Source of the DNA: Limibacillus halophilus
GTDB taxonomy: Bacteria; Pseudomonadota; Alphaproteobacteria; Kiloniellales; CECT-8803
Assembly: GCF_014191775.1 (NCBI RefSeq)
Contig: NZ_JACHXA010000001.1
Coordinates: forward strand, 1-64,000
Direction: 5' to 3'
Length of the DNA stretch: 64,000 bases
In this document: positions 1-64,000 of the stretch, one piece after another
Numbering within the stretch: position 1 is the first letter of the stretch
Layout: each line of letters begins with the position of its first letter
The notes under the pieces: generated by a model
The model's database searches: none
The model's input: only the letters and a program-made list of their open reading frames with translations
What the model was told of the DNA's origin: nothing
Position numbers and translations under genes: made by a program

Positions 1-148
1 ACCGCGCCAAAAGGCCGGACACATGACCGCACCCCGCAACGATCGTCAGAAGCTCAAATCAACCCTTGCGCAAACGGGGCCGTCCACACATGACACCTCC
101 CTAGCAACTGCCGATTCAACTCGAAGGGTGAGTTAACGTGTCAGTGCC
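1..148. mobile_element. Probable IS-B-like element end, cut by the window edge
   Basis: Read on the minus strand from 148 leftwards, bases 148-126 follow the pattern GGCnnTGACAcnnTAACTC. The same pattern begins the other IS-B ends at 1125, 18716 (reverse) and 41587. The element would therefore extend left, out of the window. Between 2 and 136 the plus strand is open without a start and ends at a TAA; its translation is not recognisable as a transposase. The end is supported by the repeat comparison; the identity of the interior is not established. Confidence 0.4.
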
Positions 149-169
149 CAGGACATTGGTCCAGGCAAG

Positions 170-1081
170 CTATCGCAAATCCGTCTTCCTCTGGACGGGT
201 GTTCTCAGAGTGGGCCGAGTCGTCATTGCCCAGTAAGCTTCTCGTAGTTGTTTTGTGACCGGCCCTTCGACGCCATTGCCATAGATCCGATCATCGACGC
301 GCACGACAGGTACAGGCCCGCCGCCGGATGTCGCCGTGAAGATTTCGTGCGCCTCCAGGAAATCGTCGAGGGGGACGTCGCGAATCTCCACCATGATTCC
401 GGCCTCTGCTGCTGCTTCCAGCACAGTCATTCTTGTGATGCCTTCCAGGCAGTTCCGGGCAGGGGTGACCAGCTTGCCCTCCTTCACCGCGAAGACATTG
501 AAGCCCGGGCCTTCAGCTACCGTCCCGTCGGCAGCAGTCAGAAGAACAGTGTCCGCACCCTGATCGTAGGCCTCGAACAGCCCGGCGGTAAAGTCCCCCC
601 AGTGGTAGTTCTTTACGCGCGGATTGACGGCATCTTCGCCTATGCGCCGCACAGACTTGGCAACCCAAAGGTGAGCCCCTCGGGTCGCTACATCCTTTGG
701 AATGACATTCACGTAGGGCACGCACCAAGCAAAAAAATGATTGCCGCAGAGACGTGGATCTCGGATGCCGGGAATCTCAGGAGCTCCCCGCGAACAGACC
801 ATAGAAACATAGGACCAGGTGAGCCCTGAAGCTGCGACGATGGTATGCAACGCACCGCGAATAGCCTCGCGATCTTCGGCGGGTTTTAGACGCAACGCGG
901 CCATGGAGGCCTCAAACCGATCGAGATGATCCTCAAGGCGGAAGAACGCGTCATCGATCACCATGACCACATCGTAGGTGATGTCCGAATGCGTGAGCCC
1001 CCAGTCGGTGACACCGATGGAAGCCTCCCCGACGGGAATCAGTCGCCCGCGCTGCCAAGCCGCTCCCTGATGGAATTTCAT
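170..1081 (-). CDS. Class IV PLP aminotransferase, (R)-amine transaminase-like
   Basis: This 303-aa protein is a fold-type-IV PLP transaminase, cytosolic, moving an amino group between an amine or amino acid and a 2-oxo acid. The probable Schiff-base lysine is K157 in VKNYHWGDF. E190 in EGPGFNVF and the CLEGITR motif bind the cofactor. The N-terminal HSDITYDVV and RLEDHLDRFEAS segments resemble (R)-selective amine transaminases and D-amino-acid transaminases more than branched-chain enzymes. The ATG at 1081 follows AGGAGCAGAGC. The gene has no operon partner: it lies alone between two outward-extending IS-B-like ends (148 and 1125). Substrate and stereopreference are inferred from motif resemblance; a D-alanine or branched-chain aminotransferase is the alternative. 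Confidence 0.85.
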   Translation of the reverse strand: MKFHQGAAWQRGRLIPVGEASIGVTDWGLTHSDITYDVVMVIDDAFFRLEDHLDRFEASMAALRLKPAEDREAIRGALHTIVAASGLTWSYVSMVCSRGAPEIPGIRDPRLCGNHFFAWCVPYVNVIPKDVATRGAHLWVAKSVRRIGEDAVNPRVKNYHWGDFTAGLFEAYDQGADTVLLTAADGTVAEGPGFNVFAVKEGKLVTPARNCLEGITRMTVLEAAAEAGIMVEIRDVPLDDFLEAHEIFTATSGGGPVPVVRVDDRIYGNGVEGPVTKQLREAYWAMTTRPTLRTPVQRKTDLR

Positions 1082-1124
1082 GCTCTGCTCCTACTGGCCG
1101 CGAGGACAATGAGATCCTCTGCTA

Positions 1125-1365
1125 GGCATTGACACGATAACTCGGCAACACGAGAGCAATCGCTTCTCGCCATTTTATCCTAGGCAGCTTTGCAGGCACC
1201 AGCCCATACCGCGAATGCATTGGATCTTAGGATCTTGTAGCTGGGTCGACTGAGGAGATGACGTTGACAGTTGAAGGTGTTGTAGGTGGCGGCATGAACG
1301 GATAGGCCAAGATCGGCGAAGGCTTTTGATAGGAGCGCAACCTATCCGTCACGATACTGGGCGGC
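1125..1365 (-). mobile_element. IS-B (IS6 family) remnant, C-terminal end with internal deletion
   Basis: The element end begins at 1125 with GGCATTGACACGATAACTCG. The minus strand then encodes scraps of the IS-B transposase C-terminus: SSIVTDRLRSYQK is followed, after an internal deletion of roughly 130 bp, by sequence matching the final codons of the copies at 41587-42043 and 18402-18662. The reading frame is broken, so it is not functional. It bounds the aminotransferase gene on its right. Confidence 0.7.
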
Positions 1366-1580
1366 GATGCGCCGCCAACCCTCCTACGGCAGCACCTCCA
1401 GCAGGGCATTCCGTTGGACTGCTCAAGCCAACGTAAGGCCTATGATTCCTTAGAAAATCCGGCCTGAACGTCGCCTGGAACCCAAGCCCCCCGAAAGCCA
1501 AAGCGCACCGCCAAAAGACATCGTAGAGAAAGACGGTCCTTTACCGCCCAAAAGAGCCGCCACTACTCAAAGGTCAGCAC
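1366..1580 (+). pseudogene. Fragment of serine-recombinase C-terminus and its 3' flank
   Basis: About 210 bp are clearly homologous to 42917-43130. The plus-strand frame reads LQQGIPLDCSSQRKAYDS and ends at a TGA. This is the tail of a large serine-recombinase/resolvase-like protein, whose better-preserved copy at 42861-43022 starts RRILNLAFLAPDIVEAVL. Only about 30 codons remain, followed by non-coding flank also shared with the 43-kb copy. It is a decayed fragment joined directly to the IS-B remnant. Confidence 0.5.
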
Positions 1581-1683
1581 CATCAACATCCACTCCGTGA
1601 AGCTGAAAGGCGGACTTGGCAAGATCAATCCCGAGGGCGCTTTCAGGGCAAAATGGCAAAGCTTGGTGAGCGTCCTTGAGCTT

Positions 1684-1705
1684 GGTGAGTTAAAGTGTGA
1701 TTTCC
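1684..1705. repeat. Degenerate IS-B-like terminal sequence
   Basis: GGTGAGTTAAAGTGTGATTTCC matches the IS-B-like end at 127-148 (same strand) at about 18 of 22 positions. If real, it is the inner boundary of the catabolic block that begins with the IclR gene at 1833. The match is short and the rest of 1581-1832 shows nothing recognisable, so the call is tentative. Confidence 0.3.
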
Positions 1706-1832
1706 CCCTCGATTGTATGGGATGCTATGCGCCTGTTAGGCATAGCCTCTGGGTAGTTAGGATACTCTTTATAGCGACATTGCCACACTTTTAACGATTC
1801 CTATTCTGGCCCTGATAAAGTACAAAATTAGC

Positions 1833-2651
1833 ATGTCACAGATTCCCAGCAGGCCTCCCCTGAATGGCAACGAGCCTCACCCAATCGACGAACGCCTTTT
1901 CATCGGCGGGGTTCAGAAAGCTTTGCTCGTACTCCGAGCCTTCTATGACCAAACGCAAGCACTGAGTTTGAGCGAGATTGCCAAATCAACCGGTATCGGC
2001 AGAAGTGCGGCTCAGCGGTTCCTTTATACATTAAAGGTTCTAGGATATCTGAGGCAGGACACAGCAACGCGCCGATACACACTATCGCCGAAGGTCCTGG
2101 ATTTTGGCTTTGCCTATCTGCGCAACGATGCTCTCATTGAAAAAGCCTTTCCCTACATCCTAGAAGCGAGCAAGACGACACGAGAGACCGTCAACCTCAC
2201 GGAACTGGATGATACGGAAGTGATTTACGTCTCCCGGCTTCCTAGCAGAAACATAATCAGCGTCGATGTCGTGCTTGGCCAACGGCTTCCCGCCTACTGT
2301 ACGGCACCCGGACGTGCAATGCTCGCTGCCTTGCCAGATGAGATAGCCGCTGAAATTGTGAATCGCTCTCACCGAATCAAGCGAACAAAGTATACCATCA
2401 TTGAGCCAGAAAAGATTCTGACGCAGCTCAATGTCATTCGCGCGAAAGGATACGCGATAAGCAATCAAGAGGCCTTCATGGGCGATATTTCCATCGCCGC
2501 TGCAGTCCGGAATCACAAAGGCGGCGTCATCGCAGCTGTGAATATTGCTGTGCCACATCCCAGGTGGTCGCCGAAAAAGGCAGAACAAACTTTTGCGCCC
2601 GTCGTCATGGAAACCGCACGAGCCATCGGAAAAACCCTGGGTGGTGCGTGA
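1833..2651 (+). CDS. IclR family transcriptional regulator
   Basis: This 272-aa protein has an N-terminal winged helix (roughly residues 25-90, including LSEIAKSTGIGRSAAQRFL) followed by the IclR effector-binding domain (roughly 100-265, with the APGRAMLAALP motif typical of the family). Such regulators bind a small catabolite and repress or activate a neighbouring pathway. It converges on the ten-gene amine/CoA operon, ending only 9 bp from the cyclodeaminase-like gene, and is its most likely regulator. The upstream DNA holds decayed IS sequence, so its native promoter may have been replaced. Confidence 0.9.
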   Translation: MSQIPSRPPLNGNEPHPIDERLFIGGVQKALLVLRAFYDQTQALSLSEIAKSTGIGRSAAQRFLYTLKVLGYLRQDTATRRYTLSPKVLDFGFAYLRNDALIEKAFPYILEASKTTRETVNLTELDDTEVIYVSRLPSRNIISVDVVLGQRLPAYCTAPGRAMLAALPDEIAAEIVNRSHRIKRTKYTIIEPEKILTQLNVIRAKGYAISNQEAFMGDISIAAAVRNHKGGVIAAVNIAVPHPRWSPKKAEQTFAPVVMETARAIGKTLGGA

Positions 2652-2660
2652 CAACAGGAT

Positions 2661-3602
2661 TTAACGCAGTTCCGCCGCTTCCAAGAGCATGCGGCCGATA
2701 ACAATATCCGCAAGAGCAACACCTGGAAACAAGAAGGCTATCCTTGCGTCGGCATCTACTCTGCCTGCAACCCGGCCCGTGGCTAAATCTCCCAGGTCGC
2801 CGGTGAAATCGGCCGCCTCAAAGGTTGGATTGCTCGCACGCAGCGTTAGGCTTTGCTGATTGTCGTCCGTGAAGGTCTGATCAAACCCTCGAAGGCAGTC
2901 GCTCCGCCAAGAACGGCCCAGGTCTACCATCGCTGCAAATGCGCCAGGCGCTAGGCGGTCCGCCCTTAGGAAGGGCTTTAGCCCGGGTTGCTCGGGGATC
3001 GAACTAACCACAATATCAGCGTCCGTTATGGCCTCGTCTGCCTCTTTGCAAAGCCGTGGCGCGATGCCTCGCTCCGACGCTTTCTCGGCAAAGACGTTCA
3101 CGGCTTCCAGCCTGCGCCCGTAGATCGCCACTTGTTCGAGTGAAAATTCCGAAGCTAGAGCTTCTAGATGGGTCCAGGCCTGCAGCCCGCAGCCTATGAC
3201 CGCGAGCCTACTAGCATCAGTTTTGGCTAGGTAGCGGGCCGCAAGTAATGTCAGGCCCGCAGTTCGCAATCCAGTCAGGTGGTTGGCTTCCATGACCGCT
3301 AGCGGTCGGCCGCTCTGCGGATCGGACAGCACCAGCAGAGCGTTGATATGTGGCAATCCCCGGGCGCTGTTACCAGCGGCTCCACCCACCCACTTAACGC
3401 CCGCCGCCATTCCCGGCACAAGAGCGGGCATGGCATGAAAGAAGGTATCATTCCCGACCGTCGTCAGTTTGGTTTTCGTAGGCATGGCAATTTTGCCTGC
3501 AGCGCGCAGCTTGAAAGCGTCCGCCAGAGCGTCGGCAAGCTTAGGTGCGGGGGGTGCAAGTGCTGCCACCTCGGCCTCATTGAGGAACAGCAAGCGGGTC
3601 AT
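2661..3602 (-). CDS. Ornithine cyclodeaminase / mu-crystallin family protein
   Basis: This 313-aa protein is of usual length for the NAD(P)-dependent OCD/mu-crystallin family, which includes ornithine cyclodeaminase, alanine dehydrogenase and pyrroline-2-carboxylate reductase. Visible hallmarks are the substrate-side lysine K70 in GVKWVGG, R113 in LRTAG, and the Rossmann glycine motif VIGCGLQA near 135-142. It is the last gene of the operon and overlaps the upstream FAD oxidoreductase by 4 bp (ATGA). With two amine oxidoreductases in the same operon, reduction of a cyclic imine made by amine oxidation is as plausible as ornithine deamination. The exact substrate cannot be read from sequence. 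Confidence 0.85.
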   Translation of the reverse strand: MTRLLFLNEAEVAALAPPAPKLADALADAFKLRAAGKIAMPTKTKLTTVGNDTFFHAMPALVPGMAAGVKWVGGAAGNSARGLPHINALLVLSDPQSGRPLAVMEANHLTGLRTAGLTLLAARYLAKTDASRLAVIGCGLQAWTHLEALASEFSLEQVAIYGRRLEAVNVFAEKASERGIAPRLCKEADEAITDADIVVSSIPEQPGLKPFLRADRLAPGAFAAMVDLGRSWRSDCLRGFDQTFTDDNQQSLTLRASNPTFEAADFTGDLGDLATGRVAGRVDADARIAFLFPGVALADIVIGRMLLEAAELR

Positions 3603-4921
3603 CCTAAATTCCCAGCATGGCTTTCCACGGAATCGCCCTTCGATCCTCTGATGAGCCCGTGCGTCGCGAAACGCTCTGGACGAAAGGGATGAATATTGAT
3701 CGGCGGCTCTTCCCCGGCGACCAGGGCGGAAACGATATTCGCCGTTGTTGCACTAGCCGTCAAACCGGTATGTCCATGACCGAAGGCAAAGATCACATCT
3801 CGGTTCAACTGGGAGCGGCCGATAACAGGCAAGGTGTCGGGTAAGGTCGGCCTTGAACCCACCCAATGGCGCGGTCGCGTCCGGTTGAGATTTGGAATAT
3901 AACGAGTGGCAAGTCGCTCAAGCATTGCAATGCGGCGCCCGTTGGGCGCTTTGTCGATGTTCGTTGTAAACTCTGCCGTGCCTGCGACGCGCAGCCCCTG
4001 GGCCATGCTGTTGGCCGCCAGCTTTTCCTCGGCAAACATGATTGCGTTGTGGAGGGTAATTCCTGGCTCTGCGTACATGATGTGGTAGCCACGTTCGGCA
4101 ACCAAGGGAAAGGCATGACCCAGGCCTAGCGCCAGTTGTGCCGACCAAACGCCCGCAGCCAGGACGAGGGTGTCGGCATTGATCGTCTCCTCTTCGGTGA
4201 CGATTGAGACGCCTCTCTCTGCATTCTGCGAAAGCGCCCGAACTTCGCGTTGCAGGATGCGACCCTGTCGATGTTCAAAATCGGACGCCAGTGCCTTCAC
4301 AAGACCACCAGGGTCTAGAGTTCGGCCGTGACCACTTAGAAGCACCCCGTTAGTAAAGCCAGCAGCGAGCGCAGGCTCTGCTTCGCGCAGCTCTCCCGCA
4401 CTCAGTTCTTCGATCGACATGCCCAGTTCACGTCGCAGTTTCCAGACATTGCAGTCTTTGGCATAAGCTTCCTTGCGTCGGTATACATGCAGATAGTTAC
4501 AGCGCTGAACCAATTGCTTGCAGTTAGCGGCTTCGGCTTGCGCAAGGTGATCTTCAACTGCCTTTACATGAAGGGCATGCAAAGCCTGCCCCACCTTCAT
4601 GACCCGGTTCGGCGTGGCCGCTCGCTGTGCGGTAGCGAACCAGGGCAGCAGCGTCGGGAGACTGCGCCAATCGACTGCCAACGGGCCGTCGCGCGCTAAA
4701 AGCAATCCGGGGACTTGCTTCCAGGTCCCCGGGAGAATCTGTGGCACGCAGGAGCTTGTCGAGATGACACCCGCATTGCCATGAGAACAGGCCTCACCCG
4801 GCGAAAGCCTGTCGATCAGGGTCACCTGATAACCCTTCTCCTGAAGCCGTCGCGCTACGGAAACCCCTACGATTCCCGCACCCACCACCACAATCTTCTT
4901 TCCTTTGCCGGACCCCAGCAT
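3599..4921 (-). CDS. FAD-dependent D-amino-acid dehydrogenase-like oxidoreductase (DadA family)
   Basis: This DAO/DadA-type flavoprotein would oxidise a D-amino acid or secondary amine to the imine or oxo acid, passing electrons to the respiratory chain. The N-terminal ADP-binding motif is GAGIVGVSVA, followed by LIDRLSPGEACSHGNAG, a DadA-type signature. The C-terminal GHGHTGLTASATTA closes the FAD site. The ATG at 4921 gives 440 aa and starts just beyond the upstream stop (4924). An upstream in-frame start at 4954 would add 11 residues inside the neighbouring gene. Tight spacing to both neighbours indicates co-translation. Confidence 0.88.
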   Translation of the reverse strand: MLGSGKGKKIVVVGAGIVGVSVARRLQEKGYQVTLIDRLSPGEACSHGNAGVISTSSCVPQILPGTWKQVPGLLLARDGPLAVDWRSLPTLLPWFATAQRAATPNRVMKVGQALHALHVKAVEDHLAQAEAANCKQLVQRCNYLHVYRRKEAYAKDCNVWKLRRELGMSIEELSAGELREAEPALAAGFTNGVLLSGHGRTLDPGGLVKALASDFEHRQGRILQREVRALSQNAERGVSIVTEEETINADTLVLAAGVWSAQLALGLGHAFPLVAERGYHIMYAEPGITLHNAIMFAEEKLAANSMAQGLRVAGTAEFTTNIDKAPNGRRIAMLERLATRYIPNLNRTRPRHWVGSRPTLPDTLPVIGRSQLNRDVIFAFGHGHTGLTASATTANIVSALVAGEEPPINIHPFRPERFATHGLIRGSKGDSVESHAGNLG

Positions 4922-4923
4922 CG

Positions 4924-6285
4924 CTACAGCCTCTCGTCTTTTAAAGCATACCATTTCATCGCTGCGCGCTGCCCTAATCGCCTGAAGGCCGCCATTGGGT
5001 ATTTCGGCAGGGCAGCGGTAAGAGGCGTCGGCAGCGACACCTGCTGGCCAGTGATTTTCTCGGCGATACGGCGTCCTGCATGCAAGCTGCAGGATACGCC
5101 GCTTCCGATGTATCCCAACGCGTAATGCAAGCTTTGATCATCTTCCGCCGTGGTTATATGGGGAAGGGAATCAGGGGTCAGGGCAACCCAGCCTCCCCAG
5201 AAATATTCGACTGAAGGCGCCTTCATGAAAGGAAACTTACGTTCGATAACCCGAAGAAGTTCTTGCCTGTGTGCCGCCATTTGGCGAGGCGTGGCTCTGA
5301 CCGGCCCCTTACCCCCCAGCATGATGCGATCGTCCGGCAATCGCCGGTAGTAGTGCAGCAATGTGCGGGCATCACTCATGCAATCGCTAGTCACAAAATT
5401 CCCCGCCTGTTTTTCCTCCAGCGTCATTGGTCGGGTGACAACGATGTTGGACATGACAGGTAAAAGACGGTGGCGCAATTTTGGAAACAAACCCTCGACG
5501 GTATAGCCGTTGGTACTGATGACCAGGTGCCGAGCACGTACCAATCCGCGGGGCGTAGAGATCACGTGCCTGTCTCCATCTTTATCCAGGCCAAGCGCAG
5601 GTGTATCGCGGAATATCACTGCCCCCTGGCCACGCGCCGCGCGGACGAGCCCATAGACCAGTTTCAAAGGATGCATCGCAAAGGATAGTGGCCATCTGAG
5701 GGCGCCATAGCCATCACCGCATGCAACATGTTCGGCAGCCAGACGCTTGGCATCCAAAAACTCAACAGCCATGCCATAACGGTTACGAAGCAAGTCGCCT
5801 TCTCGTTGGAGCGCGGCGACCCGCCCGGCCCGATGGGCAATCTTTAACCAACCTTCCGGCATCACATCGCAGTCGATGTCGGCTTCCTGAATTACTTTAC
5901 GCGCCGTCTCAAGGGCGGCAAGGGCTTCCGCAAACATCGCGTCCGCGATCTCCGCACCCCATTTCCTCTCCCAATCCGCGTGGGGAACCCGGCCGATAGC
6001 CGGGCGCGCAAAGCTTCCATTGCGCCCACTACAGCCCCATCCCGGTTGGTTCGCCTCGATCACCGCAACGCTGGCGACCCGCAGCTTGGTGAGGTGATAT
6101 GCGCAGGAAAGCCCCGTGTAGCCCCCGCCAATGATGGCGACATCGCAATCTAAATCGCTCTCTAGCCGACCATCGTCATCGGGCGCTGTCCCCGCTGTCG
6201 CTTGCCAGTAGGTGGGTGTGACGGGTTGAGCAGTGAGTGGTCGACTCATCCCCAAAGGGTCAGGGTAGGAAGGAGCGTCGATCAC
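4924..6285 (-). CDS. FAD-dependent oxidoreductase, PuuB/OrdL-like
   Basis: This DAO-family flavoprotein resembles gamma-glutamylputrescine oxidase and related amine oxidases, which cleave a secondary amine to an aldehyde. Features are TYWQAT near the N-terminus, the FAD dinucleotide motif VAIIGGGYTGLSCAYHL, GCSGRNGSF, and C-terminal GYIGSGVSCSLHAGRRIAE. A GTG at 6285 overlaps the permease stop as GTGA and sits 5 nt after GAGAGGA, so I prefer it (453 aa); an ATG at 6249 is the alternative. Its place directly after a Pot-type transporter suggests that the imported compound is its substrate. Confidence 0.85.
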   Translation of the reverse strand: MIDAPSYPDPLGMSRPLTAQPVTPTYWQATAGTAPDDDGRLESDLDCDVAIIGGGYTGLSCAYHLTKLRVASVAVIEANQPGWGCSGRNGSFARPAIGRVPHADWERKWGAEIADAMFAEALAALETARKVIQEADIDCDVMPEGWLKIAHRAGRVAALQREGDLLRNRYGMAVEFLDAKRLAAEHVACGDGYGALRWPLSFAMHPLKLVYGLVRAARGQGAVIFRDTPALGLDKDGDRHVISTPRGLVRARHLVISTNGYTVEGLFPKLRHRLLPVMSNIVVTRPMTLEEKQAGNFVTSDCMSDARTLLHYYRRLPDDRIMLGGKGPVRATPRQMAAHRQELLRVIERKFPFMKAPSVEYFWGGWVALTPDSLPHITTAEDDQSLHYALGYIGSGVSCSLHAGRRIAEKITGQQVSLPTPLTAALPKYPMAAFRRLGQRAAMKWYALKDERL

Positions 6286-8075
6286 CGCATCCTCTCGCCG
6301 CGCCGTCTTAGATATTCCGAAGTCAGGATAACAGCAGTCATGAAGACCAACACCATCGCCGCGACGGCAGCCAGTGCTGGTGAAACCTGCAATAGCGCGT
6401 TGTCCCACATCTGCCTGGGCAAGGTCGTCGTATCGCCCCCTGCAACGAAGAGCGCTATGGTCAGTTCATCAAAAGAAATGACAAAGGCGAACATGAAAGC
6501 TGCAATTAGACCAGACTTGAGCAGAGGCAGCGTTACATGACGCAACGTGCGCGCCTTGTCGGCGCCTAGCGTGTAGGCAGCATGGTCAAGCCGCTCGTCA
6601 TATTGCTTAAGCACGGCCACCATAGTGACCACAACGTAGGGGACCGCCAAAACAGTATGTCCTATCGCCAACCCTGCAGTGGTGGCGACCAACCCGATGT
6701 CCGCAAAAAGATAGAACAAGGCAACCGCGATAATGATGTTGGGCATGATGATCGGCGACACCAGGAATCCGATGAGTGCGGTCTTAAAGCGTGCACGCCG
6801 CACAATGTAGAAGGCAGCAGGGACACCAAGTAGCAATCCGGCCAGACCAGCAAGCGTCGCTACGACGAAGGACCTTATCGCCGCCTCAACCCAGAGCACA
6901 TTGTCAAAGACCGACCCGTACCATTGGAACGAAAACCCTTCCGGGGGCCATCCGAGGAACTGCCCCTCGGTAAAACTAACTGGAATCACGAAGAACGCCG
7001 GACCCGCCAGGAAAAAGAGAATCAGCAGTACACCCATCCAGAGCATTCGGCGTCCTACATCCGGCCTGCGACGGTCGGCCCGGATCGGTCTGATCTTCTC
7101 AAGGATTTCGGCAAGGAGTTCACAAATGAACGCTGTACACTCGACCAGGAGAGAGCCGAGGCGGCGGCCAACCCAACCAATGGGATTGCGCCAGACCGAA
7201 CCGTCCTGGCGCATAGCGCCTCCCGACAACGTCGACAGTCCTACCAAGCGATCGTAGATCAAAAAGATGACCAGCGCCACGAGCAGCAAGGCGACGGCTA
7301 TGGCCCCGGCGAAGCTCCAGTTCAGCAGGTCTTTGATCTGGAAGATAATGAGTTGCGCAATCACGGTCTCCCGCTCGCTCCCGAGCAAGGCCGGGGTGAT
7401 GAAGAAACCGAGCGCAGTGATGAAGACTAGGAGGCCGCCTGCCGCGACACCCGGCAATGACAACGGCAGGTAGACCCTCAAGAAGGCCTGGGCCGGGCGG
7501 GCTCCAAGAGTGGCAGCAGCCCTAGAAAGGTTGCGGTCGATGTTCTCCATGACGGACAGCATCGTGAGCACGGCAAGCGGCATCAGTGCATGCACCATAC
7601 CGATCATGACACCGGTGAAGTTGTATAGCAGGCTGGGTGGGTCCGGCAGCCCCAGCGCCGACGCCAATTGGCTGACGGCGCCGTTTCGCCCCAACAGCAC
7701 GATCCAGGCAAAGGTGCGCACCAGAAAGCTGGTCCAAAATGGCATCAGGACCCAAATTACCCAGAAATTCCTCTGGTTCTTCCCAAGCGTTGAAAGAAGA
7801 TAGGCTACGGGAAATGCAGCCGCGATCGATATGAATGCTGTCCAACCCGCGATTTTGAATGTGATACCTAGAACCCGACCAACGACAAAGGAATCCTGGA
7901 GTTTTAGATAGTGCTCGAAGGTGAGTTCGTTGCCCGAACCAGTCACACTGAGCGACAGCAAAAGCACCACCGGGAAAACGAATGTCACACCAAGGAACAA
8001 GATTACCGGAAGGATAGGCCAAAACTGCTGGGCCTTTCGAATTACGCTTCTGTTAGAACCAGTGAGACTTGCCAT
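6282..8075 (-). CDS. Fused ABC permease, two PotB/PotC-type domains in one chain
   Basis: At 597 aa, this is about twice the length of a single spermidine/putrescine-type permease. The N-half (roughly 30-290) carries ARPAQAFLRVYLPLSLPG, an EAA loop. After a hydrophilic linker (roughly 290-350), the C-half carries a second EAA loop, LGADKARTLRHVTLPLL. Each half shows about six hydrophobic segments, so the chain should form the whole inner-membrane channel. The ATG at 8075 lies 13 bp after the ATPase stop; an upstream in-frame start at 8165 would overlap it. It works with the ATPase at 8089 and the binding protein at 9300. Confidence 0.88.
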   Translation of the reverse strand: MASLTGSNRSVIRKAQQFWPILPVILFLGVTFVFPVVLLLSLSVTGSGNELTFEHYLKLQDSFVVGRVLGITFKIAGWTAFISIAAAFPVAYLLSTLGKNQRNFWVIWVLMPFWTSFLVRTFAWIVLLGRNGAVSQLASALGLPDPPSLLYNFTGVMIGMVHALMPLAVLTMLSVMENIDRNLSRAAATLGARPAQAFLRVYLPLSLPGVAAGGLLVFITALGFFITPALLGSERETVIAQLIIFQIKDLLNWSFAGAIAVALLLVALVIFLIYDRLVGLSTLSGGAMRQDGSVWRNPIGWVGRRLGSLLVECTAFICELLAEILEKIRPIRADRRRPDVGRRMLWMGVLLILFFLAGPAFFVIPVSFTEGQFLGWPPEGFSFQWYGSVFDNVLWVEAAIRSFVVATLAGLAGLLLGVPAAFYIVRRARFKTALIGFLVSPIIMPNIIIAVALFYLFADIGLVATTAGLAIGHTVLAVPYVVVTMVAVLKQYDERLDHAAYTLGADKARTLRHVTLPLLKSGLIAAFMFAFVISFDELTIALFVAGGDTTTLPRQMWDNALLQVSPALAAVAAMVLVFMTAVILTSEYLRRRGERMR

Positions 8076-8088
8076 GACGGTCCACCCT

Positions 8089-9180
8089 TCAATTATCGGG
8101 AAGGACAACAGCGCGCTCGGCGGACCACCCGAGATGAACATCACGGTCACCCGATTGCGCGCCAACCGGCCCGCTTGTCAGGGACTTTGCAATTATCTCC
8201 AATCCGCTGGCAGCTCTGCAGAAAGTCTGGGTCATGCCACCGGTCATGATCACATCCGTGACCCGCGCTTCAACCCGGTTGTCCAATATCACGTCGACAT
8301 CTAGGCTGACAGTTTCCGGCCGCACCATGACACTGACTTTCTGACCCTTAAGGAGCGAATGATCGCTAACTCCCAGGACACGCGTGCCGTCGGTCAACTC
8401 GACTGCGACTCTTTCCGAATCGCACCCGACAACCTGCCCTGCGAGCAGATTGGCTTCACCAAGGAAATCCGCGGCAAAGACTGACTGCGGCCTGAAGTAT
8501 AGATCGTCGGGTGTACCAATCTGCTCTATACGACCATCGCGCATAAGGCAGATTCTGTCGGACATCACCAGAGCCTCTTCCTGATCGTGAGTGACATAAA
8601 GGACAGCGATGTTGTGCTCCTGGTGTAATCTCTTGATTTCGAGCTGGAGTTGGTCGCGCAGCTTCTTGTCAAGTGCGCCGAGTGGCTCGTCCATCAGAAT
8701 CACCGAAGGTTCGTAGACCATGGCACGGGCCAGCGCGATTCGTTGTTGCTGACCACCGGACAACTGTCGGGGGTAGCGGCTGGCCAAATGTGGGAGTTGG
8801 ACGACTTCAAGAACCTTCTCGACCGCCTCGCGTATCTTAGCCGCGGGCCATTTGCGCATCTTGAGCGCGAAAGCGACATTATCAAAGATCGTCATATGCG
8901 GAAACAGGGCATAGTTCTGAAACACCATGCCGATGTCACGTTTAAAGGGTGGTAGGTAAGTCGCTAGCTGCCCGTCGATTCGTATCTCACCACCATCCGG
9001 TTCATTCAAGCCGGCAATCGTAAGCAGCAAAGTTGTCTTGCCCGAGCCTGACGGTCCTAGAAGGGTCAGGAATTCCCCATCCGCAAGATACAGATCCGCA
9101 CCTTCGAGAGCGACAAAGTCCCCATAGGTTTTGCGCAAAGCACGCACTTCCAGCTTTTTCTGATCCTGTAGTGAGGTCAT
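8089..9180 (-). CDS. ABC transporter ATP-binding protein, PotA-like
   Basis: This 363-aa ATPase has Walker A GPSGSGKTT, signature LSGGQQQR, Walker B VILMDEP, and a C-terminal TOBE-type domain (roughly residues 280-350), as in spermidine/putrescine and Fe/sulfate importers. It powers uptake through the fused permease encoded downstream. The ATG at 9180 is followed immediately by conserved sequence. The gap to the binding-protein gene upstream is about 120 bp, the largest in the operon, a common arrangement when the binding protein is made in excess. Confidence 0.92.
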   Translation of the reverse strand: MTSLQDQKKLEVRALRKTYGDFVALEGADLYLADGEFLTLLGPSGSGKTTLLLTIAGLNEPDGGEIRIDGQLATYLPPFKRDIGMVFQNYALFPHMTIFDNVAFALKMRKWPAAKIREAVEKVLEVVQLPHLASRYPRQLSGGQQQRIALARAMVYEPSVILMDEPLGALDKKLRDQLQLEIKRLHQEHNIAVLYVTHDQEEALVMSDRICLMRDGRIEQIGTPDDLYFRPQSVFAADFLGEANLLAGQVVGCDSERVAVELTDGTRVLGVSDHSLLKGQKVSVMVRPETVSLDVDVILDNRVEARVTDVIMTGGMTQTFCRAASGLEIIAKSLTSGPVGAQSGDRDVHLGWSAERAVVLPDN

Positions 9181-9299
9181 AGGCAGATTCCAGGTTTGAC
9201 GCGTCAGTCAACAAGTGCTTGACGCAAGAAGCCTTGGGGGAAGCAGCAGCTCCGGTCGCCGTAGCGACCGGAGCTACCTGCATTTTATCTATCAGGAAA

Positions 9300-10379
9300 T
9301 CAGGAGAGCAGCCATTCGTTGAAACGCTGCTCGGCCGCTTCCTTATGCTCGCCCCACCAACCCTGGTCGGCAAGGACCATACGTTCAATGTTCTGCGGAG
9401 CCGTCGGCAGAGATTTCGCCCGCTCAGCAGAAATAAAATTGTAGGCCTTGGGGTTCGTCGGTCCATAAGCGAGCTTGTTGGTGAAGGCTGCCTGGCGTTC
9501 AGGGTCGGCGCAATAGGAGATGAACTTCCGACCGAGATCAGCCTTCGGGTTCCCCTTGGGAATTGCCCAACCTTCCATCGAATAGAGACCTTGGTTCCAC
9601 TCTATGGACACTGGCGCACCACCATCAATGACGGTTTGTGCACGCCCATTCCAAGTTGGCAACATATCTACTTCACCAGTCTGCAGAAGTTGGCTTGTCT
9701 GGGCGCCACCTGTCCACCAGACATCAATGTGGCCTCTTATATCGTCGAGCTTGTTCAGAGCGCGTTCGATATCGAGTGGATAGAGATCCTTCGGATCCAC
9801 GCCATCCGCCAACAGAGCAATCTCTAACGTGTCAATAGGGCTGCGGCGCAATGCCCGACGGCCGGGAAAGCCCTTCACGTCCCAAAAATCCGCCCAGGAG
9901 CGAGGCTCTTTACCCTTGAGGGTATCTTGCCGGTAGGCCAAGGTCGTCGCATAAACGTCTGTACCCATCCAGTTTTTGGCGCGAGCCTCAGGCATAATGT
10001 CCTGCATGTGCTCACCTGACCAATCCAGATCCTCTAGCAGATCACGCGCACCCAGCAATACTTGTCCTGCCAACGTGACAGTTACAACGTCCCAGGTATA
10101 AGACTTAGTCTCTACGATGGCCTGGATATGACTGGTGGGCTGATGTTCTCGCGCAATGTTCGCGACTGTGATTCCCGAGGCTTTTTCGTAGGGCCGGTAA
10201 AAAGCCTCCCCAAAAGCGTCCTTGAAGGGACCGCCCGGATCCGCAACCGTGATGCGCTCGGCGGCAAGCAATTTGCTCGGCAAGCCCATGGCGCCCACTG
10301 ATGCAACCCCCGCACCTGCAGCCAACAACAAATCCCTTCGCGTGACCTTCATATTTCCACTGTCGTACTTCATCGGCAT
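9300..10379 (-). CDS. ABC transporter substrate-binding protein, PotD/PotF-like, Tat-type signal
   Basis: This periplasmic solute-binding protein of the spermidine/putrescine class (359 aa) has an N-terminus carrying TRRDLLLAAGAG. It looks like a twin-arginine-type export signal followed by a hydrophobic run, with cleavage probably after LLAAE. The ATG at 10379 follows a strong GGGAGGAG ribosome site, so upstream in-frame residues are discarded. The mature part has the two-lobed family style (VTVTLAGQVLLGARDLLEDLDW, WNGRAQTVIDGG). The ligand may be a polyamine, an opine or another positively charged amine; the oxidases downstream support an amine. Confidence 0.88.
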   Translation of the reverse strand: MPMKYDSGNMKVTRRDLLLAAGAGVASVGAMGLPSKLLAAERITVADPGGPFKDAFGEAFYRPYEKASGITVANIAREHQPTSHIQAIVETKSYTWDVVTVTLAGQVLLGARDLLEDLDWSGEHMQDIMPEARAKNWMGTDVYATTLAYRQDTLKGKEPRSWADFWDVKGFPGRRALRRSPIDTLEIALLADGVDPKDLYPLDIERALNKLDDIRGHIDVWWTGGAQTSQLLQTGEVDMLPTWNGRAQTVIDGGAPVSIEWNQGLYSMEGWAIPKGNPKADLGRKFISYCADPERQAAFTNKLAYGPTNPKAYNFISAERAKSLPTAPQNIERMVLADQGWWGEHKEAAEQRFNEWLLS

Positions 10380-10417
10380 GTTCTCCTCCCTAGTTGCCAC
10401 TCTTCTACAATGGCGTT

Positions 10418-11299
10418 TCAATCAACTTCCGCAGGAGCCTTGAGCCGCGCCAAGGCCGCACCAACTCCGATTACATCATTGACAACGATGGCTCCTGCGC
10501 GTTCTAAAGCGGCGCGCTTCCCGGGGACGTTTTCTTCAGGGGAACCAAGGATGGCGCCCGCATGCCCCATTGTTTTGCCAGCTGGTGCGTGCAGGCCCGC
10601 GATATAGGCCACTACGGGCTTTTTCATGTGCCGCGCGACCTCAGCCGCCTGCAGTTCACTCCGCCCCCCAATCTCTCCTATCAAGACCACTGCCGTGGTG
10701 TCTGGGTCTGCGTCGAATAGGTGCAACGCATCGGCATGGGACATTCCAATGATGGGGTCGCCGCCAAGACAAACGACGCTGCTTTGACCAAGGCCCTTCG
10801 CATTGAGAGAATCGATGACTTCATAGGTCAGCGTTCCACTTTTTGAGACGATTCCAATCGGCCCGCGCCGCAACAGTTTCCCATTGAGGTCCGAAAGATT
10901 TGCCAGCCCCGGGCTTATGCAGCCCGCAGCATTTGGTCCTATGAGATTCACCCCTCGATAAGCCGCATAAGCGGCAATGCGCGCGGCGTCTTGGACCGGG
11001 ACGCCTTCGGCATAGACGACCATGGTTTTGATCCCGGCATCAATCGCCTCAAAGGCGGCCGCACACGCTTGCCCTGCCGGTACCGAAAGGAACGCGCAGT
11101 TAGCGCGGGCGATGGCAACTGCTTCATGGCACGAGGAAAATACCGGCAGACCGGAAACCGTTTCGCCACCACGCTTAGGCGAAACTCCGCCAACCAGAGG
11201 CGTGCCCTCAGAAAGGAGCTTATCCGCCAAGTTTCGCCCAGTATGGCCTGTAATGCCTTGAATCACGATCCGGCTATCGCCATTCACCAGTATCGCCAT
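10418..11299 (-). CDS. Succinyl-CoA synthetase alpha-like subunit of an acid-CoA ligase
   Basis: This 293-aa NDP-forming acid-CoA ligase alpha subunit has an N-terminal CoA-binding fold ([16 protein letters not shown]) and the active-site histidine H246 in [10 protein letters not shown], which carries the phosphate. The ATG at 11299 overlaps the beta-subunit stop as ATGA. A TCA cycle sucCD would normally sit beside sucAB and mdh. Here the pair lies in an operon with two enoyl-CoA hydratases and amine oxidoreductases, so the likely substrate is a catabolic mono- or dicarboxylate, as in malate-CoA ligases. Substrate is inferred. Confidence 0.87.
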
Positions 11300-12420
11300 C
11301 AACTGCGCCCCTTATAATGCGTGACCGCCTCTATGGCCGCACTGAGGTCTTCGAATACTTCAAACCCTTGTTCAGTGAGCATGGCCCGTCCGCTTTCACT
11401 GTTACGTCCCTTGAGCCTGATCACGACCCGGCCCCGCAACGGCGCTATCTTTTGCGCTTCTACCAGCATCCGCGCCAGCTCATCGCAAAGCGCTGTATGC
11501 AGGTAAGCATTGAAGAACGTGATGAGGGGGTTAGCGTCGGATACCGCCTCGAAAACGCGGCCAAGCGCCTCGCCGCCGGCTAGCACTGACCCGCCTAGAT
11601 CTACAACACCGCGTACCGACAGTCCCCTTTCGGATAGCAGATCAAGCGTGGCCATCATCAGACCGGCGCCGCTAACAACGGCCATGATCTCGCCGCCGGT
11701 GTTTATTTCGATTCCGGTTGCACCGGCAGAAGCGACGCCCGTTTCAAGCGGGCTGCGGTCGTCCGCCGAATCTTGCTGCATTTGTTCCAACGCTTCTCGC
11801 CGAAAGGCTGCGTTATTGTCCAAAGTCACTTTGGCGTCGGCGGCATAGACCTCGCCCGATACAGTCAGCACCAAGGGATTGATTTCGGCCAGCGTCGCAT
11901 CTTCAGCAACGACCAGAGCGTAAAGTGAAGTTAGAGCTTCAGCGACAGGCACCTCGAGGGTAGCACTCAAATCAAGATGCTTCACCGCCGCCCTCACATG
12001 GTATTCCCGCAGACCGACCAAAGGGTCAATCGGCAACCGAAGCAGTTCTCCTGAACTAGTCTCCTCTATGTCCACACCTCCATTGGGAGACGCCAGAATC
12101 ACTAGGCTCTTGCGATCCCGGTCAAGGGCTATGGCCAGGTAAATTTCCCGCGCGATATCCAAACGCTGTTCTACATAGACACCCTTGCAGCGCTGGCCAT
12201 CCAGAGTCAGATCGGAGAGTCGGGGCGCCATTTCCTCAACGGCTGCAATACTGTCGGCAAACTGGATAGCGCCGCGCTTACCGCGCTTGCCCGTCGCCAT
12301 TTGGGCCTTGAGTACATAACCTCCGTCCCAGTCTGGTCGATTGGGCCAAAGAGTGCCGTACGGCACGGGAATCCCGTGCCGCGCGAAGAGCGCCTTACCC
12401 TGGTGTTCCAGAAGATCCAT
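11299..12420 (-). CDS. Succinyl-CoA synthetase beta-like subunit of an acid-CoA ligase
   Basis: This 373-aa ATP-grasp beta subunit starts MDLLEHQGKALFARHGIPVP, the classic SucC opening, and has AEINPLVLT near the middle, which lines the nucleotide and magnesium site. It pairs with the alpha subunit overlapping its stop codon. Together they would form an acyl-CoA from a carboxylate, CoA and NTP. The gene sits 14 bp from the enoyl-CoA hydratase upstream. The pair is too diverged from its usual neighbourhood to call a TCA-cycle enzyme. Confidence 0.87.
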   Translation of the reverse strand: MDLLEHQGKALFARHGIPVPYGTLWPNRPDWDGGYVLKAQMATGKRGKRGAIQFADSIAAVEEMAPRLSDLTLDGQRCKGVYVEQRLDIAREIYLAIALDRDRKSLVILASPNGGVDIEETSSGELLRLPIDPLVGLREYHVRAAVKHLDLSATLEVPVAEALTSLYALVVAEDATLAEINPLVLTVSGEVYAADAKVTLDNNAAFRREALEQMQQDSADDRSPLETGVASAGATGIEINTGGEIMAVVSGAGLMMATLDLLSERGLSVRGVVDLGGSVLAGGEALGRVFEAVSDANPLITFFNAYLHTALCDELARMLVEAQKIAPLRGRVVIRLKGRNSESGRAMLTEQGFEVFEDLSAAIEAVTHYKGRS

Positions 12421-12434
12421 CGCTTCGTTGCTCC

Positions 12435-13211
12435 TCAGGCCGACTGCTTGCGCCTGGCGCGGGTTGCAAAGAATTCTTCCATCATTCGCTGAGGCTCACC
12501 GCTGGCGTATGCTTCTTTCTGATTCCGGCTACCTGCTGCGACAGCGTCCTTAAATCCCGCGTCGGTCATTTCCGCAAAACGACGCTTGTTGAGCGCCATG
12601 GCAACCGGTGGTTTTGCCGCGAGTTCCGCCGCGACTTCACGCGCTTTTGCTGCGACTTGGTCTGCGGGCACGAGATGATGGATAAGGCCGATGCGATAAC
12701 ATTCGTCGCCGTCCATCATACGGCCCGTCAGAGTCAGTTCGATGGTCCGGGAAAGACCCAGCATTTGGTTCATGAGCCAGGGGCCCAGAGTGCTAGCGAT
12801 GCCCGAGTTGATTTCTGGTTGTCCCATACGGCTCGCAGCATGCCCAACTCGGATGTCGCACTGCAAAGCAACCTGGAACGCGGATCCGGCAGCCACGCCA
12901 TTGAGCGCTGCAATCAGCGGCTTGTTCATTCCGCGGATTGCTGCGTAAAGGTTGCGCCACTCTTCGACCCAGTCACCCGCGCGGGCAGTATCAAAAGACT
13001 TTGTCTCGTTCAAGTCCTGGCCTGCGGAGAAGGCCCTATCACCAGAGCCAGTCAGAATGACCGCCCGCACGGAGTCATCGGCGTTCATGGCATTCAGCGC
13101 CTTGGCCAGTTCCTTGCGCATCGGCGAATGCCAGGCATTGAGAACGGCCGGACGGTTCAAGGTGATAGTGCCAATAGCGTCTTTTATATCGGTTATGAGA
13201 AAGTCATACAT
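12435..13211 (-). CDS. Enoyl-CoA hydratase/isomerase family protein (1)
   Basis: This 258-aa crotonase-fold protein forms its oxyanion hole from AFSAGQDLNE and the NGVAAGSAFQ loop, with a candidate catalytic glutamate in RMGQPEINSG. It hydrates or isomerises an acyl-CoA. The ATG at 13211 follows AGGAG at good spacing; the TTG codon before it is less likely. A second crotonase-like gene lies 18 bp upstream. Two related but clearly different copies in one operon suggest successive acyl-CoA steps or subunits. No acyl-CoA dehydrogenase or thiolase is present in this block. Confidence 0.88.
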   Translation of the reverse strand: MYDFLITDIKDAIGTITLNRPAVLNAWHSPMRKELAKALNAMNADDSVRAVILTGSGDRAFSAGQDLNETKSFDTARAGDWVEEWRNLYAAIRGMNKPLIAALNGVAAGSAFQVALQCDIRVGHAASRMGQPEINSGIASTLGPWLMNQMLGLSRTIELTLTGRMMDGDECYRIGLIHHLVPADQVAAKAREVAAELAAKPPVAMALNKRRFAEMTDAGFKDAVAAGSRNQKEAYASGEPQRMMEEFFATRARRKQSA

Positions 13212-13229
13212 CAATGTCTCCTATTGCCT

Positions 13230-14003
13230 CTAAGTGTTGGTTTGCTGACTGCGAGATCTAAGAAACTGCTCCATAGCGGCTTGAGGCTGGCCAGTCCTGA
13301 TTGCTTCGGCCTGATATTTCGCCGCCTTTGCCTCTGCATCCCCAAGTCCGGAGCTCGCGAGGCTATGCAAGAATCTGTGTGTCAAAGCCATCGCAGTCGG
13401 TGCCTTTTCCGCTATCTCGGCAGCCACCATTCTGGCTTCGGCAACGAGCTGGTCAGGCTCGCTTAAACGATGAATCAAACCCCAATCCTGCGCCTCTTCG
13501 GCATGGAATATCCGCCCTGTGAGAACAAGTTCGCGCATACGTGATTGGCCGAGATGAATGCTTAGGAGATAGCTGCCGACGATTGCAGGGAGCCCCACAT
13601 TCGCCTCAGCCATAAGCAACCGTGCAGAAGGCACCGCGATCCGGATATCCGCCATTAGGGCTAACTGCAATCCGGCGCCTGCCGCCGTTCCATTGATAGC
13701 GGCGACCATTGGCTTAGTGCATTGACTTACGCCCTCGAAAAATCGCCTCCACCCAGCCATCCAGCGATCACCATCGGAATGGCCCAACGCGGCGCTCTCA
13801 TTCAGGTCCTGCCCGGCGCAAAAAGCCCTGTTGCCAGCACCGGTGATGACAATGGCGCGGATATCCTGGCTACGAGAGGCAAAATCCAATGATTCAACGA
13901 TTTGGTCCCGCGCCGCTGCGTCCAACGCATTCAATCGCTCGGGTCTTGAGATCGTAACCCAAAGAAGGGAGCCCTCCTTGTTTGCTATCACGCCACCTTT
14001 CAT
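13230..14003 (-). CDS. Enoyl-CoA hydratase/isomerase family protein (2)
   Basis: This 257-aa crotonase-fold protein is the first gene of the ten-gene minus-strand operon. The oxyanion-hole segments are AFCAGQDLNE and NGTAAGAGLQ; the acidic catalytic position falls in LLMAEANVGLP. The ATG at 14003 follows GAGGGG, preferred over an upstream in-frame start at 14015. AT-rich DNA with a 7-bp inverted repeat lies just upstream (14036-14054) and probably holds the operon promoter and operator. It shares domain order with the following gene but differs throughout, so this is an old duplication or separate recruitment. Confidence 0.88.
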   Translation of the reverse strand: MKGGVIANKEGSLLWVTISRPERLNALDAAARDQIVESLDFASRSQDIRAIVITGAGNRAFCAGQDLNESAALGHSDGDRWMAGWRRFFEGVSQCTKPMVAAINGTAAGAGLQLALMADIRIAVPSARLLMAEANVGLPAIVGSYLLSIHLGQSRMRELVLTGRIFHAEEAQDWGLIHRLSEPDQLVAEARMVAAEIAEKAPTAMALTHRFLHSLASSGLGDAEAKAAKYQAEAIRTGQPQAAMEQFLRSRSQQTNT

Positions 14004-14035
14004 TGGGCCCCTCATCTGTTAATCGAATATTGTAT

Positions 14036-14054
14036 ATCAATAATACATATTGAT
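14036..14054. promoter_or_regulatory. Inverted repeat upstream of the amine/CoA operon
   Basis: ATCAATA-ATACA-TATTGAT has perfect 7-bp arms around a 5-bp spacer, in an AT-rich stretch 33 bp upstream of the first operon gene. The size fits a regulator operator, possibly for the IclR protein at the far end of the operon. Binding is inferred only. Confidence 0.4.
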
Positions 14055-14149
14055 TATCAATTTTGCCCACAAGCTATTAAAATCGTCAACAACCTTTTGC
14101 ATGATCGCCCACGCCGTCACCTATGGACGCCTCTCCAATTGCAAGGGAA

Positions 14150-14280
14150 GTGTTGTTAGACAAATTCGAACCGGCGTTGACTTACACCACTCGCGCCAAA
14201 CGTCTGGCAATGAGAAGCACGCACCATTCGGCGAGAGCGGCGGTGCGGTTCAGCTTGTAAATGGCTCAAGAGGAACGACT
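14150..14280 (-). mobile_element. IS-A (IS6 family) right-end remnant
   Basis: Starting at 14150 the sequence matches the reverse complement of the IS-A right end (19 of 23 bases over the terminal repeat, including AATTCGAACC). It continues into the reverse of the transposase 3' end, with CGAGAGCGGCGGTGCGGTT resembling the intact copy. It ends near 14280 without the rest of the gene. The remaining DNA to 14396 shows no recognisable feature. The remnant separates the amine/CoA operon from the LysR/PhyH/SHMT block. Confidence 0.6.
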
Positions 14281-14396
14281 GCGCTGGTGCTGGCATGTGT
14301 CCAGCCTTTTTGCGCGGTGAATGCGACCGCTAGCCCTGATGAAGTCCGCTTGCCGGGCCCCAAGCAGACAATTGAACTTTAACGCCCTGACTGCAC

Positions 14397-15299
14397 CTAA
14401 GGCCCAGGTGCACATACATTGCCGAACGACGCCGTCAGCCAGCTTCGAAAGCGTTTCACGTAATCCAGATGGGCGGATTTATCCGGCACCACGACAAAAT
14501 ATCCCTGCTGCGCCGCAATTGTTTGTTCCAGAGGACACACCAGTTCATTGCGCGCAAAAAGATCGCGCAGCAGAAGCTTGTGCCCCATTGCGATACCGCC
14601 GCCAGCCCGCGCGGTGTCGATGGCCATGCTATAATGTGTGAAGAATTGGCCGTCGCCACCCAATGACCCTGCAACACCGGCCGTCGTCAGCCAACGCGTC
14701 CAGTCGTCGGACCAATAGGTGTCGTGCAGTAGCAGGCATCGCGAAAGATCCTCGGCTCTGTGAATTGCCATCTTCTCCGCATAGTTCGGTGTGCATACAG
14801 GCGCCAGCGTATCGTGGCCCAGGTATGTCGCGGTCAATCCCTCGGTGTCCGTCGTCCCATAGCGGATCCCGAGTTGTGCGTCAGAGCGTGAGAAATCGAC
14901 CATCTCCGCGTCCGCAGATACGACGATATCAATGTGCGGCATGGACTGTTGAAAGCCGGGCATTCGGGGCACGAGCCAAATGGATGCGAATGCCGGTAAC
15001 ACTGTGATCTTGAGTTGGCCACGGACCCGCGACCCGGCAACGCGCTCCGTTTCCTTCTCGAGGATGTTTAAAGCGTTTCGGACCGCGGAATGATACCGGC
15101 GGCCCGCGGCTGTCAAGACCACCCGTCGACCAGATCTTCTAAACAATGAAACGCCCAGAAACTGCTCAAGCTGCTTTATTTGCTGGCTTACGGCACCTTT
15201 TGATACCCTAAGGTCATTAGCGGCCTGGACAAAGCTCTCGTGTTCCGCCGCGAGTTCAAAGTACCGGATCGTTCCCAAGGGTGGAATGGCGCGGACCAT
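14397..15299 (-). CDS. LysR family transcriptional regulator, GcvA-like
   Basis: This 300-aa protein has an N-terminal helix-turn-helix (roughly 10-65, FVQAANDLRVSKGAVSQQI) and a C-terminal substrate-binding domain. The opening PPLGTIRYFELAAEHESF is typical of the GcvA branch of the family. It is transcribed divergently from the PhyH/SHMT-like pair with about 100 bp between them, the usual arrangement for a LysR regulator that controls its neighbour and itself. The effector is probably the substrate of those enzymes. Confidence 0.9.
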   Translation of the reverse strand: MVRAIPPLGTIRYFELAAEHESFVQAANDLRVSKGAVSQQIKQLEQFLGVSLFRRSGRRVVLTAAGRRYHSAVRNALNILEKETERVAGSRVRGQLKITVLPAFASIWLVPRMPGFQQSMPHIDIVVSADAEMVDFSRSDAQLGIRYGTTDTEGLTATYLGHDTLAPVCTPNYAEKMAIHRAEDLSRCLLLHDTYWSDDWTRWLTTAGVAGSLGGDGQFFTHYSMAIDTARAGGGIAMGHKLLLRDLFARNELVCPLEQTIAAQQGYFVVVPDKSAHLDYVKRFRSWLTASFGNVCAPGP

Positions 15300-15403
15300 T
15301 GTTTAGTTTGCCTATTCAGTAGCGTAGTTTTTGATGATTGCACCGCGCTGAAAAGCCGTCAATGCTGATAGCCTCATTCAAGGACTATCGGGTGGTGGCG
15401 AAA

Positions 15404-16207
15404 ATGAAACTGACCGATGCGCAGATCAAACAACTTGAGACGGACGGATTCATCATTATTCCGGAACGCTTCACTCAGGCCGAGGTTGCGGCAATCCGTT
15501 CCCGCCTTCCGCAAATCTTTTCGCAGCACCATGAGGCAAACATCATTGAGCGGAATTCCGGTGTCGTCCGCACAGCGATGGGTCTGCACCTGCGTGATAA
15601 TCTGTTCGCTGCTCTTGTCCGACATCCCCGCCTGATCGGACCGGCGCAGCAGTTATTCGGCGAACCGATGTACGCTCAACAGGTGAAAGTGAACGTGAAG
15701 GCGGCATTTTCCGGCGAGATGTGGCAATGGCACGCGGATTTTGCAACGCATCACGAGGAAGACGGGGTCACATTGCCTCGCGCCCTCAACTTGCACATAC
15801 TTCTTGACGAGGTAACCGAGTTCAACGGCCCGCTCTATTTCCTGCCCGGTTCGCACCGTGCCGGCGACCATGCAGCCAAGCTCGACAACAAGACGACAAG
15901 CTATACCCTTTGGGCGACCGACCATGCGCGCGTACGCGAAATGGCCGAACGCGGAGGCATCGTCGCCGCAAAGGGACGGCCCGGCACCATGCTCATATTC
16001 CATGACACGCTCATTCATGGCTCCCCGAACAACATGTCTCCATGGGACCGGTCGATTTTCTCGCTCATCGTCAACCCGGTATCGAATGCCTACACGGCCC
16101 CAACCCGGCCTGACTACAAGCATCATCGGAATCTTACGCCGCTCGAACCTCTCGCAGAGGATTGCCTGGAAACCTATGTGAACAGACTAAGGGCGCCTGC
16201 GGCATGA
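15404..16207 (+). CDS. Phytanoyl-CoA dioxygenase (PhyH/EctD-like) family protein
   Basis: This 267-aa Fe(II)/2-oxoglutarate-dependent dioxygenase is cytosolic and hydroxylates an unactivated carbon. The iron triad is visible as H110 and D112 in WQWHADF and H205 in LIHGSPNN; R216 in PWDRSIF should bind 2-oxoglutarate. The whole domain resembles ectoine hydroxylase relatives. The ATG at 15404 starts the conserved sequence MKLTDAQIKQLETDGF; in-frame starts at 15338 and 15362 would add a tail without family match. The stop overlaps the next start (ATGA), tying it to the SHMT-like enzyme. No ectoine genes are nearby, so a hydroxylated amino acid is the more likely product. Confidence 0.87.
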   Translation: MKLTDAQIKQLETDGFIIIPERFTQAEVAAIRSRLPQIFSQHHEANIIERNSGVVRTAMGLHLRDNLFAALVRHPRLIGPAQQLFGEPMYAQQVKVNVKAAFSGEMWQWHADFATHHEEDGVTLPRALNLHILLDEVTEFNGPLYFLPGSHRAGDHAAKLDNKTTSYTLWATDHARVREMAERGGIVAAKGRPGTMLIFHDTLIHGSPNNMSPWDRSIFSLIVNPVSNAYTAPTRPDYKHHRNLTPLEPLAEDCLETYVNRLRAPAA

Positions 16208-17490
16208 GCCCGAACAACCTAAGAACCGAGCGCATGGATGATACCGCATCGGTCTACTTCCGCACTCCGCTCTCGTCCGCCGACCCTGACGTCGCTGCCC
16301 TCGTCGCATCGGAGCGAAACCGCCAGCATCAGCACATCGAGTTGATCGCTTCGGAGAATGTCGTCAGCCGGGCCGTTATGGAAGCGCAGGGCTCGATCTT
16401 TTCGAACAAGACAGTCGAAGGCTATCCCGGTGCCCGCTATCACGGCGGGGCCGAGATCGCCGATGCCCTGGAAACCCTGGGGTCGCAACGCGCTTGCAAG
16501 CTTTTTAACGCTGCCGAGGTCAACCTGCAGCCTCATTCGGGTTCTCAAGCTAACTTGGCCGTTTTCTCGGCCCTGCTTGAGCCGTTCGACTCGGTGCTCG
16601 CTCTCGATCTCAAATCTGGGGGACATCTCAGTCACGGGGCGAAAGCTAACATCAGCGGCAAGCTGTTCACGATCCACACCTATGGCCTGCGTCCGGACAG
16701 CGGTTTCATCGATCTCGACAAACTTGCTGACATGGCGCGGGCCAATCGGCCGAAACTGATCATTGCGGGCGGGTCATCCTACCCACGTGCTCTGGATTTG
16801 AAGGCATTCAGGCAGATCGCCGACGATGTCGGTGCCTATTTGCTTGTCGATATGGCCCACTTCGCCGGATTGGTGGCCGGTGGCGTCCTCGACAATCCCG
16901 TCGAATTCGCAGACGTGGTCACGACCACCACTTACAAGTCTCTGCGCGGCGCCCGCGGCGGTATGATCCTATGGAACCGTGACGACCTGAGCCGAAGCCT
17001 CCGCTCGGCAGTGTTCCCCGGCGTCCAGGGCAGCCCGCTCTTGAACATGCTGGCGGCGAAGACTGTCGGGCTTGGCGAGGCATTGCAGCCGTCGTTCCGG
17101 CAATACGCCGAACAAGTGCAACGGAATGCGCGTGCCCTCGCCGGTCAGTTGTCGGCCGACGGTTTGAGCGTCGTCACGGGCGGAACCGATACGCCCCTGA
17201 TGCTCGTCGATCTGATGAACCTCGATATGGACGGACAGACAGCGAGCGACAAACTTGCCGCCATCGGGATCACCTGCAACAAGAATTTGATTCCGAACGA
17301 TTCGCGCTCTCCTGCAACGACCTCAGGACTGCGGTTGGGTGTGTCGGCAATGACTTCGCGGGGCATGGTCGAGGCGGACGCGCGTCAGATCGGGTCCTGG
17401 ATCGCCGATTGTTTGCTTGGCCGAACTGTGTCGCCCCAAGCCGTGCGCCGCGACGTCAAAGCAATGGCGAGTGGCTTTGATTTCTACTAA
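16204..17490 (+). CDS. Serine hydroxymethyltransferase-like PLP enzyme with altered active site
   Basis: This 428-aa fold-type-I enzyme is clearly in the SHMT family by ELIASENVVS, LQPHSGSQAN, GGHLSHG and the lysine K245 in TTTTYKSLRGARGG. Three positions that are nearly invariant in SHMT differ. By E. coli numbering, Tyr55 is Thr (T70), Tyr65 is His (H80, RYHGG), and His228 before the lysine is Tyr (Y244). Glu57 (E72) and the carboxylate arginine (GLRLG) remain. A folate-dependent glyA role is therefore doubtful. Aldol cleavage of a beta-hydroxy amino acid made by the overlapping PhyH enzyme, or a transaldolase, is more likely. The start at 16204 gives the ATGA overlap; IS debris abuts the stop codon. 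Confidence 0.85.
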   Translation: MSPNNLRTERMDDTASVYFRTPLSSADPDVAALVASERNRQHQHIELIASENVVSRAVMEAQGSIFSNKTVEGYPGARYHGGAEIADALETLGSQRACKLFNAAEVNLQPHSGSQANLAVFSALLEPFDSVLALDLKSGGHLSHGAKANISGKLFTIHTYGLRPDSGFIDLDKLADMARANRPKLIIAGGSSYPRALDLKAFRQIADDVGAYLLVDMAHFAGLVAGGVLDNPVEFADVVTTTTYKSLRGARGGMILWNRDDLSRSLRSAVFPGVQGSPLLNMLAAKTVGLGEALQPSFRQYAEQVQRNARALAGQLSADGLSVVTGGTDTPLMLVDLMNLDMDGQTASDKLAAIGITCNKNLIPNDSRSPATTSGLRLGVSAMTSRGMVEADARQIGSWIADCLLGRTVSPQAVRRDVKAMASGFDFY

Positions 17491-17901
17491 GGAAAGTTGG
17501 CACTGAAATTCCTAAGAAAAGCAATGCGCAGGCATGGCCAGCCTAAGATCATTGTAACCGACCGGCTAATATCCTATGGGGCCGAGATGAAAGAGATCGG
17601 CAATATCGATCGTCAGCTAACCGGCCGCTGGCTAAACAATTGCGCTGAGAACTCACACCTGCCCTTCCGACGAAGGGAGCGGGCTAGCTTCGATTCCGCC
17701 GAATGCGAAGTCTTCAGAAATTTGCCGCCGTCCATGCCCCCATCTATAGCCTCTTCAACACGGGAACGCAGCCTCTCAAGTCGAAGAATTTTCAAGTTCA
17801 ACCGTGATGCCGCCCTCAACGAGTGGCGTGGTCTTTTCGCTGCCTGACGATCGGCTCGACTGAAGTATACTGAGACGAGTTCGAATTAGTCTGACACCTC
17901 C
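17491..17901 (+). mobile_element. IS-A (IS6 family) 3' remnant with frameshifted transposase
   Basis: It begins immediately after the SHMT-like stop codon. The plus strand encodes the C-terminal half of the IS-A transposase (ALKFLRKAMRRHGQPKIIVTD, then NNCAENSHLPFRRRERA). The frame shifts after that motif and returns near LNEWRGLFAA. The right terminal repeat is at 17886-17901 (TTAGTCTGACACCTCC). Relative to the intact copy at 42044-42859, the N-terminal half is missing and many codons differ, so this is an old, dead copy. Confidence 0.8.
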
Positions 17902-18022
17902 GCAGCCATTCCTCAGAGAAAGCGACGGAACACACCGATCACTATCCCCACAAGCCATTGAGATTGCGGACAGAGTTCAGCGCACTACGATACCGACAAT
18001 GTTGGGGCTGACTGCGTGGCGG
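17902..18022 (+). repeat. 121-bp direct repeat, copy 1 (copy 2 at 43111-43231)
   Basis: By eye, this differs from 43111-43231 at about 8 of 121 positions, in the same orientation. Copy 2 runs into tRNA-Ser and includes its CCA end and the last base pairs of the acceptor stem. Copy 1 stops matching exactly there (after TGGCGG). It abuts the right end of the IS-A remnant. The pair brackets about 25 kb and could be an attachment-site duplication or the scar of a segmental duplication. Confidence 0.75.
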
Positions 18023-18059
18023 TGGATGCAGTCTGCTGCGAACTGATCTCTGCGAGAAA

Positions 18060-18228
18060 TTCCCTGATAACAGGGAAAATACAGGGAAAATTCGATATTT
18101 TCCGGGTTCTGGATGAAAATTGGCGCTCTAACTCATTGTATTTGCGTTAGTTTATCGTGAAATTCCCTACTAGGAAGAACAGGGAATATTTTTCAATGAA
18201 CAGGGAATTATATTTCAGGATCAGGGAA
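18060..18228. repeat. Cluster of CAGGGAA repeats
   Basis: CAGGGAA occurs at 18071, 18082, 18180, 18201 and 18222, and its reverse TTCCCT(G) at 18060 and 18163. The first two sites form a perfect inverted repeat, TTCCCTG-ATAA-CAGGGAA. No coding sequence is visible between 18023 and 18294. The repeats could be transposase or recombinase binding sites, or remnants of an element end. Function is unknown. Confidence 0.6.
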
Positions 18229-18294
18229 ATGGCGGGCTCGCTTAAGAAAGTGCCTCTTTGTCTCATTTCTTCTAGATGATCGTTTCGGTATGCC

Positions 18295-18716
18295 ATCCTT
18301 GCATCCGTCCACAATCTCTTCAACATGAGAACGCTACCTTTACTCTCGAATCACCTTCAAACTAAACCGCGCCGCCGCTCTCTCCGAGTGGCGCGGCCTC
18401 GTCGATATTGGCCTGTCGGCCCGGCATGATCGTGGGCTTAGAGCCAACAATAAAGCCGAGAACTCTCATCAGCCCGTTCGACGACGAAAGCGAAAGCAAC
18501 AAGGCTTCAAGTCACCAGACTCCGCTCAACGGTTGCCATCCGTTCACGACGCCACCTACAACACCTTCAACTGTCAGCGTCATCTCCTCAGTCGACCAGG
18601 CTACAAGGTCCTAAGATCCAACGCATTTGAGGTGTGGGCTGGCGCCTGCAAAGCTGCATAGGATCCAACTGCGAGGGGTGATTGCTCTCGTGTTGCCGAG
18701 TTAACCTGTCAACGCC
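18295..18716 (+). mobile_element. Chimeric IS-A/IS-B transposase 3' remnant and IS-B right end
   Basis: From about 18295 to 18401 the DNA matches the 3' end of the IS-A transposase gene in a broken frame. At 18402 it switches to the IS-B transposase C-terminus in frame (DIGLSARHDRGLRANNKA, ending EVWAGACKAA and a TAG at 18660-18662). It then runs to the IS-B terminal repeat, which ends at 18716. The chimera suggests recombination between the two related elements. The ABC permease stop codon lies 4 bp beyond the IS end. Confidence 0.7.
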
Positions 18717-18719
18717 CTC

Positions 18720-19505
18720 TCAACGCCTCCGTGAAGGACGCCACTTCAGAAAAATGTTCTCGTAAGCCGCAACCGCACCCACGCCAAGTGATGTAAAAAC
18801 GGTGATGGATAGCAACGAGGCGAAGACAAGCGATGTATCAAGGTTGAACTGTGCGGAAAGGATCAGATATCCCATTCCGGTATTACCACCGATGAACTCT
18901 CCGACGATCGAGCCGACGAGAGCCAAGGGGAATGCCACTTTCAGCGCATCGGTTATATAGGGGATAGCATTCATGAGCCGTATCTTGAAGAAGATGCGCC
19001 ATTTTGTCCCGCCAGCAAGTTTGGACAAATCAAGCACATCGGATTCGATTTCGTCGAGTCCAGTTAGAGAATTTACGAAGATTGGGAACAGTGCGAGCAG
19101 GAAGGCCAACAGAATCTTGGATTCAACACCTAGCCCAAACCAGATCACAAAGAGCGGCGCAATCGCAACCTTTGGAATACCATTGAAGGCCGCGAGAACT
19201 GAAACGATGACGTTGCGTAGGGAACGAACATAGACAACAAGCAACGCCAGCAGGACACCGGAAAAAAGTGCCAGTGCCAAACCAACCAACGTCGAAAAGC
19301 CAGTCCTGCTCAGATGATGTACTTGCAATGGAAACGTCTGCCAAAACCGCTCAGCAATCGCCGACGGAACAGGCAGTACATATTCCGGCAGACCAGCAAA
19401 ATGCACGCCATACTCCCATATCAGCAACGCCAACACGATACCGAGTACCCCTTTGGCCGGGCCTGCTAATTGAGTCACGATCTTAGGAAGTAACCTGTCG
19501 TACAT
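18720..19505 (-). CDS. ABC transporter permease, SsuC/TauC-type (module 1)
   Basis: This 261-aa inner-membrane permease has about six hydrophobic segments. The EAA-type cytoplasmic loop appears as LAGGTKWRIFFKIRLMNAIPY, as in nitrate/sulfonate/taurine-type importers. The ATG at 19505 follows GGAGCGAA and the ATPase stop directly; the in-frame start at 19535 lies inside the ATPase gene. It is the last gene of UbiD module 1 and ends 4 bp from an IS-B end, so any downstream gene has been lost to IS activity. Confidence 0.9.
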   Translation of the reverse strand: MYDRLLPKIVTQLAGPAKGVLGIVLALLIWEYGVHFAGLPEYVLPVPSAIAERFWQTFPLQVHHLSRTGFSTLVGLALALFSGVLLALLVVYVRSLRNVIVSVLAAFNGIPKVAIAPLFVIWFGLGVESKILLAFLLALFPIFVNSLTGLDEIESDVLDLSKLAGGTKWRIFFKIRLMNAIPYITDALKVAFPLALVGSIVGEFIGGNTGMGYLILSAQFNLDTSLVFASLLSITVFTSLGVGAVAAYENIFLKWRPSRRR

Positions 19506-19506
19506 A

Positions 19507-20262
19507 TTATTCGCTCCAATTGGACTGAATCTCACCGCCCAGCCTCTCGGCCAGTTCCGTGAAACGACTCCCGCGCATGGTTTCGCGTGTCCTCGGTCGC
19601 GGAAGGTTGATCTCCACTACATCCTGAACTCGGCCAGGTCGCGGACTCATGACAATCACTGTGTCGGACAAAAGGATTGCCTCGGTGATGCTGTGCGTCA
19701 CAAAGAGAACCGTATTCCGGCTGTGAGCCCAGATCTTGAGCAGTTCGAATCCCATCCGTTCCCGGGTTATCACGTCAAGCGCACCAAACGGCTCATCCAT
19801 AAGTATCAGAGCTGGGTTGAGCAGGAGGGCCCGACAGATACCCGCGCGCTGCTGCATTCCCCCCGACAACTGGTGGGGGTAGGAATTCTCAAATCCAGTA
19901 AGTCCCGCGAGCGCGATAAGCTCCATCGCTCTTTGACGGTACTTCTCGGGTTTTGCGCCACTCATTTCACAGGTCAACAGTACGTTGTCCAAGGTTGTGC
20001 GCCACGGCAGCAGCACAGGCGATTGGAATACCATACCGGTGTCTTTTGCCGGGCCGGAAACAGGCACACCACCAATCAGGACTTCCCCACACGTTGGCTC
20101 CGACAACCCTGAAACCACACGAAGCAATGTGGACTTTCCACAACCGCTTGGGCCTATGATCGAGACGAATCGATTCGCCGGAATGTCAAAGCTAGCGTTA
20201 TCGACGGCCACGACGTCGCCGAAATGCTTGCTGACACCTTTAATTTCTATGTTAACTGACAT
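19507..20262 (-). CDS. ABC transporter ATP-binding protein, SsuB/TauB-type (module 1)
   Basis: This 251-aa ATPase has Walker A GPSGCGKST, signature LSGGMQQR, Walker B LILMDEP and a switch histidine in VTHSITEA. The ATG at 20262 follows AGGACAGG and opens MSVNIEIKGVSKHFG; upstream in-frame codons are discarded. It belongs to the nitrate/sulfonate/taurine class and pairs with the permease encoded directly after it and the NMT1-type binding protein encoded before it. Confidence 0.92.
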   Translation of the reverse strand: MSVNIEIKGVSKHFGDVVAVDNASFDIPANRFVSIIGPSGCGKSTLLRVVSGLSEPTCGEVLIGGVPVSGPAKDTGMVFQSPVLLPWRTTLDNVLLTCEMSGAKPEKYRQRAMELIALAGLTGFENSYPHQLSGGMQQRAGICRALLLNPALILMDEPFGALDVITRERMGFELLKIWAHSRNTVLFVTHSITEAILLSDTVIVMSPRPGRVQDVVEINLPRPRTRETMRGSRFTELAERLGGEIQSNWSE

Positions 20263-20370
20263 TTGCGCCTGTCCTTGTGTTCCGCTGTACGCGGCTCGCC
20301 GACGGAACGTCGGCCATGGAACTGCTGGCCCCTTATCCAAGAGCCAGCAGTTTCACGTCTGTGAGTTCAA

Positions 20371-21366
20371 CTATTGAGCGGGAATAGCGGGCGCGAAGGT
20401 ATCACCGACAACCGGTGGTGTTTCCAACTTCATCGCCTCGGCCATCAGATCGATCGTGCGTTGCAGACGGTCATCGGTCGCGGTGCCATACCCGTGCTGC
20501 TTAACATAGTCTGTGTTGATAGCCTTTATGGACTGCCGCCACTGGGCAAGAGTCGTCTCGTACTTCAGCGCAGCATTGTGCTTGACCATAATCTCAGCGG
20601 TTTCTTCGGGATGCTCGATTGCATATTCAACAGCCCGCTTGGTCGCTTCAGCGAAACGGCGCGCCTCCTCAGGCTTCTCGTTCAGCCTGTCTGCCTTCGC
20701 TATCAGCAAATATCCGAATACGTCGTAGCCCCAGTTCGCGAAGGACGAAAAATACACCTCCCTAGTCTGGCCAATCGTGCGCTGAAGGGATGGCACGTCC
20801 CCATCAATCGACGCCGTCATGAGATCTGCCTGGCCGCCAGCAAGAAGCGATAGATAAACACTGGGATCGGCTGTTTCCCAATGTACATCGGCAGGGTTCA
20901 AATTGTGCTGCGCGTAGATAATCGGCAGGATCACACGTGCGCTGTCTGTCTGCGACGCGACGATCTTTGCCCCTTTAAGAGATTCCGGGGTTTCATAGGG
21001 CTTGAGCGAAGCGAGGCCGCTCGTAGCGGTATCCATAAAAACCATAAATCCCTTGACTTTGGCGCCCTTGGCGACCGCCTGCACCACCGGGCCAGCGTCC
21101 GCCATGCCATAGTCAGCCTGACCAGCATCTACAGCCGCGACGACAAAGCCGCTACCGGTGGCCGGTGAGATTCTAATGTCAAACCCAGCCTCCTTATAGA
21201 ATCCCTTTTCAAGCCCGACGAAGTAAGGGGAGTGACGCCCATGGAAAGCGTAGTTCGTTAAGAACTCGATCTTCGTCAAACTATCTGCAGCCGCCGGAAC
21301 CACAGCTGCCATCCAAAGTGCCGCCAAAGCGGCGAAGTAGAATACTCGCTTTGTAACATACTTCAT
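20371..21366 (-). CDS. ABC substrate-binding protein, NMT1/THI5-like (module 1)
   Basis: This 331-aa periplasmic binding protein has an N-terminal signal peptide (hydrophobic run FYFAALAALWMAAVVPAAA), with cleavage likely after AAA. The mature start IEFLTNYAFHGRHSPYFVGL is close in pattern to the module 2 binding protein (HRSPYLLGVDKGFYKEAG). The ATG at 21366 follows GGGAGGAT. NMT1-like proteins bind pyrimidines, sulfonates or aromatic acids. Next to UbiD, an aromatic or heteroaromatic carboxylate is a reasonable guess. Confidence 0.9.
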   Translation of the reverse strand: MKYVTKRVFYFAALAALWMAAVVPAAADSLTKIEFLTNYAFHGRHSPYFVGLEKGFYKEAGFDIRISPATGSGFVVAAVDAGQADYGMADAGPVVQAVAKGAKVKGFMVFMDTATSGLASLKPYETPESLKGAKIVASQTDSARVILPIIYAQHNLNPADVHWETADPSVYLSLLAGGQADLMTASIDGDVPSLQRTIGQTREVYFSSFANWGYDVFGYLLIAKADRLNEKPEEARRFAEATKRAVEYAIEHPEETAEIMVKHNAALKYETTLAQWRQSIKAINTDYVKQHGYGTATDDRLQRTIDLMAEAMKLETPPVVGDTFAPAIPAQ

Positions 21367-21394
21367 TAGATCCTCCCTATTTCGACTCGTGGAA

Positions 21395-22738
21395 CTACTT
21401 GATTGCGCCGTGTGCACTTGGGTCCGTGACGTAGTCCTCAAGTCGCACGGCCCCAACTCCTGGAATCCGCTTTCGCTCAAACTCAGCACGACGTGAGAAT
21501 GGCGCTGTTGCATCAATACCGACTCGCCCCCAGTGGTCCTTGTCGGGATCACGGTAAAATGTTGGTGTTTCGGGAATGACGATCATGTCCTTGTCGGGCC
21601 TGCTGCGTGTTAGCGTTGCCCACATGACGTCGTCCATGCTGTAGATATCAACGTCCTCATCGACGACGGTGCAGACCTTCGCCCACGTAGGATCTGCGCC
21701 CATCACAGCCATCAAAACCTGGCGCGCATGCCCTTCGTACTGCTGCTTGATTTTCACCACTGTGTGCAGCACGAACGGCTGGCAGGTGACATCGACGATG
21801 CCTGGAAGGACGGCGCTGATCTTCTGGTAAATGTTGGCGGCCACTGAAAGCTCGAGGGTCAGAACTTCCTCAGCCGAACCACACAAGATGCTGTGAAAAA
21901 TAGCGTCTTTACGACGTGTGACGCCAAGCACCTCGAAGACAGCATTTAAACCGACAGGTGTGTAATACCCCATAAACTCGCCGAAAGGCCCTTCCTCGCG
22001 TCGCTCATTCGGCAGAAATCGGCCTTCAATGACGATCTCCGTGTGCGCTGGCACCATCAGGTCGATGTGCTTGCATTTACGCAGAGGAATGGGTTTGCCT
22101 GCTAGCTGTCCCGCCACCTTGAGTTCATCGACATCGTAGGGCAGCGGCGCCGCCGCCGAGAGGAACGCGGTCGGCGGCGTGCCAATTATCATTGCTGCCT
22201 CCAGGTACTGCCCTTTCTGCTCGGCTTTCTCATGATAAAGCGTAAGGTGATGCCGGGGCGCGAGCCGACACCGCAACTCATCGTCATTGACATACATAGA
22301 GCGGTGAAACGAGAGGTTGCCCACACCAGTTTCCGGGTCCTTCGCAAAGAACATCGCCGACGTGAAGTATGGCCCAGCGTCCTTTTCCGAATAGGTAATC
22401 AGGGGCAGGTCGCTCATCTTGCAGTCGACGATTTCCGGGATTTCTATAGGTTGGGCATTACCGCTTTCAGACTGAGCGCCAAGAGTAGCGAGCTTGTTCC
22501 ATTGCCGGCAGAAGTCATCCGGCTCAATACCGAGGATCTCCGCAATTCGTTCGCGTGCGCCATAGAGATTAGTGACCACAGGAAGTGTCGTTCCCGCCAC
22601 GTTGTGAAACAGGATCGGTTTACCCCATCGCTTATGCGCCGCAGCCGTCACAGCGGCAAGTTCGTGCTTAGGGTCAACTTCACGATCTATCTCAACGAGT
22701 TCGCCACGTTGCCGCAGCCGCTCAATATACTCACGCAT
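21395..22738 (-). CDS. UbiD family prenylated-FMN decarboxylase (module 1)
   Basis: This 447-aa member of the UbiD/Fdc/AroY family performs reversible decarboxylation of unsaturated or (hetero)aromatic acids using prenylated FMN. The acidic catalytic motif EGPFGEFMGYY is present, along with the PHHLTLYHEKAEQKGQ segment and C-terminal GVGAVRLEDY. The ATG at 22738 follows GAGGTGATTGA. The cofactor maker UbiX is encoded 109 bp upstream on the same strand, and the transporter genes follow. It is not the ubiquinone-pathway ubiD by context; its closest relative in the window is the UbiD of module 2. Confidence 0.9.
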   Translation of the reverse strand: MREYIERLRQRGELVEIDREVDPKHELAAVTAAAHKRWGKPILFHNVAGTTLPVVTNLYGARERIAEILGIEPDDFCRQWNKLATLGAQSESGNAQPIEIPEIVDCKMSDLPLITYSEKDAGPYFTSAMFFAKDPETGVGNLSFHRSMYVNDDELRCRLAPRHHLTLYHEKAEQKGQYLEAAMIIGTPPTAFLSAAAPLPYDVDELKVAGQLAGKPIPLRKCKHIDLMVPAHTEIVIEGRFLPNERREEGPFGEFMGYYTPVGLNAVFEVLGVTRRKDAIFHSILCGSAEEVLTLELSVAANIYQKISAVLPGIVDVTCQPFVLHTVVKIKQQYEGHARQVLMAVMGADPTWAKVCTVVDEDVDIYSMDDVMWATLTRSRPDKDMIVIPETPTFYRDPDKDHWGRVGIDATAPFSRRAEFERKRIPGVGAVRLEDYVTDPSAHGAIK

Positions 22739-22847
22739 TCAATCACCTCGATCCGTTTCTTGATTCACTGGTATCCGCAAATTCGGCCGCACCGCCATGC
22801 GCGCTCAACGACCGCACCCGGTGGTGGGCTGTAAGTCTTTGCCGACT

Positions 22848-23525
22848 TCAAGCCCTTCGCCTTTCAATTTCTGATGTTGTTCTGATTGGTTCCGATGGTT
22901 CGTTCCGGGCGGCCCGTTCTGTAGTTTGGTCCAATCCAGATTCGCCCCACCGCGCTATGCGGCCCGTATCCAAGCCGAACAGATCAAGGGCTCGCCCAAT
23001 CGAATGGTCGACGATGTCATCAACCGTCTGCGGTCGCGCATAGAAGGCGGGAACTGGCGGCATGACGATGGCTCCCATTTCCGTGACTTGGGTCATCGCA
23101 CGCAAGTGTCCCAGATGCAGCGGTGTTTCTCTGAGCATCAAAACCAGCCGTCGGCGCTCTTTCAACACCACGTCGGCTGCCCGTGCTAGCAGGCCGGTTG
23201 TGACGCCGCTTGCAATTGCCGACATACTACGGATCGAACAGGGCGCCACCAGCATGCCGTCTGTACGAAAAGAACCGCTTGAAATCGCCGCTGCGATGTC
23301 ATCCTCGCGGTATACCACCGAGGCTAAGTTTGTTACCGCCGAAACCTTGATAGGTAATTCGTGAGCCAGGGTAACTTGTGCTGCGCGGGTCATGACAAGG
23401 TGGGTCTCAACTCCGATTTCACGCAACACTTCTAACGCGCGGACGCCAAGGACAACCCCAGATGCGCCACTAATTCCAACAATAATGCGACGCGTTCTCT
23501 GCGGATGCAGATTATCTGCGATCAC
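22848..23525 (-). CDS. UbiX family flavin prenyltransferase (module 1)
   Basis: This enzyme makes prenylated FMN from FMN and dimethylallyl phosphate for the UbiD partner. The flavin loop VGISGASG is followed by RRLVLMLRETPLHLGHL and a PPVPAFYARPQTVDDIVDH segment, all UbiX/Pad1 hallmarks. A GTG at 23525, 3-5 nt after GGGAGGGGAA, is preferred (225 aa); an ATG at 23561 would add 12 residues of no family match. A tail of about 40 residues past the usual end is polar and probably unstructured. It is divergent from the IclR gene at 23685. Confidence 0.9.
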   Translation of the reverse strand: MIADNLHPQRTRRIIVGISGASGVVLGVRALEVLREIGVETHLVMTRAAQVTLAHELPIKVSAVTNLASVVYREDDIAAAISSGSFRTDGMLVAPCSIRSMSAIASGVTTGLLARAADVVLKERRRLVLMLRETPLHLGHLRAMTQVTEMGAIVMPPVPAFYARPQTVDDIVDHSIGRALDLFGLDTGRIARWGESGLDQTTERAARNEPSEPIRTTSEIERRRA

Positions 23526-23580
23526 AGGTTCCCCTCCCCACCCGACCGTCTCGGAGCGCATAAAACGGCCCGAGTCATCT

Positions 23581-23626
23581 GTTGCATATTTTGCAACACT
23601 GTTGCATTTAATGATACTATTATAAT
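23581..23626. promoter_or_regulatory. Putative IclR operator between ubiX-1 and iclR-1
   Basis: A perfect inverted repeat, GTTGCA-TATTT-TGCAAC (23581-23597), is followed by CTGTTG and the AT-rich ATACTAT. The same layout occurs at 31992-32030 upstream of the second IclR gene of this island. TATAAT at 23621 could be a -10 for the IclR gene, but no well-spaced -35 is visible. Confidence 0.5.
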
Positions 23627-23684
23627 ATCCACTGTCAACGCCAATCTGTTTCCGTTAACCACTACCGGACCTACAACGAAGACG

Positions 23685-24455
23685 ATGGAGTCAAACAAGA
23701 TGGCACCCCTTGCAGGCATGAAGACCGTCCGACATGCAATCGTCGTACTTCGCTGCTTTTCAGTGGCTGAATCTCTACTTGGCGTGAACGAGATCGCACG
23801 CCGCACGGGCCTACATAAGAGTTCCGTATCGCGCCTCGTCGCTACGCTGGAAGAAGCTCATCTTTTAGAACGGGACACCGCAACCAAACGATTGCGCCTT
23901 GGCGATGGGCTGTTGACGATCGCAGCGCCCTTATTCAGCAAGATGGGATTTTTGAATGCGGTCCGCCCAGTGCTTGAAAAGCTCTCGCAGACAACTGAGG
24001 AAACAGCATATTTCAACATCTGGGACGGCAGTGAAGCTGTCGTCGTCGATCAGGCGGTTGGGCCCAACGCGGTCACGCACTTCGCCCCATTGGGGATGAG
24101 AAACCCCGCGCACTGCACTGCAACTGGGAAAGTACTTTTGGCCTTTGCTTCAGAATCCGAGGTCGATGCCGTCTTATCGGTTGGCCTGCACAAGTATACG
24201 CCCAGCAGCGTCACGGACCCGGTTACACTGCGAGAACAACTCGCGGATATCCGTGCGAATGGCGTTGCTCTAAATATCGGTGAACTTGCCAGTGATGTCG
24301 GCGCAATCGCCGCCATCGTCCGCAAAGAACATGGTGCCATAGCAGGTGCCATCGCCGTCAGTGTACCCCTTTACCGGTTTGGCAGGGACCGCCAAGAAGA
24401 ACTTCGTAAAATGGTCTTGGAAGCCGCAAAATCCCTGTCCCAGCGTTTAAGCTAA
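23685..24455 (+). CDS. IclR family transcriptional regulator (module 1)
   Basis: This 256-aa protein has a winged helix (roughly 10-70, LGVNEIARRTGLHKSSVSRL) and an IclR effector domain (roughly 85-250, with NPAHCTATGKVLLAF). The ATG at 23685 is chosen; earlier in-frame codons run through the operator region. It closely resembles the regulator at 32082 (both have GVNEVAR-type recognition helices and HCTA-GKVLLAF), so the two probably bind related sites. It is divergent from ubiX-1 and convergent with ubiX-2. Confidence 0.9.
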   Translation: MESNKMAPLAGMKTVRHAIVVLRCFSVAESLLGVNEIARRTGLHKSSVSRLVATLEEAHLLERDTATKRLRLGDGLLTIAAPLFSKMGFLNAVRPVLEKLSQTTEETAYFNIWDGSEAVVVDQAVGPNAVTHFAPLGMRNPAHCTATGKVLLAFASESEVDAVLSVGLHKYTPSSVTDPVTLREQLADIRANGVALNIGELASDVGAIAAIVRKEHGAIAGAIAVSVPLYRFGRDRQEELRKMVLEAAKSLSQRLS

Positions 24456-24464
24456 GCAAGACGC

Positions 24465-24506
24465 TTCGGTGCTGATTAACTGCACAAGGCATCTTCGAGC
24501 ACCGAA
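24465..24506. terminator. Possible bidirectional terminator hairpin
   Basis: TTCGGTGCT (24465-24473) and AGCACCGAA (24498-24506) can pair over 9 bp with a 24-nt loop, between the convergent iclR-1 and ubiX-2 genes. There is no long T tract on either side, so the call rests on position and pairing only. Confidence 0.3.
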
Positions 24507-24515
24507 AAGCCCTCA

Positions 24516-25127
24516 TTAATCATTAGGAGAATCCAACGGCCCGCGAAGGCCGATTGTCTCGCCCCAGCGCTGCAAGGTGCCAACATCGATTCCAAACAAA
24601 TCCAGTGCTCTGCCGACACTATGATTGACGATGTCATCAATGGATTTTGGTTTGGTGTAAAAAGCAGGGAGCGGCGGCATGATGATCGCTCCCATTTCGG
24701 TAACCTGGGTCATACTGCGCAGATGACCCAAATGAAGTGGCGTTTCGCGCACCATGAGAACAAGCCGGCGGCGCTCTTTCAGAACGACGTCGGCCGCCCG
24801 GGAAAGCAAACCCGAGGTAACACCGCTAGCAATTTCCGAAAGGCTTCGGATCGAACAGGGCGCAACAAGCATCCCCAGCGTGATGAAAGAGCCGCTCGAT
24901 ATGCTTGCCGCTATGTCATCAGCCTTGTGAATGACATCGGCCAACTGGTGCAGATCGGCCGCTTTCATATGGAGTTCTTGGGCAAGAGTAATCTGCGCGG
25001 AACGGGTCACGACAAGGTGAGCCTCGATATCCGTTCCGCGCAGCATTTCCAAAGCGCGCACACCATAGATGGCACCTGAAGCACCGCTGATGGCTACAAT
25101 CATTCTACGTGGAGGCGCCTTTTTCAT
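24516..25127 (-). CDS. UbiX family flavin prenyltransferase (module 2)
   Basis: This 203-aa UbiX/Pad1 homologue has VAISGASGAIYGVRALEML at the flavin loop, RRLVLMVRETPLHLGHLRS and PPLPAFYTKPKSIDDIVNH. It is very similar to the module 1 UbiX, which points to duplication of the whole set. It would supply prenylated FMN to the second UbiD. It is the last gene of the module 2 operon, 28 bp after the binding-protein gene, whereas module 1 has ubiX first, so gene order was changed after duplication or the sets were acquired separately. Confidence 0.92.
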   Translation of the reverse strand: MKKAPPRRMIVAISGASGAIYGVRALEMLRGTDIEAHLVVTRSAQITLAQELHMKAADLHQLADVIHKADDIAASISSGSFITLGMLVAPCSIRSLSEIASGVTSGLLSRAADVVLKERRRLVLMVRETPLHLGHLRSMTQVTEMGAIIMPPLPAFYTKPKSIDDIVNHSVGRALDLFGIDVGTLQRWGETIGLRGPLDSPND

Positions 25128-25154
25128 GGGCTGAGTCTCCGACCTAGTCCGGCT

Positions 25155-26159
25155 TTAATGGATAAAGTCGTTGGTGTAATAGGTAGTGACGTCCTCCACG
25201 GTCGTATTGAGGCCGCCAAACTCCTTCATCAGAGCCTGGGTCGCTTCCCAACGCTCTTTGACGGAAAAGCCCACCGTGTCTCCCTCGGACCCTTTCGCAT
25301 GCAGCAACGCAGCGGTTGCCTTCAGTTTTTCGACTTCCACTGCCTTCTTTCGGCTGGGTGAACGTTTTAGAAGCGCGTCGATAGACTCTTCGGGATTTTG
25401 GAGAGCGTAGTCGTAGGCCCGCAGGGTCGCTTTCACGAATGCGGCAACGATTTCGGGTGAATTCTCGACAGTCTCTGTATGGGCGGCAATTCCGTCACCC
25501 ATCGTATCAACACCAAATGATGCATAGGTGAAGTGGTTCAGCTTAACTTCGGCCGCATCGGAAAGGCTAAGAAGGCTGTCATTGGGAAATCCTGTGATAG
25601 CCTCCGTACGCTTGGCTAGGAAGGTCTGGTTTCGCGTACCGCCATCGGAAGCAATGATCTGCACTTTCGATGAGTCGATGCCGTTCTTCGCAAGCAAGGC
25701 GTACAGCATCGTGGTGGTCATGTCGCCCTGAAGGGTCGCAACCTTCTTGCCTACGAGATCAGCAGGCTCCTTAATGTTCTGCTCAGGCCAGCTGATCAGT
25801 GCATTGGGGCTGGTTTGGTAAAGTTGAGCGACCTGCTTGATGGGCATGCCTTGCGCCACGCCAAGCATCAACGACGGCGGGTCGATGATCGCGAAGGTAT
25901 CCTGTTGGGCCGCTACGAGCTGCATGGATGACGTAACGCCCTTACCTTCCAAGACCTCAACGTCGAGACCTGCTTCTTTGTAGAACCCCTTGTCCACTCC
26001 GAGTAGATAGGGCGAGCGGTGGCCGTTGTAGCTGAAGGCCAGTCGGACGGTCACCTTCTTCAGTTCCTCCGCATTGGAAGGTGCTCCAAAGGTAATTACC
26101 CCTGATAAAGCCACCGCAACGGTTGCTGCTATGACAATCATTCTGCGTGTTAGTCTCAT
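25155..26159 (-). CDS. ABC substrate-binding protein, NMT1/THI5-like (module 2)
   Basis: This 334-aa periplasmic binding protein has a signal peptide (RRMIVIAATVAVALSGVITF, cleavage near SNAEE). The mature N-terminus VRLAFSYNGHRSPYLLGVDK shares the HRSPY pattern with its module 1 counterpart, but the remainder is clearly diverged, so the two importers may take different though related compounds. The start follows GGAGAGGAA. ATPase and permease genes of the same class are upstream in the operon. Confidence 0.9.
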   Translation of the reverse strand: MRLTRRMIVIAATVAVALSGVITFGAPSNAEELKKVTVRLAFSYNGHRSPYLLGVDKGFYKEAGLDVEVLEGKGVTSSMQLVAAQQDTFAIIDPPSLMLGVAQGMPIKQVAQLYQTSPNALISWPEQNIKEPADLVGKKVATLQGDMTTTMLYALLAKNGIDSSKVQIIASDGGTRNQTFLAKRTEAITGFPNDSLLSLSDAAEVKLNHFTYASFGVDTMGDGIAAHTETVENSPEIVAAFVKATLRAYDYALQNPEESIDALLKRSPSRKKAVEVEKLKATAALLHAKGSEGDTVGFSVKERWEATQALMKEFGGLNTTVEDVTTYYTNDFIH

Positions 26160-26184
26160 AAGTTCCTCTCCTATTCGCTAATTG

Positions 26185-26961
26185 TTAGTACGCTTTCAGA
26201 ACCCCATGTTGCTCGAACAGATGACGCACTCGCGCCACTGTGTTCACAAACTGCTGGGATTCCATCGTTCCAGGCCGCCTGGGATGTGGCAGGTCGGTTT
26301 TGATAATTTCGGCAATACGCCCCGGACGCGGCGTCATCACTACGACGCGGTCCGCCAGAAGGACGGCTTCCTGGATATCGTGCGTGATGAAGATCACGCT
26401 TTTCTGTGTTTCGAGCCAGATTTGGTGAAGCTCCATCACCATCTGTTCACGAGTCAGTGCATCGAGTGCACCAAATGGTTCATCCATCAACAGGATCGGT
26501 GGTTCGTGAATCAACGCCCGGCATATGGAGACACGCTGGCGCATGCCACCTGACAGCTCGTAAGGAAACTTTTTCTCGAATCCACCTAGACCGACTTTAT
26601 CCAATAGAGAACGCGCTCGGTCCTCATAAGCTTTGCGGTCAAGCCCGCGCATTTCTGGCTGGATGAGCACATTGTCAAGCACGCTGCGCCAATCCAGGAG
26701 AACATCCGTCTGGAACACAATGCCCAACTCAGTCACGGGCTTTGTGATTTCATTGCCATTGGCTAAAATCGTTCCATTGGTCGGAAATGCCAGCCCAGAC
26801 GCCATAGACAAGAGCGTGCTTTTACCGCACCCACTTGGACCTACAATGGAAATGAATTCACCCTCTGCAATTTGCAGGCTGAAATCTCGCAGTGCTTCAA
26901 TCGGACCGCTCGAGGTGTGATAGGATTTACTGACATTCTGGAATTGGAGCGTATCAGCCAT
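26185..26961 (-). CDS. ABC transporter ATP-binding protein, SsuB/TauB-type (module 2)
   Basis: This 258-aa ATPase has Walker A GPSGCGKST, signature LSGGMRQR, Walker B ILLMDEP and the histidine loop ITHDIQEAV. The ATG at 26961 overlaps the permease stop (ATGA); the in-frame start at 27009 lies inside the permease gene. It is the energy-coupling subunit of the second NMT1-type importer. Confidence 0.92.
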   Translation of the reverse strand: MADTLQFQNVSKSYHTSSGPIEALRDFSLQIAEGEFISIVGPSGCGKSTLLSMASGLAFPTNGTILANGNEITKPVTELGIVFQTDVLLDWRSVLDNVLIQPEMRGLDRKAYEDRARSLLDKVGLGGFEKKFPYELSGGMRQRVSICRALIHEPPILLMDEPFGALDALTREQMVMELHQIWLETQKSVIFITHDIQEAVLLADRVVVMTPRPGRIAEIIKTDLPHPRRPGTMESQQFVNTVARVRHLFEQHGVLKAY

Positions 26962-27779
26962 CAGCTTTTCTCCTTGCCGTGGCCAGAGGTGCGGTGTGAG
27001 ACATGCCACGGGAGCAGTAAACGTTCGGCAAGATCGACCACTGCGAACAGCGCTATCCCGACAAGGCTCAGCACGACGAGAATTGCGAATGAAAGGCCTA
27101 CGTCCAGCGTCCCGTTCGCGACGATAAGTTGGTAACCAAGCCCACTGTCTGCGGCTACGAACTCACCAACCACGGCACCGACCACCGCCAGTGTGCTGGC
27201 GACTTTCAGCCCAGCGAAAATATTTGGAAGGGCGCCGGGCAGCTGAAAGTTGAGAAATATTTTCCGCCGTGGGGCCCCCATTGACCGCGCCAGCCAGATC
27301 ACCTCTTTAGGCGTCGAGCGGAACCCTATTAGCGAATCAATGACGATTGGGAAGAAACAGATCAGGAATGCGATCACAATCTTCGGAAAAAGGCCGAAGC
27401 CGAACCAAACAACGATAAGCGGGGCAATTGCGACCTTCGGAATCGTCTGAGACGCGACTAGAATGGGATAAAGCGCCCGCTCCAGCGTACGGAATTGGGC
27501 TAAGATTGCTGCTAGTGGAATGCTGACGACGATAGCCAGCGCAAACCCAACCACTACCTCATTTGCGGTTACCAAAGTGTGCATCAGCAGTAAGCTGTGA
27601 TCCGCAACGATGCGCACAAAGATGGCCGAGGGTGGGGGCAGCAAATAGCTTGGCACCTCGCCAATTCTCACAACGGCTTCCCATAACAGAAGCAATCCCA
27701 ATGCCAGAAGCGTGCTATCCAGAGACGACGGCCAACGCCACCATCTAGAATTCGATTTGTTTGGGGCCTCGGATGTCAT
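26961..27779 (-). CDS. ABC transporter permease, SsuC/TauC-type (module 2)
   Basis: This 272-aa inner-membrane permease has about six hydrophobic segments. The EAA loop reads LARSMGAPRRKIFLNFQLPG, and LKVASTLAVVGAVVGEFVA is typical of the class. Its start overlaps the stop of the HisC-like gene and its stop overlaps the ATPase start (4 bp each), giving a tightly coupled operon. It is diverged from the module 1 permease beyond the family motifs. Confidence 0.9.
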   Translation of the reverse strand: MTSEAPNKSNSRWWRWPSSLDSTLLALGLLLLWEAVVRIGEVPSYLLPPPSAIFVRIVADHSLLLMHTLVTANEVVVGFALAIVVSIPLAAILAQFRTLERALYPILVASQTIPKVAIAPLIVVWFGFGLFPKIVIAFLICFFPIVIDSLIGFRSTPKEVIWLARSMGAPRRKIFLNFQLPGALPNIFAGLKVASTLAVVGAVVGEFVAADSGLGYQLIVANGTLDVGLSFAILVVLSLVGIALFAVVDLAERLLLPWHVSHRTSGHGKEKS

Positions 27780-28876
27780 TGAAGCGCCTCCAATGCTGAG
27801 ATCAATTTGAGGTTCTCAGCGTGTCCGCGTAGCGAGACGCGGAGCACGTTATGTTTCTCAAGCCCACGGAAGGAAGTTGCATCCGCAACGACGATCCCAT
27901 TGGCTGCCAGCTCGGCCGCGGCAACTCCTGGATCACGGTCGCCAATGTCCAGTAGCAGCATGTTTGCGTTGCCGCCCCTGATCGACAACCTGGGGATGGA
28001 CGCGACCCTTTCCAGAAACCAAGCGACTTCATTGCGGAATTGGGCTTTGCAGGCTGGCAGGAAGGTAGTGTCCGCAAGCGCGGCCGCAGCAGCGCACACC
28101 GCTGATGCGGCCATATTGAATGGTGGCCGGCCTACTTCTGCCACTCGGACCAGCGAAGACGGGGCAACCGCATATCCGATTCGAAGTCCGGCCAATCCGA
28201 AATACTTTGAGAAAGTACGCAACACCACGATGTTATCGTGTTTGCGGGCGAGAGGCATTGCGCCATCCTCGGAGGGGTAGATCAACGCTTCGTCGATGAT
28301 AAAAATGGTATCGGGGTGACGCCTAGCCATTCGTTCGATGTCGTCATTCGATACAGTCGCGCCCGTCGGGTTGTTAGGCGTACAGATAAAAGCAAGCGCA
28401 ATATCGGAAGCGGTCAATTCACGTGCGATTGCTGCCGTACTTATTTCCTCTGGTGGATCATTCTCGACAACGACAAGGGTACAACCTCTAAGCCGTGCTT
28501 CGAGCTCATAGCGGGGAAAGGTTGGAATGTGGATTAGGACCTTATCACCTTCGCTAGTCCAAGCCTGGAGTAGCAGCTTAATGACATCATCCAACCCCGC
28601 TCCAAAAAACAAGCACTCTTCCGACAGCTCGTGCCGTGCCGCCAACGCACTCCGGAGTCGCTGGAAATTGATATCAGGATAAAGGTTTGACCGTTCTAGC
28701 GCTGCACTTGCGGCGGCGATTGCCGAGGGTGGCGAACCAAGTGGATTGACGTTTAGCGAGAAGTCGATGACCGCTGACGCCTCAAGCCCGTACCGTAAGG
28801 CAATGGTCTCTACCGACGTCTCAGCCTCGTATAGGCGCAGCGAGGCGAGCTCTCTACTCTGACTGTTAAGAGTCAT
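27776..28876 (-). CDS. HisC/CobD-like PLP-dependent aminotransferase or decarboxylase
   Basis: This 366-aa fold-type-I enzyme has the PLP lysine K224 in TFSKYFGLAGLRIGY, CTPNNPTGA around 165-173 and IIDEALIYP near 193-201. The NVNPLGSPPSA opening is shared by threonine-phosphate decarboxylase (CobD) and histidinol-phosphate aminotransferase. No cobalamin or histidine biosynthesis gene is near; instead it lies with UbiD, a D-glutamate-cyclase-like protein and a racemase-like protein, so a catabolic transamination or decarboxylation is likelier. The ATG at 28876 overlaps the upstream stop (ATGA). Confidence 0.85.
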   Translation of the reverse strand: MTLNSQSRELASLRLYEAETSVETIALRYGLEASAVIDFSLNVNPLGSPPSAIAAASAALERSNLYPDINFQRLRSALAARHELSEECLFFGAGLDDVIKLLLQAWTSEGDKVLIHIPTFPRYELEARLRGCTLVVVENDPPEEISTAAIARELTASDIALAFICTPNNPTGATVSNDDIERMARRHPDTIFIIDEALIYPSEDGAMPLARKHDNIVVLRTFSKYFGLAGLRIGYAVAPSSLVRVAEVGRPPFNMAASAVCAAAAALADTTFLPACKAQFRNEVAWFLERVASIPRLSIRGGNANMLLLDIGDRDPGVAAAELAANGIVVADATSFRGLEKHNVLRVSLRGHAENLKLISALEALQ

Positions 28877-29607
28877 GATGATAGCACCTTGCCAAATCCT
28901 GGGTGAATTGTGGGCGCGCCCAACGCCCGTAGAATTGCCCAAAGTGTGACTTGGTTGCTGCTGAGCACCGGTTTCCCAAGCTCCCGTTCCAGTCTGCCAA
29001 TCACTTCTAGTGCGCGAAGGTCGGTGCAGCTCAGAAACAGCGCTTCGCTGTCGGGCGTGTCGGCTTGATGCGCGAGCTGGACGATTTCTTCAGTAGGCAC
29101 TTCGCGGATCGCTGATCCCGAAAGGCCCAGTCCCACAACCGAACGGACATCGATTCCGTGGCTGGCGAAGAATGATCGCTCGGCCTCATTGATCTCGTCA
29201 CGGTATGGTGTTGCAAGTGCAAGTTTCGTCACGCCCAAGTGGCAAAACGCATCAATGATCGCGCGCGATGTGGCGACCACAGGACACCCTGCAATACTGG
29301 CAATTCGATCAACCTGGTTTTGCAGTCCAGCTTCGCCGTCAACAAAGCTGCCACTCGTACAGGCGAACGCAATGACGTCAGGCGATAGGTCAGCAAGCAA
29401 CGAAGCCGCCGACTCGACACACTCGTTCATCGCGCGGAGCCCCTCAGGCGTGGTCGAAGTAAGCGGCACCCGTGTCGTATGGAAAGTGAGCCCTGCAGGC
29501 GCTATCCAGGCGAAATCAGGCTCGACCACCGCGTTGACGGAAGGCACGATCATCCCGACGCGACGACCTGCTGGTCGAACCCGCATTTGTGTCACTTCGT
29601 CTGCCAT
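28873..29607 (-). CDS. Maleate isomerase / Asp-Glu racemase superfamily protein
   Basis: This 244-aa protein resembles maleate cis-trans isomerase and arylmalonate decarboxylase. Both catalytic cysteines of the racemase/isomerase type are present: C83 in FACTSGSF and C194 in FLSCTDLRA. N25 in PSVNAVVEPDF matches the isomerase substrate loop. Arylmalonate decarboxylase keeps only the second cysteine, so isomerisation or racemisation is favoured. It overlaps the DUF4392 gene upstream by 16 bp. The substrate may be an unsaturated diacid or a glutamate-like acid. Confidence 0.85.
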   Translation of the reverse strand: MADEVTQMRVRPAGRRVGMIVPSVNAVVEPDFAWIAPAGLTFHTTRVPLTSTTPEGLRAMNECVESAASLLADLSPDVIAFACTSGSFVDGEAGLQNQVDRIASIAGCPVVATSRAIIDAFCHLGVTKLALATPYRDEINEAERSFFASHGIDVRSVVGLGLSGSAIREVPTEEIVQLAHQADTPDSEALFLSCTDLRALEVIGRLERELGKPVLSSNQVTLWAILRALGAPTIHPGFGKVLSS

Positions 29608-30629
29608 GAGTTCTGATATCCGCTGATGTTCGCGCCTTCGCGCTGGCTGAGCAGGACGATTGAGCGCAGTAAGTCAACTAGACACGCGTTGGCGTGCGCA
29701 TCGGTGCCATCCACATAAAGCCTGTGTTGCCCGCCAACGGGATCAATCGCACCGGCTCGCACACAAGCCTCGATCAAACGTTTTTCATGCTCTCCGTCGT
29801 GGAACGCGTCGCTGTTGCCTACCAAAGCGGCAAGGCAAGCGGCAATACCGTATGCACCCCAATTCGAAATGTTGGCGACGACTGTGATATCCGCTTCCTG
29901 GCGTGCCGCGATCACATCGCCAAGGGGAACGTCAGTTGCGACAATGCCAGCAACCGCCCCCATACCGAGCTCGTTTCCGAGATCGCCGACACCGATTGTC
30001 GGAATCCCGGCCTTCCGTGCTTCAGAGAACAGAATATCGGTCTTTGCGGTGAAGGATGAAATCTCAAAGCCACCGCCGCCGTGATAGTGACCGTCCTCGC
30101 CGGCGCCTGGCCGCTCAATCGCAATCAGGGCTTTGGGCTTGTGTCGGTCAAGTAACTCCTTTGCGGCGCGGACTGCCTCGGCTTCATCAACCGGAAAACC
30201 CGAGAGTCCGTAACGGTGACGCCCGGAATCCAGTTGGTCGTCCGTGGCTGGCACTAATCCCGCCGCAGAGAAACAGGCTTCCATACAAGGGACAATCGAG
30301 TCTTCTGAAATGCCGATCGGAACTGCCCCAAGCCCAACCGACAAGGCGCGGGCCATCACCGCGGCGCCAATCGGCCCATCGGTTTCCGGCAAGCCATAAT
30401 CGCGCATGATGAACCCACTCAAAACCAGCACCCGGTCGCCACGGGATACCTTTTCCTTCAGGAGATTCGCCGCAGACAGAGTTACCGATCCACCCGCCAA
30501 TTCGCGCGCGGCGGCATGAAGCTTGGCCAGCGGCAGGCCTTTGAGAATTGTCCAGTTGGAAATAGGGGCGGTGACAAGATGATCGATCGCATCGCCGATA
30601 CGTTTTGGGTCAAGAATTGTGGTCTGCAT
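29592..30629 (-). CDS. DUF4392 / D-glutamate cyclase-like protein
   Basis: This 345-aa protein matches the pattern of D-glutamate cyclase, which turns D-glutamate into 5-oxo-D-proline. IERPG lies at 171-175, a glycine-rich loop GEDGHYHGGGGFEI follows, and IGVGDLGNELGMG is at 212-224. It lacks the extra N-terminal domain seen in the animal enzyme. It sits between UbiD-2 and the racemase-like gene and overlaps both (20 and 16 bp), so the three are co-translated. A role on D-glutamate itself or on an analogue formed by this pathway is inferred. Confidence 0.8.
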   Translation of the reverse strand: MQTTILDPKRIGDAIDHLVTAPISNWTILKGLPLAKLHAAARELAGGSVTLSAANLLKEKVSRGDRVLVLSGFIMRDYGLPETDGPIGAAVMARALSVGLGAVPIGISEDSIVPCMEACFSAAGLVPATDDQLDSGRHRYGLSGFPVDEAEAVRAAKELLDRHKPKALIAIERPGAGEDGHYHGGGGFEISSFTAKTDILFSEARKAGIPTIGVGDLGNELGMGAVAGIVATDVPLGDVIAARQEADITVVANISNWGAYGIAACLAALVGNSDAFHDGEHEKRLIEACVRAGAIDPVGGQHRLYVDGTDAHANACLVDLLRSIVLLSQREGANISGYQNSWQTK

Positions 30630-31968
30630 TTATATAGTCCTCCAACCGGATTTCCGCTTCACCGGGAAACCGGCGGCGCTCAAAAAGTTGCTGCATGACA
30701 ATTGGCGCGGTGGCGTCAATACCGACTTTGCCCCGGTGCACGTCTCGAACGTCCTCACGTGTGTAACTTGGAACACGAGGCACGACGTAGATGCCGGTCT
30801 CTGGCGTGCAGCGGGTCTGGATTGCCCAGAGAACATCCGCTGCATCGAAGGGGTCGACGTCCTTGTCCACCACCACCACCACTTTGGTCCAAGAGTACCC
30901 GCCTAGAGCCGCCAACATGGCATTCTTGGCCTGATCTTCATTCTGCTTGTCGATGGAGATGACGCATCCGAACACGTAGCCAGGCGTGGCGATATCACGG
31001 ATTTTCGGGACGAAGCTGGAGACCTTCTTATAAATCTCCGCCTGAATCGGTACGCCAACGAGGTTCAGATCTTCAGTGCCCCCGGCAAGGATAGCGTGGT
31101 ACATCGCATCACGCCGCCGCGTGATTGCAGTGACCCTGAAAACATGATTTTTCATGACGGGAACATATCCGTCAGTGAATTCTCCAAAGGGGCCTTCGTC
31201 CTCGCGAACACCGGCGACAACCTCGCCCTCAATCACAATCTCGGCGTCGGCTGGAACATCGACAGGGATTGTCTTGCAGCGGGTCACGCGCAGTGATTTA
31301 CCCTGCCATGCGCCCGCCACTTCAAGTTCGTCGGCCTCATAGGGCACCTTGGATGCGGCGGAGAACATCAGGCCCGGAGGCGCGCCAATGACGATAGCAC
31401 AAGGTAGGTTCTTCCCCTGTGCCTCGGCCTCGGCGTGATAGCGCCCAAGATGCTGAGGCGGCATCATCCTGACGCGCAGCTTGTTGCCTCCCGCAAGTTG
31501 ACATCTGTTCCAAGACGCATTGTATGCGCCGGTCTCAGGATGCGGCGCCACCAATATACCGGCGGTAATATAGGCTCCGCCGTCATGTTCGGAGAAAACG
31601 ATCTGTGGGAGGTCTCGGGCGACATCGATGCCGTCACCAATCTTCACAACTTCCTGCACTGGAGCCACGTCAACATGCTCAACAGGCAATCCCTTAGCTT
31701 CCAATGACACCATTGTGCGCAGGAGATCGCTTTCGGCTAAACCGAGTGATTGAGCGACAGTCTTACGAAAACCGAAGACATTAGTGATGACCGGAATGTC
31801 AGAACCCTTAACATCGCGGAACAGAAGTGGCCGGTTCGGACCCTTCTGCATGCGACGCATGACAGCCGTCAGTTCATGACGTGGATCGACCGAGCGGTCA
31901 ACGAAAGCCACCTCCCCACTGCGCTGCATAACTTCCACAAGTTGTCGAAAAGTCTCAAAAGCCGGCAT
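30610..31968 (-). CDS. UbiD family prenylated-FMN decarboxylase (module 2)
   Basis: This 452-aa UbiD family member has EDEGPFGEFTDGYVPV carrying the paired acidic residues, PPQHLGRYHAEAEAQGKNLP matching the prenylated-FMN binding stretch, and GKVGIDATAPIVMQ near the end. The ATG at 31968 follows GAGGAAGAT, preferred over 32007. It is the first gene of an eight-gene operon and divergent from the IclR gene at 32082. It differs markedly from UbiD-1 outside the motifs, so a different acid substrate is possible. Confidence 0.9.
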   Translation of the reverse strand: MPAFETFRQLVEVMQRSGEVAFVDRSVDPRHELTAVMRRMQKGPNRPLLFRDVKGSDIPVITNVFGFRKTVAQSLGLAESDLLRTMVSLEAKGLPVEHVDVAPVQEVVKIGDGIDVARDLPQIVFSEHDGGAYITAGILVAPHPETGAYNASWNRCQLAGGNKLRVRMMPPQHLGRYHAEAEAQGKNLPCAIVIGAPPGLMFSAASKVPYEADELEVAGAWQGKSLRVTRCKTIPVDVPADAEIVIEGEVVAGVREDEGPFGEFTDGYVPVMKNHVFRVTAITRRRDAMYHAILAGGTEDLNLVGVPIQAEIYKKVSSFVPKIRDIATPGYVFGCVISIDKQNEDQAKNAMLAALGGYSWTKVVVVVDKDVDPFDAADVLWAIQTRCTPETGIYVVPRVPSYTREDVRDVHRGKVGIDATAPIVMQQLFERRRFPGEAEIRLEDYINADHNS

Positions 31969-31991
31969 ATCTTCCTCAGTGAAAAAAGTGT

Positions 31992-32030
31992 GTTGGCGTG
32001 TTGCCAACGCTGTTGGTTAAATATACTATC
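31992..32030. promoter_or_regulatory. Putative IclR operator between ubiD-2 and iclR-2
   Basis: A perfect inverted repeat, GTTGGC-GTGTT-GCCAAC (31992-32008), is followed by CTGTTG and ATACTAT, the same spacing and downstream words as at 23581. It lies 24 bp upstream of the UbiD-2 start, where repressor binding would block transcription. Confidence 0.5.
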
Positions 32031-32081
32031 CTTTGTTGACGCCACTGCTGTCAATAAAAAATCCGTGGAAAGGTTGAGGCT

Positions 32082-32885
32082 TTGAAAAGAAATCCATCCC
32101 CAGAAAAGAGCGCGCGGACGGTACACGCAGTTAAACACCTGACAGATATCCTGCGCTGTGTGTCTAAATCATCCGACCCTATCGGCGTGAACGAGGTTGC
32201 TCGCCAAGTCGGTCTCGACAAGAGCTCGGTTTCCCGCCTCATTGCTTCGCTGGAACAAGAGCGATTACTGCAGAAGGGTCGAGATGGCGGGATACGCCTT
32301 GGGTTAGGGCTGTTGGCAATCGCCGCGCCGCTGATGCGCGATCTTGGGTTGTCAACTCGGGTACGGCCAAGTCTGGAAGAACTGGCAGAGCGTACCGGGG
32401 AAACTGTTAATCTCAGTGTATGGAGTGGAAGCGAGTCGGTGAGCATTGCGCAGGCGCTTGGATCGAATGCAATTACCCATTTTGCTTCGCCTGGACAGAC
32501 AAATCCGGCCCATTGCACGGCATCTGGCAAGGTGCTTTTAGCTTTTGAACCGCCCGAGGTCGTAGAGCATGTCCTCTCGCAACCGCTCGAGAAATACACC
32601 GACCGCACCGTGGTCGACCCCAGAATTATACGCCAGCAGTTGCAAGAGATACGGGCAAGGGGATATGCGGTTAACCATGGTGAGTTCGCTTTAGATGTCT
32701 GCGCGGTAAGCGCGGCTGTGTGCGATCTCGACGGAAGCCTGGTAGGTGCCCTGACCGTCACCATTCCAGCGTACCGATTCGACCAGGATCGCCAAGCCGC
32801 GGTTCTCACCTCGACACTGTCCGTTGCAAATGATCTGTCCGAGCAATTCGGCTTTCGTGGTAAAGCCTTTCGCAGTGCGCTTTAA
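32082..32885 (+). CDS. IclR family transcriptional regulator (module 2)
   Basis: This 267-aa protein has a winged helix including IGVNEVARQVGLDKSSVSRL, and an effector domain with NPAHCTASGKVLLAF. It is the close paralogue of the regulator at 23685. No ATG is available before the conserved region; a TTG at 32082 preceded by GGAAAGG is the best start. It is divergent from the module 2 operon and probably regulates it, perhaps with cross-talk to module 1 through the shared operator. Confidence 0.9.
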   Translation: MKRNPSPEKSARTVHAVKHLTDILRCVSKSSDPIGVNEVARQVGLDKSSVSRLIASLEQERLLQKGRDGGIRLGLGLLAIAAPLMRDLGLSTRVRPSLEELAERTGETVNLSVWSGSESVSIAQALGSNAITHFASPGQTNPAHCTASGKVLLAFEPPEVVEHVLSQPLEKYTDRTVVDPRIIRQQLQEIRARGYAVNHGEFALDVCAVSAAVCDLDGSLVGALTVTIPAYRFDQDRQAAVLTSTLSVANDLSEQFGFRGKAFRSAL

Positions 32886-32978
32886 CACACCTGCCCTGTC
32901 GAGCGGTGATGCTGAATGTTACTGTCGTTGTCTGGTTGATCGGATGATGAGGCAGGATGCAGATTCTTCGACCTGAAG

Positions 32979-34343
32979 TCACAATCCTTCCCGCAGCGAC
33001 TTCACCGCAGCGCGATAGGCGGCTGTAATCGATTCCTTTGCCACGTGGCGTCCATCGCGCACCAAATGCCGGCCTGCGGACCATACATCACGCCGCATGT
33101 CGTTGCCGCCCGCAAAGGCGAAACTGTCGAGCACGGTGTCGCCCTGCAATCCCTCGAGATCTGGGTGCCGCATATCCAGTGCCAACAAGTCGGCCCATTC
33201 GCCCTGGGCGATTGTTCCGCTACCACGCCCCGCCGCTTGCGCGCCCCCCTTGGCAGCCGCCTCGAAAATTCGCCGCCCCGTGGATTGTTCGGCGCTGGCC
33301 AAAGCTGCGCGTGTATGGTCGCGAAGCCTCTGTGACGTATCGAGTTGACGCAACTCCTCGGCCAGCGAAATACGAATGTTGCTATCCGACCCAATTGCGA
33401 TAGCGCCTCTTGAATCAAACCATCGCACCGCGTCGAAAATACCATCGCCTAAGCTCGCCTCCGTCAGCGGACAAAGACCGGCGACTGCCCCTGTTCGGGC
33501 CAACCCTTCAATTTCATGGGGCTGCATCTGAGTGCAATGAATTAGACACCAGCGCGGGTCGATATCCAGATGATCAAGTACCCATTCCACCGGCCGGGCG
33601 CCATAGGCAGCCAAAACTTCATCGACTTCGGCCTGTTGCTCGGCCAAGTGCATATGGATAGGCCCGGCCCCAGCCAAAGACGCCGTAGTTACTAAATCTT
33701 CTGCAGCGACTGCGCGCAGTGAATGTGGCGCCACGCCCAATACAGCGTCTGAGGATAAATGGGTCAGCCCATTTCCCGCCGCTTCTAACAGACGTGCAAA
33801 CCTTGAGGGGTCGTTGCCAAATCGACCCTGTCTAACTTCGAGCGGACGACGACCACAACCCGCGTACTGATAGTGCACTGGCAATAGCGTCAGACCGATT
33901 CCGCTCGCGGCTGCGGCGGCTGCGATCCGTTCGGACATCTCGCCCAGGGCTGCATAAGGCGTGCCGTCCGGTTGATGGTGAAGATAGTGGAACTCGATAC
34001 TGGCACCAAATCCCGCCTCTAGCATTTCCATTTGAACAAATGCAGCGATGGCTTCCAGGTGATCAGGTGTGATCCCGTCCAAGAAGCGATACATCAAGCT
34101 GCGCCAAGTCCAGAAGCTGTCGCTCACATCCCGGCCGCGCTTTTCGGTCAGACCGGCCAAGGCTCGTTGGAAGGCATGCGAATGGCAGTTGGCCGGAGCA
34201 GGAACTAGTACATCCACCTGAGTCCCGAACATCGGCTGCCCAGTCAATACCGACGCAATTCGCCCATTAGCAGCAATATTGACAGCCACATCCGTCGCCC
34301 AACCCTTTGCCAGCAGCGCCTGGCGGGCCCATATCGTCGTCAT
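32979..34343 (-). CDS. hutF: Formimidoylglutamate deiminase
   Basis: This 454-aa amidohydrolase of the histidine route releases ammonia from N-formimidoyl-L-glutamate to give N-formyl-L-glutamate. Metal ligands are visible in [26 protein letters not shown] and GSDSNI. Histidine degradation through HutF and HutG is the five-step formylglutamate branch, consistent with hutG downstream of hutH here. It is divergent from hutI with a palindromic operator-like sequence between them. Confidence 0.93.
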
Positions 34344-34367
34344 TTCACTTCCACCTTGACAGATTTA

Positions 34368-34383
34368 TTATGTATATACATAA
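34368..34383. promoter_or_regulatory. 16-bp palindrome, HutC/GntR-type operator candidate
   Basis: TTATGTATATACATAA is a perfect palindrome centred between hutF and hutI. Its TGTATATACA core resembles operators of HutC and other GntR-family regulators. No hutC gene is in the window, so the regulator would be encoded elsewhere. Confidence 0.5.
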
Positions 34384-34418
34384 ATCATATACAATCATAT
34401 CAAACAAGGTTTTTCACA

Positions 34419-35612
34419 GTGCTGCTGAGTAACGCAAAAATTGCCACGATGACAGGCTCCAACCGCTACGGGCTCATAGAGAATGGAGCGATTGTTCTCT
34501 CCGGAGATTCAATTACCTGGGTGGGGCCAGTGGCTGATCTTCCCAGTCACCTGAAGGGTGGTGAAATTCGCGATCTTGGCGGTCGTCTGGTCACTCCCGC
34601 ATTGATCGATTGCCACACGCATGCTGTGTTCGGTGGTAACCGTGCACGTGAATTCGAGATGCGCTTGGAAGGCGCTACTTATGAAGAGGTTTCACGCGCT
34701 GGCGGCGGGATTGTTTCAACCGTAAAGGCTACGAGGGCTGCCCCAGAAGAGATCCTATTGGTTGAAGCGCTCGCTCGAGTCGATGCACTGATCGCGGAAG
34801 GTATGACGACGATCGAGATCAAATCCGGCTATGGGCTCGATCTAGAGACAGAACTGAAGATGTTACGCACCGCGCGTTCGATCATGGCGAGGCGCGCAGT
34901 CCGTGTGATAACGAGCTTTCTAGGAGCGCACGCTATTCCACCTGAGTATGCAGGCCGTGCGGACGCCTATATAGACGAAGTCGCGATCCCAACGCTCGAA
35001 GCTGCCCATCAGGAGGGACTCGTCGATGCGGTAGATGGGTTCTGCGAAGGCATAGCGTTTGATACCGCACAAATCGGACGGGTATTCGATAAGGCAAAAG
35101 CACTCAACTTGCCTGTAAAGCTGCATGCGGAACAGCTTTCTCATTTCGGAGGCACTGCGCTCGCGGCGCGCTATGGAGCGCTTTCTGCAGATCATCTGGA
35201 ACATGCAACTGATGACGACGTGAAAGCACTGGCTGCCTCAGGCACAGTAGCCGTAATACTGCCCGGAGCCTTCTATACCATTCGCGAAACCAAAGCGCCG
35301 CCGATAGAATTCTTACGAGCCCACGGCGTACCGATGGCACTCGCCACCGACTGCAATCCTGGATCCTCGCCGCTCACTTCTCTTCTATTGGTCATGAACA
35401 TGGGATGCACACTCTTTCGCATGACGCCGGAAGAAGCTTTGGCTGGCGTTACCCGCAATGCTGCTCAAGCGCTTGGCTTAGATGACGTAGGCACGATCGA
35501 GACGGACAAGCGCGCTGACCTCGCCGTTTGGAATGTGGCCGACCCGGCTGAGCTTTCTTATCGGATCGGGTTTAACCCGCTCCATAGCCGTATTTTTGGA
35601 GGAACCACATGA
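34419..35612 (+). CDS. hutI: Imidazolonepropionase
   Basis: This 397-aa metal-dependent amidohydrolase hydrolyses 4-imidazolone-5-propanoate to N-formimidoyl-L-glutamate. Ligand motifs are [19 protein letters not shown] and [12 protein letters not shown] at 34419, eight bases after AAGG, gives the usual N-terminus [10 protein letters not shown]; the TTG at 34356 would run through the operator. It overlaps hutH by 4 bp. Base composition is clearly lower in G+C than in hutH. Confidence 0.92.
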
Positions 35613-37138
35613 CGCTCACGCTCGTGCCCGGTCAGGCGACACTGGAGACGCTGGAGGCGATCTGGCGTGGGACAGGCCCCATACGGCTCGATGAATCGGC
35701 CCGCGCAGGCATTGAGGCCGCTGCCAAGTTGGTCCGTGACGCGGCGGCAGGCGATGCCGCTATCTATGGCGTAAACACCGGCTTCGGCAAGCTTGCCAGC
35801 GTCAAGATCGCGGCAAAGGACACGGCGAAGCTGCAACGCAATTTGATCCTCAGTCACTGCTGCGGCGTGGGCCAAGCGCTCGACCAGGCGACGACACGGC
35901 TGATGATGGCGCTGAAGCTCCTCAGCCTGGGACGCGGCGCTTCGGGCGTGGCTTGGGAGACGGTTCGCTTGCTGGAGGATATGCTGGCCGCAGGGGTCAT
36001 GCCCGTCGTCCCCGATCAAGGTTCGGTCGGCGCCTCCGGTGATCTGGCACCGCTGGCGCACATGGCTGCGGCCATGCTGGGTGAAGGCCGGGCAACCCAT
36101 GACGGCGAGGAGCTCCCGGCGGCGGAGGCCCTTAAGCGCGCCGGACTGACGCCTATCGTGCTCGGACCGAAGGAAGGTTTGGCGCTCATCAACGGCACCC
36201 AGTTTTCGACGGCCTGCGCGCTCGTTGGCCTGTTCGGCGCCTGGGCCAACGCCCGCGCCTCAGTCGTCACGGCGGCTCTTTCCACCGACGCCATCATGGG
36301 CTCCACCGCTCCGTTGGTGGATGCGATCCACACGTTACGAGGTCATCCGGGCCAGATCGACGTGGCCCGCGCGCAAACGGCCTTGATGGCGGGTAGTGAG
36401 ATTCGCGAAAGCCACCGGGAAGGTGATACCCGGGTCCAGGACCCCTACTGCATCCGCTGCCAACCGCAGGTAACGGGTGCTGCGATCGACCTATTGCGTT
36501 TCGCAGGCCGGACTCTGGAGGTCGAGGCCAATGCCGTGACCGACAATCCACTGGTCCTCGTCGAGGAAGGGCTGATCGTCTCCGGCGGCAATTTTCATGC
36601 CGAACCCGTCGCTTTCGCGGCCGACCAGATCGCGCTGGCGGTGGCCGAGATCGGCGCCATTGCGCAGCGCCGCGTCGCCTTGATGGTGGACCCGACGCTC
36701 AGCTTCGACCTGCCACCGTTTCTGACACCCGATCCGGGGCTCAACTCGGGTCTGATGATTGCCGAAGTGACGACGGCGGCGCTGATGAGCGAGAACAAGC
36801 ACCTAGCCCACGCCTGCTCCACCGATTCCACCCCGACTTCGGCCAACCAGGAAGATCACGTCAGCATGGCCGCCCATGCCGCCCGGCGGCTGCACCGTAT
36901 GAACGCCAACCTGAACGTCATTCTTGGCGTGGAGGCCATGTGCGCCGCTCAAGGCATCGAGTTTCGCGCGCCGCTGAACACCAGCACCACGCTCCAGGGC
37001 GTGATGGGGCGACTGCGCAGCGAAGCGCCTCGCGTTACCGAAGACCGCTACTTGGCCGATGATATCGCCAGTGCTGCGGCGATGATCGCCGACGGTCGCC
37101 TCACCCACGACCTCAGTTTGCCGGAGCTTGGGGGATGA
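35609..37138 (+). CDS. hutH: Histidine ammonia-lyase
   Basis: This 509-aa enzyme removes ammonia from L-histidine to give urocanate. The Ala-Ser-Gly tripeptide that forms the MIO group is A142-S143-G144 in [14 protein letters not shown], and Y53 in YGVNTGFG is the catalytic tyrosine. The start follows GGAGG inside the hutI end. The gene is much richer in G+C than both neighbours: a 60-base sample at 36001-36060 has 43 G/C, against 29 at 35041 in hutI and 28 at 37621 in hutG. This suggests a separate origin within the operon. Confidence 0.95.
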
Positions 37139-37926
37139 AACCTGTCGAGGTGTCACGCGGCGACGGGCCGATCGTATTGGGGATACCGCATAGCGGTACA
37201 TGGCTGCCAGGCCACATCAAGGCACAGTTAAATGACCGCGGTCGAACCCTCGCCGATACTGATTGGCACATCGACCGCCTTTATCACGGTCTATTACCCG
37301 GCGCGACAACAGTGCGAGCAACTTTTCATCGTTATGTGATTGATGCTAATCGCTCACCAAAAAACGAGAGTCTCTATCCGGGTCAAAATACGACTAGCCT
37401 GGTGCCCGTTACGGATTTTGACGGCCGGCCGATCTGGAGCACCGCGCCCGACGCTGCGGAAGTAGCTGCAAGGCGAGCAGCCTTTCACACTCCCTATCAT
37501 ACAGCGTTGGAGGTCGAATTAAAGCGGGTGCAGAAGCGCCATGGCGTTGCCATTCTTTACGACTGCCACTCCATTCGATCTCAAATACCTTATCTGTTCG
37601 ACGGAAAATTACCGGACTTTAACATTGGCACCGCATCAAGCAGCAGTTGTGATGAAAGGCTCGAAGATTTGGTGCAATCAATCTGTAAAGCAACAGGGGG
37701 GACGACTGCCACCAATGGGCGCTTCAAGGGCGGTTGGGCCACGCGCCACTATGGCCGACCTCTTCATGGCATTCACGCTATTCAGATGGAGTTGGCGCAA
37801 TCCACCTACTTAGAAAATGAAGCTCCACCATTTACATATGATGAGTTGAAAAGCGCCCACCTGCGTTCCCTTCTGGCAGAGATTTTGGGTCGGATCGCAT
37901 CACTGGCGCCCGAACTGGGGAGATAA
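37135..37926 (+). CDS. hutG: N-formylglutamate deformylase
   Basis: This 263-aa N-formylglutamate amidohydrolase releases formate and L-glutamate, the last step of the hutF branch. [11 protein letters not shown] near the N-terminus and LYDCHSIRS in the middle are family hallmarks. Its start overlaps the hutH stop (4 bp). No urocanase gene follows; the next gene is a LysR regulator on the other strand, so the urocanate hydratase step must be encoded elsewhere or is missing. Confidence 0.92.
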
Positions 37927-38039
37927 CGCCTCTTGATAATGTAGGAATCACTGTCAAGGGACGCGACTAGTGTTCCCAGAAAACCTGAAAAGTGGGGCGG
38001 TTCCTTGACCTTCGTGAGCTAGAGCGTCAACGCCGCAGA

Positions 38040-38933
38040 TCAAGCTTTGAAGGACTGAGCCGCAAAGCTGCAGAATTGATCCACCAGAGCGCTTGACCGC
38101 AACCGCATTGATCTCGCCAGCGCAATGTGATGCGGCGCGAGATTCCCCTCAAGAGGCATTCGTATAACGGGCTGCCCATCATAAGCAGTGTTATGGGTAA
38201 TATCGGTCGCCAAAAGCCCGACGCCCAAGTTATTTGCGACCATCGACCGAAGCATTTCGACCGAGCCGGTTTCATACGCAATCTTTGGACTAATCCCATG
38301 CATTTGCGCCAGTGTCAGAAAATACCCGCGACTGTGCGGTAGATTCATCAGGATCAGTGGGTCCTGCAACAACTCGGCCATGCTTACGGATTTACGGCCT
38401 GCCAAGGGGTGAGTGCTTGGCAGAAGACCATAGGGGCGCACATCAGCAAGCGGTGTGATATTGAGACTTGACGGGGGACCAAAATCATAAGTCAACGCGA
38501 CATCTATTTGCCCGGACTCTAGCCAACCCGACAAGGTTTCCAGATCTGCCTCGTGGAGCCGAATATGTGCCTTTGGATGTGCCTCCTGGAATCTGCGAAC
38601 CAAAGACGGCGCATAGCGCGGGCCGAGAGTTGAAAATACGCCCAGATCAAGAATTGCCTGTGTCGCAGCGCTAGTATCGAGAACTTGCTGAGCCTGCGCA
38701 CGCAAGGCTCGGAATTCTCCCAATTTTTGAAGCCCGTAAGATGTTGGAACGACTCCCTGTCCGGAAGTGCGCGCAAACAAAGGACGGCCAAGATAACCCT
38801 CAACTTTTGCTATCGCCAGTGACACTGACGGCTGTGAGACGTTCAGAATGCGCGCAGCTGCGGCCGTGCTGCCACCATCGGCTGCTGCAATCACAAAGTC
38901 GATCTGTCGTAGTGTGATAGCTATAGGTTTCAT
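38040..38933 (-). CDS. LysR family transcriptional regulator
   Basis: This 297-aa regulator has an N-terminal helix-turn-helix (roughly 5-62, AAAARILNVSQPSVSLAI) and the usual periplasmic-binding-type effector domain. It is divergent from the CoA-transferase/acyl-CoA dehydrogenase pair and most likely controls it. The intergenic DNA is AT-rich and holds TAGTA-TTTTT-TACTA at 38953-38967, a plausible binding site. It ends convergent with hutG after 113 bp with no clear terminator. Confidence 0.9.
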   Translation of the reverse strand: MKPIAITLRQIDFVIAAADGGSTAAAARILNVSQPSVSLAIAKVEGYLGRPLFARTSGQGVVPTSYGLQKLGEFRALRAQAQQVLDTSAATQAILDLGVFSTLGPRYAPSLVRRFQEAHPKAHIRLHEADLETLSGWLESGQIDVALTYDFGPPSSLNITPLADVRPYGLLPSTHPLAGRKSVSMAELLQDPLILMNLPHSRGYFLTLAQMHGISPKIAYETGSVEMLRSMVANNLGVGLLATDITHNTAYDGQPVIRMPLEGNLAPHHIALARSMRLRSSALVDQFCSFAAQSFKA

Positions 38934-38952
38934 TTATTATGATATCAGTTTT

Positions 38953-38967
38953 TAGTATTTTTTACTA
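38953..38967. promoter_or_regulatory. Inverted repeat, possible LysR operator
   Basis: TAGTA-TTTTT-TACTA has perfect 5-bp arms in the AT-rich gap between the divergent LysR and CaiB-type genes. Position and symmetry suit a LysR binding site; arms this short can occur by chance in such AT-rich DNA. Confidence 0.3.
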
Positions 38968-38986
38968 TAGCACAATTTGCCCTAAC

Positions 38987-39007
38987 CTCCAGTGAGCAAT
39001 ACTGGAG
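38987..39007 (+). promoter_or_regulatory. Hairpin covering the ribosome site of the CaiB-type gene
   Basis: CTCCAGT-GAGCAAT-ACTGGAG has perfect 7-bp arms. The 3' arm contains GGAG (39004-39007), the ribosome site for the ATG at 39014. In mRNA the site would be paired, which could lower or regulate translation. Confidence 0.4.
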
Positions 39008-39013
39008 ATGCCA

Positions 39014-40189
39014 ATGCAACAGAACCCAATATCCGGCAACCTAAAGCCCCTCGATGGTGTGCGCGTTCTGGATTTCACCCGCGTTCTCGCCGGCCCTTAT
39101 TGCACGGCACTGATGGCCGATCTTGGAGCCGACGTGATCAAGGTGGAGGCAGCCCATGGGGATGATTATCGCCATGTCGGCCCCTTTAATCAGAACGAAA
39201 GCTTACTATTTCAAGCCATTAACCGGGGAAAGCGTTCGATTTCTCTGAATCTGAAGTCAGATGGAGACATATCTAAGGTCAAGCATCTTTTGCGTGACAC
39301 GGACGTGTTGGTTGAGAACTTCAGGCCTGGCGTGATGGAAAATTTCGGACTTGGCGCCGACGCTTTGCGGGCTGAATTTCCATCTTTGGTTTATGTGTCG
39401 GTCTCAGGCTTTGGCCAAACTGGCGCCAACGCGGCCAAACCAGCCTATGACATTATCATTCAGGCAATGAGCGGATTGATGGACGTAACCGGAGAACCAG
39501 ACGGATCGCCAACGATGATCGGCGAAGCTTTGGGTGATGTTGCGGGCGGTCTTTTTGCTGCATGGGGCACCATGGTGGCGCTGTTTGACCGCAGTCGAAC
39601 CGGTAAGGGGCGGCATGTGGATGTTGCGCTCTTTGATGCGTTGACCTCGATGATGCCACTTTTGGCCTGCCGCACTTTGATGGGCGGTGACGCCCCGACC
39701 CGCACTGGCAACCGTCATTCGCTTTCGGCACCGTTTGGTACGTATCCAGCAAGCGATGGGCATTTCGCCGTGGCGGTTTTGAATGACCGCCTATTCGCAA
39801 CATTCTGTGAGGTGATTGGCCAGCCTGAACTGGCAAAAGACCCACGGTTCTCCTCAGACGCTTTGCGTCACGAAAACGAGCCTGCGCTTGCCGAGAGGAT
39901 TGAAGTCTGGGCCGGGGCTAAGACCGTTGATCAGATCGTTTCCAGCCTATCTGCTGCTGGAATTCCCGCATCCGAAATCCAATCAGTTGCGCAGGCTTGG
40001 GCATCGCCACAGGCGGTCGAGCGGGGGCTAGCATCCGAGGTCGAACATCCTGTGCTTGGGCGCTTGAATGTGCCGGAGCAACCAGTTCATTTCAGTGACG
40101 CGCCGCGCGGCGGCCGTAAGGCTGCGCCGGGTTTGAATGCCGATGCCGAGGAAATTCTGGGCGGCCTGGACAAAGGAGAGACCGAATGA
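39014..40189 (+). CDS. CaiB/BaiF family (class III) CoA-transferase
   Basis: This 391-aa class III CoA-transferase moves CoA between carboxylic acids, activating an acid for the acyl-CoA dehydrogenase encoded next. The opening LKPLDGVRVLDFTRVLAGPY, the LGADVIKVEAAHGDDYR segment and GKGRHVDVALFDAL are family hallmarks. The ATG at 39014 is spaced 6 nt from GGAG; the one at 39008 is too close. It overlaps the next gene by 4 bp. The substrate is unknown; short-chain dicarboxylates are common for this family. Confidence 0.9.
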   Translation: MQQNPISGNLKPLDGVRVLDFTRVLAGPYCTALMADLGADVIKVEAAHGDDYRHVGPFNQNESLLFQAINRGKRSISLNLKSDGDISKVKHLLRDTDVLVENFRPGVMENFGLGADALRAEFPSLVYVSVSGFGQTGANAAKPAYDIIIQAMSGLMDVTGEPDGSPTMIGEALGDVAGGLFAAWGTMVALFDRSRTGKGRHVDVALFDALTSMMPLLACRTLMGGDAPTRTGNRHSLSAPFGTYPASDGHFAVAVLNDRLFATFCEVIGQPELAKDPRFSSDALRHENEPALAERIEVWAGAKTVDQIVSSLSAAGIPASEIQSVAQAWASPQAVERGLASEVEHPVLGRLNVPEQPVHFSDAPRGGRKAAPGLNADAEEILGGLDKGETE

Positions 40190-41322
40190 ACTATCCTGTT
40201 TCCGAGGACGAGATTGCCGTCATTGACCAGATCGAGCGGTTTTCCGCGGAAGTACTCGCGCCGCAGGCTGCAAAACTGGATGAAGAGGCTATGTTTGCCA
40301 CTCTCCATTTGCCCGCGATGGCTGAGATGGGTCTACTGGGCATCAACCTGCCCGAAGAAATGGGAGGTATCGGCCTTTCGGGTCCGGCGCTGTATGCTGC
40401 GGTCGAAGCCATCGCCGGGGCCTGCGGCTCCACTGCCTCGATGCTAACCGCCCATTTCCTAGCAACCGATTCGGTTTTGCTGGGCGGCGACGCGCAGTTG
40501 CAGGCGCGCTTTTTGCCAGATGCCGCGGCGGGGAAAAAGCTTGGCGCATTTGCTCTGACTGAACCGCAGGCTGGCTCCAATCCGGCAGATATGACGACTT
40601 ACGCGGTGCGTGAAGGCGATGGATATCGGATCAAGGGGTCCAAGTGTTTCATCTCTAATGCAGGGGCCGCGGATTTCATCGTGGTCTATGCAAAAACCGA
40701 CAGAGGCGCCGGTGCGCGGGGCGTCAGCGCCTTTATCGTCGAACCGAAAATAATCGCTGGTGTCGATATCGCGTCGAATGAGCGTACCATGGGCCTGAAG
40801 GGCGGCCACGTGTTTGGCATCACCTTTGATTGCTGGGTGCCAGAAGCAAACCGGCTTGGCGACGAGGGCACTGGCTTTCGCACTGCAATGAAGGTGTTGG
40901 ACAACGGGCGGATCGAGGTGGCGGCGCAAGCGACCGGCATCGCCCACGCGGCCTTGCAGGCGGCGATTTCATACGCCAAGGAGCGCAAGGTCGGCGGCCA
41001 CCCGATCGCCGACTTCCAGGGCCTGCAATGGATGTTGGCCGACAGTGCCACCGAACTGGCTGCGGCCCGGGCGCTGTCGATGCAGGCGGCTGTCAAACGC
41101 GGAACGGGACAGCGCTATTCGACCGAGTCCGCATTGGCCAAGCTTTATGCGACTGAAGCGGCGTGGCGCGTTGCCGACAGGGCGCTGCAAATCCATGGCG
41201 GATACGGATATACCCGCGATTTCCCGCTGGAACGATACCTGCGCGACCTTCGGATATTCCGCATCTACGAAGGATCCTCGGAAATTCAACGAACCATCAT
41301 TGCACGCGGTTTGCTGGCCTGA
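40186..41322 (+). CDS. Acyl-CoA dehydrogenase family protein
   Basis: This 378-aa FAD-dependent dehydrogenase introduces an alpha,beta double bond into an acyl-CoA. FAD and substrate motifs FALTEPQAGSNPADM and CFISNAGAADF are visible, the C-terminal IHGGYGYTRDFPLERYLRD is typical, and E362 in IYEGSSEIQ is the usual catalytic base position. It is coupled to the CoA-transferase gene. An IS-A end begins 2 bp after the stop codon, so the original operon may have continued. Confidence 0.92.
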   Translation: MNYPVSEDEIAVIDQIERFSAEVLAPQAAKLDEEAMFATLHLPAMAEMGLLGINLPEEMGGIGLSGPALYAAVEAIAGACGSTASMLTAHFLATDSVLLGGDAQLQARFLPDAAAGKKLGAFALTEPQAGSNPADMTTYAVREGDGYRIKGSKCFISNAGAADFIVVYAKTDRGAGARGVSAFIVEPKIIAGVDIASNERTMGLKGGHVFGITFDCWVPEANRLGDEGTGFRTAMKVLDNGRIEVAAQATGIAHAALQAAISYAKERKVGGHPIADFQGLQWMLADSATELAAARALSMQAAVKRGTGQRYSTESALAKLYATEAAWRVADRALQIHGGYGYTRDFPLERYLRDLRIFRIYEGSSEIQRTIIARGLLA

Positions 41323-41323
41323 G

Positions 41324-41380
41324 GGAGATGTCAGAGCAATTCGAACTTGTCCCAGTATGTCTCAGCAATAGCGAGGCCGT
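41324..41380 (-). mobile_element. IS-A right-end fragment (inverted)
   Basis: GGAGATGTCAGAGCAATTCG and the bases that follow match the reverse complement of the intact IS-A right end for about 55 bp (through CTCAGCAATAGCGAG). The rest of that copy is gone. It marks the right boundary of the catabolic island. Confidence 0.75.
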
Positions 41381-41385
41381 TGACA

Positions 41386-41586
41386 GGCAGTGTCAGAGCA
41401 AATCGCCTTGAGCAAGGTCGGGCGATTTCGTAGCGTCCGGCCATGTCCAAACGCAGCCCATTCCGCTATTTCAAGGCCAGCCCCGAGATCATCCGCCTTG
41501 CGGTCATGATGTACATTCGGTTTCCACTTTCACTCCGGAGCGTCGAGGATCTGTTGCACGAGCGTGGGATCGATATCAGCCACGAG
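41386..41586 (+). mobile_element. IS-A left-end fragment with truncated transposase
   Basis: The left terminal repeat GGCAGTGTCAGAGCAA is followed by a transposase start at 41443 that is nearly identical to the intact copy for about 48 codons (MSKRSPFRYFKASPEIIRLA through DISHE). It is cut at 41586 where an IS-B end begins. The high identity to the intact copy shows that this duplication is recent relative to the other remnants. Confidence 0.85.
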
Positions 41587-42043
41587 GGCTTTGACACATT
41601 AACTCACGAAGATCAAAGAACCTCGCTGTGACTGCGGGCTTCACACAGCTTGGCAGGCCGTCTTCCATAGCGTGAATGCTTCGCTGCGAAGGATCTTGTG
41701 GCTGGATCGACTGAGGAAATGACGCTGACAATTGAAGGTGTTGTAGGTAGCGGCGTGAACGGATAGGAAGCGTTGAGCGGAACTTGGTGACTTGAAGCCT
41801 TGTTGCCTTCGCTCTTGTCGTCGAACGGGCTGATGGGAGTTCTCAGCTCGATTGTTGGCTCTAAGTCCTCGATCATGCCGTGCGGACAGGCCAAGATCGA
41901 CGAAGGCTTTTTGATAGGAGCGCAACCTATCCGTCACGATACTGCTCGGCGCGAAACCTTGTTTCTTGAGCAGCTTCTTCATCAGTTTCCTGGCGACGCG
42001 GGCATTGCGTCTCTTCTGAACCAGGAAATCCATAACCTCTCCC
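41587..42043 (-). mobile_element. IS-B (IS6 family) 3' half, interrupted by IS-A
   Basis: The IS-B terminal sequence GGCTTTGACACATTAACTC starts at 41587. The minus strand encodes the C-terminal part of its transposase from VMDFLVQKRRNARVARKL near 42035, through SSIVTDRLRSYQKAFVDLGL and NNRAENSHQP, to ILRSEAFTLWKTACQAV at 41641. The N-terminal part is missing because the intact IS-A starts at 42044. On the far side of IS-A there is recombinase sequence rather than the missing half, so a deletion accompanied or followed the insertion. Confidence 0.8.
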
Positions 42044-42859
42044 GGCAGTGTCAGAGCAAATCGCCTTGAGCAAGGTCGGGCGATTTCGTAGCGTCCGGCC
42101 ATGAGCAAACGCAGCCCATTCCGATACTTCAAGACATCGCCCGAGATCATCCGCCTTGCGGTCATGATGTACATTCGGTTCCCACTCTCACTACGGAACG
42201 TGGAGGATCTCCTTCACGAGCGCGGGATCGATATCAGCCACGAAACGGTGCGCTTTTGGTGGCAGCGGTTCGGCCCAGTGTTCGCCTCTGAGATCCGCAA
42301 GCGACGGATCCAGAGCATGCGATCAAGCCTCTGGCGATGGCACCTGGACGAGGTGTTCGTGAAGATCAACGGCGAGATATATTACCTATGGCGCGCCGTG
42401 GATCACGAGGGCGAAGTCCTGGAATCCTTCGTGACGAAAAAACGAGATAAGAAAGCTGCGTTGAAATTCCTAAGGAAAGCAATGCGCAAACACGGACGAC
42501 CCGAGGCTATCGTAACCGATCGGCTTCGGTCCTATGGGGCCGCAATGAAAGAGATCGGCAACATCGATCGTCAGCATACTGGCCGTTGGATGAACAATCG
42601 TGCTGAGAATTCACATCTGCCCTTCCGACGAAGGGAGCGAGCAATGCTGAGGTTCCGCCGAATGCGAAGTTTGCAGCAATTCGCCGCCGTCCATGCCGCC
42701 GTCTATAATCTCTTCAACTCAGAACGCGGCCTTTCCTCTCGAACTATATTCAAGCTAAACCGCGCCGCCGCTCTCTCCGAGTGGCGCGGCCTTCTCGCGT
42801 TCTAACGCTCGCCATTGCTGAGGCATACTGAGACAGGTTCGAATTGCTCTGACAACTCC
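42044..42859 (+). mobile_element. Intact IS6-family insertion sequence (IS-A)
   Basis: This 816-bp element is bounded by GGCAGTGTCAGAGCAA (42044) and the inverse of GGAGTTGTCAGAGCAA (ending 42859). It carries one complete transposase gene. The 8-bp flanks do not match each other, so no target duplication is left; this fits IS6 transposition followed by recombination or an adjacent deletion. It is the probable source of the nearly identical fragment at 41386-41586 and is related to the older remnants at 14150, 17491 and 41324. Confidence 0.88.
42101..42805 (+). CDS. IS6 family transposase (IS-A)
   Basis: This 234-aa DDE transposase is full length for the IS6/IS26 family. An N-terminal zinc-finger or helix region (roughly 10-50, FPLSLRNVEDLLHERGIDIS) precedes the catalytic core, with D83 in WHLDEVFVK, D140 in IVTDRLRSYG and E169 in NNRAENSHLPFRRRER. 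It binds the terminal repeats and drives replicative transposition, which forms cointegrates and adjacent deletions. It appears intact, so it may still mobilise the fragment copies in trans. Confidence 0.95.
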   Translation: MSKRSPFRYFKTSPEIIRLAVMMYIRFPLSLRNVEDLLHERGIDISHETVRFWWQRFGPVFASEIRKRRIQSMRSSLWRWHLDEVFVKINGEIYYLWRAVDHEGEVLESFVTKKRDKKAALKFLRKAMRKHGRPEAIVTDRLRSYGAAMKEIGNIDRQHTGRWMNNRAENSHLPFRRRERAMLRFRRMRSLQQFAAVHAAVYNLFNSERGLSSRTIFKLNRAAALSEWRGLLAF

Positions 42860-42860
42860 G

Positions 42861-43022
42861 CGGCGCATCCTGAACCTGGCCTTCCTCGCCCCCGACATCG
42901 TCGAGGCGGTTCTCCGCGGCGACGCCTCACCGACCCTCCTGCAACAGGAACTCCAGCAGGGCATTCCGCTGGACTGGTCGACCCAGCGTAAGGCTTTTGA
43001 TTCTCGAGGGAATCCGGCCTGA
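42861..43022 (+). pseudogene. Serine-recombinase C-terminal fragment
   Basis: Fifty-three in-frame codons followed by TGA read RRILNLAFLAPDIVEAVLRG, then LLQQELQQGIPLDWSTQRKA. This is the conserved tail of large serine recombinase/resolvase-like proteins, in which LAFLAPDIVEAIL and PLDW are typical. The rest of the gene was removed where IS-A now ends at 42859. A second, shorter fragment is at 1366-1580. It may derive from the integrase that brought in the island, although only the tail is left. Confidence 0.65.
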
Positions 43023-43110
43023 ACGCCGCCTGGAACAGGGGCCCCCCCAAAGCCAAAGCGCACCGCCAAAAGACATCGTAGAGAAAGTCGGTCCTTTGCC
43101 GCCCAGAAGA

Positions 43111-43231
43111 GCAGCCATTGCTCAGAGAAAGTGACCGAACACACCGCTCACTATCCCCACAAGCCATTGAGATCACGCGCAGAGTTCAGCGCACTACGAT
43201 ACCGACAATGTTGGGGCTGACTGCGTGGCGG
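43111..43231 (+). repeat. 121-bp direct repeat, copy 2, ending inside tRNA-Ser
   Basis: Matches 17902-18022 with about 8 differences. The right end covers the complement of the CCA tail, discriminator base and first acceptor pairs of tRNA-Ser (43226-43231). This copy has the tRNA intact, so it is probably the ancestral locus. Confidence 0.75.
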
Positions 43232-43315
43232 AGAGGGTGGGATTCGAACCCACGAGACGGTTTCCCGCCTACACGCTTTCCAAGCGTGCGCCTTCAGCCT
43301 CTCGGCCACCTCTCC
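43226..43315 (-). tRNA. tRNA-Ser (GGA anticodon)
   Basis: A 90-nt class II tRNA with the acceptor stem GGAGAGG paired to CCTCTCC, an encoded CCA, the T-arm GGGTTCGAATCCC, a long variable arm, and the anticodon loop CTTGGAAAG giving GGA. The 3' end faces the accessory island, the usual orientation when a tRNA serves as an integration site. Confidence 0.97.
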
Positions 43316-43560
43316 GCTGATCGCAACGATCCAGGAACGGCGCAGAACCTAACCGAGCCGTGAGGCCAATGCAATCGAAGAAGCGCGTCTTGGACCGCTC
43401 TTTGCGTGAGGGATGTCAGGCCGGGCCGAAAAGCGTATATATGTGAAGCTCTATAAACGCCTCCGCAGCGCCCGAAAGCGGCCTTATGACTGCAACGATG
43501 AGCCGCTAGGCGCCAAATTTGGGAACTGCACCTTGAGGAGGCTGAGGAAGGGAAGATGCA

Positions 43561-43869
43561 ATGCGAAAGGTATTACGGCTCATCGGATGGGTGTTCGTGC
43601 TGTTGGCCGCGGCTCTGTTAGGCCGGGATTTGTGGCCGGTTCTCACCGGTGGAGAAGTTAAGCTGCGCGCAGGCGGCGACCTATGGTTCCAGATAGACCC
43701 CGGCTCGCTAAACGGTCTGCAGGCTGGTGTCGAACGCTACATAGACCCGGCACTTTGGGAGGGGATAATCTTCCCGATCCTTCAGTTGCCGGCATTCCTG
43801 CCCCTGCTGGGGTTAGGAGGTCTGCTGCTGCTCGTCACCTGGAAAGGACGCCGCCACCGGCGGCGTTGA
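43561..43869 (+). CDS. Small predicted inner-membrane protein
   Basis: This 102-aa protein has an N-terminal hydrophobic segment (roughly 8-22, IGWVFVLLAAALLG), a soluble middle of about 50 residues, a second hydrophobic segment (roughly 72-93) and a basic tail GRRHRRR. I do not recognise a named family. GAGGAAGGGA lies just upstream of the ATG. It stands alone between tRNA-Ser and lepA, transcribed towards lepA. Confidence 0.65.
   Translation: MRKVLRLIGWVFVLLAAALLGRDLWPVLTGGEVKLRAGGDLWFQIDPGSLNGLQAGVERYIDPALWEGIIFPILQLPAFLPLLGLGGLLLLVTWKGRRHRRR
43850..43866 (-). terminator. Possible lepA terminator hairpin
   Basis: CGCCGCC-ACC-GGCGGCG pairs over 7 bp just past the lepA stop on the minus strand and is followed there by TCCTTTCC, a weak T-rich run. 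It lies in the end of the convergent small gene, where it also encodes the basic tail, so the termination role is uncertain. Confidence 0.3.
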
Positions 43870-43891
43870 CCCTGCCTCCCAAAAGCGGCGG

Positions 43892-45694
43892 TCAATCGCC
43901 ATCCATCTTCAAAGCCGCCAGGAAGGCGGATTGCGGAATCTCTACGTTACCGAACTGCCGCATACGCTTCTTGCCCGCTTTCTGCTTTTCCAACAGTTTC
44001 CGCTTACGGCTGATATCGCCGCCGTAACACTTCGCGGTCACATCCTTGCGCATGGCGGAGATGGTTTCGCGGGCGACGACCTTGCCGCCGATCGCTGCCT
44101 GCACGGCAATCTTGAAGAGCTGGCGCGGGATCAAATCCTTGAGGCGAACGCAAAGCGCCCGACCCCGGGATTCAGCTTGACCACGGTGGACGATGATCGA
44201 TAACGCCTCCACCGGCTCTTGATTAACCAGGACGGTGACTTTCACGAGATCGCCCTCGCGGTACTCCTCCATGTGGTAATCGAAGGATGCGTAGCCGCGT
44301 GACACCGATTTAAGCCGGTCGTAGAAATCGTAAACCACCTCGTTCAGCGGTAGCTTGTAGACCACCATGGCCCGGCTGCCGGCATAGGTGAGTTCGACCT
44401 GCTCGCCTCGCCGCTCCTCGCATAGCTTCAAGACGGCACCAAGGTAATTGTCGGGAACCAAGATCGTGGCGCGGATCCAAGGCTCCTCGATCGAGTTGAT
44501 CCGGGTCACCTCCGGCATATCCACCGGATTATGAAGCTCGACCGTCCGACCGTCGGTCATCGAAAGGCGATAGACGACGCTGGGAGCCGTTGTGATCAGA
44601 TCCAGATTGAACTCACGCTCCAGCCTCTCCTGCACGATCTCCAGGTGCAAGAGGCCCAGGAAGCCGCAGCGGAAACCAAACCCCAGAGCCGTTGAGCTTT
44701 CCGGCTCGAAGGCAAAGGATGAGTCGTTCAAGGCCAATTTACCCAACGCATCGCGCAGGTTCTCGTATTCGCCCGCGTCAACCGGAAAGAGGCCGCAAAA
44801 CACCACCGGCACGCTGGGCTTGAAACCTGAAAGCGGCTTGTCCGTGGGATTGCGTTCGTCTGTGACGGTGTCGCCGACCTTGGCATCGTTGATGTCCTTG
44901 ATCCCGGCAACGAGATAGCCGATCTCGCCCGGCCCCAGGTCAGTGCATTTGCGGCGCGCCGGTCCGAAGACGCCGACTTCCTGCACGTCGTGGAGCGCGC
45001 GTGAACCCATGAACCTGGCCTTCATGCCGGGTTTTAGAACCCCGTCAATGATCCGCAGGATCGAAACCACGCCCAGATAACTGTCATACCAGGAATCGAT
45101 GACCAGCGCCTTTAGCGGCGCATTGCGTTCGCCTTTTGGAGAGGGCAGGCGCTTGACCAGAGATTCCAGAACATCGTCGATCCCCATGCCGGTCTTGGCG
45201 GAGATGGCCACGGTCTCGCTGGTATCCAGCCCAATGACCTCCTCTATCTGCTCCTTGATGCGTTCGGGCTCGGCGGCCGGCAGGTCAATCTTGTTGAGAA
45301 CCGGTACAATCTCGTGGTCGTGCTCGATCGCCAGATAAACATTGGCCAGGGTTTGCGCCTCGACGCCCTGGCTGGCGTCAACCAGCAGGATCGATCCCTC
45401 ACAGGCTTTCAGCGAGCGGCTGACCTCATAGGAGAAGTCCACGTGACCCGGTGTGTCGATCAGGTTCAAGACATAGGTCTGGCCGTCGCGCGCCTTGTAG
45501 TTGAGACGAACCGTCTGCGCCTTAATGGTGATGCCGCGCTCGCGCTCGATATCCATCGAGTCCAGCAACTGCTCTTTCATCTCGCGCAGCGATACCGCCT
45601 CGCAGCGTTGGATCAGACGGTCGGCGAGCGTCGACTTACCGTGATCAATGTGCGCGATGATCGCGAAGTTGCGTATGTGCGTCAGGTCGGTCAT
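43892..45694 (-). CDS. lepA: Elongation factor 4 (LepA)
   Basis: This 600-aa translational GTPase acts on the ribosome. The P-loop [14 protein letters not shown] begins at residue 14, switch II is [12 protein letters not shown], and NKIDLPAA is the G4 motif. The C-terminal LepA-specific domain ends [15 protein letters not shown]. Length and ends match the family. It is the last gene of the minus-strand housekeeping run, separated from pheT by about 150 bp. Confidence 0.97.
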
Positions 45695-45845
45695 GCCCGC
45701 TGCCCGTATAGCCTCTTAAAGATGCGAGGAAAATTCGCCCCGGAACATAAGGCCGAACGCAACGCAAAGCAACGTCTGGAGAGCCTATGCCCGAAAATGC
45801 GCGGTGACCCAGGTAAAGCACCTGCAAAGGGCCGCACTTTAGCTC

Positions 45846-48251
45846 CTATCCCCGCAGCGTACCGCCGGTGGCCTTGCCGACCTGTGCGATGATCTTGGCG
45901 GACACCGCCTCGATTTCCGCATCCGTCAAGGTCTTGTCGCGCGGTTGCAGCGTCACCTCGATGGCCAGCGACTTGCTGCCGTCCGGCACGCCCTTGCCGA
46001 CGTAGTGGTCAAACAGCTTGACCTCGGTGATCAGCGCACGATCCGCACCCCTTGCCGCGCGCAACAGCTTCTCGGCGGTAATGTCCGCATCGACCACGAA
46101 GGCGAAGTCGCGGCGAACCGGCTGGAACGCAGATGCCTCAAGTGCCGGGCGCAGATTGGTGCTCTTCTTTGGCACCGGTATTTCCTGCAGGTAAACCTCG
46201 AACGCCACGGCCGGACCACGCAACCCGACTGCCTTCAATATCCTTGGGTGCACCTCGCCAAAGACCGCTAAAACCTTCGGTCCAAGCCGCAAGCTGCCGG
46301 AGCGTCCCGGATGGTACCAACCCGGTGCATCGGCCGTGACTTGGAGATTCTCCGTTGGCGCGCCGCAGGCTTCCAGCGCTGCAAGGGCATCGCCCTTGGC
46401 ATCGAAGGCGTCCAAAGTCCGTGACGTCATGTTCCAATGGCGACCGACAGCCTGGCCGGACCGCAGACCGGCAGCGACTTCTTGCTGATCCTCCGGACTG
46501 TCGCCCTGATAGGCCCCGCCGATCTCAAACAGCGCGACATCGGTCAAGCCGCGGTCACTGTTGCGGGCGGCAGCCTCGACAAGGTTGCCGATCAAAGTCG
46601 GCCGCATAGCGTCGAGGTCGCTGGAAATCGGATTAACCAGCATCAAGCTGTCCGGCACCGGCCGGAAGAGCTTGGCGAGCTTCGACGGCATGAAAGAGAA
46701 GGTCACCGTTTCATTGAGCCCGCGCCAGGCAAGCGCTGTCCGGGCCAGGCTCGTGCGACGGTCAAGCAGATCCAACGCCGGTTTGGGCAAATCCGTATCG
46801 CGCGCCAGGGACACCACTGGGATGGCGTCAAATCCGTGGATGCGCAGAACCTCCTCGACCAGGCAGGCTTCGCCTTCGATATCCGGCCGCCAGGAGGGCA
46901 CGGCCGCCATCAGCGTGGCGCCGTCGTCGGATACCTCGAAACCAAGATCGCCCAAAATGCGTGCCTGCTCGGCTTTCGGCAAATCCAATCCGCCGAGGGT
47001 CGAAAGACGCTCCGGCCGCAAGCTTATGTTCCGGGAAACATCGGGGATTGCCCCGGCACTCACCGGATGGCTCGCCTCGCCGCCGCAGAGCTCCAGGATC
47101 CACTTGGTCGCCACCTGGACACCCCAGTCGGCTGACTGTGGGTCCAGACCGCGCTCGAAGCGATAGCGCGCATCCGACAGGATTCCCAGCCTCCGCCCGG
47201 AGGTTGCGACCCTTACCGGATCAAAAAGCGCGACCTCCAGAAAGACCTCGCTCGTTTCCAGCGTACAGCCGGAAGCCTCGCCGCCCATGATACCGCCGAT
47301 TCCCTCCAGCGTGCCGCCGGTCTCGTCGGCGATAACCACCGTCTCGCTATCAGGGCGATAGCTGCGCTCGTCCAATGCCAGGATTTCCTCATCACCACGC
47401 GCCAAGCGCATGGTGAGGTCACCCTTGAGTTTGCCTGCGTCAAAAACGTGCAAGGGGCGGCCAAGGTCAAAGGTCACATAGTTGGTGATATCCACCAGCG
47501 CGGAAATCGGACGCAATCCAATCGCCTTGAGGCGACGCTGCATCCAAGCGGGGCTGGAACCGTTCTTGACGCCACGGAAGCTGCGCCCTGCGACATATGG
47601 ACAAGCGTCCTCGGCCTCCGCTGGAAGATCGCGACGCCATTTGATGGGACTTTCGAAGCTGCCGCCGATGGAAGCCGCCTGCAGGGGCTTGAGGGTCCCC
47701 AGGCCAGCGGCGGCCAGATCGCGCGCCACACCGCGCACCCCCAGACAATCACCACGGTTCGGCGTGATCGCTATGTCGATCACCGGATCGTCGAGACCCA
47801 TGACCTTGGCGAAGGGCGCACCGAAGGGTGCATTCTCGGGCAATTCGATAATGCCGCTGTGCTCGTCCGACAAACCCATTTCCCGTTCGGAAACGAGCAT
47901 GCCATTGGATTCGACGCCCCGAATCACGCCCTTCTTGAGATCGACACCCGTGCCTGGCACATGCGTGCCGGCGGGTGCGAAAACGCCGATCATGCCGGTA
48001 CGCGCGTTGGGTGCGCCACAGACAACCTGGACCTCACCCTGAATGGTTTCCACGATGCAAACGCGCAACCGGTCGGCATCCGGGTGAGGTTTAGCTTCCT
48101 TCACCCGCGCGACCGTAAAGGGCGCCAGTTCGGCGCTGCGATCCTCGACCCCCTCGACCTCCAGGCCGACCATCGAGAGAGTTTTGACGATATCCTCAAG
48201 CGTGGCGTCGGTATCCAGGTGATCCTTCAACCAGGAAAGCGTGAACTTCAT
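45846..48251 (-). CDS. pheT: Phenylalanine-tRNA ligase beta subunit
   Basis: This 801-aa beta subunit has the EMAP-like tRNA-binding domain (roughly 40-150, VCGAPNARTGMIGVFAPAG), B3/B4 editing domain (roughly 200-390), B5 domain, a catalytic-like core and the C-terminal anticodon-binding FDX-ACB domain (VRRDFAFVVDADITAEKLL). It forms the heterotetramer with PheS, encoded 5 bp upstream. Full length and without oddities. Confidence 0.97.
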   Translation of the reverse strand: MKFTLSWLKDHLDTDATLEDIVKTLSMVGLEVEGVEDRSAELAPFTVARVKEAKPHPDADRLRVCIVETIQGEVQVVCGAPNARTGMIGVFAPAGTHVPGTGVDLKKGVIRGVESNGMLVSEREMGLSDEHSGIIELPENAPFGAPFAKVMGLDDPVIDIAITPNRGDCLGVRGVARDLAAAGLGTLKPLQAASIGGSFESPIKWRRDLPAEAEDACPYVAGRSFRGVKNGSSPAWMQRRLKAIGLRPISALVDITNYVTFDLGRPLHVFDAGKLKGDLTMRLARGDEEILALDERSYRPDSETVVIADETGGTLEGIGGIMGGEASGCTLETSEVFLEVALFDPVRVATSGRRLGILSDARYRFERGLDPQSADWGVQVATKWILELCGGEASHPVSAGAIPDVSRNISLRPERLSTLGGLDLPKAEQARILGDLGFEVSDDGATLMAAVPSWRPDIEGEACLVEEVLRIHGFDAIPVVSLARDTDLPKPALDLLDRRTSLARTALAWRGLNETVTFSFMPSKLAKLFRPVPDSLMLVNPISSDLDAMRPTLIGNLVEAAARNSDRGLTDVALFEIGGAYQGDSPEDQQEVAAGLRSGQAVGRHWNMTSRTLDAFDAKGDALAALEACGAPTENLQVTADAPGWYHPGRSGSLRLGPKVLAVFGEVHPRILKAVGLRGPAVAFEVYLQEIPVPKKSTNLRPALEASAFQPVRRDFAFVVDADITAEKLLRAARGADRALITEVKLFDHYVGKGVPDGSKSLAIEVTLQPRDKTLTDAEIEAVSAKIIAQVGKATGGTLRG

Positions 48252-48256
48252 GGCGC

Positions 48257-49327
48257 TCAGAGCCCCCTTACCATGGACGGCGTCTCAAGCGGTAGAAAGC
48301 CGTAGTGCCGCAGCCAACGCAGATCGCTGTCGTAGAAGGTTCTTAGATCCGGGATGCCATACTTCAACATGGCGATCCGCTCGATTCCCATGCCGAAGGC
48401 AAAGCCCTGATACTTGCGTGGGTCAATGCCGCAGTGTTCCAGAACCTTTGGGTGCACCATCCCGCTTCCCAGGATCTCCAGCCAATCCTTACCCGCACCT
48501 ATCTTTAACTGACCACCCTCGCGGGAGCAGCCGATATCGACCTCGGCGCTGGGTTCGGTGAAGGGGAAGTAGCTGGGCCGGAAACGTACCGGCAAATCGT
48601 CCACGTCGAAGAACGCCCTGCAGAAATCGATCAACGTTCCTTTCAGATGACCCATGTGGGTCTTCTCGTCGATCACCAAGCCTTCGATCTGATGAAACAT
48701 CGGACTGTGGGTGGCGTCGGAATCCGATCGGAAGGTGCGCCCGGGTGCGATGATGCGCAGCGGCGGCGTGGTTTTCTGCATGGTGCGAATCTGCACCGGA
48801 GAGGTGTGGGTCCGCAGCACCAGCCGCGAACCGTCCTCACGCTCGGGCAGATAAAAGGTATCGTGCTCCTGCCGGGCCGGATGTTCTTCGGGAATGTTCA
48901 AGGCGGTGAAATTGTGGAAATCATCCTCGATGTGGGGACCGTTCGCCACCGAGAACCCCATCTCGCCGAAGATCGCGACCAGTTCATCGACAGTGCGGCT
49001 GATCGGGTGAAGGCGTCCCAGTTCGGCCGGTCGCGCCGGGAGGGTTACATCGATGCGCTCTGCCTGCAGGCGGGCATCCAGCTCCGCCCCTTCCAGCGCA
49101 CCCTTTCGACCCTCCAGGGCCTCTGCGATCTCGTCTTTCAGGGCGTTGAGCTGTTGGCCGCGCAGACGACGTTCTTCCGCGTCCAGTTGGCCCAGGCTTT
49201 TCATCTGCTGGGTTATGAGGCCCTTCTTACCCAAGGCCTCAATCCGCAGTTGCTCGAGCGACTGAAGATCGCCAGCGCCTTCGATACGCTTACCTAGTTC
49301 GGCCCTCAGCTTTTCCAGCTCACTCAT
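48257..49327 (-). CDS. pheS: Phenylalanine-tRNA ligase alpha subunit
   Basis: This 356-aa alpha subunit has an N-terminal coiled-coil region (roughly 1-85) that contacts tRNA, then a class II catalytic core with [19 protein letters not shown], motif 2 in [12 protein letters not shown] and motif 3 in [14 protein letters not shown]. The ATG at 49327 follows GAAGGAAC; the in-frame start at 49348 adds seven unsupported residues. It is co-transcribed with pheT. Confidence 0.97.
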
Positions 49328-49380
49328 CCCAGTTCCTTCGTCAACCACTTCGCCGTTCCGATCAGCAAGCCTTCAAACCG

Positions 49381-49770
49381 TCACTCCAGCTCCAAAAGCA
49401 TGAGATCAAGCGCACCCTGCAGAATACCGCGGGCCCGACCATCGACAATGACATCCTCGGACGCAATCTTGCCCGTCTGGCGATTGTGTATCCACTGCAG
49501 CTGGATCACATGATCGCTGCCCTTGTTATCGGTCTTCTCAATCCGCGCTTCGACCAGAATAATCTCGTCCTTGCCTGCGACATAATCGCGGGCGGACCAA
49601 TCGAAGGTTCCGCGTGCGCCTGCGATCTCCTTGACCAGTTCCTCGTTGGTTTGTCCGGTCAGGCTCTGGGCACGCTTGACCGCATCGATATCGCTCGAAT
49701 AACCGCCGCAGGCCGCCAGAAACAAAATCCCGGCGAACAGCAGCTTTCGGCTGATCGTTGAAACGGTCAT
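49381..49770 (-). CDS. Predicted small lipoprotein
   Basis: This 129-aa protein has a lipoprotein signal: KLLFAGILFLAACGG, with the lipid-bearing cysteine after LAA. The mature part (DIDAVKRAQSLTGQTNEEL and VIQLQWIHNRQTGKIASEDV) is soluble and mixed in character. I do not recognise a named family. The ATG at 49770 is chosen because the signal peptide starts there. It is placed between rplT and pheS, an unusual guest in this conserved run. Confidence 0.75.
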   Translation of the reverse strand: MTVSTISRKLLFAGILFLAACGGYSSDIDAVKRAQSLTGQTNEELVKEIAGARGTFDWSARDYVAGKDEIILVEARIEKTDNKGSDHVIQLQWIHNRQTGKIASEDVIVDGRARGILQGALDLMLLELE

Positions 49771-49857
49771 GATCGCTCGCTTTCCGTGAAACGCCACCGC
49801 AGGCCAGCCGGAACGCACCCCGGGCGGGAAGGTTCCGGCAGAGCCCGCAGTCAGCGA

Positions 49858-50226
49858 TTACTTCTGAGCAGCGGCGCGGGCGGCCTGGGCCTGATCGACC
49901 AGAGCCTTGAAGGCCTCCGGCTCGCGGATCGCGAGGTCCGACAGAACCTTACGATCAAGTTCGATGCCGGCCTTGTTCATGCCGTCAATGAACTGCGAGT
50001 AGGTGATGCCATGCTCACGCACACCGGCATTGATGCGCTGAATCCACAAGGCGCGGAAATTGCGCTTGCGGACGCGGCGATCGCGATAGGCATACTGCAG
50101 GCCTTTCTCGACCTTTTCCTTCGCGACGCGATAAACGGTTGAATTGCGGCCCCGGTAGCCCTTGGCTGCCTTCAGGACCTTACTGTGACTGGCGCGGGCG
50201 GTAACGCCTCTCTTGACACGAGCCAT
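49858..50226 (-). CDS. rplT: 50S ribosomal protein L20
   Basis: The 122-aa L20 starts [20 protein letters not shown] and contains the rRNA-binding [16 protein letters not shown]. It is needed for early 50S assembly and in some bacteria represses its own operon by binding mRNA. It follows rpmI by about 35 bp. Confidence 0.97.
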
Positions 50227-50261
50227 TACGACACTCCTTCTTGCTTAGCTGTTTGGCTTGC

Positions 50262-50462
50262 TTAGCCGTTCGGCAGGAAATGCTTGCGCACGAATTTTGC
50301 GTCGGTCTCGGCCATGATGGTCGTCCCGCGCGCATGGCGCTTCATTTTCTGCGAACGCTTGCGAAGATTGTGCCGCTTGAAGGCGACGTTCATGCGAACC
50401 TTACCGGTCGCGGTCAAACGGAAGCGCTTTTTGGCGCTGCTGTTTGTCTTCATCTTGGGCAT
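50262..50462 (-). CDS. rpmI: 50S ribosomal protein L35
   Basis: The 66-aa L35 has [20 protein letters not shown] at the start and KRHARGT near the middle. The ATG at 50462 matches the universal N-terminus; earlier in-frame codons reach into the leader. It is preceded by the infC terminator-like hairpin at 50640-50667, so it may be expressed from its own promoter as well as by read-through. Confidence 0.97.
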
Positions 50463-50639
50463 TTTGTCATCCTCTTTAGATTTAGAGCGTTTGATGAACC
50501 AACAGCAAAACGACCGGGCATGCCCTTTTTCAAGCCCGCCGTTGCTTTGGAGAGCCGGGTTATAACGTCTAGCCACCACCTTGGCAAGAGCGGCCCACCC
50601 AGTGATCGACGGGTGATAGCCTTAGCCCCAGGCCCGAAC

Positions 50640-50667
50640 AAAAAGGACGGCCCGGCGGCCGTCCCTT
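50640..50667 (-). terminator. Rho-independent terminator after infC
   Basis: On the minus strand GGACGGCC-GCCG-GGCCGTCC forms an 8-bp GC stem followed immediately by TTTTTG, a classical intrinsic terminator. It is about 30 bp after the infC stop and before rpmI, so it may set the ratio between IF-3 and L35/L20. Confidence 0.85.
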
Positions 50668-50697
50668 TCATTTCTCGCGGCGATCCAAGCTAATCCA

Positions 50698-51234
50698 CTA
50701 GCGCGGCGCCACCACCATGATCATCTGGCGTCCTTCGAGCTTGGGTAACTGCTCGACTTTGGCCACTTCTTCAAGATCGTTGCGCACCTTGTCGAGAAGC
50801 TGCAGGCCGAGATCCTGGTGCGCCATTTCGCGACCGCGGAAGCGCAAAGTAACCTTCACCTTGTCGCCGTCTTCCAGGAACCGGTTGATTGCCCGCATTT
50901 TCACATCGTAATCATGTTGATCGATGTTCGGGCGCATCTTGATCTCTTTGATCTCGATGATTTTCTGCTTCTTCTTGGCTTCGTTCTTTTTCTTCTGCGC
51001 TTCGTACTTGAACTTGCCATAGTCCATGACCTTGCAGACCGGTGGATCGACGTTCGGGGAAATTTCCACGAGATCGAGCCCCGACTCTGCGGCCAGGTCT
51101 AAAGCTTCTTCAATGGTAACGACGCCGCGGTTTTCACCTTCGGCGTCAATGATACGCACCTTGCGAACGTTGATCATGTCGTTCACGCGCGGACCCTCAC
51201 GGGTGGGCGCGGCGTTCATTGGTGGTCTGGCTAT
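50698..51234 (-). CDS. infC: Translation initiation factor IF-3
   Basis: This IF-3 of about 178 aa has the N-terminal domain around [20 protein letters not shown] and the C-terminal ribosome-binding domain ending [12 protein letters not shown]. No ATG lies at the family's usual N-terminus ([18 protein letters not shown]). An ATA codon at 51234-51232 sits 6 nt after AGGAGA and is the best-placed start, in keeping with the non-AUG starts (commonly AUU) by which IF-3 limits its own translation. The ATG at 51219 (MNAAPT) is the alternative. Function is certain; the start codon is inferred. Confidence 0.93.
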
Positions 51235-51312
51235 GGATAATCTCCTGTCTTCGTTAAAGCAAATTGCCTGCAGAACACCTGTCTGCAACGCACAAGCAGC
51301 ACGTCCTCCGCA

Positions 51313-53235
51313 TCATGCAGGAGGAGCCGCTTCTTCCTTTAGTCTAACTATAGCGTCCTCAAGCGCAAGAATCTCTTGTTCTTTGCCGCCCAGCCGCCGC
51401 AAAGCTACCGTGCCCTCTTCCGCCTCGCGCTGGCCGACGACCGCAATCACCGGAATTTTGCGATGGCTGAGTTCACGAACCTTGTAGTTAATCTTCTCGT
51501 TCCGCAGATCGGTTTCAACACGCAAACCGGCAGCTTTCAGCGCTGCACTGGCCTTTTCCGCGTAAGCATCGGCATCATTCACGATGGTTGCGACAACCAC
51601 TTGCACCGGCGCCAGCCAAAGCGGGAACCTGCCAGCGTACTGCTCAATCAAAATTGCCAGGAACCGCTCGAAGGACCCGAGAATCGCACGGTGCAACATA
51701 ACGGGACGGTGCCGCTCGCCGTCCTGTCCGATATAGCTGGCATCCAGGCGCTCGGGCAGCACAAAGTCCACCTGCAACGTACCGCACTGCCAGTCACGGC
51801 CGATAGCGTCCGTCAGGACGAACTCCAGCTTCGGCCCATAGAACGCGCCCTCGCCGGGGTTCAAGGTGTAGGCGAGCCCCGCCGCTTCGGTTGCTTCTAT
51901 CAGTGCCTGCTCGGCTTTATCCCAGGTCGCATCCGATCCGGCGCGCACCTCGGGCCGGTCGGAGAACTTCACCTTCACCTCCGCAAACCCCAGATCGCGG
52001 TAAACCGTCTGCAACAGATCACAGAAAATCTTGGTCTCGCTGACGATCTGCTCTTCGGTGCAGAATATATGGGCATCGTCCTGAGTGAAGGCGCGAACCC
52101 GCATCAATCCATGAAGCGCGCCCGACGGCTCGTTGCGGTGGCAGGCGCCAAATTCGGCCATGCGCAGCGGCAGGTCGCGGTAGGATTTTACGCCCTGGCG
52201 GAAAATCTGCACGTGGCCGGGACAGTTCATCGGCTTGACCGCTAGCGTCCGGTCCTCTGACTCGGCAATGAACATATGCTCGCGGAACTTCTCCCAGTGG
52301 CCCGAAGCCTCCCAAAGCGCGCGGTCAATGAGCTGCGGCGTTTTGACTTCCTGATAACCCGCGGCTTCCAAACGGCTGCTCATGTAGCGTTCGACGGTAC
52401 GGTAGAGAGTCCACCCCTTGGGATGCCAGAAGACACTACCAACGGCTTCTTCCTGCTGATGGAAAAGGTCCATCTCACGACCCACGCGGCGATGGTCGCG
52501 CTTGGCGGCCTCCTCCAGCCGAAGCAAGTAGGCCTTGAGCTGCTTCTCGCTTTCCCAGCAGGTGCCGTAAACACGCTGCAACTGCTCGTTCTTGGCGTCG
52601 CCGCGCCAGTAAGCGCCGGACAACCGCAAAAGCTTGAACGCGTGGCCAAGCTGCTTTGTCGAGGCCAAATGCGGCCCCAGGCAAAGGTCGAGCCAGTCAC
52701 CCTGGCGATAGATGGTGATCACCGCATCCTCGGCCAGGGTCGCGATATGTTCGGCCTTGTACTTCTCGCCAATCTCGTTGAAGTGTGCGATCGCGGCCGC
52801 GCGGTCCCAAACTTCGCGCTTGATCGGGATGTCCCGCTCGACGATCTCGTGCATGCGTTCCTCGATGCGCTCCAGATCCTCTGGGGTGAAGGGCTCCTTC
52901 CGGGCAAAATCGTAGTAGAAGCCGTCATCCGTGGCGGGTCCGAAGGTAATCTGCGTTTCCGGATAGAGCTCTTGCGCAGCCTGGGCCAGAACATGTGCAC
53001 AGTCGTGTCGCAGCACCTCAAGCGCATCCGGGTGACTGCGCGTCACGATCTCCAACGCCGCGTCGCACTCCAGCTCGCGGTCAAGATCCCACAATGCGCC
53101 ATTCACCTTGACGACAAGAGCATCCTTGGCAAGGCGAGGGCCAATGGATTCCGCCACTGTCCGCCCGGTCGCCGGGCGCTGGTAGCTGCGGGCGGAACCG
53201 TCCGGAAGTGTGATCTTGACCTCTGCCGATGACAT
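51313..53235 (-). CDS. thrS: Threonine-tRNA ligase
   Basis: This 640-aa full-length enzyme has an N-terminal TGS domain (roughly 1-65), an editing domain (roughly 65-225, with [12 protein letters not shown]), a class II catalytic core with [13 protein letters not shown], and an anticodon-binding domain at the end ([19 protein letters not shown]). It charges tRNA-Thr in the cytosol. The start is 170 bp from the glycosyltransferase stop; no clear leader hairpin was found. Confidence 0.97.
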
Positions 53236-53404
53236 GGCGCTGTTAACTCCAGTATTTGCGTTGCGGGGTTGGAACGATCACCGCGAGAAGATCGTCAATG
53301 ATGCCGGCCCCGAGACCGCCCCAAAGGGCTATCTGTGTTGCACCCCGGGCTGGGGCAGACTTTATGAACAATAGAGGACCTGTCAAGATACCGGCCAAGC
53401 GAAA

Positions 53405-54580
53405 TCACCCGAGCAGTTCCCCGTATACCGCCAGAGTCGCGTTGCACATCTGCTCTTTGGTGAAATGCCCGCGAATGTTTGTAATGGCCGCCGCCGCGAT
53501 CTGCTCACGCATATGGTGACTGAGACCAAGCGCCCAGCGGATACCTTCAGCCAGAGCCTCCTGGTCGCCCGGCTTGACCAGCTTGCCGGTCACGCCCGCC
53601 AGAATCTGCTCGGGAGCCCCGCCGTGGTCGGTTGCCACCACCGGCCGGCCCATGGCCTGCGCCTCGCCGATCGTCCGGCCGAAGGATTCGGGATGGCTGG
53701 AAGCCGAAACCACGACATTGGCCAGCATGTAGGCCGCCGCCATGTCATTGCAGTGATCGACGAGCCACACGCGGTCGCCCAAACCAACCGACGCTATTAG
53801 TTTCTCAAGTTCCGTACGAAAACGGCTGCCGCCCTGGTCGGCACCGGCGATCACACAGGCAAACTCCATATCCTTCATACGGGCCAACGCGTGGATCAGG
53901 TCAGTCTGCCCCTTACCCCGGGTAAAGCGCCCGGCCAACAGCACCAACGGCAGGGTCTCTGGCAAACGCCATTGTTCGGCCAGTTGAATCACCCGTTCAG
54001 CGGAGACAGCTTCCGGTGCGAATATCCGTGTGTCCACGCCGCGCGGTATGCAGCGCAAGCGATCGGGCCCGACCCCGTAAACAGAGGCCAGATGGTCGGC
54101 AATATAACGCGACGGCGCGATAACCCGTTCGCCCCGGGCCATGATGGAGTTGTAGGTGCGCTTGATCTCCGAACCATGGCCATAGGCGCCATGGAAGGTC
54201 GTCATGAAGTGAATGCCTTCCGCGCGGGCCGCATAGTAAGCCGACCAGGCCGGCGCGCGGCTGCGGGCATGGATGATATCGACGTTGCGCGCGCGAATGA
54301 GCTGGCGCAGCCGTTTTACGTTGCGCCACATGCCGACAGGATTCTTGGTTCCCAGCGGAAGGGTAACGTGTTCAGCCTGAACCCGCTGCAGCTCGTAGGC
54401 CATCGGCCCGCCCTCCGAGGCAACGAGCGAAACGCAGCCCGCCTGCACCAGTGCGCCCGCGATATCGACGGCGCCGCGCTCAACGCCGCCGGCGACCAAT
54501 GCCGGCAGGACCTGCAGCACGACGGGCGGGCGCCCCTCGACAGGAGCAGGCGCGGAGATGTTACTCTTCGATTCAGACAT
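53405..54580 (-). CDS. Glycosyltransferase family 4 protein
   Basis: This 391-aa GT-B glycosyltransferase has an N-terminal acceptor domain with LVAGGVERGAVDIAGALV and a C-terminal donor-binding domain with LLAGRFTRGKGQTDL and SASSHPESFGRTIGEAQAMG, the glutamate-rich nucleotide-sugar motif of GT4 enzymes. It probably adds a sugar to a lipopolysaccharide or capsule precursor at the cytoplasmic face. A convincing neighbour is the O-antigen-ligase-type gene 3.5 kb away, but they are not one operon. Confidence 0.9.
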   Translation of the reverse strand: MSESKSNISAPAPVEGRPPVVLQVLPALVAGGVERGAVDIAGALVQAGCVSLVASEGGPMAYELQRVQAEHVTLPLGTKNPVGMWRNVKRLRQLIRARNVDIIHARSRAPAWSAYYAARAEGIHFMTTFHGAYGHGSEIKRTYNSIMARGERVIAPSRYIADHLASVYGVGPDRLRCIPRGVDTRIFAPEAVSAERVIQLAEQWRLPETLPLVLLAGRFTRGKGQTDLIHALARMKDMEFACVIAGADQGGSRFRTELEKLIASVGLGDRVWLVDHCNDMAAAYMLANVVVSASSHPESFGRTIGEAQAMGRPVVATDHGGAPEQILAGVTGKLVKPGDQEALAEGIRWALGLSHHMREQIAAAAITNIRGHFTKEQMCNATLAVYGELLG

Positions 54581-54647
54581 GATAGGGCCGAGCTTATGCC
54601 TTGTTTTTGTCTTCCGCGAAAGGACCTAGATCGAAGAAGGTGACAGC

Positions 54648-55424
54648 ATGACGCAATCGAGCAACCCGGCAAGCAATCAAGTCAGCTATCTGGCGTGTCC
54701 CAACGATGCCAGGATCGCCTATCATCGCTTGCAGGGGAAGGGCCCTGGAATCGTTTTCCTGGGTGGTTTCGCATCGGATATGACCGGCACCAAGGCCCTC
54801 GCCCTGGAAGCCTTTGCACGCGATCGGGGACAAGCCTTTCTGCGCTTCGATTATCAAGGACACGGTGCTTCCAGCGGCAGGTTCGAGGACGGCTCGATCG
54901 GCCTTTGGGCCGAGGACGCCAAGGCTGCCATCGCCGCGTTGACCCAGGGCCCGCAAATTCTGGTGGGTTCGTCGATGGGGGGATGGATCATGTTGCTGGC
55001 TGCGCTGGCCATGCCTGAGCGTGTCGCGGCGCTCGTCGGCATCGCCCCCGCACCCGACTTCACCGAAGACCTGATGTGGGCCGGATTCACGGCGGAAGTG
55101 CGCACCCAAATTATGGAGACGGGTGCCTATCGGGAGCCGTCCGACTATAGCGACGAGCCGTACGTCATTACCCGGAAACTGATCGAGGATGGCCGCCAGA
55201 ACCTTTTGCTTCGCGACCCGATCCCCCTCTCTTGCCCGGTGCGCATTCTGCAAGGGCTGGAAGACCGGGACGTGCCCTGGGAGCACGCCCTCAAACTCTG
55301 CGCCGCGCTGGAAAGCAGCGATGTCGAGGTGACACTCGTCAAGGGTGGCGATCACCGCCTGTCGGAACCAGCCGACCTGGATCGCCTGGCGATGACATTG
55401 GAGCGTTTACTTGAGCGCTTTTAG
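54648..55424 (+). CDS. Alpha/beta hydrolase
   Basis: This 258-aa hydrolase has the nucleophile elbow GSSMGGW (serine at about 106), an oxyanion loop FLGGFASDMTG, an acid in GLEDRDVPWEHAL and the catalytic histidine in KGGDHRL. It is cytosolic with no signal peptide. The substrate is not evident; related proteins include short esterases and acyl-transfer enzymes. The last 18 bp overlap the end of the convergent epimerase gene. Confidence 0.9.
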   Translation: MTQSSNPASNQVSYLACPNDARIAYHRLQGKGPGIVFLGGFASDMTGTKALALEAFARDRGQAFLRFDYQGHGASSGRFEDGSIGLWAEDAKAAIAALTQGPQILVGSSMGGWIMLLAALAMPERVAALVGIAPAPDFTEDLMWAGFTAEVRTQIMETGAYREPSDYSDEPYVITRKLIEDGRQNLLLRDPIPLSCPVRILQGLEDRDVPWEHALKLCAALESSDVEVTLVKGGDHRLSEPADLDRLAMTLERLLERF

Positions 55425-56300
55425 GCCAACCTGATAGTTCGGGTATCGTAGGCGGTAACGCAGTTCGTTCTTGAGCTTTGCGTTCGAGACCCGGCGGCTG
55501 TCCGCGTAGAAGGACAGCGCCATAGGGGTCATGGTCTTGGCCGCTTCCTCGAAGGGAATCAACGGCAGCGAAGGCCGCCCCAGCAGGCCGCAGGCATAAT
55601 CCGTTACCTCTTCGGCCGAAGCCGGCAGGTCGTCGGCAAGATTGTAAATCGCGCCTGGTTCCGGCTTGGCGATGGAAGCCCGCAATGCGCCGACGATATC
55701 ATCCAGGTGTATGCGGCTGAACACCTGACCCGGTTTGTCGATACGACGGGCCGTGCCTCTTGCCACTTCCTCGAGCGCATTGCGCCCTGGTCCATAGATG
55801 CCCGCCAGCCGAAAGATATGCAGCGGCAATGCGGCGCGCGCGGCAAGCTTTTGCCAACCCTGTTCCTGCTTGACCCGGCGAAGACCACGCGGACCGCTGG
55901 GATTGAGCGGCGTGGTTTCATCAACCCACCCACCCTGATGATCGCCGTAGACTCCTGTCGTGGAGAGGAGCCCCACCCATGCCAAATTCTGAAGATCGGC
56001 TATATGCTCATCTTCATGATCGAGAGCCGGATCGCCCTCGGCATCTGGGGGAAGCGTAATCAGGAGATGCGTCGTTCCACGAAGGGCCAATTTCGGGTCG
56101 GCCAGATGATGGCCGCGATCAAACAGAAAAGCCTGTATGCCCTGTGCCTTCATGGCGGCCGCCTTCTCGGCACTTCGAGTCGTCCCCGCCACCTTCCAGC
56201 CCTCGGGGAGCAAACGCGTGGCCAGACGTTGGGCGACATAGCCCAGTCCGAAAACAAACAGGCGGCGTTCGTTGCCGTTGCGTGAAACAGCGTTCTCCAT
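55407..56300 (-). CDS. NAD-dependent epimerase/dehydratase-like SDR protein, YeeZ-like
   Basis: This 297-aa extended short-chain dehydrogenase has the nucleotide motif FVFGLGYVAQRLA near residue 15, STTGVYGDHQGGWVDE with the active-site segment, and FRLAGIYGPGRNALE. It lacks a clear YxxxK pair at the normal site, as in YeeZ-type atypical epimerases, so the reaction is uncertain. It is divergent from the TPR gene with a 77-bp gap. Confidence 0.85.
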   Translation of the reverse strand: MENAVSRNGNERRLFVFGLGYVAQRLATRLLPEGWKVAGTTRSAEKAAAMKAQGIQAFLFDRGHHLADPKLALRGTTHLLITLPPDAEGDPALDHEDEHIADLQNLAWVGLLSTTGVYGDHQGGWVDETTPLNPSGPRGLRRVKQEQGWQKLAARAALPLHIFRLAGIYGPGRNALEEVARGTARRIDKPGQVFSRIHLDDIVGALRASIAKPEPGAIYNLADDLPASAEEVTDYACGLLGRPSLPLIPFEEAAKTMTPMALSFYADSRRVSNAKLKNELRYRLRYPNYQVGLKALK

Positions 56301-56386
56301 CCGCTAAGGGTGGCTGCTGGGATGCCGTCAAGCAAGCAGGAAAAGCCCCTTGCACTGGCCCGGGCTGTGACGGCGTAATGGCGGCC

Positions 56387-57193
56387 ATGACACACACCTC
56401 CCCCTTTCGCCGCTTCCGCAGGTCCTCAGCCTTCCTTGCCGTGGCCGTCGCTGGAATGTTCGCCGTCGTTGTTCCTCTTTGGGCGCAAACGACCGGGCAA
56501 GGCGACGGCGTACCCACTGGCGGCGCCGAGCGCTACGACATCTGCATGAAGATGGCGTTCGGTACGCCGGAGTTGGCGTTGAACGAAGCCAATGCATGGG
56601 GCAAGGAGGGCGGCGGCTTGCCGGCCGAGCACTGTGCGAGCGTCGCCTTACTGAACATGGGCAGGCTCGAGGAGGGGGCCAGCCGCTTGACCGCCATGGC
56701 CGATGCCATGACCGGCATGCGCCCTGAACTCCGGATTGGTGCTTACGGACAAGCGGGACAGGCCTGGACCATGGCCGGCGACAGCAAAGCGGCTCTGGCG
56801 GCCCAGTCCAAAGGGCTAACGCTTGATCCCGACAATGTGGAGTTGTTGATCGATCGCAGCTTCAGCCATGCCCTGACAAGGGACTTCTGGGCGGCTTTGG
56901 ACGATCTCAACAAAGCCAGCGATCTGGCACCCAACCGACCCGACATTCTTGTCTACCGCGCCACCACCTATCGGTTCTTGGAAACCCCAGAGCTTGCCTT
57001 GGACGATGCCAACCGGGCCTTGGTGCTGGCGCCGGACCTACCCGAAGGCTTGCTGGAGCGAGGTATTCTGCGGCGTTTGACCGGGGATGAAACCGGTGCC
57101 AAGGCGGACTGGGAAAGATTGATTCAGGTCGCCCCACAAAGCGCGGCCGCGCAGTCTGCCAGACAAAACCTCGAGAGGATCACCAAGCCGTAA
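56387..57193 (+). CDS. TPR-repeat protein with signal peptide
   Basis: This 268-aa protein has an N-terminal signal peptide (FLAVAVAGMFAVVVPLWAQ), so it should be exported to the periplasm. The rest is built of helical TPR-like repeats, clearest at QAWTMAGDSKAALAAQSKGL, at RDFWAALDDLNKASDLAPN, and at ETPELALDDANRALVLAPDL near 200. Partners are unknown. The ATG at 56378 is an equally possible start. Confidence 0.85.
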   Translation: MTHTSPFRRFRRSSAFLAVAVAGMFAVVVPLWAQTTGQGDGVPTGGAERYDICMKMAFGTPELALNEANAWGKEGGGLPAEHCASVALLNMGRLEEGASRLTAMADAMTGMRPELRIGAYGQAGQAWTMAGDSKAALAAQSKGLTLDPDNVELLIDRSFSHALTRDFWAALDDLNKASDLAPNRPDILVYRATTYRFLETPELALDDANRALVLAPDLPEGLLERGILRRLTGDETGAKADWERLIQVAPQSAAAQSARQNLERITKP

Positions 57194-57227
57194 TTTACTC
57201 TACGCATTGGAGGCTGGCCTAGGATTG

Positions 57228-57941
57228 CTAGAAATTCGTCGCTTCAGGCGGCTTGCTATCAATGCACTTGCGCACCAACACGATGCCTGGCTCGTCGCTG
57301 GTGGTCGCAGTTTGATAGCCCAAATCCTTCACGAGGTGCAGCATCGGCCGATTTTCTGCCAGAATTTGCCCCGTTATCTCAGACACTTGACGGGACCGGC
57401 AGTACTCCTCGATTCGGGCCATCAGTTCGTGCCCCAATCCGCTTCCCTTCTTGTCGGAGCGGACCACGATGGCAAACTCCGCGTTGCGACCACCTGCGTC
57501 GCCGTTTTGGTTGATTATGGCTCTGACCACTCCCCAAATCTCCTGTTTGAAGAGGGTCTTCCGAACGGCCACAAACGCCATTTCCCGATCATAATCTACC
57601 TGCGCCAACTGCGCTGCGAGAGGCTGCTTCAATTCCTTCATAGGGCCAAAGAACCGCATGCGAACATCTTCCGGTGTCAGATGTGTGAAGGCTTCCCGCA
57701 AGGCGCCCTGATCGTTCGCTCTGATCGGCCTTAAAACGAGGACATCTCCGGCGTTCGTTCTTATGATCCGGGCCAATTCTTTCGGGTAACGCGCCGGTCG
57801 CGCCTTTGGAGACTCCTTGGCCGCATCCCTTGTTGCGATCGGGTCGGAAGAAGACCAATAAATGGAGCGCCCAAGCTTGCCCGCCCGCAGTGCGTTTCTG
57901 AAGTAAGTCATCGACAAATGCCCGAGACTCAAGACACGCAT
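57228..57941 (-). CDS. GNAT family N-acetyltransferase
   Basis: This 237-aa protein's C-terminal 170 residues form a GNAT domain: VLVLRPIRANDQGALREAF at the start, then the acetyl-CoA loop RSDKKGSGLGHELM and a C-terminal AENRPMLHLVKDLGY. It resembles the stand-alone acetyltransferase domain found at the end of acyl-CoA synthetase (Pat-like) proteins. The ATG at 57941 follows AGAGG; an ATG at 57983 after AGAAAGAG is nearly as good. The target is unknown; protein lysine acetylation is possible. Confidence 0.85.
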   Translation of the reverse strand: MRVLSLGHLSMTYFRNALRAGKLGRSIYWSSSDPIATRDAAKESPKARPARYPKELARIIRTNAGDVLVLRPIRANDQGALREAFTHLTPEDVRMRFFGPMKELKQPLAAQLAQVDYDREMAFVAVRKTLFKQEIWGVVRAIINQNGDAGGRNAEFAIVVRSDKKGSGLGHELMARIEEYCRSRQVSEITGQILAENRPMLHLVKDLGYQTATTSDEPGIVLVRKCIDSKPPEATNF

Positions 57942-58142
57942 CTTGTGACCTCTTGGGTGAAATATCGAACCGGATAGCTTCATAGTACTCTTTCTATGCT
58001 GCAGTGCAACATATTGAGTTTCCCAGGCCAAAACCAAGGGGACTCGCGGCGGATGCCCTTCCCAAGCGCTACAGCGCCGCCTAAAACAGAAGACCATCGC
58101 GGCCGCAGAAGCCGTACAGGAGTTGATGAAAGCGAGTCTGGC

Positions 58143-59414
58143 ATGACAAGTAGCGAGACGATGAGCAACAGTTCTGGCGCAGTGCGCCTGCCCGGAACGG
58201 CCGACAGTGCGCCGTTCCTTTGCCTGATTGTTACCGCCACGCTGCTCACGTCTCTCTTTGCGTCCAAGGTGTTTACCTTGGCATTCCTTTCGTTGGCGCT
58301 GGTTCTGCTCTTTCTCAATGCGCAAGAGCCCTCCCGCTCCAGCATTGCCGGCTCCGGCGTGAAGCAGCTTTGGATCGCTTTGGGTCTTCCCCTCGCTTAC
58401 ATGTTCCTTTCGAGTTTCTGGTCAAACGACCCCGGCTTCAGCCTGCTTGCGGCCGGCAAATTACTGATTCTCCTATTGGTCGGAAGCCTCGCGGTTTCGC
58501 CGCATTTCTCGCGTCACATCCTGGCCACCTGGACAACGCGCCTTGCCGGAGCGGCATGGCTACTACCCTTGGTTCTGATCGTTGCCGTCGTCACCCTGGC
58601 GGGGGCGGCCTTCGACAGCCTCTTCCAACCCAACGCCGTGCCCCTGCTATCGGACGTCAACAAGCTGCTAGCCACGGCCTTTCCGCTCTTGTGGATTCTG
58701 GCGGCTTGCTTGGGAGCCGACCTACGGAAGTCATGGTTGGTTCTATGGTTGATCGCGCTGATTTTCTTGAGCGGCGAGCACGTGGTCGGACCTCTGGCTT
58801 TTGCGCTCACTGCCTTCGTTTTGCCTGTTGCGGCGCATTTCCGACGCCCTGAATGGATCGTGCCCATGGCCGCGCTGGCGGCCAGTAGCATCATTATTCT
58901 TGCGGCGATTTACTTCCAATCACAGGGCGGCCCCGTCGTCGAAGGAGATCGAAACGCTGGGGCGCTTTCCGAGCTACTTGCCAGAGTGAACGCGGGCGAC
59001 CGCCAAATGATCTGGTTGCAGGCATTCCGGGTGTTCCTGGAAGAACCCTGGTTCGGGCACGGCTTCCGGATGTCGCGCTTTATCCTGGAAGCCGGTACCG
59101 GGGGCAACCCACCGGCCCATATTCTCCATCCACACAACTTCACCCTGCAGATTCTAATGGAGGTTGGCATTCTGGGCATGCTGGTGATCTACACAGGATT
59201 CTCCCTGGCTTGGGTCAAGCTGCTGTCCTGGATGAACCCGCAAGGTGTACAGCTTGCAACCGGTCTTGGATTTTGCCTGCTCGTCGTCTGGTCTGCCGGG
59301 TTCGGCGTCTGGCAGAGCTATCTGCTGGGCGCCTTTATCTCCGGTCTCACGCTGATTCGGCTGTGCTTTCCAAGCGCGCCGACCTCAACACCTCAAGGCG
59401 CCCAACCCAAATGA
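58143..59414 (+). CDS. O-antigen ligase/polymerase family membrane protein
   Basis: This 423-aa integral membrane protein has about ten hydrophobic segments and a large periplasmic loop. The loop holds the Wzy_C/WaaL signature region: QMIWLQAFRVFLEEPWFGHG, then LHPHNFTLQILMEVGILGM. It would join O-antigen to lipid A core or polymerise surface polysaccharide. The ATG at 58143 is preferred over 57996, which would add 49 hydrophilic residues. Its 3' end overlaps the convergent AmpG-like gene by 68 bp. Confidence 0.87.
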   Translation: MTSSETMSNSSGAVRLPGTADSAPFLCLIVTATLLTSLFASKVFTLAFLSLALVLLFLNAQEPSRSSIAGSGVKQLWIALGLPLAYMFLSSFWSNDPGFSLLAAGKLLILLLVGSLAVSPHFSRHILATWTTRLAGAAWLLPLVLIVAVVTLAGAAFDSLFQPNAVPLLSDVNKLLATAFPLLWILAACLGADLRKSWLVLWLIALIFLSGEHVVGPLAFALTAFVLPVAAHFRRPEWIVPMAALAASSIIILAAIYFQSQGGPVVEGDRNAGALSELLARVNAGDRQMIWLQAFRVFLEEPWFGHGFRMSRFILEAGTGGNPPAHILHPHNFTLQILMEVGILGMLVIYTGFSLAWVKLLSWMNPQGVQLATGLGFCLLVVWSAGFGVWQSYLLGAFISGLTLIRLCFPSAPTSTPQGAQPK

Positions 59415-60738
59415 CCAAAAGCATCGCCGGAATACCCAGCACCGCGGCATAAAGAAAGAATGAGTGGTAACCCAGCGCTTCCACGACCTCGCCTGAGAAC
59501 CCGCCGATGAACTTGCCCGGCAGAGTCATCAGCGATGAAAAGAGCGCGTACTGCGTCGCTGTATAACTGGAGCTCGTGAGGCTGGAGAGGTAGGCGATGA
59601 ATACCGAGCCGGCCAGTCCGCCGGCCAAATTGTCGGCGCTGATGGTCACCACCAGGAAACCGAGGTCGGGGCCGAGACTGGCGAGTGTGGCGAACAGCAG
59701 ATTCGTGACAGCCACCAGCAAGGCCCCCAGGAACAAAGGGCGCAGGAGTCCGAAGCGCACGACGAGAACACCGCCAACAAAAGCGCCGGCCAGACTCATG
59801 ACAAGGCCATAGAGCTTGCTGACACTGGCAATCTGGGATTTCGTGAACCCAAGATCGATGTAGAAAGGATTGGCCATGACGCCCATGGTGATGTCGGAGA
59901 TGCGGTAGAATGCGACCAACATCAAAATCACCAAGGCCATGCGCCCGTTGCGGCGGAAGAAATCCACGAAGGGACAGACCGCTGCGCCATAGAGCCAGGC
60001 CGCCACGGCAAGACCGCCTTGCGCTGGCCGGCCACCGAGGAAAGCCTCCACTTCGGGCAGCTTCAGGACTTCCAAACGATCCTTATTGATTTCCGGCTCA
60101 TGAATTATCAGGACAGTGACGATGCCAACCCCTACCAGCAGCGCCATGGTCGTGTAAGCGGCAAACCAGGTGAAAAAATCCGCCATGTACAGGGCGCCCG
60201 CCCCGGCGGCCAGCAGCCCGAACCGATAGCCCAGCTGATAGGTCGCGGCCATCGCGCCCTGAAGGTCCTTCTTGACCGCCTCGATGCGATAGGCGTCGAT
60301 GGCGACGTCCTGCGTTGCCGAGGAAAAGGCCACCAGGAACCCGAAAGCAATCACGGGAGCCAACGACATTGCCGGATCACTCGTGGCCAGGCCAAACAGG
60401 CCTGCGGCGATACCGGCCTGCGCCACCAGCATCCAGGAACGCCGCCTGCCGAGCAGACGGGTTAATCCCGGCAGCTTGAGATTGTCGACGACCGGCGCCC
60501 AGAAGACCTTGATCGAATAAGTGATGCCCAGCCAGGAAAGGTAACCGATGTCGGCGCGGTTAATGCCCGCTTCCGTCAGCCAGGCAGAGAGCGTCGAGAA
60601 GACCAGCAGAAAGGGAAGGCCGGCGGAGAACCCCAGAAACAGCATCGCCAGCACCCGAGGGTGGCGATAGACGGTGACAGCTTCGCTCCAAGAGCGACGA
60701 TCGGACCGTCCATTGCTGTTGCTGGCGTCAGACGGCAT
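59347..60738 (-). CDS. AmpG-like MFS permease
   Basis: This 463-aa major facilitator protein has twelve or so hydrophobic segments. The N-terminus RHPRVLAMLFLGFSAGLPFL and KVFWAPVVDNLKLP, and SATQDVAIDAYRIEAV in the fourth helix region, are typical of AmpG muropeptide permeases, which import anhydromuropeptides for cell-wall recycling. No beta-lactamase or amp regulator is nearby. The C-terminus is encoded opposite the end of the O-antigen-ligase-type gene. The start overlaps the typA end by 11 bp. Confidence 0.9.
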   Translation of the reverse strand: MPSDASNSNGRSDRRSWSEAVTVYRHPRVLAMLFLGFSAGLPFLLVFSTLSAWLTEAGINRADIGYLSWLGITYSIKVFWAPVVDNLKLPGLTRLLGRRRSWMLVAQAGIAAGLFGLATSDPAMSLAPVIAFGFLVAFSSATQDVAIDAYRIEAVKKDLQGAMAATYQLGYRFGLLAAGAGALYMADFFTWFAAYTTMALLVGVGIVTVLIIHEPEINKDRLEVLKLPEVEAFLGGRPAQGGLAVAAWLYGAAVCPFVDFFRRNGRMALVILMLVAFYRISDITMGVMANPFYIDLGFTKSQIASVSKLYGLVMSLAGAFVGGVLVVRFGLLRPLFLGALLVAVTNLLFATLASLGPDLGFLVVTISADNLAGGLAGSVFIAYLSSLTSSSYTATQYALFSSLMTLPGKFIGGFSGEVVEALGYHSFFLYAAVLGIPAMLLVIWVGRLEVLRSARLESTAESA

Positions 60739-62560
60739 CTTTCAGGCGGCTTTCCTTCTTACGCTCATGCGGGTCAAGGTAGCGTTTGCGCAGCCGGATC
60801 GATTTTGGTGTCACCTCGACCAGTTCGTCTTCCTCCACGTAACTGAGCGCTTGCTCCAGGCTCATGCGCCGTGGCGGCGTCAGCAGCACGTTGTCATCCT
60901 TGCCGGAGGCACGCACGTTGGTCAACTTCTTCGCCTTCAGGGGGTTGACCTCAAGATCGTTCCCGCGGCTGTGCTCGCCGATGATCATGCCGCCGTAAAC
61001 CGGCTCACCGGCACCGACGAACAACTGGCCCCGTTCTTCCAGATTCCATAGCGCATAGGCTACGGACGATCCCTGGCCGTTGGAGATCAAAACGCCGACC
61101 CGGCGCCCCGCGATCTGGCCCTTGTACGGCCCGTAGTGCGAAAAGACGCGGGCCATGATGCCGGTACCCCTGGTATCGGTCAGGAACTCGCCGTGATATC
61201 CGATCAGGCCACGCGCGGGGACTTGGAAGGCCAGGCGCAGCTTACCGCCGCCCGAGGGCTTCATTTCCAGCAACTCGCCCTTGCGCTGGCTGATCTTGTC
61301 CACGACGACGCCGCTGTACTCTTCGTCCACGTCTACCTGAACCTCTTCGTAAGGCTCCTGTCTGTCACCGGTCTGCGGATCGTTCCGGAACAGCACGCGC
61401 GGACGGCTGATGGAGAGTTCGTAGCCCTCCCGGCGCATGGTTTCGATCAGAACCCCCAGTTGCAACTCGCCACGTCCGGCGACCTCGAAGGAATCCTTTT
61501 CACCGGTTTCGGTGACACGGATCGCGACGTTGCCCTCCGCTTCCCGCAGCAAGCGGGCGCGAATCATACGCGACGTCACCTTGTCCCCCTCGCGTCCCGC
61601 ATAGGGGGAATCGTTGATCGAGAAGGTCATTGCCAGCGTTGGCGGATCAATGGGCTGCGAGGGAATGGCCTCTGTCACGCTTGGATCGGCAAGGGTATCG
61701 GCTACGGTCGGTTTCTCCAATCCGGCGATGGCCACGATATCACCTGCGCGCGCTTCCTCGACCGCCTCACGCCTTAGGCCACGGAACGCCAACAGCTTGG
61801 TCAGGCGAGATTGCTCGATCACCTTGCCGTCACGGGTCATGGCATGCAGCGGCATGTTTACCCGCGCCACGCCCTCGGCGATGCGTCCGGTCAGAATGCG
61901 CCCCAGATAGGGATCATACTCCAAGGTCGTCGCCAGAAGCTTGAAAGGCTTCGTTTGGTCGCCCTCGGCCAAAGGCACGCGCCGGGCAATGGCGTCGAAA
62001 AGCGGCGCCAGATTCTCGCGCGGATCATTTTCCAGGTCATCGACCGCCCAGCCATCACGACCAGAGGCAAAGAGCGTGGGAAAGTCCAGCTGCTCCTCAT
62101 CGGCATCCAGCGCGCTAAAGAGATCGAAGACCGCATCCTGCACCCAGAAGGGACGCGCATCGGATTTGTCAATCTTGTTGACGACCACGATGGGCTGCAA
62201 TCCGCGGCGCAGGGCCTTCATGGTCACGAACTTGGTTTGCGGCATCGGACCCTCAGCGGCATCGACCAGCAGCAAAACACCATCGACCATCGAAAGAATA
62301 CGCTCGACCTCACCGCCGAAATCGGCGTGACCGGGCGTATCGACGATGTTTATACGCTCGCCCTTCCACTCAACCGAGGTACATTTTGCAAGGATGGTGA
62401 TGCCACGCTCGCGCTCCAGATCGTTGCTGTCCATCGCGCGTTCAGCCATATGCTGATTCTCACGAAAGGTGCCCGACTGGCGGAGCATTGAATCGACCAA
62501 CGTGGTCTTTCCATGGTCAACGTGGGCGATGATCGCCAGATTGCGGATGCGTCCGCTCAT
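60728..62560 (-). CDS. typA: GTP-binding protein TypA/BipA
   Basis: This 610-aa ribosome-associated GTPase of the EF-G family has a P-loop [15 protein letters not shown] from residue 11, [16 protein letters not shown] at switch II and [10 protein letters not shown] at G4. The C-terminal domain [18 protein letters not shown] is specific to BipA. It is needed for ribosome assembly and stress growth. The PfkB-family kinase lies 19 bp downstream of its start side on the same strand. Confidence 0.97.
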
Positions 62561-62579
62561 GGTTTTTAGAGTCCGTGGC

Positions 62580-63578
62580 TCAGTTAATGCCGAGGCGCGT
62601 CTTCGCCAGCTCTTTCAAGCTGGTCTCCGGCCGCGCGCCGTAGTGGGAAATTATCTCCGCCGCTGCTATCGCGCCCAGACGGCCGCAGGTCGCCAAATCG
62701 AGCCCCTGAGCATAGCCATGGAGGAAACCTGCAGCGTAAAGGTCTCCGGCGCCGGTGGTGTCTACCACCTTTTGTACCGGTTCTGCATCAATTACCTGCA
62801 TATCATCGCCAGAAAGTATGATCGAGCCCTTCTCGCTGCGGGTCAGCGCAGCAACCTTGCAGTGCCCGCGCACCTTTTCCAGCGCCTCGTCGAAGGTGGT
62901 CACCTGATAGAGCGAGAGAATCTCCTGCTCATTGGCGAACAATAGATCAACATGCCCCGCCACGAGGTCCAGAAAGGACTCGCGATGACGGTCCACGCAG
63001 AAAGGGTCCGAAAGGCTGAGCGCAACCTCACCGCCGGCATCATGAGCGGTTTCGGCGGCGCGCAGGAACGCTGCCTTCGCTGGTGGCGCGTCCCAAAGAT
63101 ACCCCTCTAGATAGGTGATCTTCGACGCCGCAATCGTGGTGGTATCAACATCCTCCGGCGCTATCTGCACGGATGCCCCCAAAAAGGTGTTCATGGTCCG
63201 CTGGGCATCCGGCGTTACCAGAATCAAGCAACGCGCCGTCGGCTCGCCGATCATCGCAGCCGGGGTTTCGAATGCAACGCCGGACGCGCGAATGTCATGA
63301 CGAAAGATGCCGCCGAGTTGATCGTTTCGCACCTTTCCAATGAAGGCGGCGCGGCTCCCCAACTGGGCCAAACCGACCATCGTGTTGGCGACGGACCCTC
63401 CGGAGACCTCGCGGCCCGGTCCCATCGCATTGTACAGGCTCTCGGCACGCTGTGCGTCGATCAGGGTCATGACCCCCTTCTCCAATGCCTCTTGCTGCAA
63501 GAAGGCGTCATCTGCAGGTGACAGGACATCGACAATAGCATTGCCGATACCAACCACGTCATAAGGCTGTTGGGTCAT
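62580..63578 (-). CDS. PfkB family sugar/adenosine kinase
   Basis: This 332-aa ribokinase-fold kinase, much like the adenosine kinases common in alphaproteobacteria, carries the PfkB signature 2 [13 protein letters not shown] with the catalytic aspartate, and [16 protein letters not shown] in the substrate lid. The ATG at 63578 starts [19 protein letters not shown]; the earlier in-frame start adds 23 unlikely residues. The substrate could be adenosine or a ketose; the family match does not decide. Confidence 0.9.
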
Positions 63579-63758
63579 GAGGTCGTTTCCTTTCGCGCAA
63601 TTCTGCTTTGCGCGCGCAGCTTTACCGCCTGACCGCCCGAGGAGCAATGGCGAAGGCTGAATCCGGCCTTCAACGGTACGGCATTCGGTCCAACGCCATC
63701 ATGAAGGGATGCGCGAGAGCCTTGCCCCGAGGCCTCGGGTCGCGCTAAACCCCTGCTC

Positions 63759-64000
63759 ATGTTCTCAAGCCTTGCCAAATCCTTCGCCCAGCTCTCCGAC
63801 CCGCGCGTCCGCAAAGTGGTCTGGTGGAGCATTCTCTTGGCGCTCGGCGTCTTCGTTCTGCTGTGGATCGGCTTCGGCTTCCTGCTGTCATGGGGTGGCG
63901 ATTCACTGGCCGCCTGGCTTCAGTCGCTGGGCTGGGAGGGATTCCTCCTGCGCTCGGTCGAGTGGCTGGCTGCCGCCGCCTCTGTCGGCGCACTGCTGAT
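63759..64000 (+). CDS. EI24/CysZ-like membrane protein (5' end only)
   Basis: The ATG at 63759 opens a frame that runs off the window (80 full codons seen). The opening LAKSFAQLSDPRVRKVVWWS is followed by a long hydrophobic helix (LLALGVFVLLWIGFGFLLSW) and an amphipathic stretch, as in EI24/CysZ-type proteins, a class that includes a sulfate permease. The family call rests on the N-terminal 80 residues only. Confidence 0.6.
   Translation, partial: MFSSLAKSFAQLSDPRVRKVVWWSILLALGVFVLLWIGFGFLLSWGGDSLAAWLQSLGWEGFLLRSVEWLAAAASVGALL

Follow-up and report, generated by a model that had tools for sequence, protein, structure and literature searches.

A conserved UbiD operon beside a second set of histidine utilisation genes in Limibacillus halophilus

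Which acid is transformed by the UbiD operon of Limibacillus halophilus, and does the transformation lead to D-glutamate? The analysed window is a stretch of 64,000 nucleotides. Four enzyme genes lie on its minus strand as open frames with zero internal stops in a frame check. They encode a UbiD-family prFMN decarboxylase (UbiD-1, 30610..31968), a PF14336 (DUF4392) protein that is a probable Mn/Mg metalloenzyme (29592..30629), a predicted racemase or isomerase of the AMDase/EutA/maleate isomerase family (28873..29607) and a HisC/CobD-like PLP enzyme, a predicted aminotransferase (27776..28876). The UbiD-1 and DUF4392 frames overlap by 20 bases, the DUF4392 and AMDase-like frames by 16 bases. 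The third junction is an ATGA overlap, with the ATG of the PLP gene (28876-28874) placed within the AMDase-like stop. This confirmed the head-to-tail order with overlapping ends noted in the first-pass annotation. The operon exceeds that description. The PLP gene shares 4 bases with an ABC transporter permease gene (26961..27779, PF00528), and the minus strand continues with the transporter ATPase (26185..26961, PF00005), an NMT1/THI5-like substrate-binding protein (25155..26159, PF09084) and, as the last gene, a UbiX flavin prenyltransferase (24516..25127; TIGR00421, 238.2 bits, cut-off 108.9). An IclR-family regulator gene (32082..32885, plus strand) starts 113 bases upstream of UbiD-1 and runs in the opposite direction. 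Its best NCBIfam model is BhcR, with 137 bits under a cut-off of 350.

The eight-gene order recurs in five of seven fetched orthologous loci (L013, L014, L015 from Bosea, L017 and L020), so the arrangement is not a product of chance. The other two are limited by their contigs: L016, whose DNA matches that of L015 at 99.7%, runs out behind the four enzymes and L018 behind UbiD and DUF4392. The IclR gene has the equivalent position in all seven. Across the loci with conserved order, the four enzymes share 57–88% protein identity. One ortholog operon sits on a conjugative plasmid. Gene layout and conservation as a unit support a single transcription unit. Interruption by promoters had been named as evidence to the contrary. 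A consensus scan of 18600-33200 gave 6 promoter-like sites versus a shuffle mean of 7.9, hence no excess. An internal promoter may nevertheless exist because one weak site (9/12) lies at the AMDase/PLP junction (28907-28878). The eight genes appear to form a compact, conserved and rarely found set for the import of a small acid, its decarboxylation and the reworking of the product. The view that no described pathway matches held up: a search of the open-licence PMC literature retrieved no description of UbiD combined with DUF4392, AMDase-like and HisC-like genes, and nothing on UbiD with D-glutamate cyclase, UbiD with NMT1 transporters or TIGR02444. In the available portions of that literature, no title related UbiD to urocanate, co-mentions of UbiD and histidine utilisation were unrelated, and D-glutamate cyclase in an operon context occurred as a table entry.

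UbiD-1 exceeds the TIGR00148 cut-off (331.7 versus 244.85 bits) and matches the Pfam domains UbiD, UbiD_N and UbiD_C. Its best solved match is the furan-2,5-dicarboxylate decarboxylase HmfF (PDB 6H6V, E 2.9e-77), which has the same UbiD architecture. The arginine and two glutamates of the active-site network align with HmfF (R155, E258 and E263) and are kept in 7/7 orthologs. In contrast, His296 and Arg304 of HmfF are replaced by aspartate and isoleucine in all seven; we take these two HmfF residues to be the contacts of the second carboxylate of the substrate. An HmfF-type furan route was rejected on account of this replacement. A further close solved relative is AnInD, acting on indole-3-carboxylate.

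The AMDase-like enzyme matches PF17645 (Amdase) with 139 bits, cut-off 25.9. Cysteines occupy both active-site places, C83 and C194, and are invariant in 6/6 aligned orthologs, which points to a racemase or isomerase of the two-cysteine type. Wild-type AMDase has a glycine in place of C83 (alignment to 2VLB), presumably at position 74, and presumably a single catalytic cysteine. The window enzyme shares the family of arylmalonate decarboxylase but scores below its cut-off of 225. Its best NCBIfam model is EutA, although 165.7 bits are under the TIGR02990 equivalog cut-off of 318 and the operon is devoid of an ectoine gene. A full EutA/ectoine system was rejected for both reasons. The score for Asp_Glu_race was 30.2 bits, below the cut-off of 31. 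Of the former assignment to the glutamate racemase superfamily, the two-cysteine type stood; the enzyme belongs to the AMDase/EutA/maleate isomerase branch, and an action on glutamate is conjectural. The PLP enzyme matches PF00155 (141 bits, cut-off 19.7) and keeps the PLP lysine and a C-terminal arginine. HisC, the histidinol-phosphate aminotransferase, provides the best NCBIfam model (TIGR01141, 233.6 bits, below the cut-off of 276.55) and the best solved matches (8BJ4 and 8BJ1). Unlike HisC, the enzyme has an alanine at an aligned arginine of 8BJ4 in 6/6 orthologs, and this arginine is presumably part of the HisC phosphate site. A CobD role was rejected, the score being under the cut-off (TIGR01140, 215.6 versus 290.55 bits). 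The DNA itself shows which genes are present, how they are ordered and conserved, and that the catalytic signatures are intact.

Beyond the IclR gene lies a second set of histidine utilisation genes. It comprises hutF for formimidoylglutamate deiminase (32979..34343, minus strand; TIGR02022, 540.9 bits, cut-off 413.05) and, on the plus strand, hutI (34446..35612; 451.7 bits, cut-off 298.15), hutH (35609..37138; DNA 98.1% identical to the copy at C7:7676-9205) and hutG (37135..37926), named by similarity, with 44% identity to the hutG-like gene on contig C3. Contig C3 also holds the other hutF (C3:37551-38909), the other hutI (C3:39097-40230) and a HutC-type gene; contig C7 carries hutU besides hutH. 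In the Bosea locus, a hutH begins 182 bases past UbiX (called start), and a separate contig of this genome carries a complete hut cluster. A broken remnant was rejected for this extra hutH: its C-terminus is complete, though the listed hits reach only residue 484 of 512. A hut gene is in reach at one of six scored fetched UbiD-1 loci, or 2/7 with the window. Flanks are short in L013 (1.4 kb after UbiX) and L018 (ending after DUF4392). The near-identical L016 was left out of this count; tblastn found no hut gene in it, and its contig ends before that place. Afifella and a Rhizobiaceae MAG have hut clusters elsewhere in the genome, away from the UbiD-1 locus, and the Pseudohalocynthiibacter plasmid locus has no hut gene on the other side either. 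Gene calls and tblastn found no hut genes at 27 control loci (13 remote UbiD-2, 11 DUF4392 and 3 AMDase paralog loci); these loci, of 5 to 20 kb each, had been fetched for other reasons and make up a non-random sample. For the gene calls, a simple hexamer model had been trained on window DNA; tblastn, which does without them, gave the same hut counts.

A paralogous system, UbiD-2, covers 18720..23561 on the minus strand with UbiX, UbiD, NMT1 binding protein, ATPase and permease, as identified by profile matches, and has its own IclR regulator gene (23592-24455, plus strand). It adjoins the UbiD-1 operon in Bosea as well. A HutC-type regulator stands beside UbiD in 5/6 fetched UbiD-2 orthologs (67–70% identity), or in 5/8 when the window and Bosea copies, with IclR instead, are counted; the five loci form a single clade and are treated as a single event. 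Two scored regulators pass the HutC equivalog cut-off of 220 (268 and 262.6 bits). One of these HutC-type loci has a spare hutF 7 kb away (670 bits), in a genome with another hutF. Spare hut genes occur at three independent loci (window, Bosea and G1136) versus 0/27 controls. The hut neighbourhood had been regarded as a possible coincidence. The second set, the Bosea hutH, the extra hutF of one UbiD-2 ortholog locus, the HutC-type regulators and the empty controls seem to make this less likely, but five of the six other UbiD-1 loci are free of hut genes and for UbiD-1 alone the link is weakened to two loci. To our knowledge, the hut pathway includes no UbiD, UbiX, PF14336 or AMDase-like step. 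The evidence suggests that the hut neighbourhood is the most informative clue to the role of the operon.

The DUF4392 protein bears on the D-glutamate question. The profile search confirmed PF14336 (251 bits, cut-off 27.9). This domain and six metal-binding acids are common to the D-glutamate cyclase DGLUCY and TON_0340; the TON_0340 ligands correspond to E82, D84, E172, D216, E220 and D307 of the window protein. In contrast to the window protein, the vertebrate enzyme has another domain, PF07286, the Pfam entry named D-Glu_cyclase and presumably the former DUF1445. Profile searches found no PF07286 in the DUF4392 protein or its genome, nor in two of three ortholog genomes searched; the third has one on another contig. 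At variance with a cyclase, the stand-alone DUF4392 protein TON_0340 is reported, in the available part of its description, as a probable, weak Mn-dependent phosphatase (PMC5132392). In the first-pass annotation, UbiD decarboxylation was envisaged to lead to D-glutamate or a similar acid, with three enzymes to handle it: a D-glutamate cyclase that makes or opens 5-oxoproline, a racemase of the glutamate type and an aminotransferase. A loss of key cyclase residues was to refute this. All six metal acids are retained, so the route is not refuted on this count, but they are no evidence for cyclase activity. In favour of the route, AMDase-like paralogs adjoin hydantoinase/oxoprolinase-type genes at 3/3 viewed loci (L045, L046 and L048, chosen from 508 plasmid records), and so does a tandem PF14336 protein in one locus (L059). 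The missing PF07286, an operon free of oxoprolinase, the AMDase/EutA branch of the racemase-like enzyme and a HisC-like PLP enzyme below the HisC and CobD cut-offs all argue against this route. The D-glutamate assignment is not supported; judged from these signatures it appears weak and unlikely.

A different (hetero)aromatic or unsaturated carboxylate, such as a pyrrole, furan, indole, pyrimidine or benzenoid acid, with hut neighbours by chance, is a possible substrate, if a somewhat doubtful one. HmfF and AnInD as closest solved UbiD relatives fit such acids. The solved chains nearest to the binding protein are 4NMY and 3IX1, a pyrimidine-precursor binding protein. Hut genes are absent at most fetched UbiD-1 loci, but their occurrence at three loci and none of the controls speaks against chance. 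The available part of a study on HudA describes a pyrrole-2-carboxylate decarboxylase with only 1.3% conversion of imidazole-4-carboxylate (PMC7976604), a precedent for a pyrrole and a point against an imidazole. In Paracoccus and Sinorhizobium, the UbiD-2 orthologs have as neighbours a racemase of the Asp/Glu type and an FAD oxidase with multiple subunits. Oxidation of hydroxyproline-type compounds yields pyrrole-2-carboxylate. UbiD could decarboxylate this proline-derived acid and lactam enzymes could handle a 5-oxoproline-like product. The UbiD-1 operon has no proline-type oxidase, and this origin, which accounts neither for the HutC-type regulation nor for the spare hut genes, is very unlikely. 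AMDase-like, HisC-like and UbiD enzymes can also occur in small-molecule biosynthesis. A biosynthetic cluster for a natural product is highly improbable: the NMT1-type importer and the IclR regulator are present in 6/6 complete operon copies, the window counted, and the operon lacks export, carrier and ligase genes.

On the sequence evidence we tentatively prefer a catabolic role: under IclR control, the operon would degrade a carboxylate of the imidazole type that is related to histidine. We infer its substrate and the order of the steps as follows. The ABC importer would take up a small nitrogen-heteroaromatic carboxylate, for which a compound related to histidine or urocanate is the most likely candidate. 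Prenyl-FMN would come from UbiX, and UbiD-1 would take a carboxyl group off the ring or a conjugated side chain. The two-cysteine enzyme may racemise or isomerise the product. For the HisC-like enzyme, exchange of an amino group is proposed on a keto or amino acid that lacks a phosphate and may bear an imidazole. The PF14336 metalloenzyme, the least certain step, may hydrolyse or close an amide or lactam. The product would enter the histidine route (HutH, HutU, HutI, HutF and HutG) to glutamate, which would explain the spare hut genes beside some UbiD loci. Apart from the hut-free UbiD-1 loci and the poor conversion by HudA, several observations oppose an imidazole: the HutC-type neighbours belong to a single clade, the signals for HutC homologs may be other acids, outside hut no enzyme for ring opening is seen, and the role of PF14336 is unexplained.

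The operon could be an undescribed, mobile entry into histidine catabolism, composed of prFMN decarboxylation of an imidazole compound with the carboxyl group on its ring or side chain, a two-cysteine racemase or isomerase, a HisC-derived aminotransferase devoid of the phosphate site and a PF14336 enzyme of new activity, and leading into a dedicated second hut set. This larger proposal is rather unlikely as a whole. If true, it would add an imidazole-type acid to the substrate range of UbiD. Even with a different substrate, a compact conserved unit encodes the importer, the enzyme for the cofactor and four catalytic steps together, so the role of DUF4392 is directly testable.

Eight co-directed genes occupy the minus strand from 31968 down to 24516, in the order UbiD-1, a PF14336/DUF4392 protein, an AMDase/EutA-like protein, a HisC-like PLP enzyme, an ABC permease, an ABC ATPase, an NMT1 binding protein and UbiX. 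A divergent IclR regulator lies 113 bases upstream. The first-pass annotation covered only the first four genes and named UbiD-1 'UbiD-2'; the head-to-tail arrangement with overlapping ends that it described was borne out by the frames (-20, -16, ATGA). The next two junctions are -4 and -1 bases, so that no gap separates any of the first six frames, and the last two intergenic gaps are 25 and 27 bases. A consensus promoter scan of the operon region found no promoter-like sites beyond shuffled expectation; one weak site lies at the AMDase/PLP junction.

This operon type is rare. A pattern search of 84,980 species (one genome each), which used the single DUF4392 protein as query and detects close relatives only, confirmed six orthologous loci: Nitratireductor indicus, a Rhizobiaceae MAG, a Bosea MAG, a Rhizobium MAG, Afifella marina and a bin titled Bordetella parapertussis. 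A plasmid search added a seventh on a conjugative plasmid of Pseudohalocynthiibacter aestuariivivens. The full gene order is present in five of the seven loci (L013, L014, L015, L017, L020); L016 stops after the four enzymes and has 99.7% the same DNA as L015, and L018 stops after DUF4392. In sampled genomes, the DUF4392 protein matched 9 of 385 from the class at 1e-10 (≤40% identity apart from the own genome), 2 of 61 from the order at 1e-40 (with 34% identity for the second) and 2 of 394 from the family of G441 at 1e-80. The latter are G441 and G443, with the loci L014 and L016 known beforehand. UbiD-1 matched 4 of 398 sampled genomes of the phylum at 1e-90, the other three at 38%. A description of the operon was not found in open-licence PMC papers, among the matches listed. 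The Bosea superlocus (L015/L054) carries both UbiD systems and hutH, followed by ParA-like and relaxase-like genes. It may be mobile, like the Pseudohalocynthiibacter copy, because these downstream genes look plasmid- or element-borne by eye.

The nearest solved chains to UbiD-1 are HmfF (6H6V) and AnInD, both named after PMC8988006. UbiD-1 retains the Arg and two Glu of the active site in the alignment to HmfF. In place of His296 and Arg304, the HmfF contacts of the second carboxylate (positions located by counting on this alignment), UbiD-1 has Asp and Ile, as do 7/7 orthologs. A role as an HmfF-type furandicarboxylate enzyme is therefore improbable for UbiD-1. For HudA, a pyrrole-2-carboxylate enzyme, PMC7976604 gives 1.3% conversion of imidazole-4-carboxylate; imidazole acids are therefore possible but not favoured HudA substrates.

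The PF14336 protein can be aligned to TON_0340 (5GKX, 4DWZ), and both have all six metal-binding acids. Glu59, Asp61, Glu115, Asp157, Glu161 and Asp246 of TON_0340 (PMC5132392) correspond to E82, D84, E172, D216, E220 and D307, invariant in 10/10 aligned sequences. These residues mark a predicted metalloenzyme and say nothing for a cyclase. D-glutamate cyclase activity is described for the two-domain mouse protein (PMC5339696). The Pfam name D-Glu_cyclase belongs to PF07286. This family, formerly DUF1445, was not found in the own genome, G441 or G444 and was found in G442 on a different contig from the operon (four genomes searched). The cyclase role first proposed for DUF4392 is thus not upheld; no key residue is lost, and their retention does not favour it either.

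Paralog neighbourhoods were inspected in a chosen few of the fetched loci. DUF4392 paralogs occur with threonine dehydratase (L021, L024, L026; RidA also at L021), with annotated 'selenocysteine synthase' and amino-acid transporters (L023, L025; no Pfam family assigned to the L023 synthase), with a class III aminotransferase (L055) and, by eye, with TRAP-type transporters (L056, L059). AMDase-like paralogs adjoin hydantoinase/oxoprolinase genes at 3/3 viewed loci (L045, L046, L048). Given this general connection of the two families to amino-acid and lactam genes, the earlier D-glutamate idea retains a low weight. At L059 8388-10388, a single 666-aa frame with two tandem PF14336 matches lies between oxoprolinase-type genes.

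In the AMDase-like protein, C194 aligns with the catalytic-position Cys of wild-type AMDase 2VLB, whereas C83 aligns with a Gly. Both are invariant in 6/6 orthologs, a pattern that fits a predicted racemase or isomerase. The PLP enzyme scored below the cut-offs for HisC (233.6 against 276.55 bits) and CobD (215.6 against 290.55 bits). It has Ala, conserved in 6/6 orthologs, where HisC chain 8BJ4 has an Arg of the phosphate site.

The paralog UbiD-2 (21395-22738) belongs to the neighbouring system. HutC-type genes are near 5/6 of its orthologs, or 5/8 once the window and Bosea copies with their IclR regulators are included; hutF is near 1/6. The S. meliloti and Paracoccus orthologs adjoin a regulator above the HutC cut-off, and their loci also hold racemase, FAD oxidase, TPP enzyme and aldehyde dehydrogenase genes. 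Homologs that share 51-54% identity with UbiD-2 (L079, L080, L084, L086, L089) have a hydantoinase/oxoprolinase (caprolactamase-like) gene pair beside them or within about 1 kb. UbiX was not found in these stretches, which represent a different UbiD-lactam pairing. Near the UbiD-2 operon, a serine hydroxymethyltransferase-family gene (16201-17490; 525.6 bits, cut-off 335) adjoins a phytanoyl-CoA dioxygenase-like gene (by eye).

A small protein, TIGR02444/DUF2390, recurs near UbiD-UbiX operons at eight loci (L015 1342-1920, L020 12069-12587, L042 4839-5375, L043 15454-15993, L044 14420-14986, L090 8543-9070, L091 19382-19900, 8 kb off, and L092 8208-8735). It could be an accessory protein; LpdD, reportedly a small UbiD chaperone (PMC10865409), is the comparison. 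No mention of TIGR02444 was found in open-licence PMC papers. At L043 12726-13040, PLSDB lists poxtA at 100% identity exactly over a gene for a (2Fe-2S)-binding protein in an oxidase operon; the listing looks like a mislabelled prediction.

The IclR gene of the UbiD-1 operon adjoins hutF, hutI, hutH and hutG. This hut set lacks hutU and is spare, because contig C3 of the own genome holds a further hutF and hutI (each scoring over its cut-off), a hutG-like gene and a HutC-type gene, and contig C7 holds hutU and hutH. The two hutH copies (35609-37138 within the hutFIHG set; C7:7676-9205, L050, beside hutU) share 98.1% DNA identity over 1565 bases, a recent copy of this single gene only. In Bosea, a complete hutH follows UbiX; its best relatives among the matches listed are rhizobial (85-89% over 484 of 512 residues), and hutU, hutG, hutH, hutI and hutF lie together on contig C13. 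The UbiD-2 ortholog of G1136 has a spare hutF ~7 kb away. By one rule for all loci, reproduced by tblastn, a hut gene is near 1/6 UbiD-1 loci. Against a hut link, none was found in the flanks of L013, L014, L017 and L020 or in the 9 kb that span the Pseudohalocynthiibacter plasmid origin, and G441 and G444 have their hut clusters away from UbiD-1. Non-random control loci had none (0/13 remote UbiD-2 homologs, 0/11 DUF4392 paralogs, 0/3 AMDase paralogs). We count the spare hut genes of the window, Bosea and G1136 as three independent events; together with one HutC clade they provide moderate evidence for a hut link.

With the gene content, co-direction, conservation and residues of the operon as observed, we infer a pathway in its substrate class, order of steps and every enzyme activity. 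Substrate import would precede decarboxylation by UbiD-1, using prenyl-FMN made by UbiX. The two-Cys enzyme may change stereochemistry or cis-trans geometry, the HisC-like enzyme may transfer an amino group and the PF14336 enzyme may act on an amide or lactam. The product would finally join the hut route.
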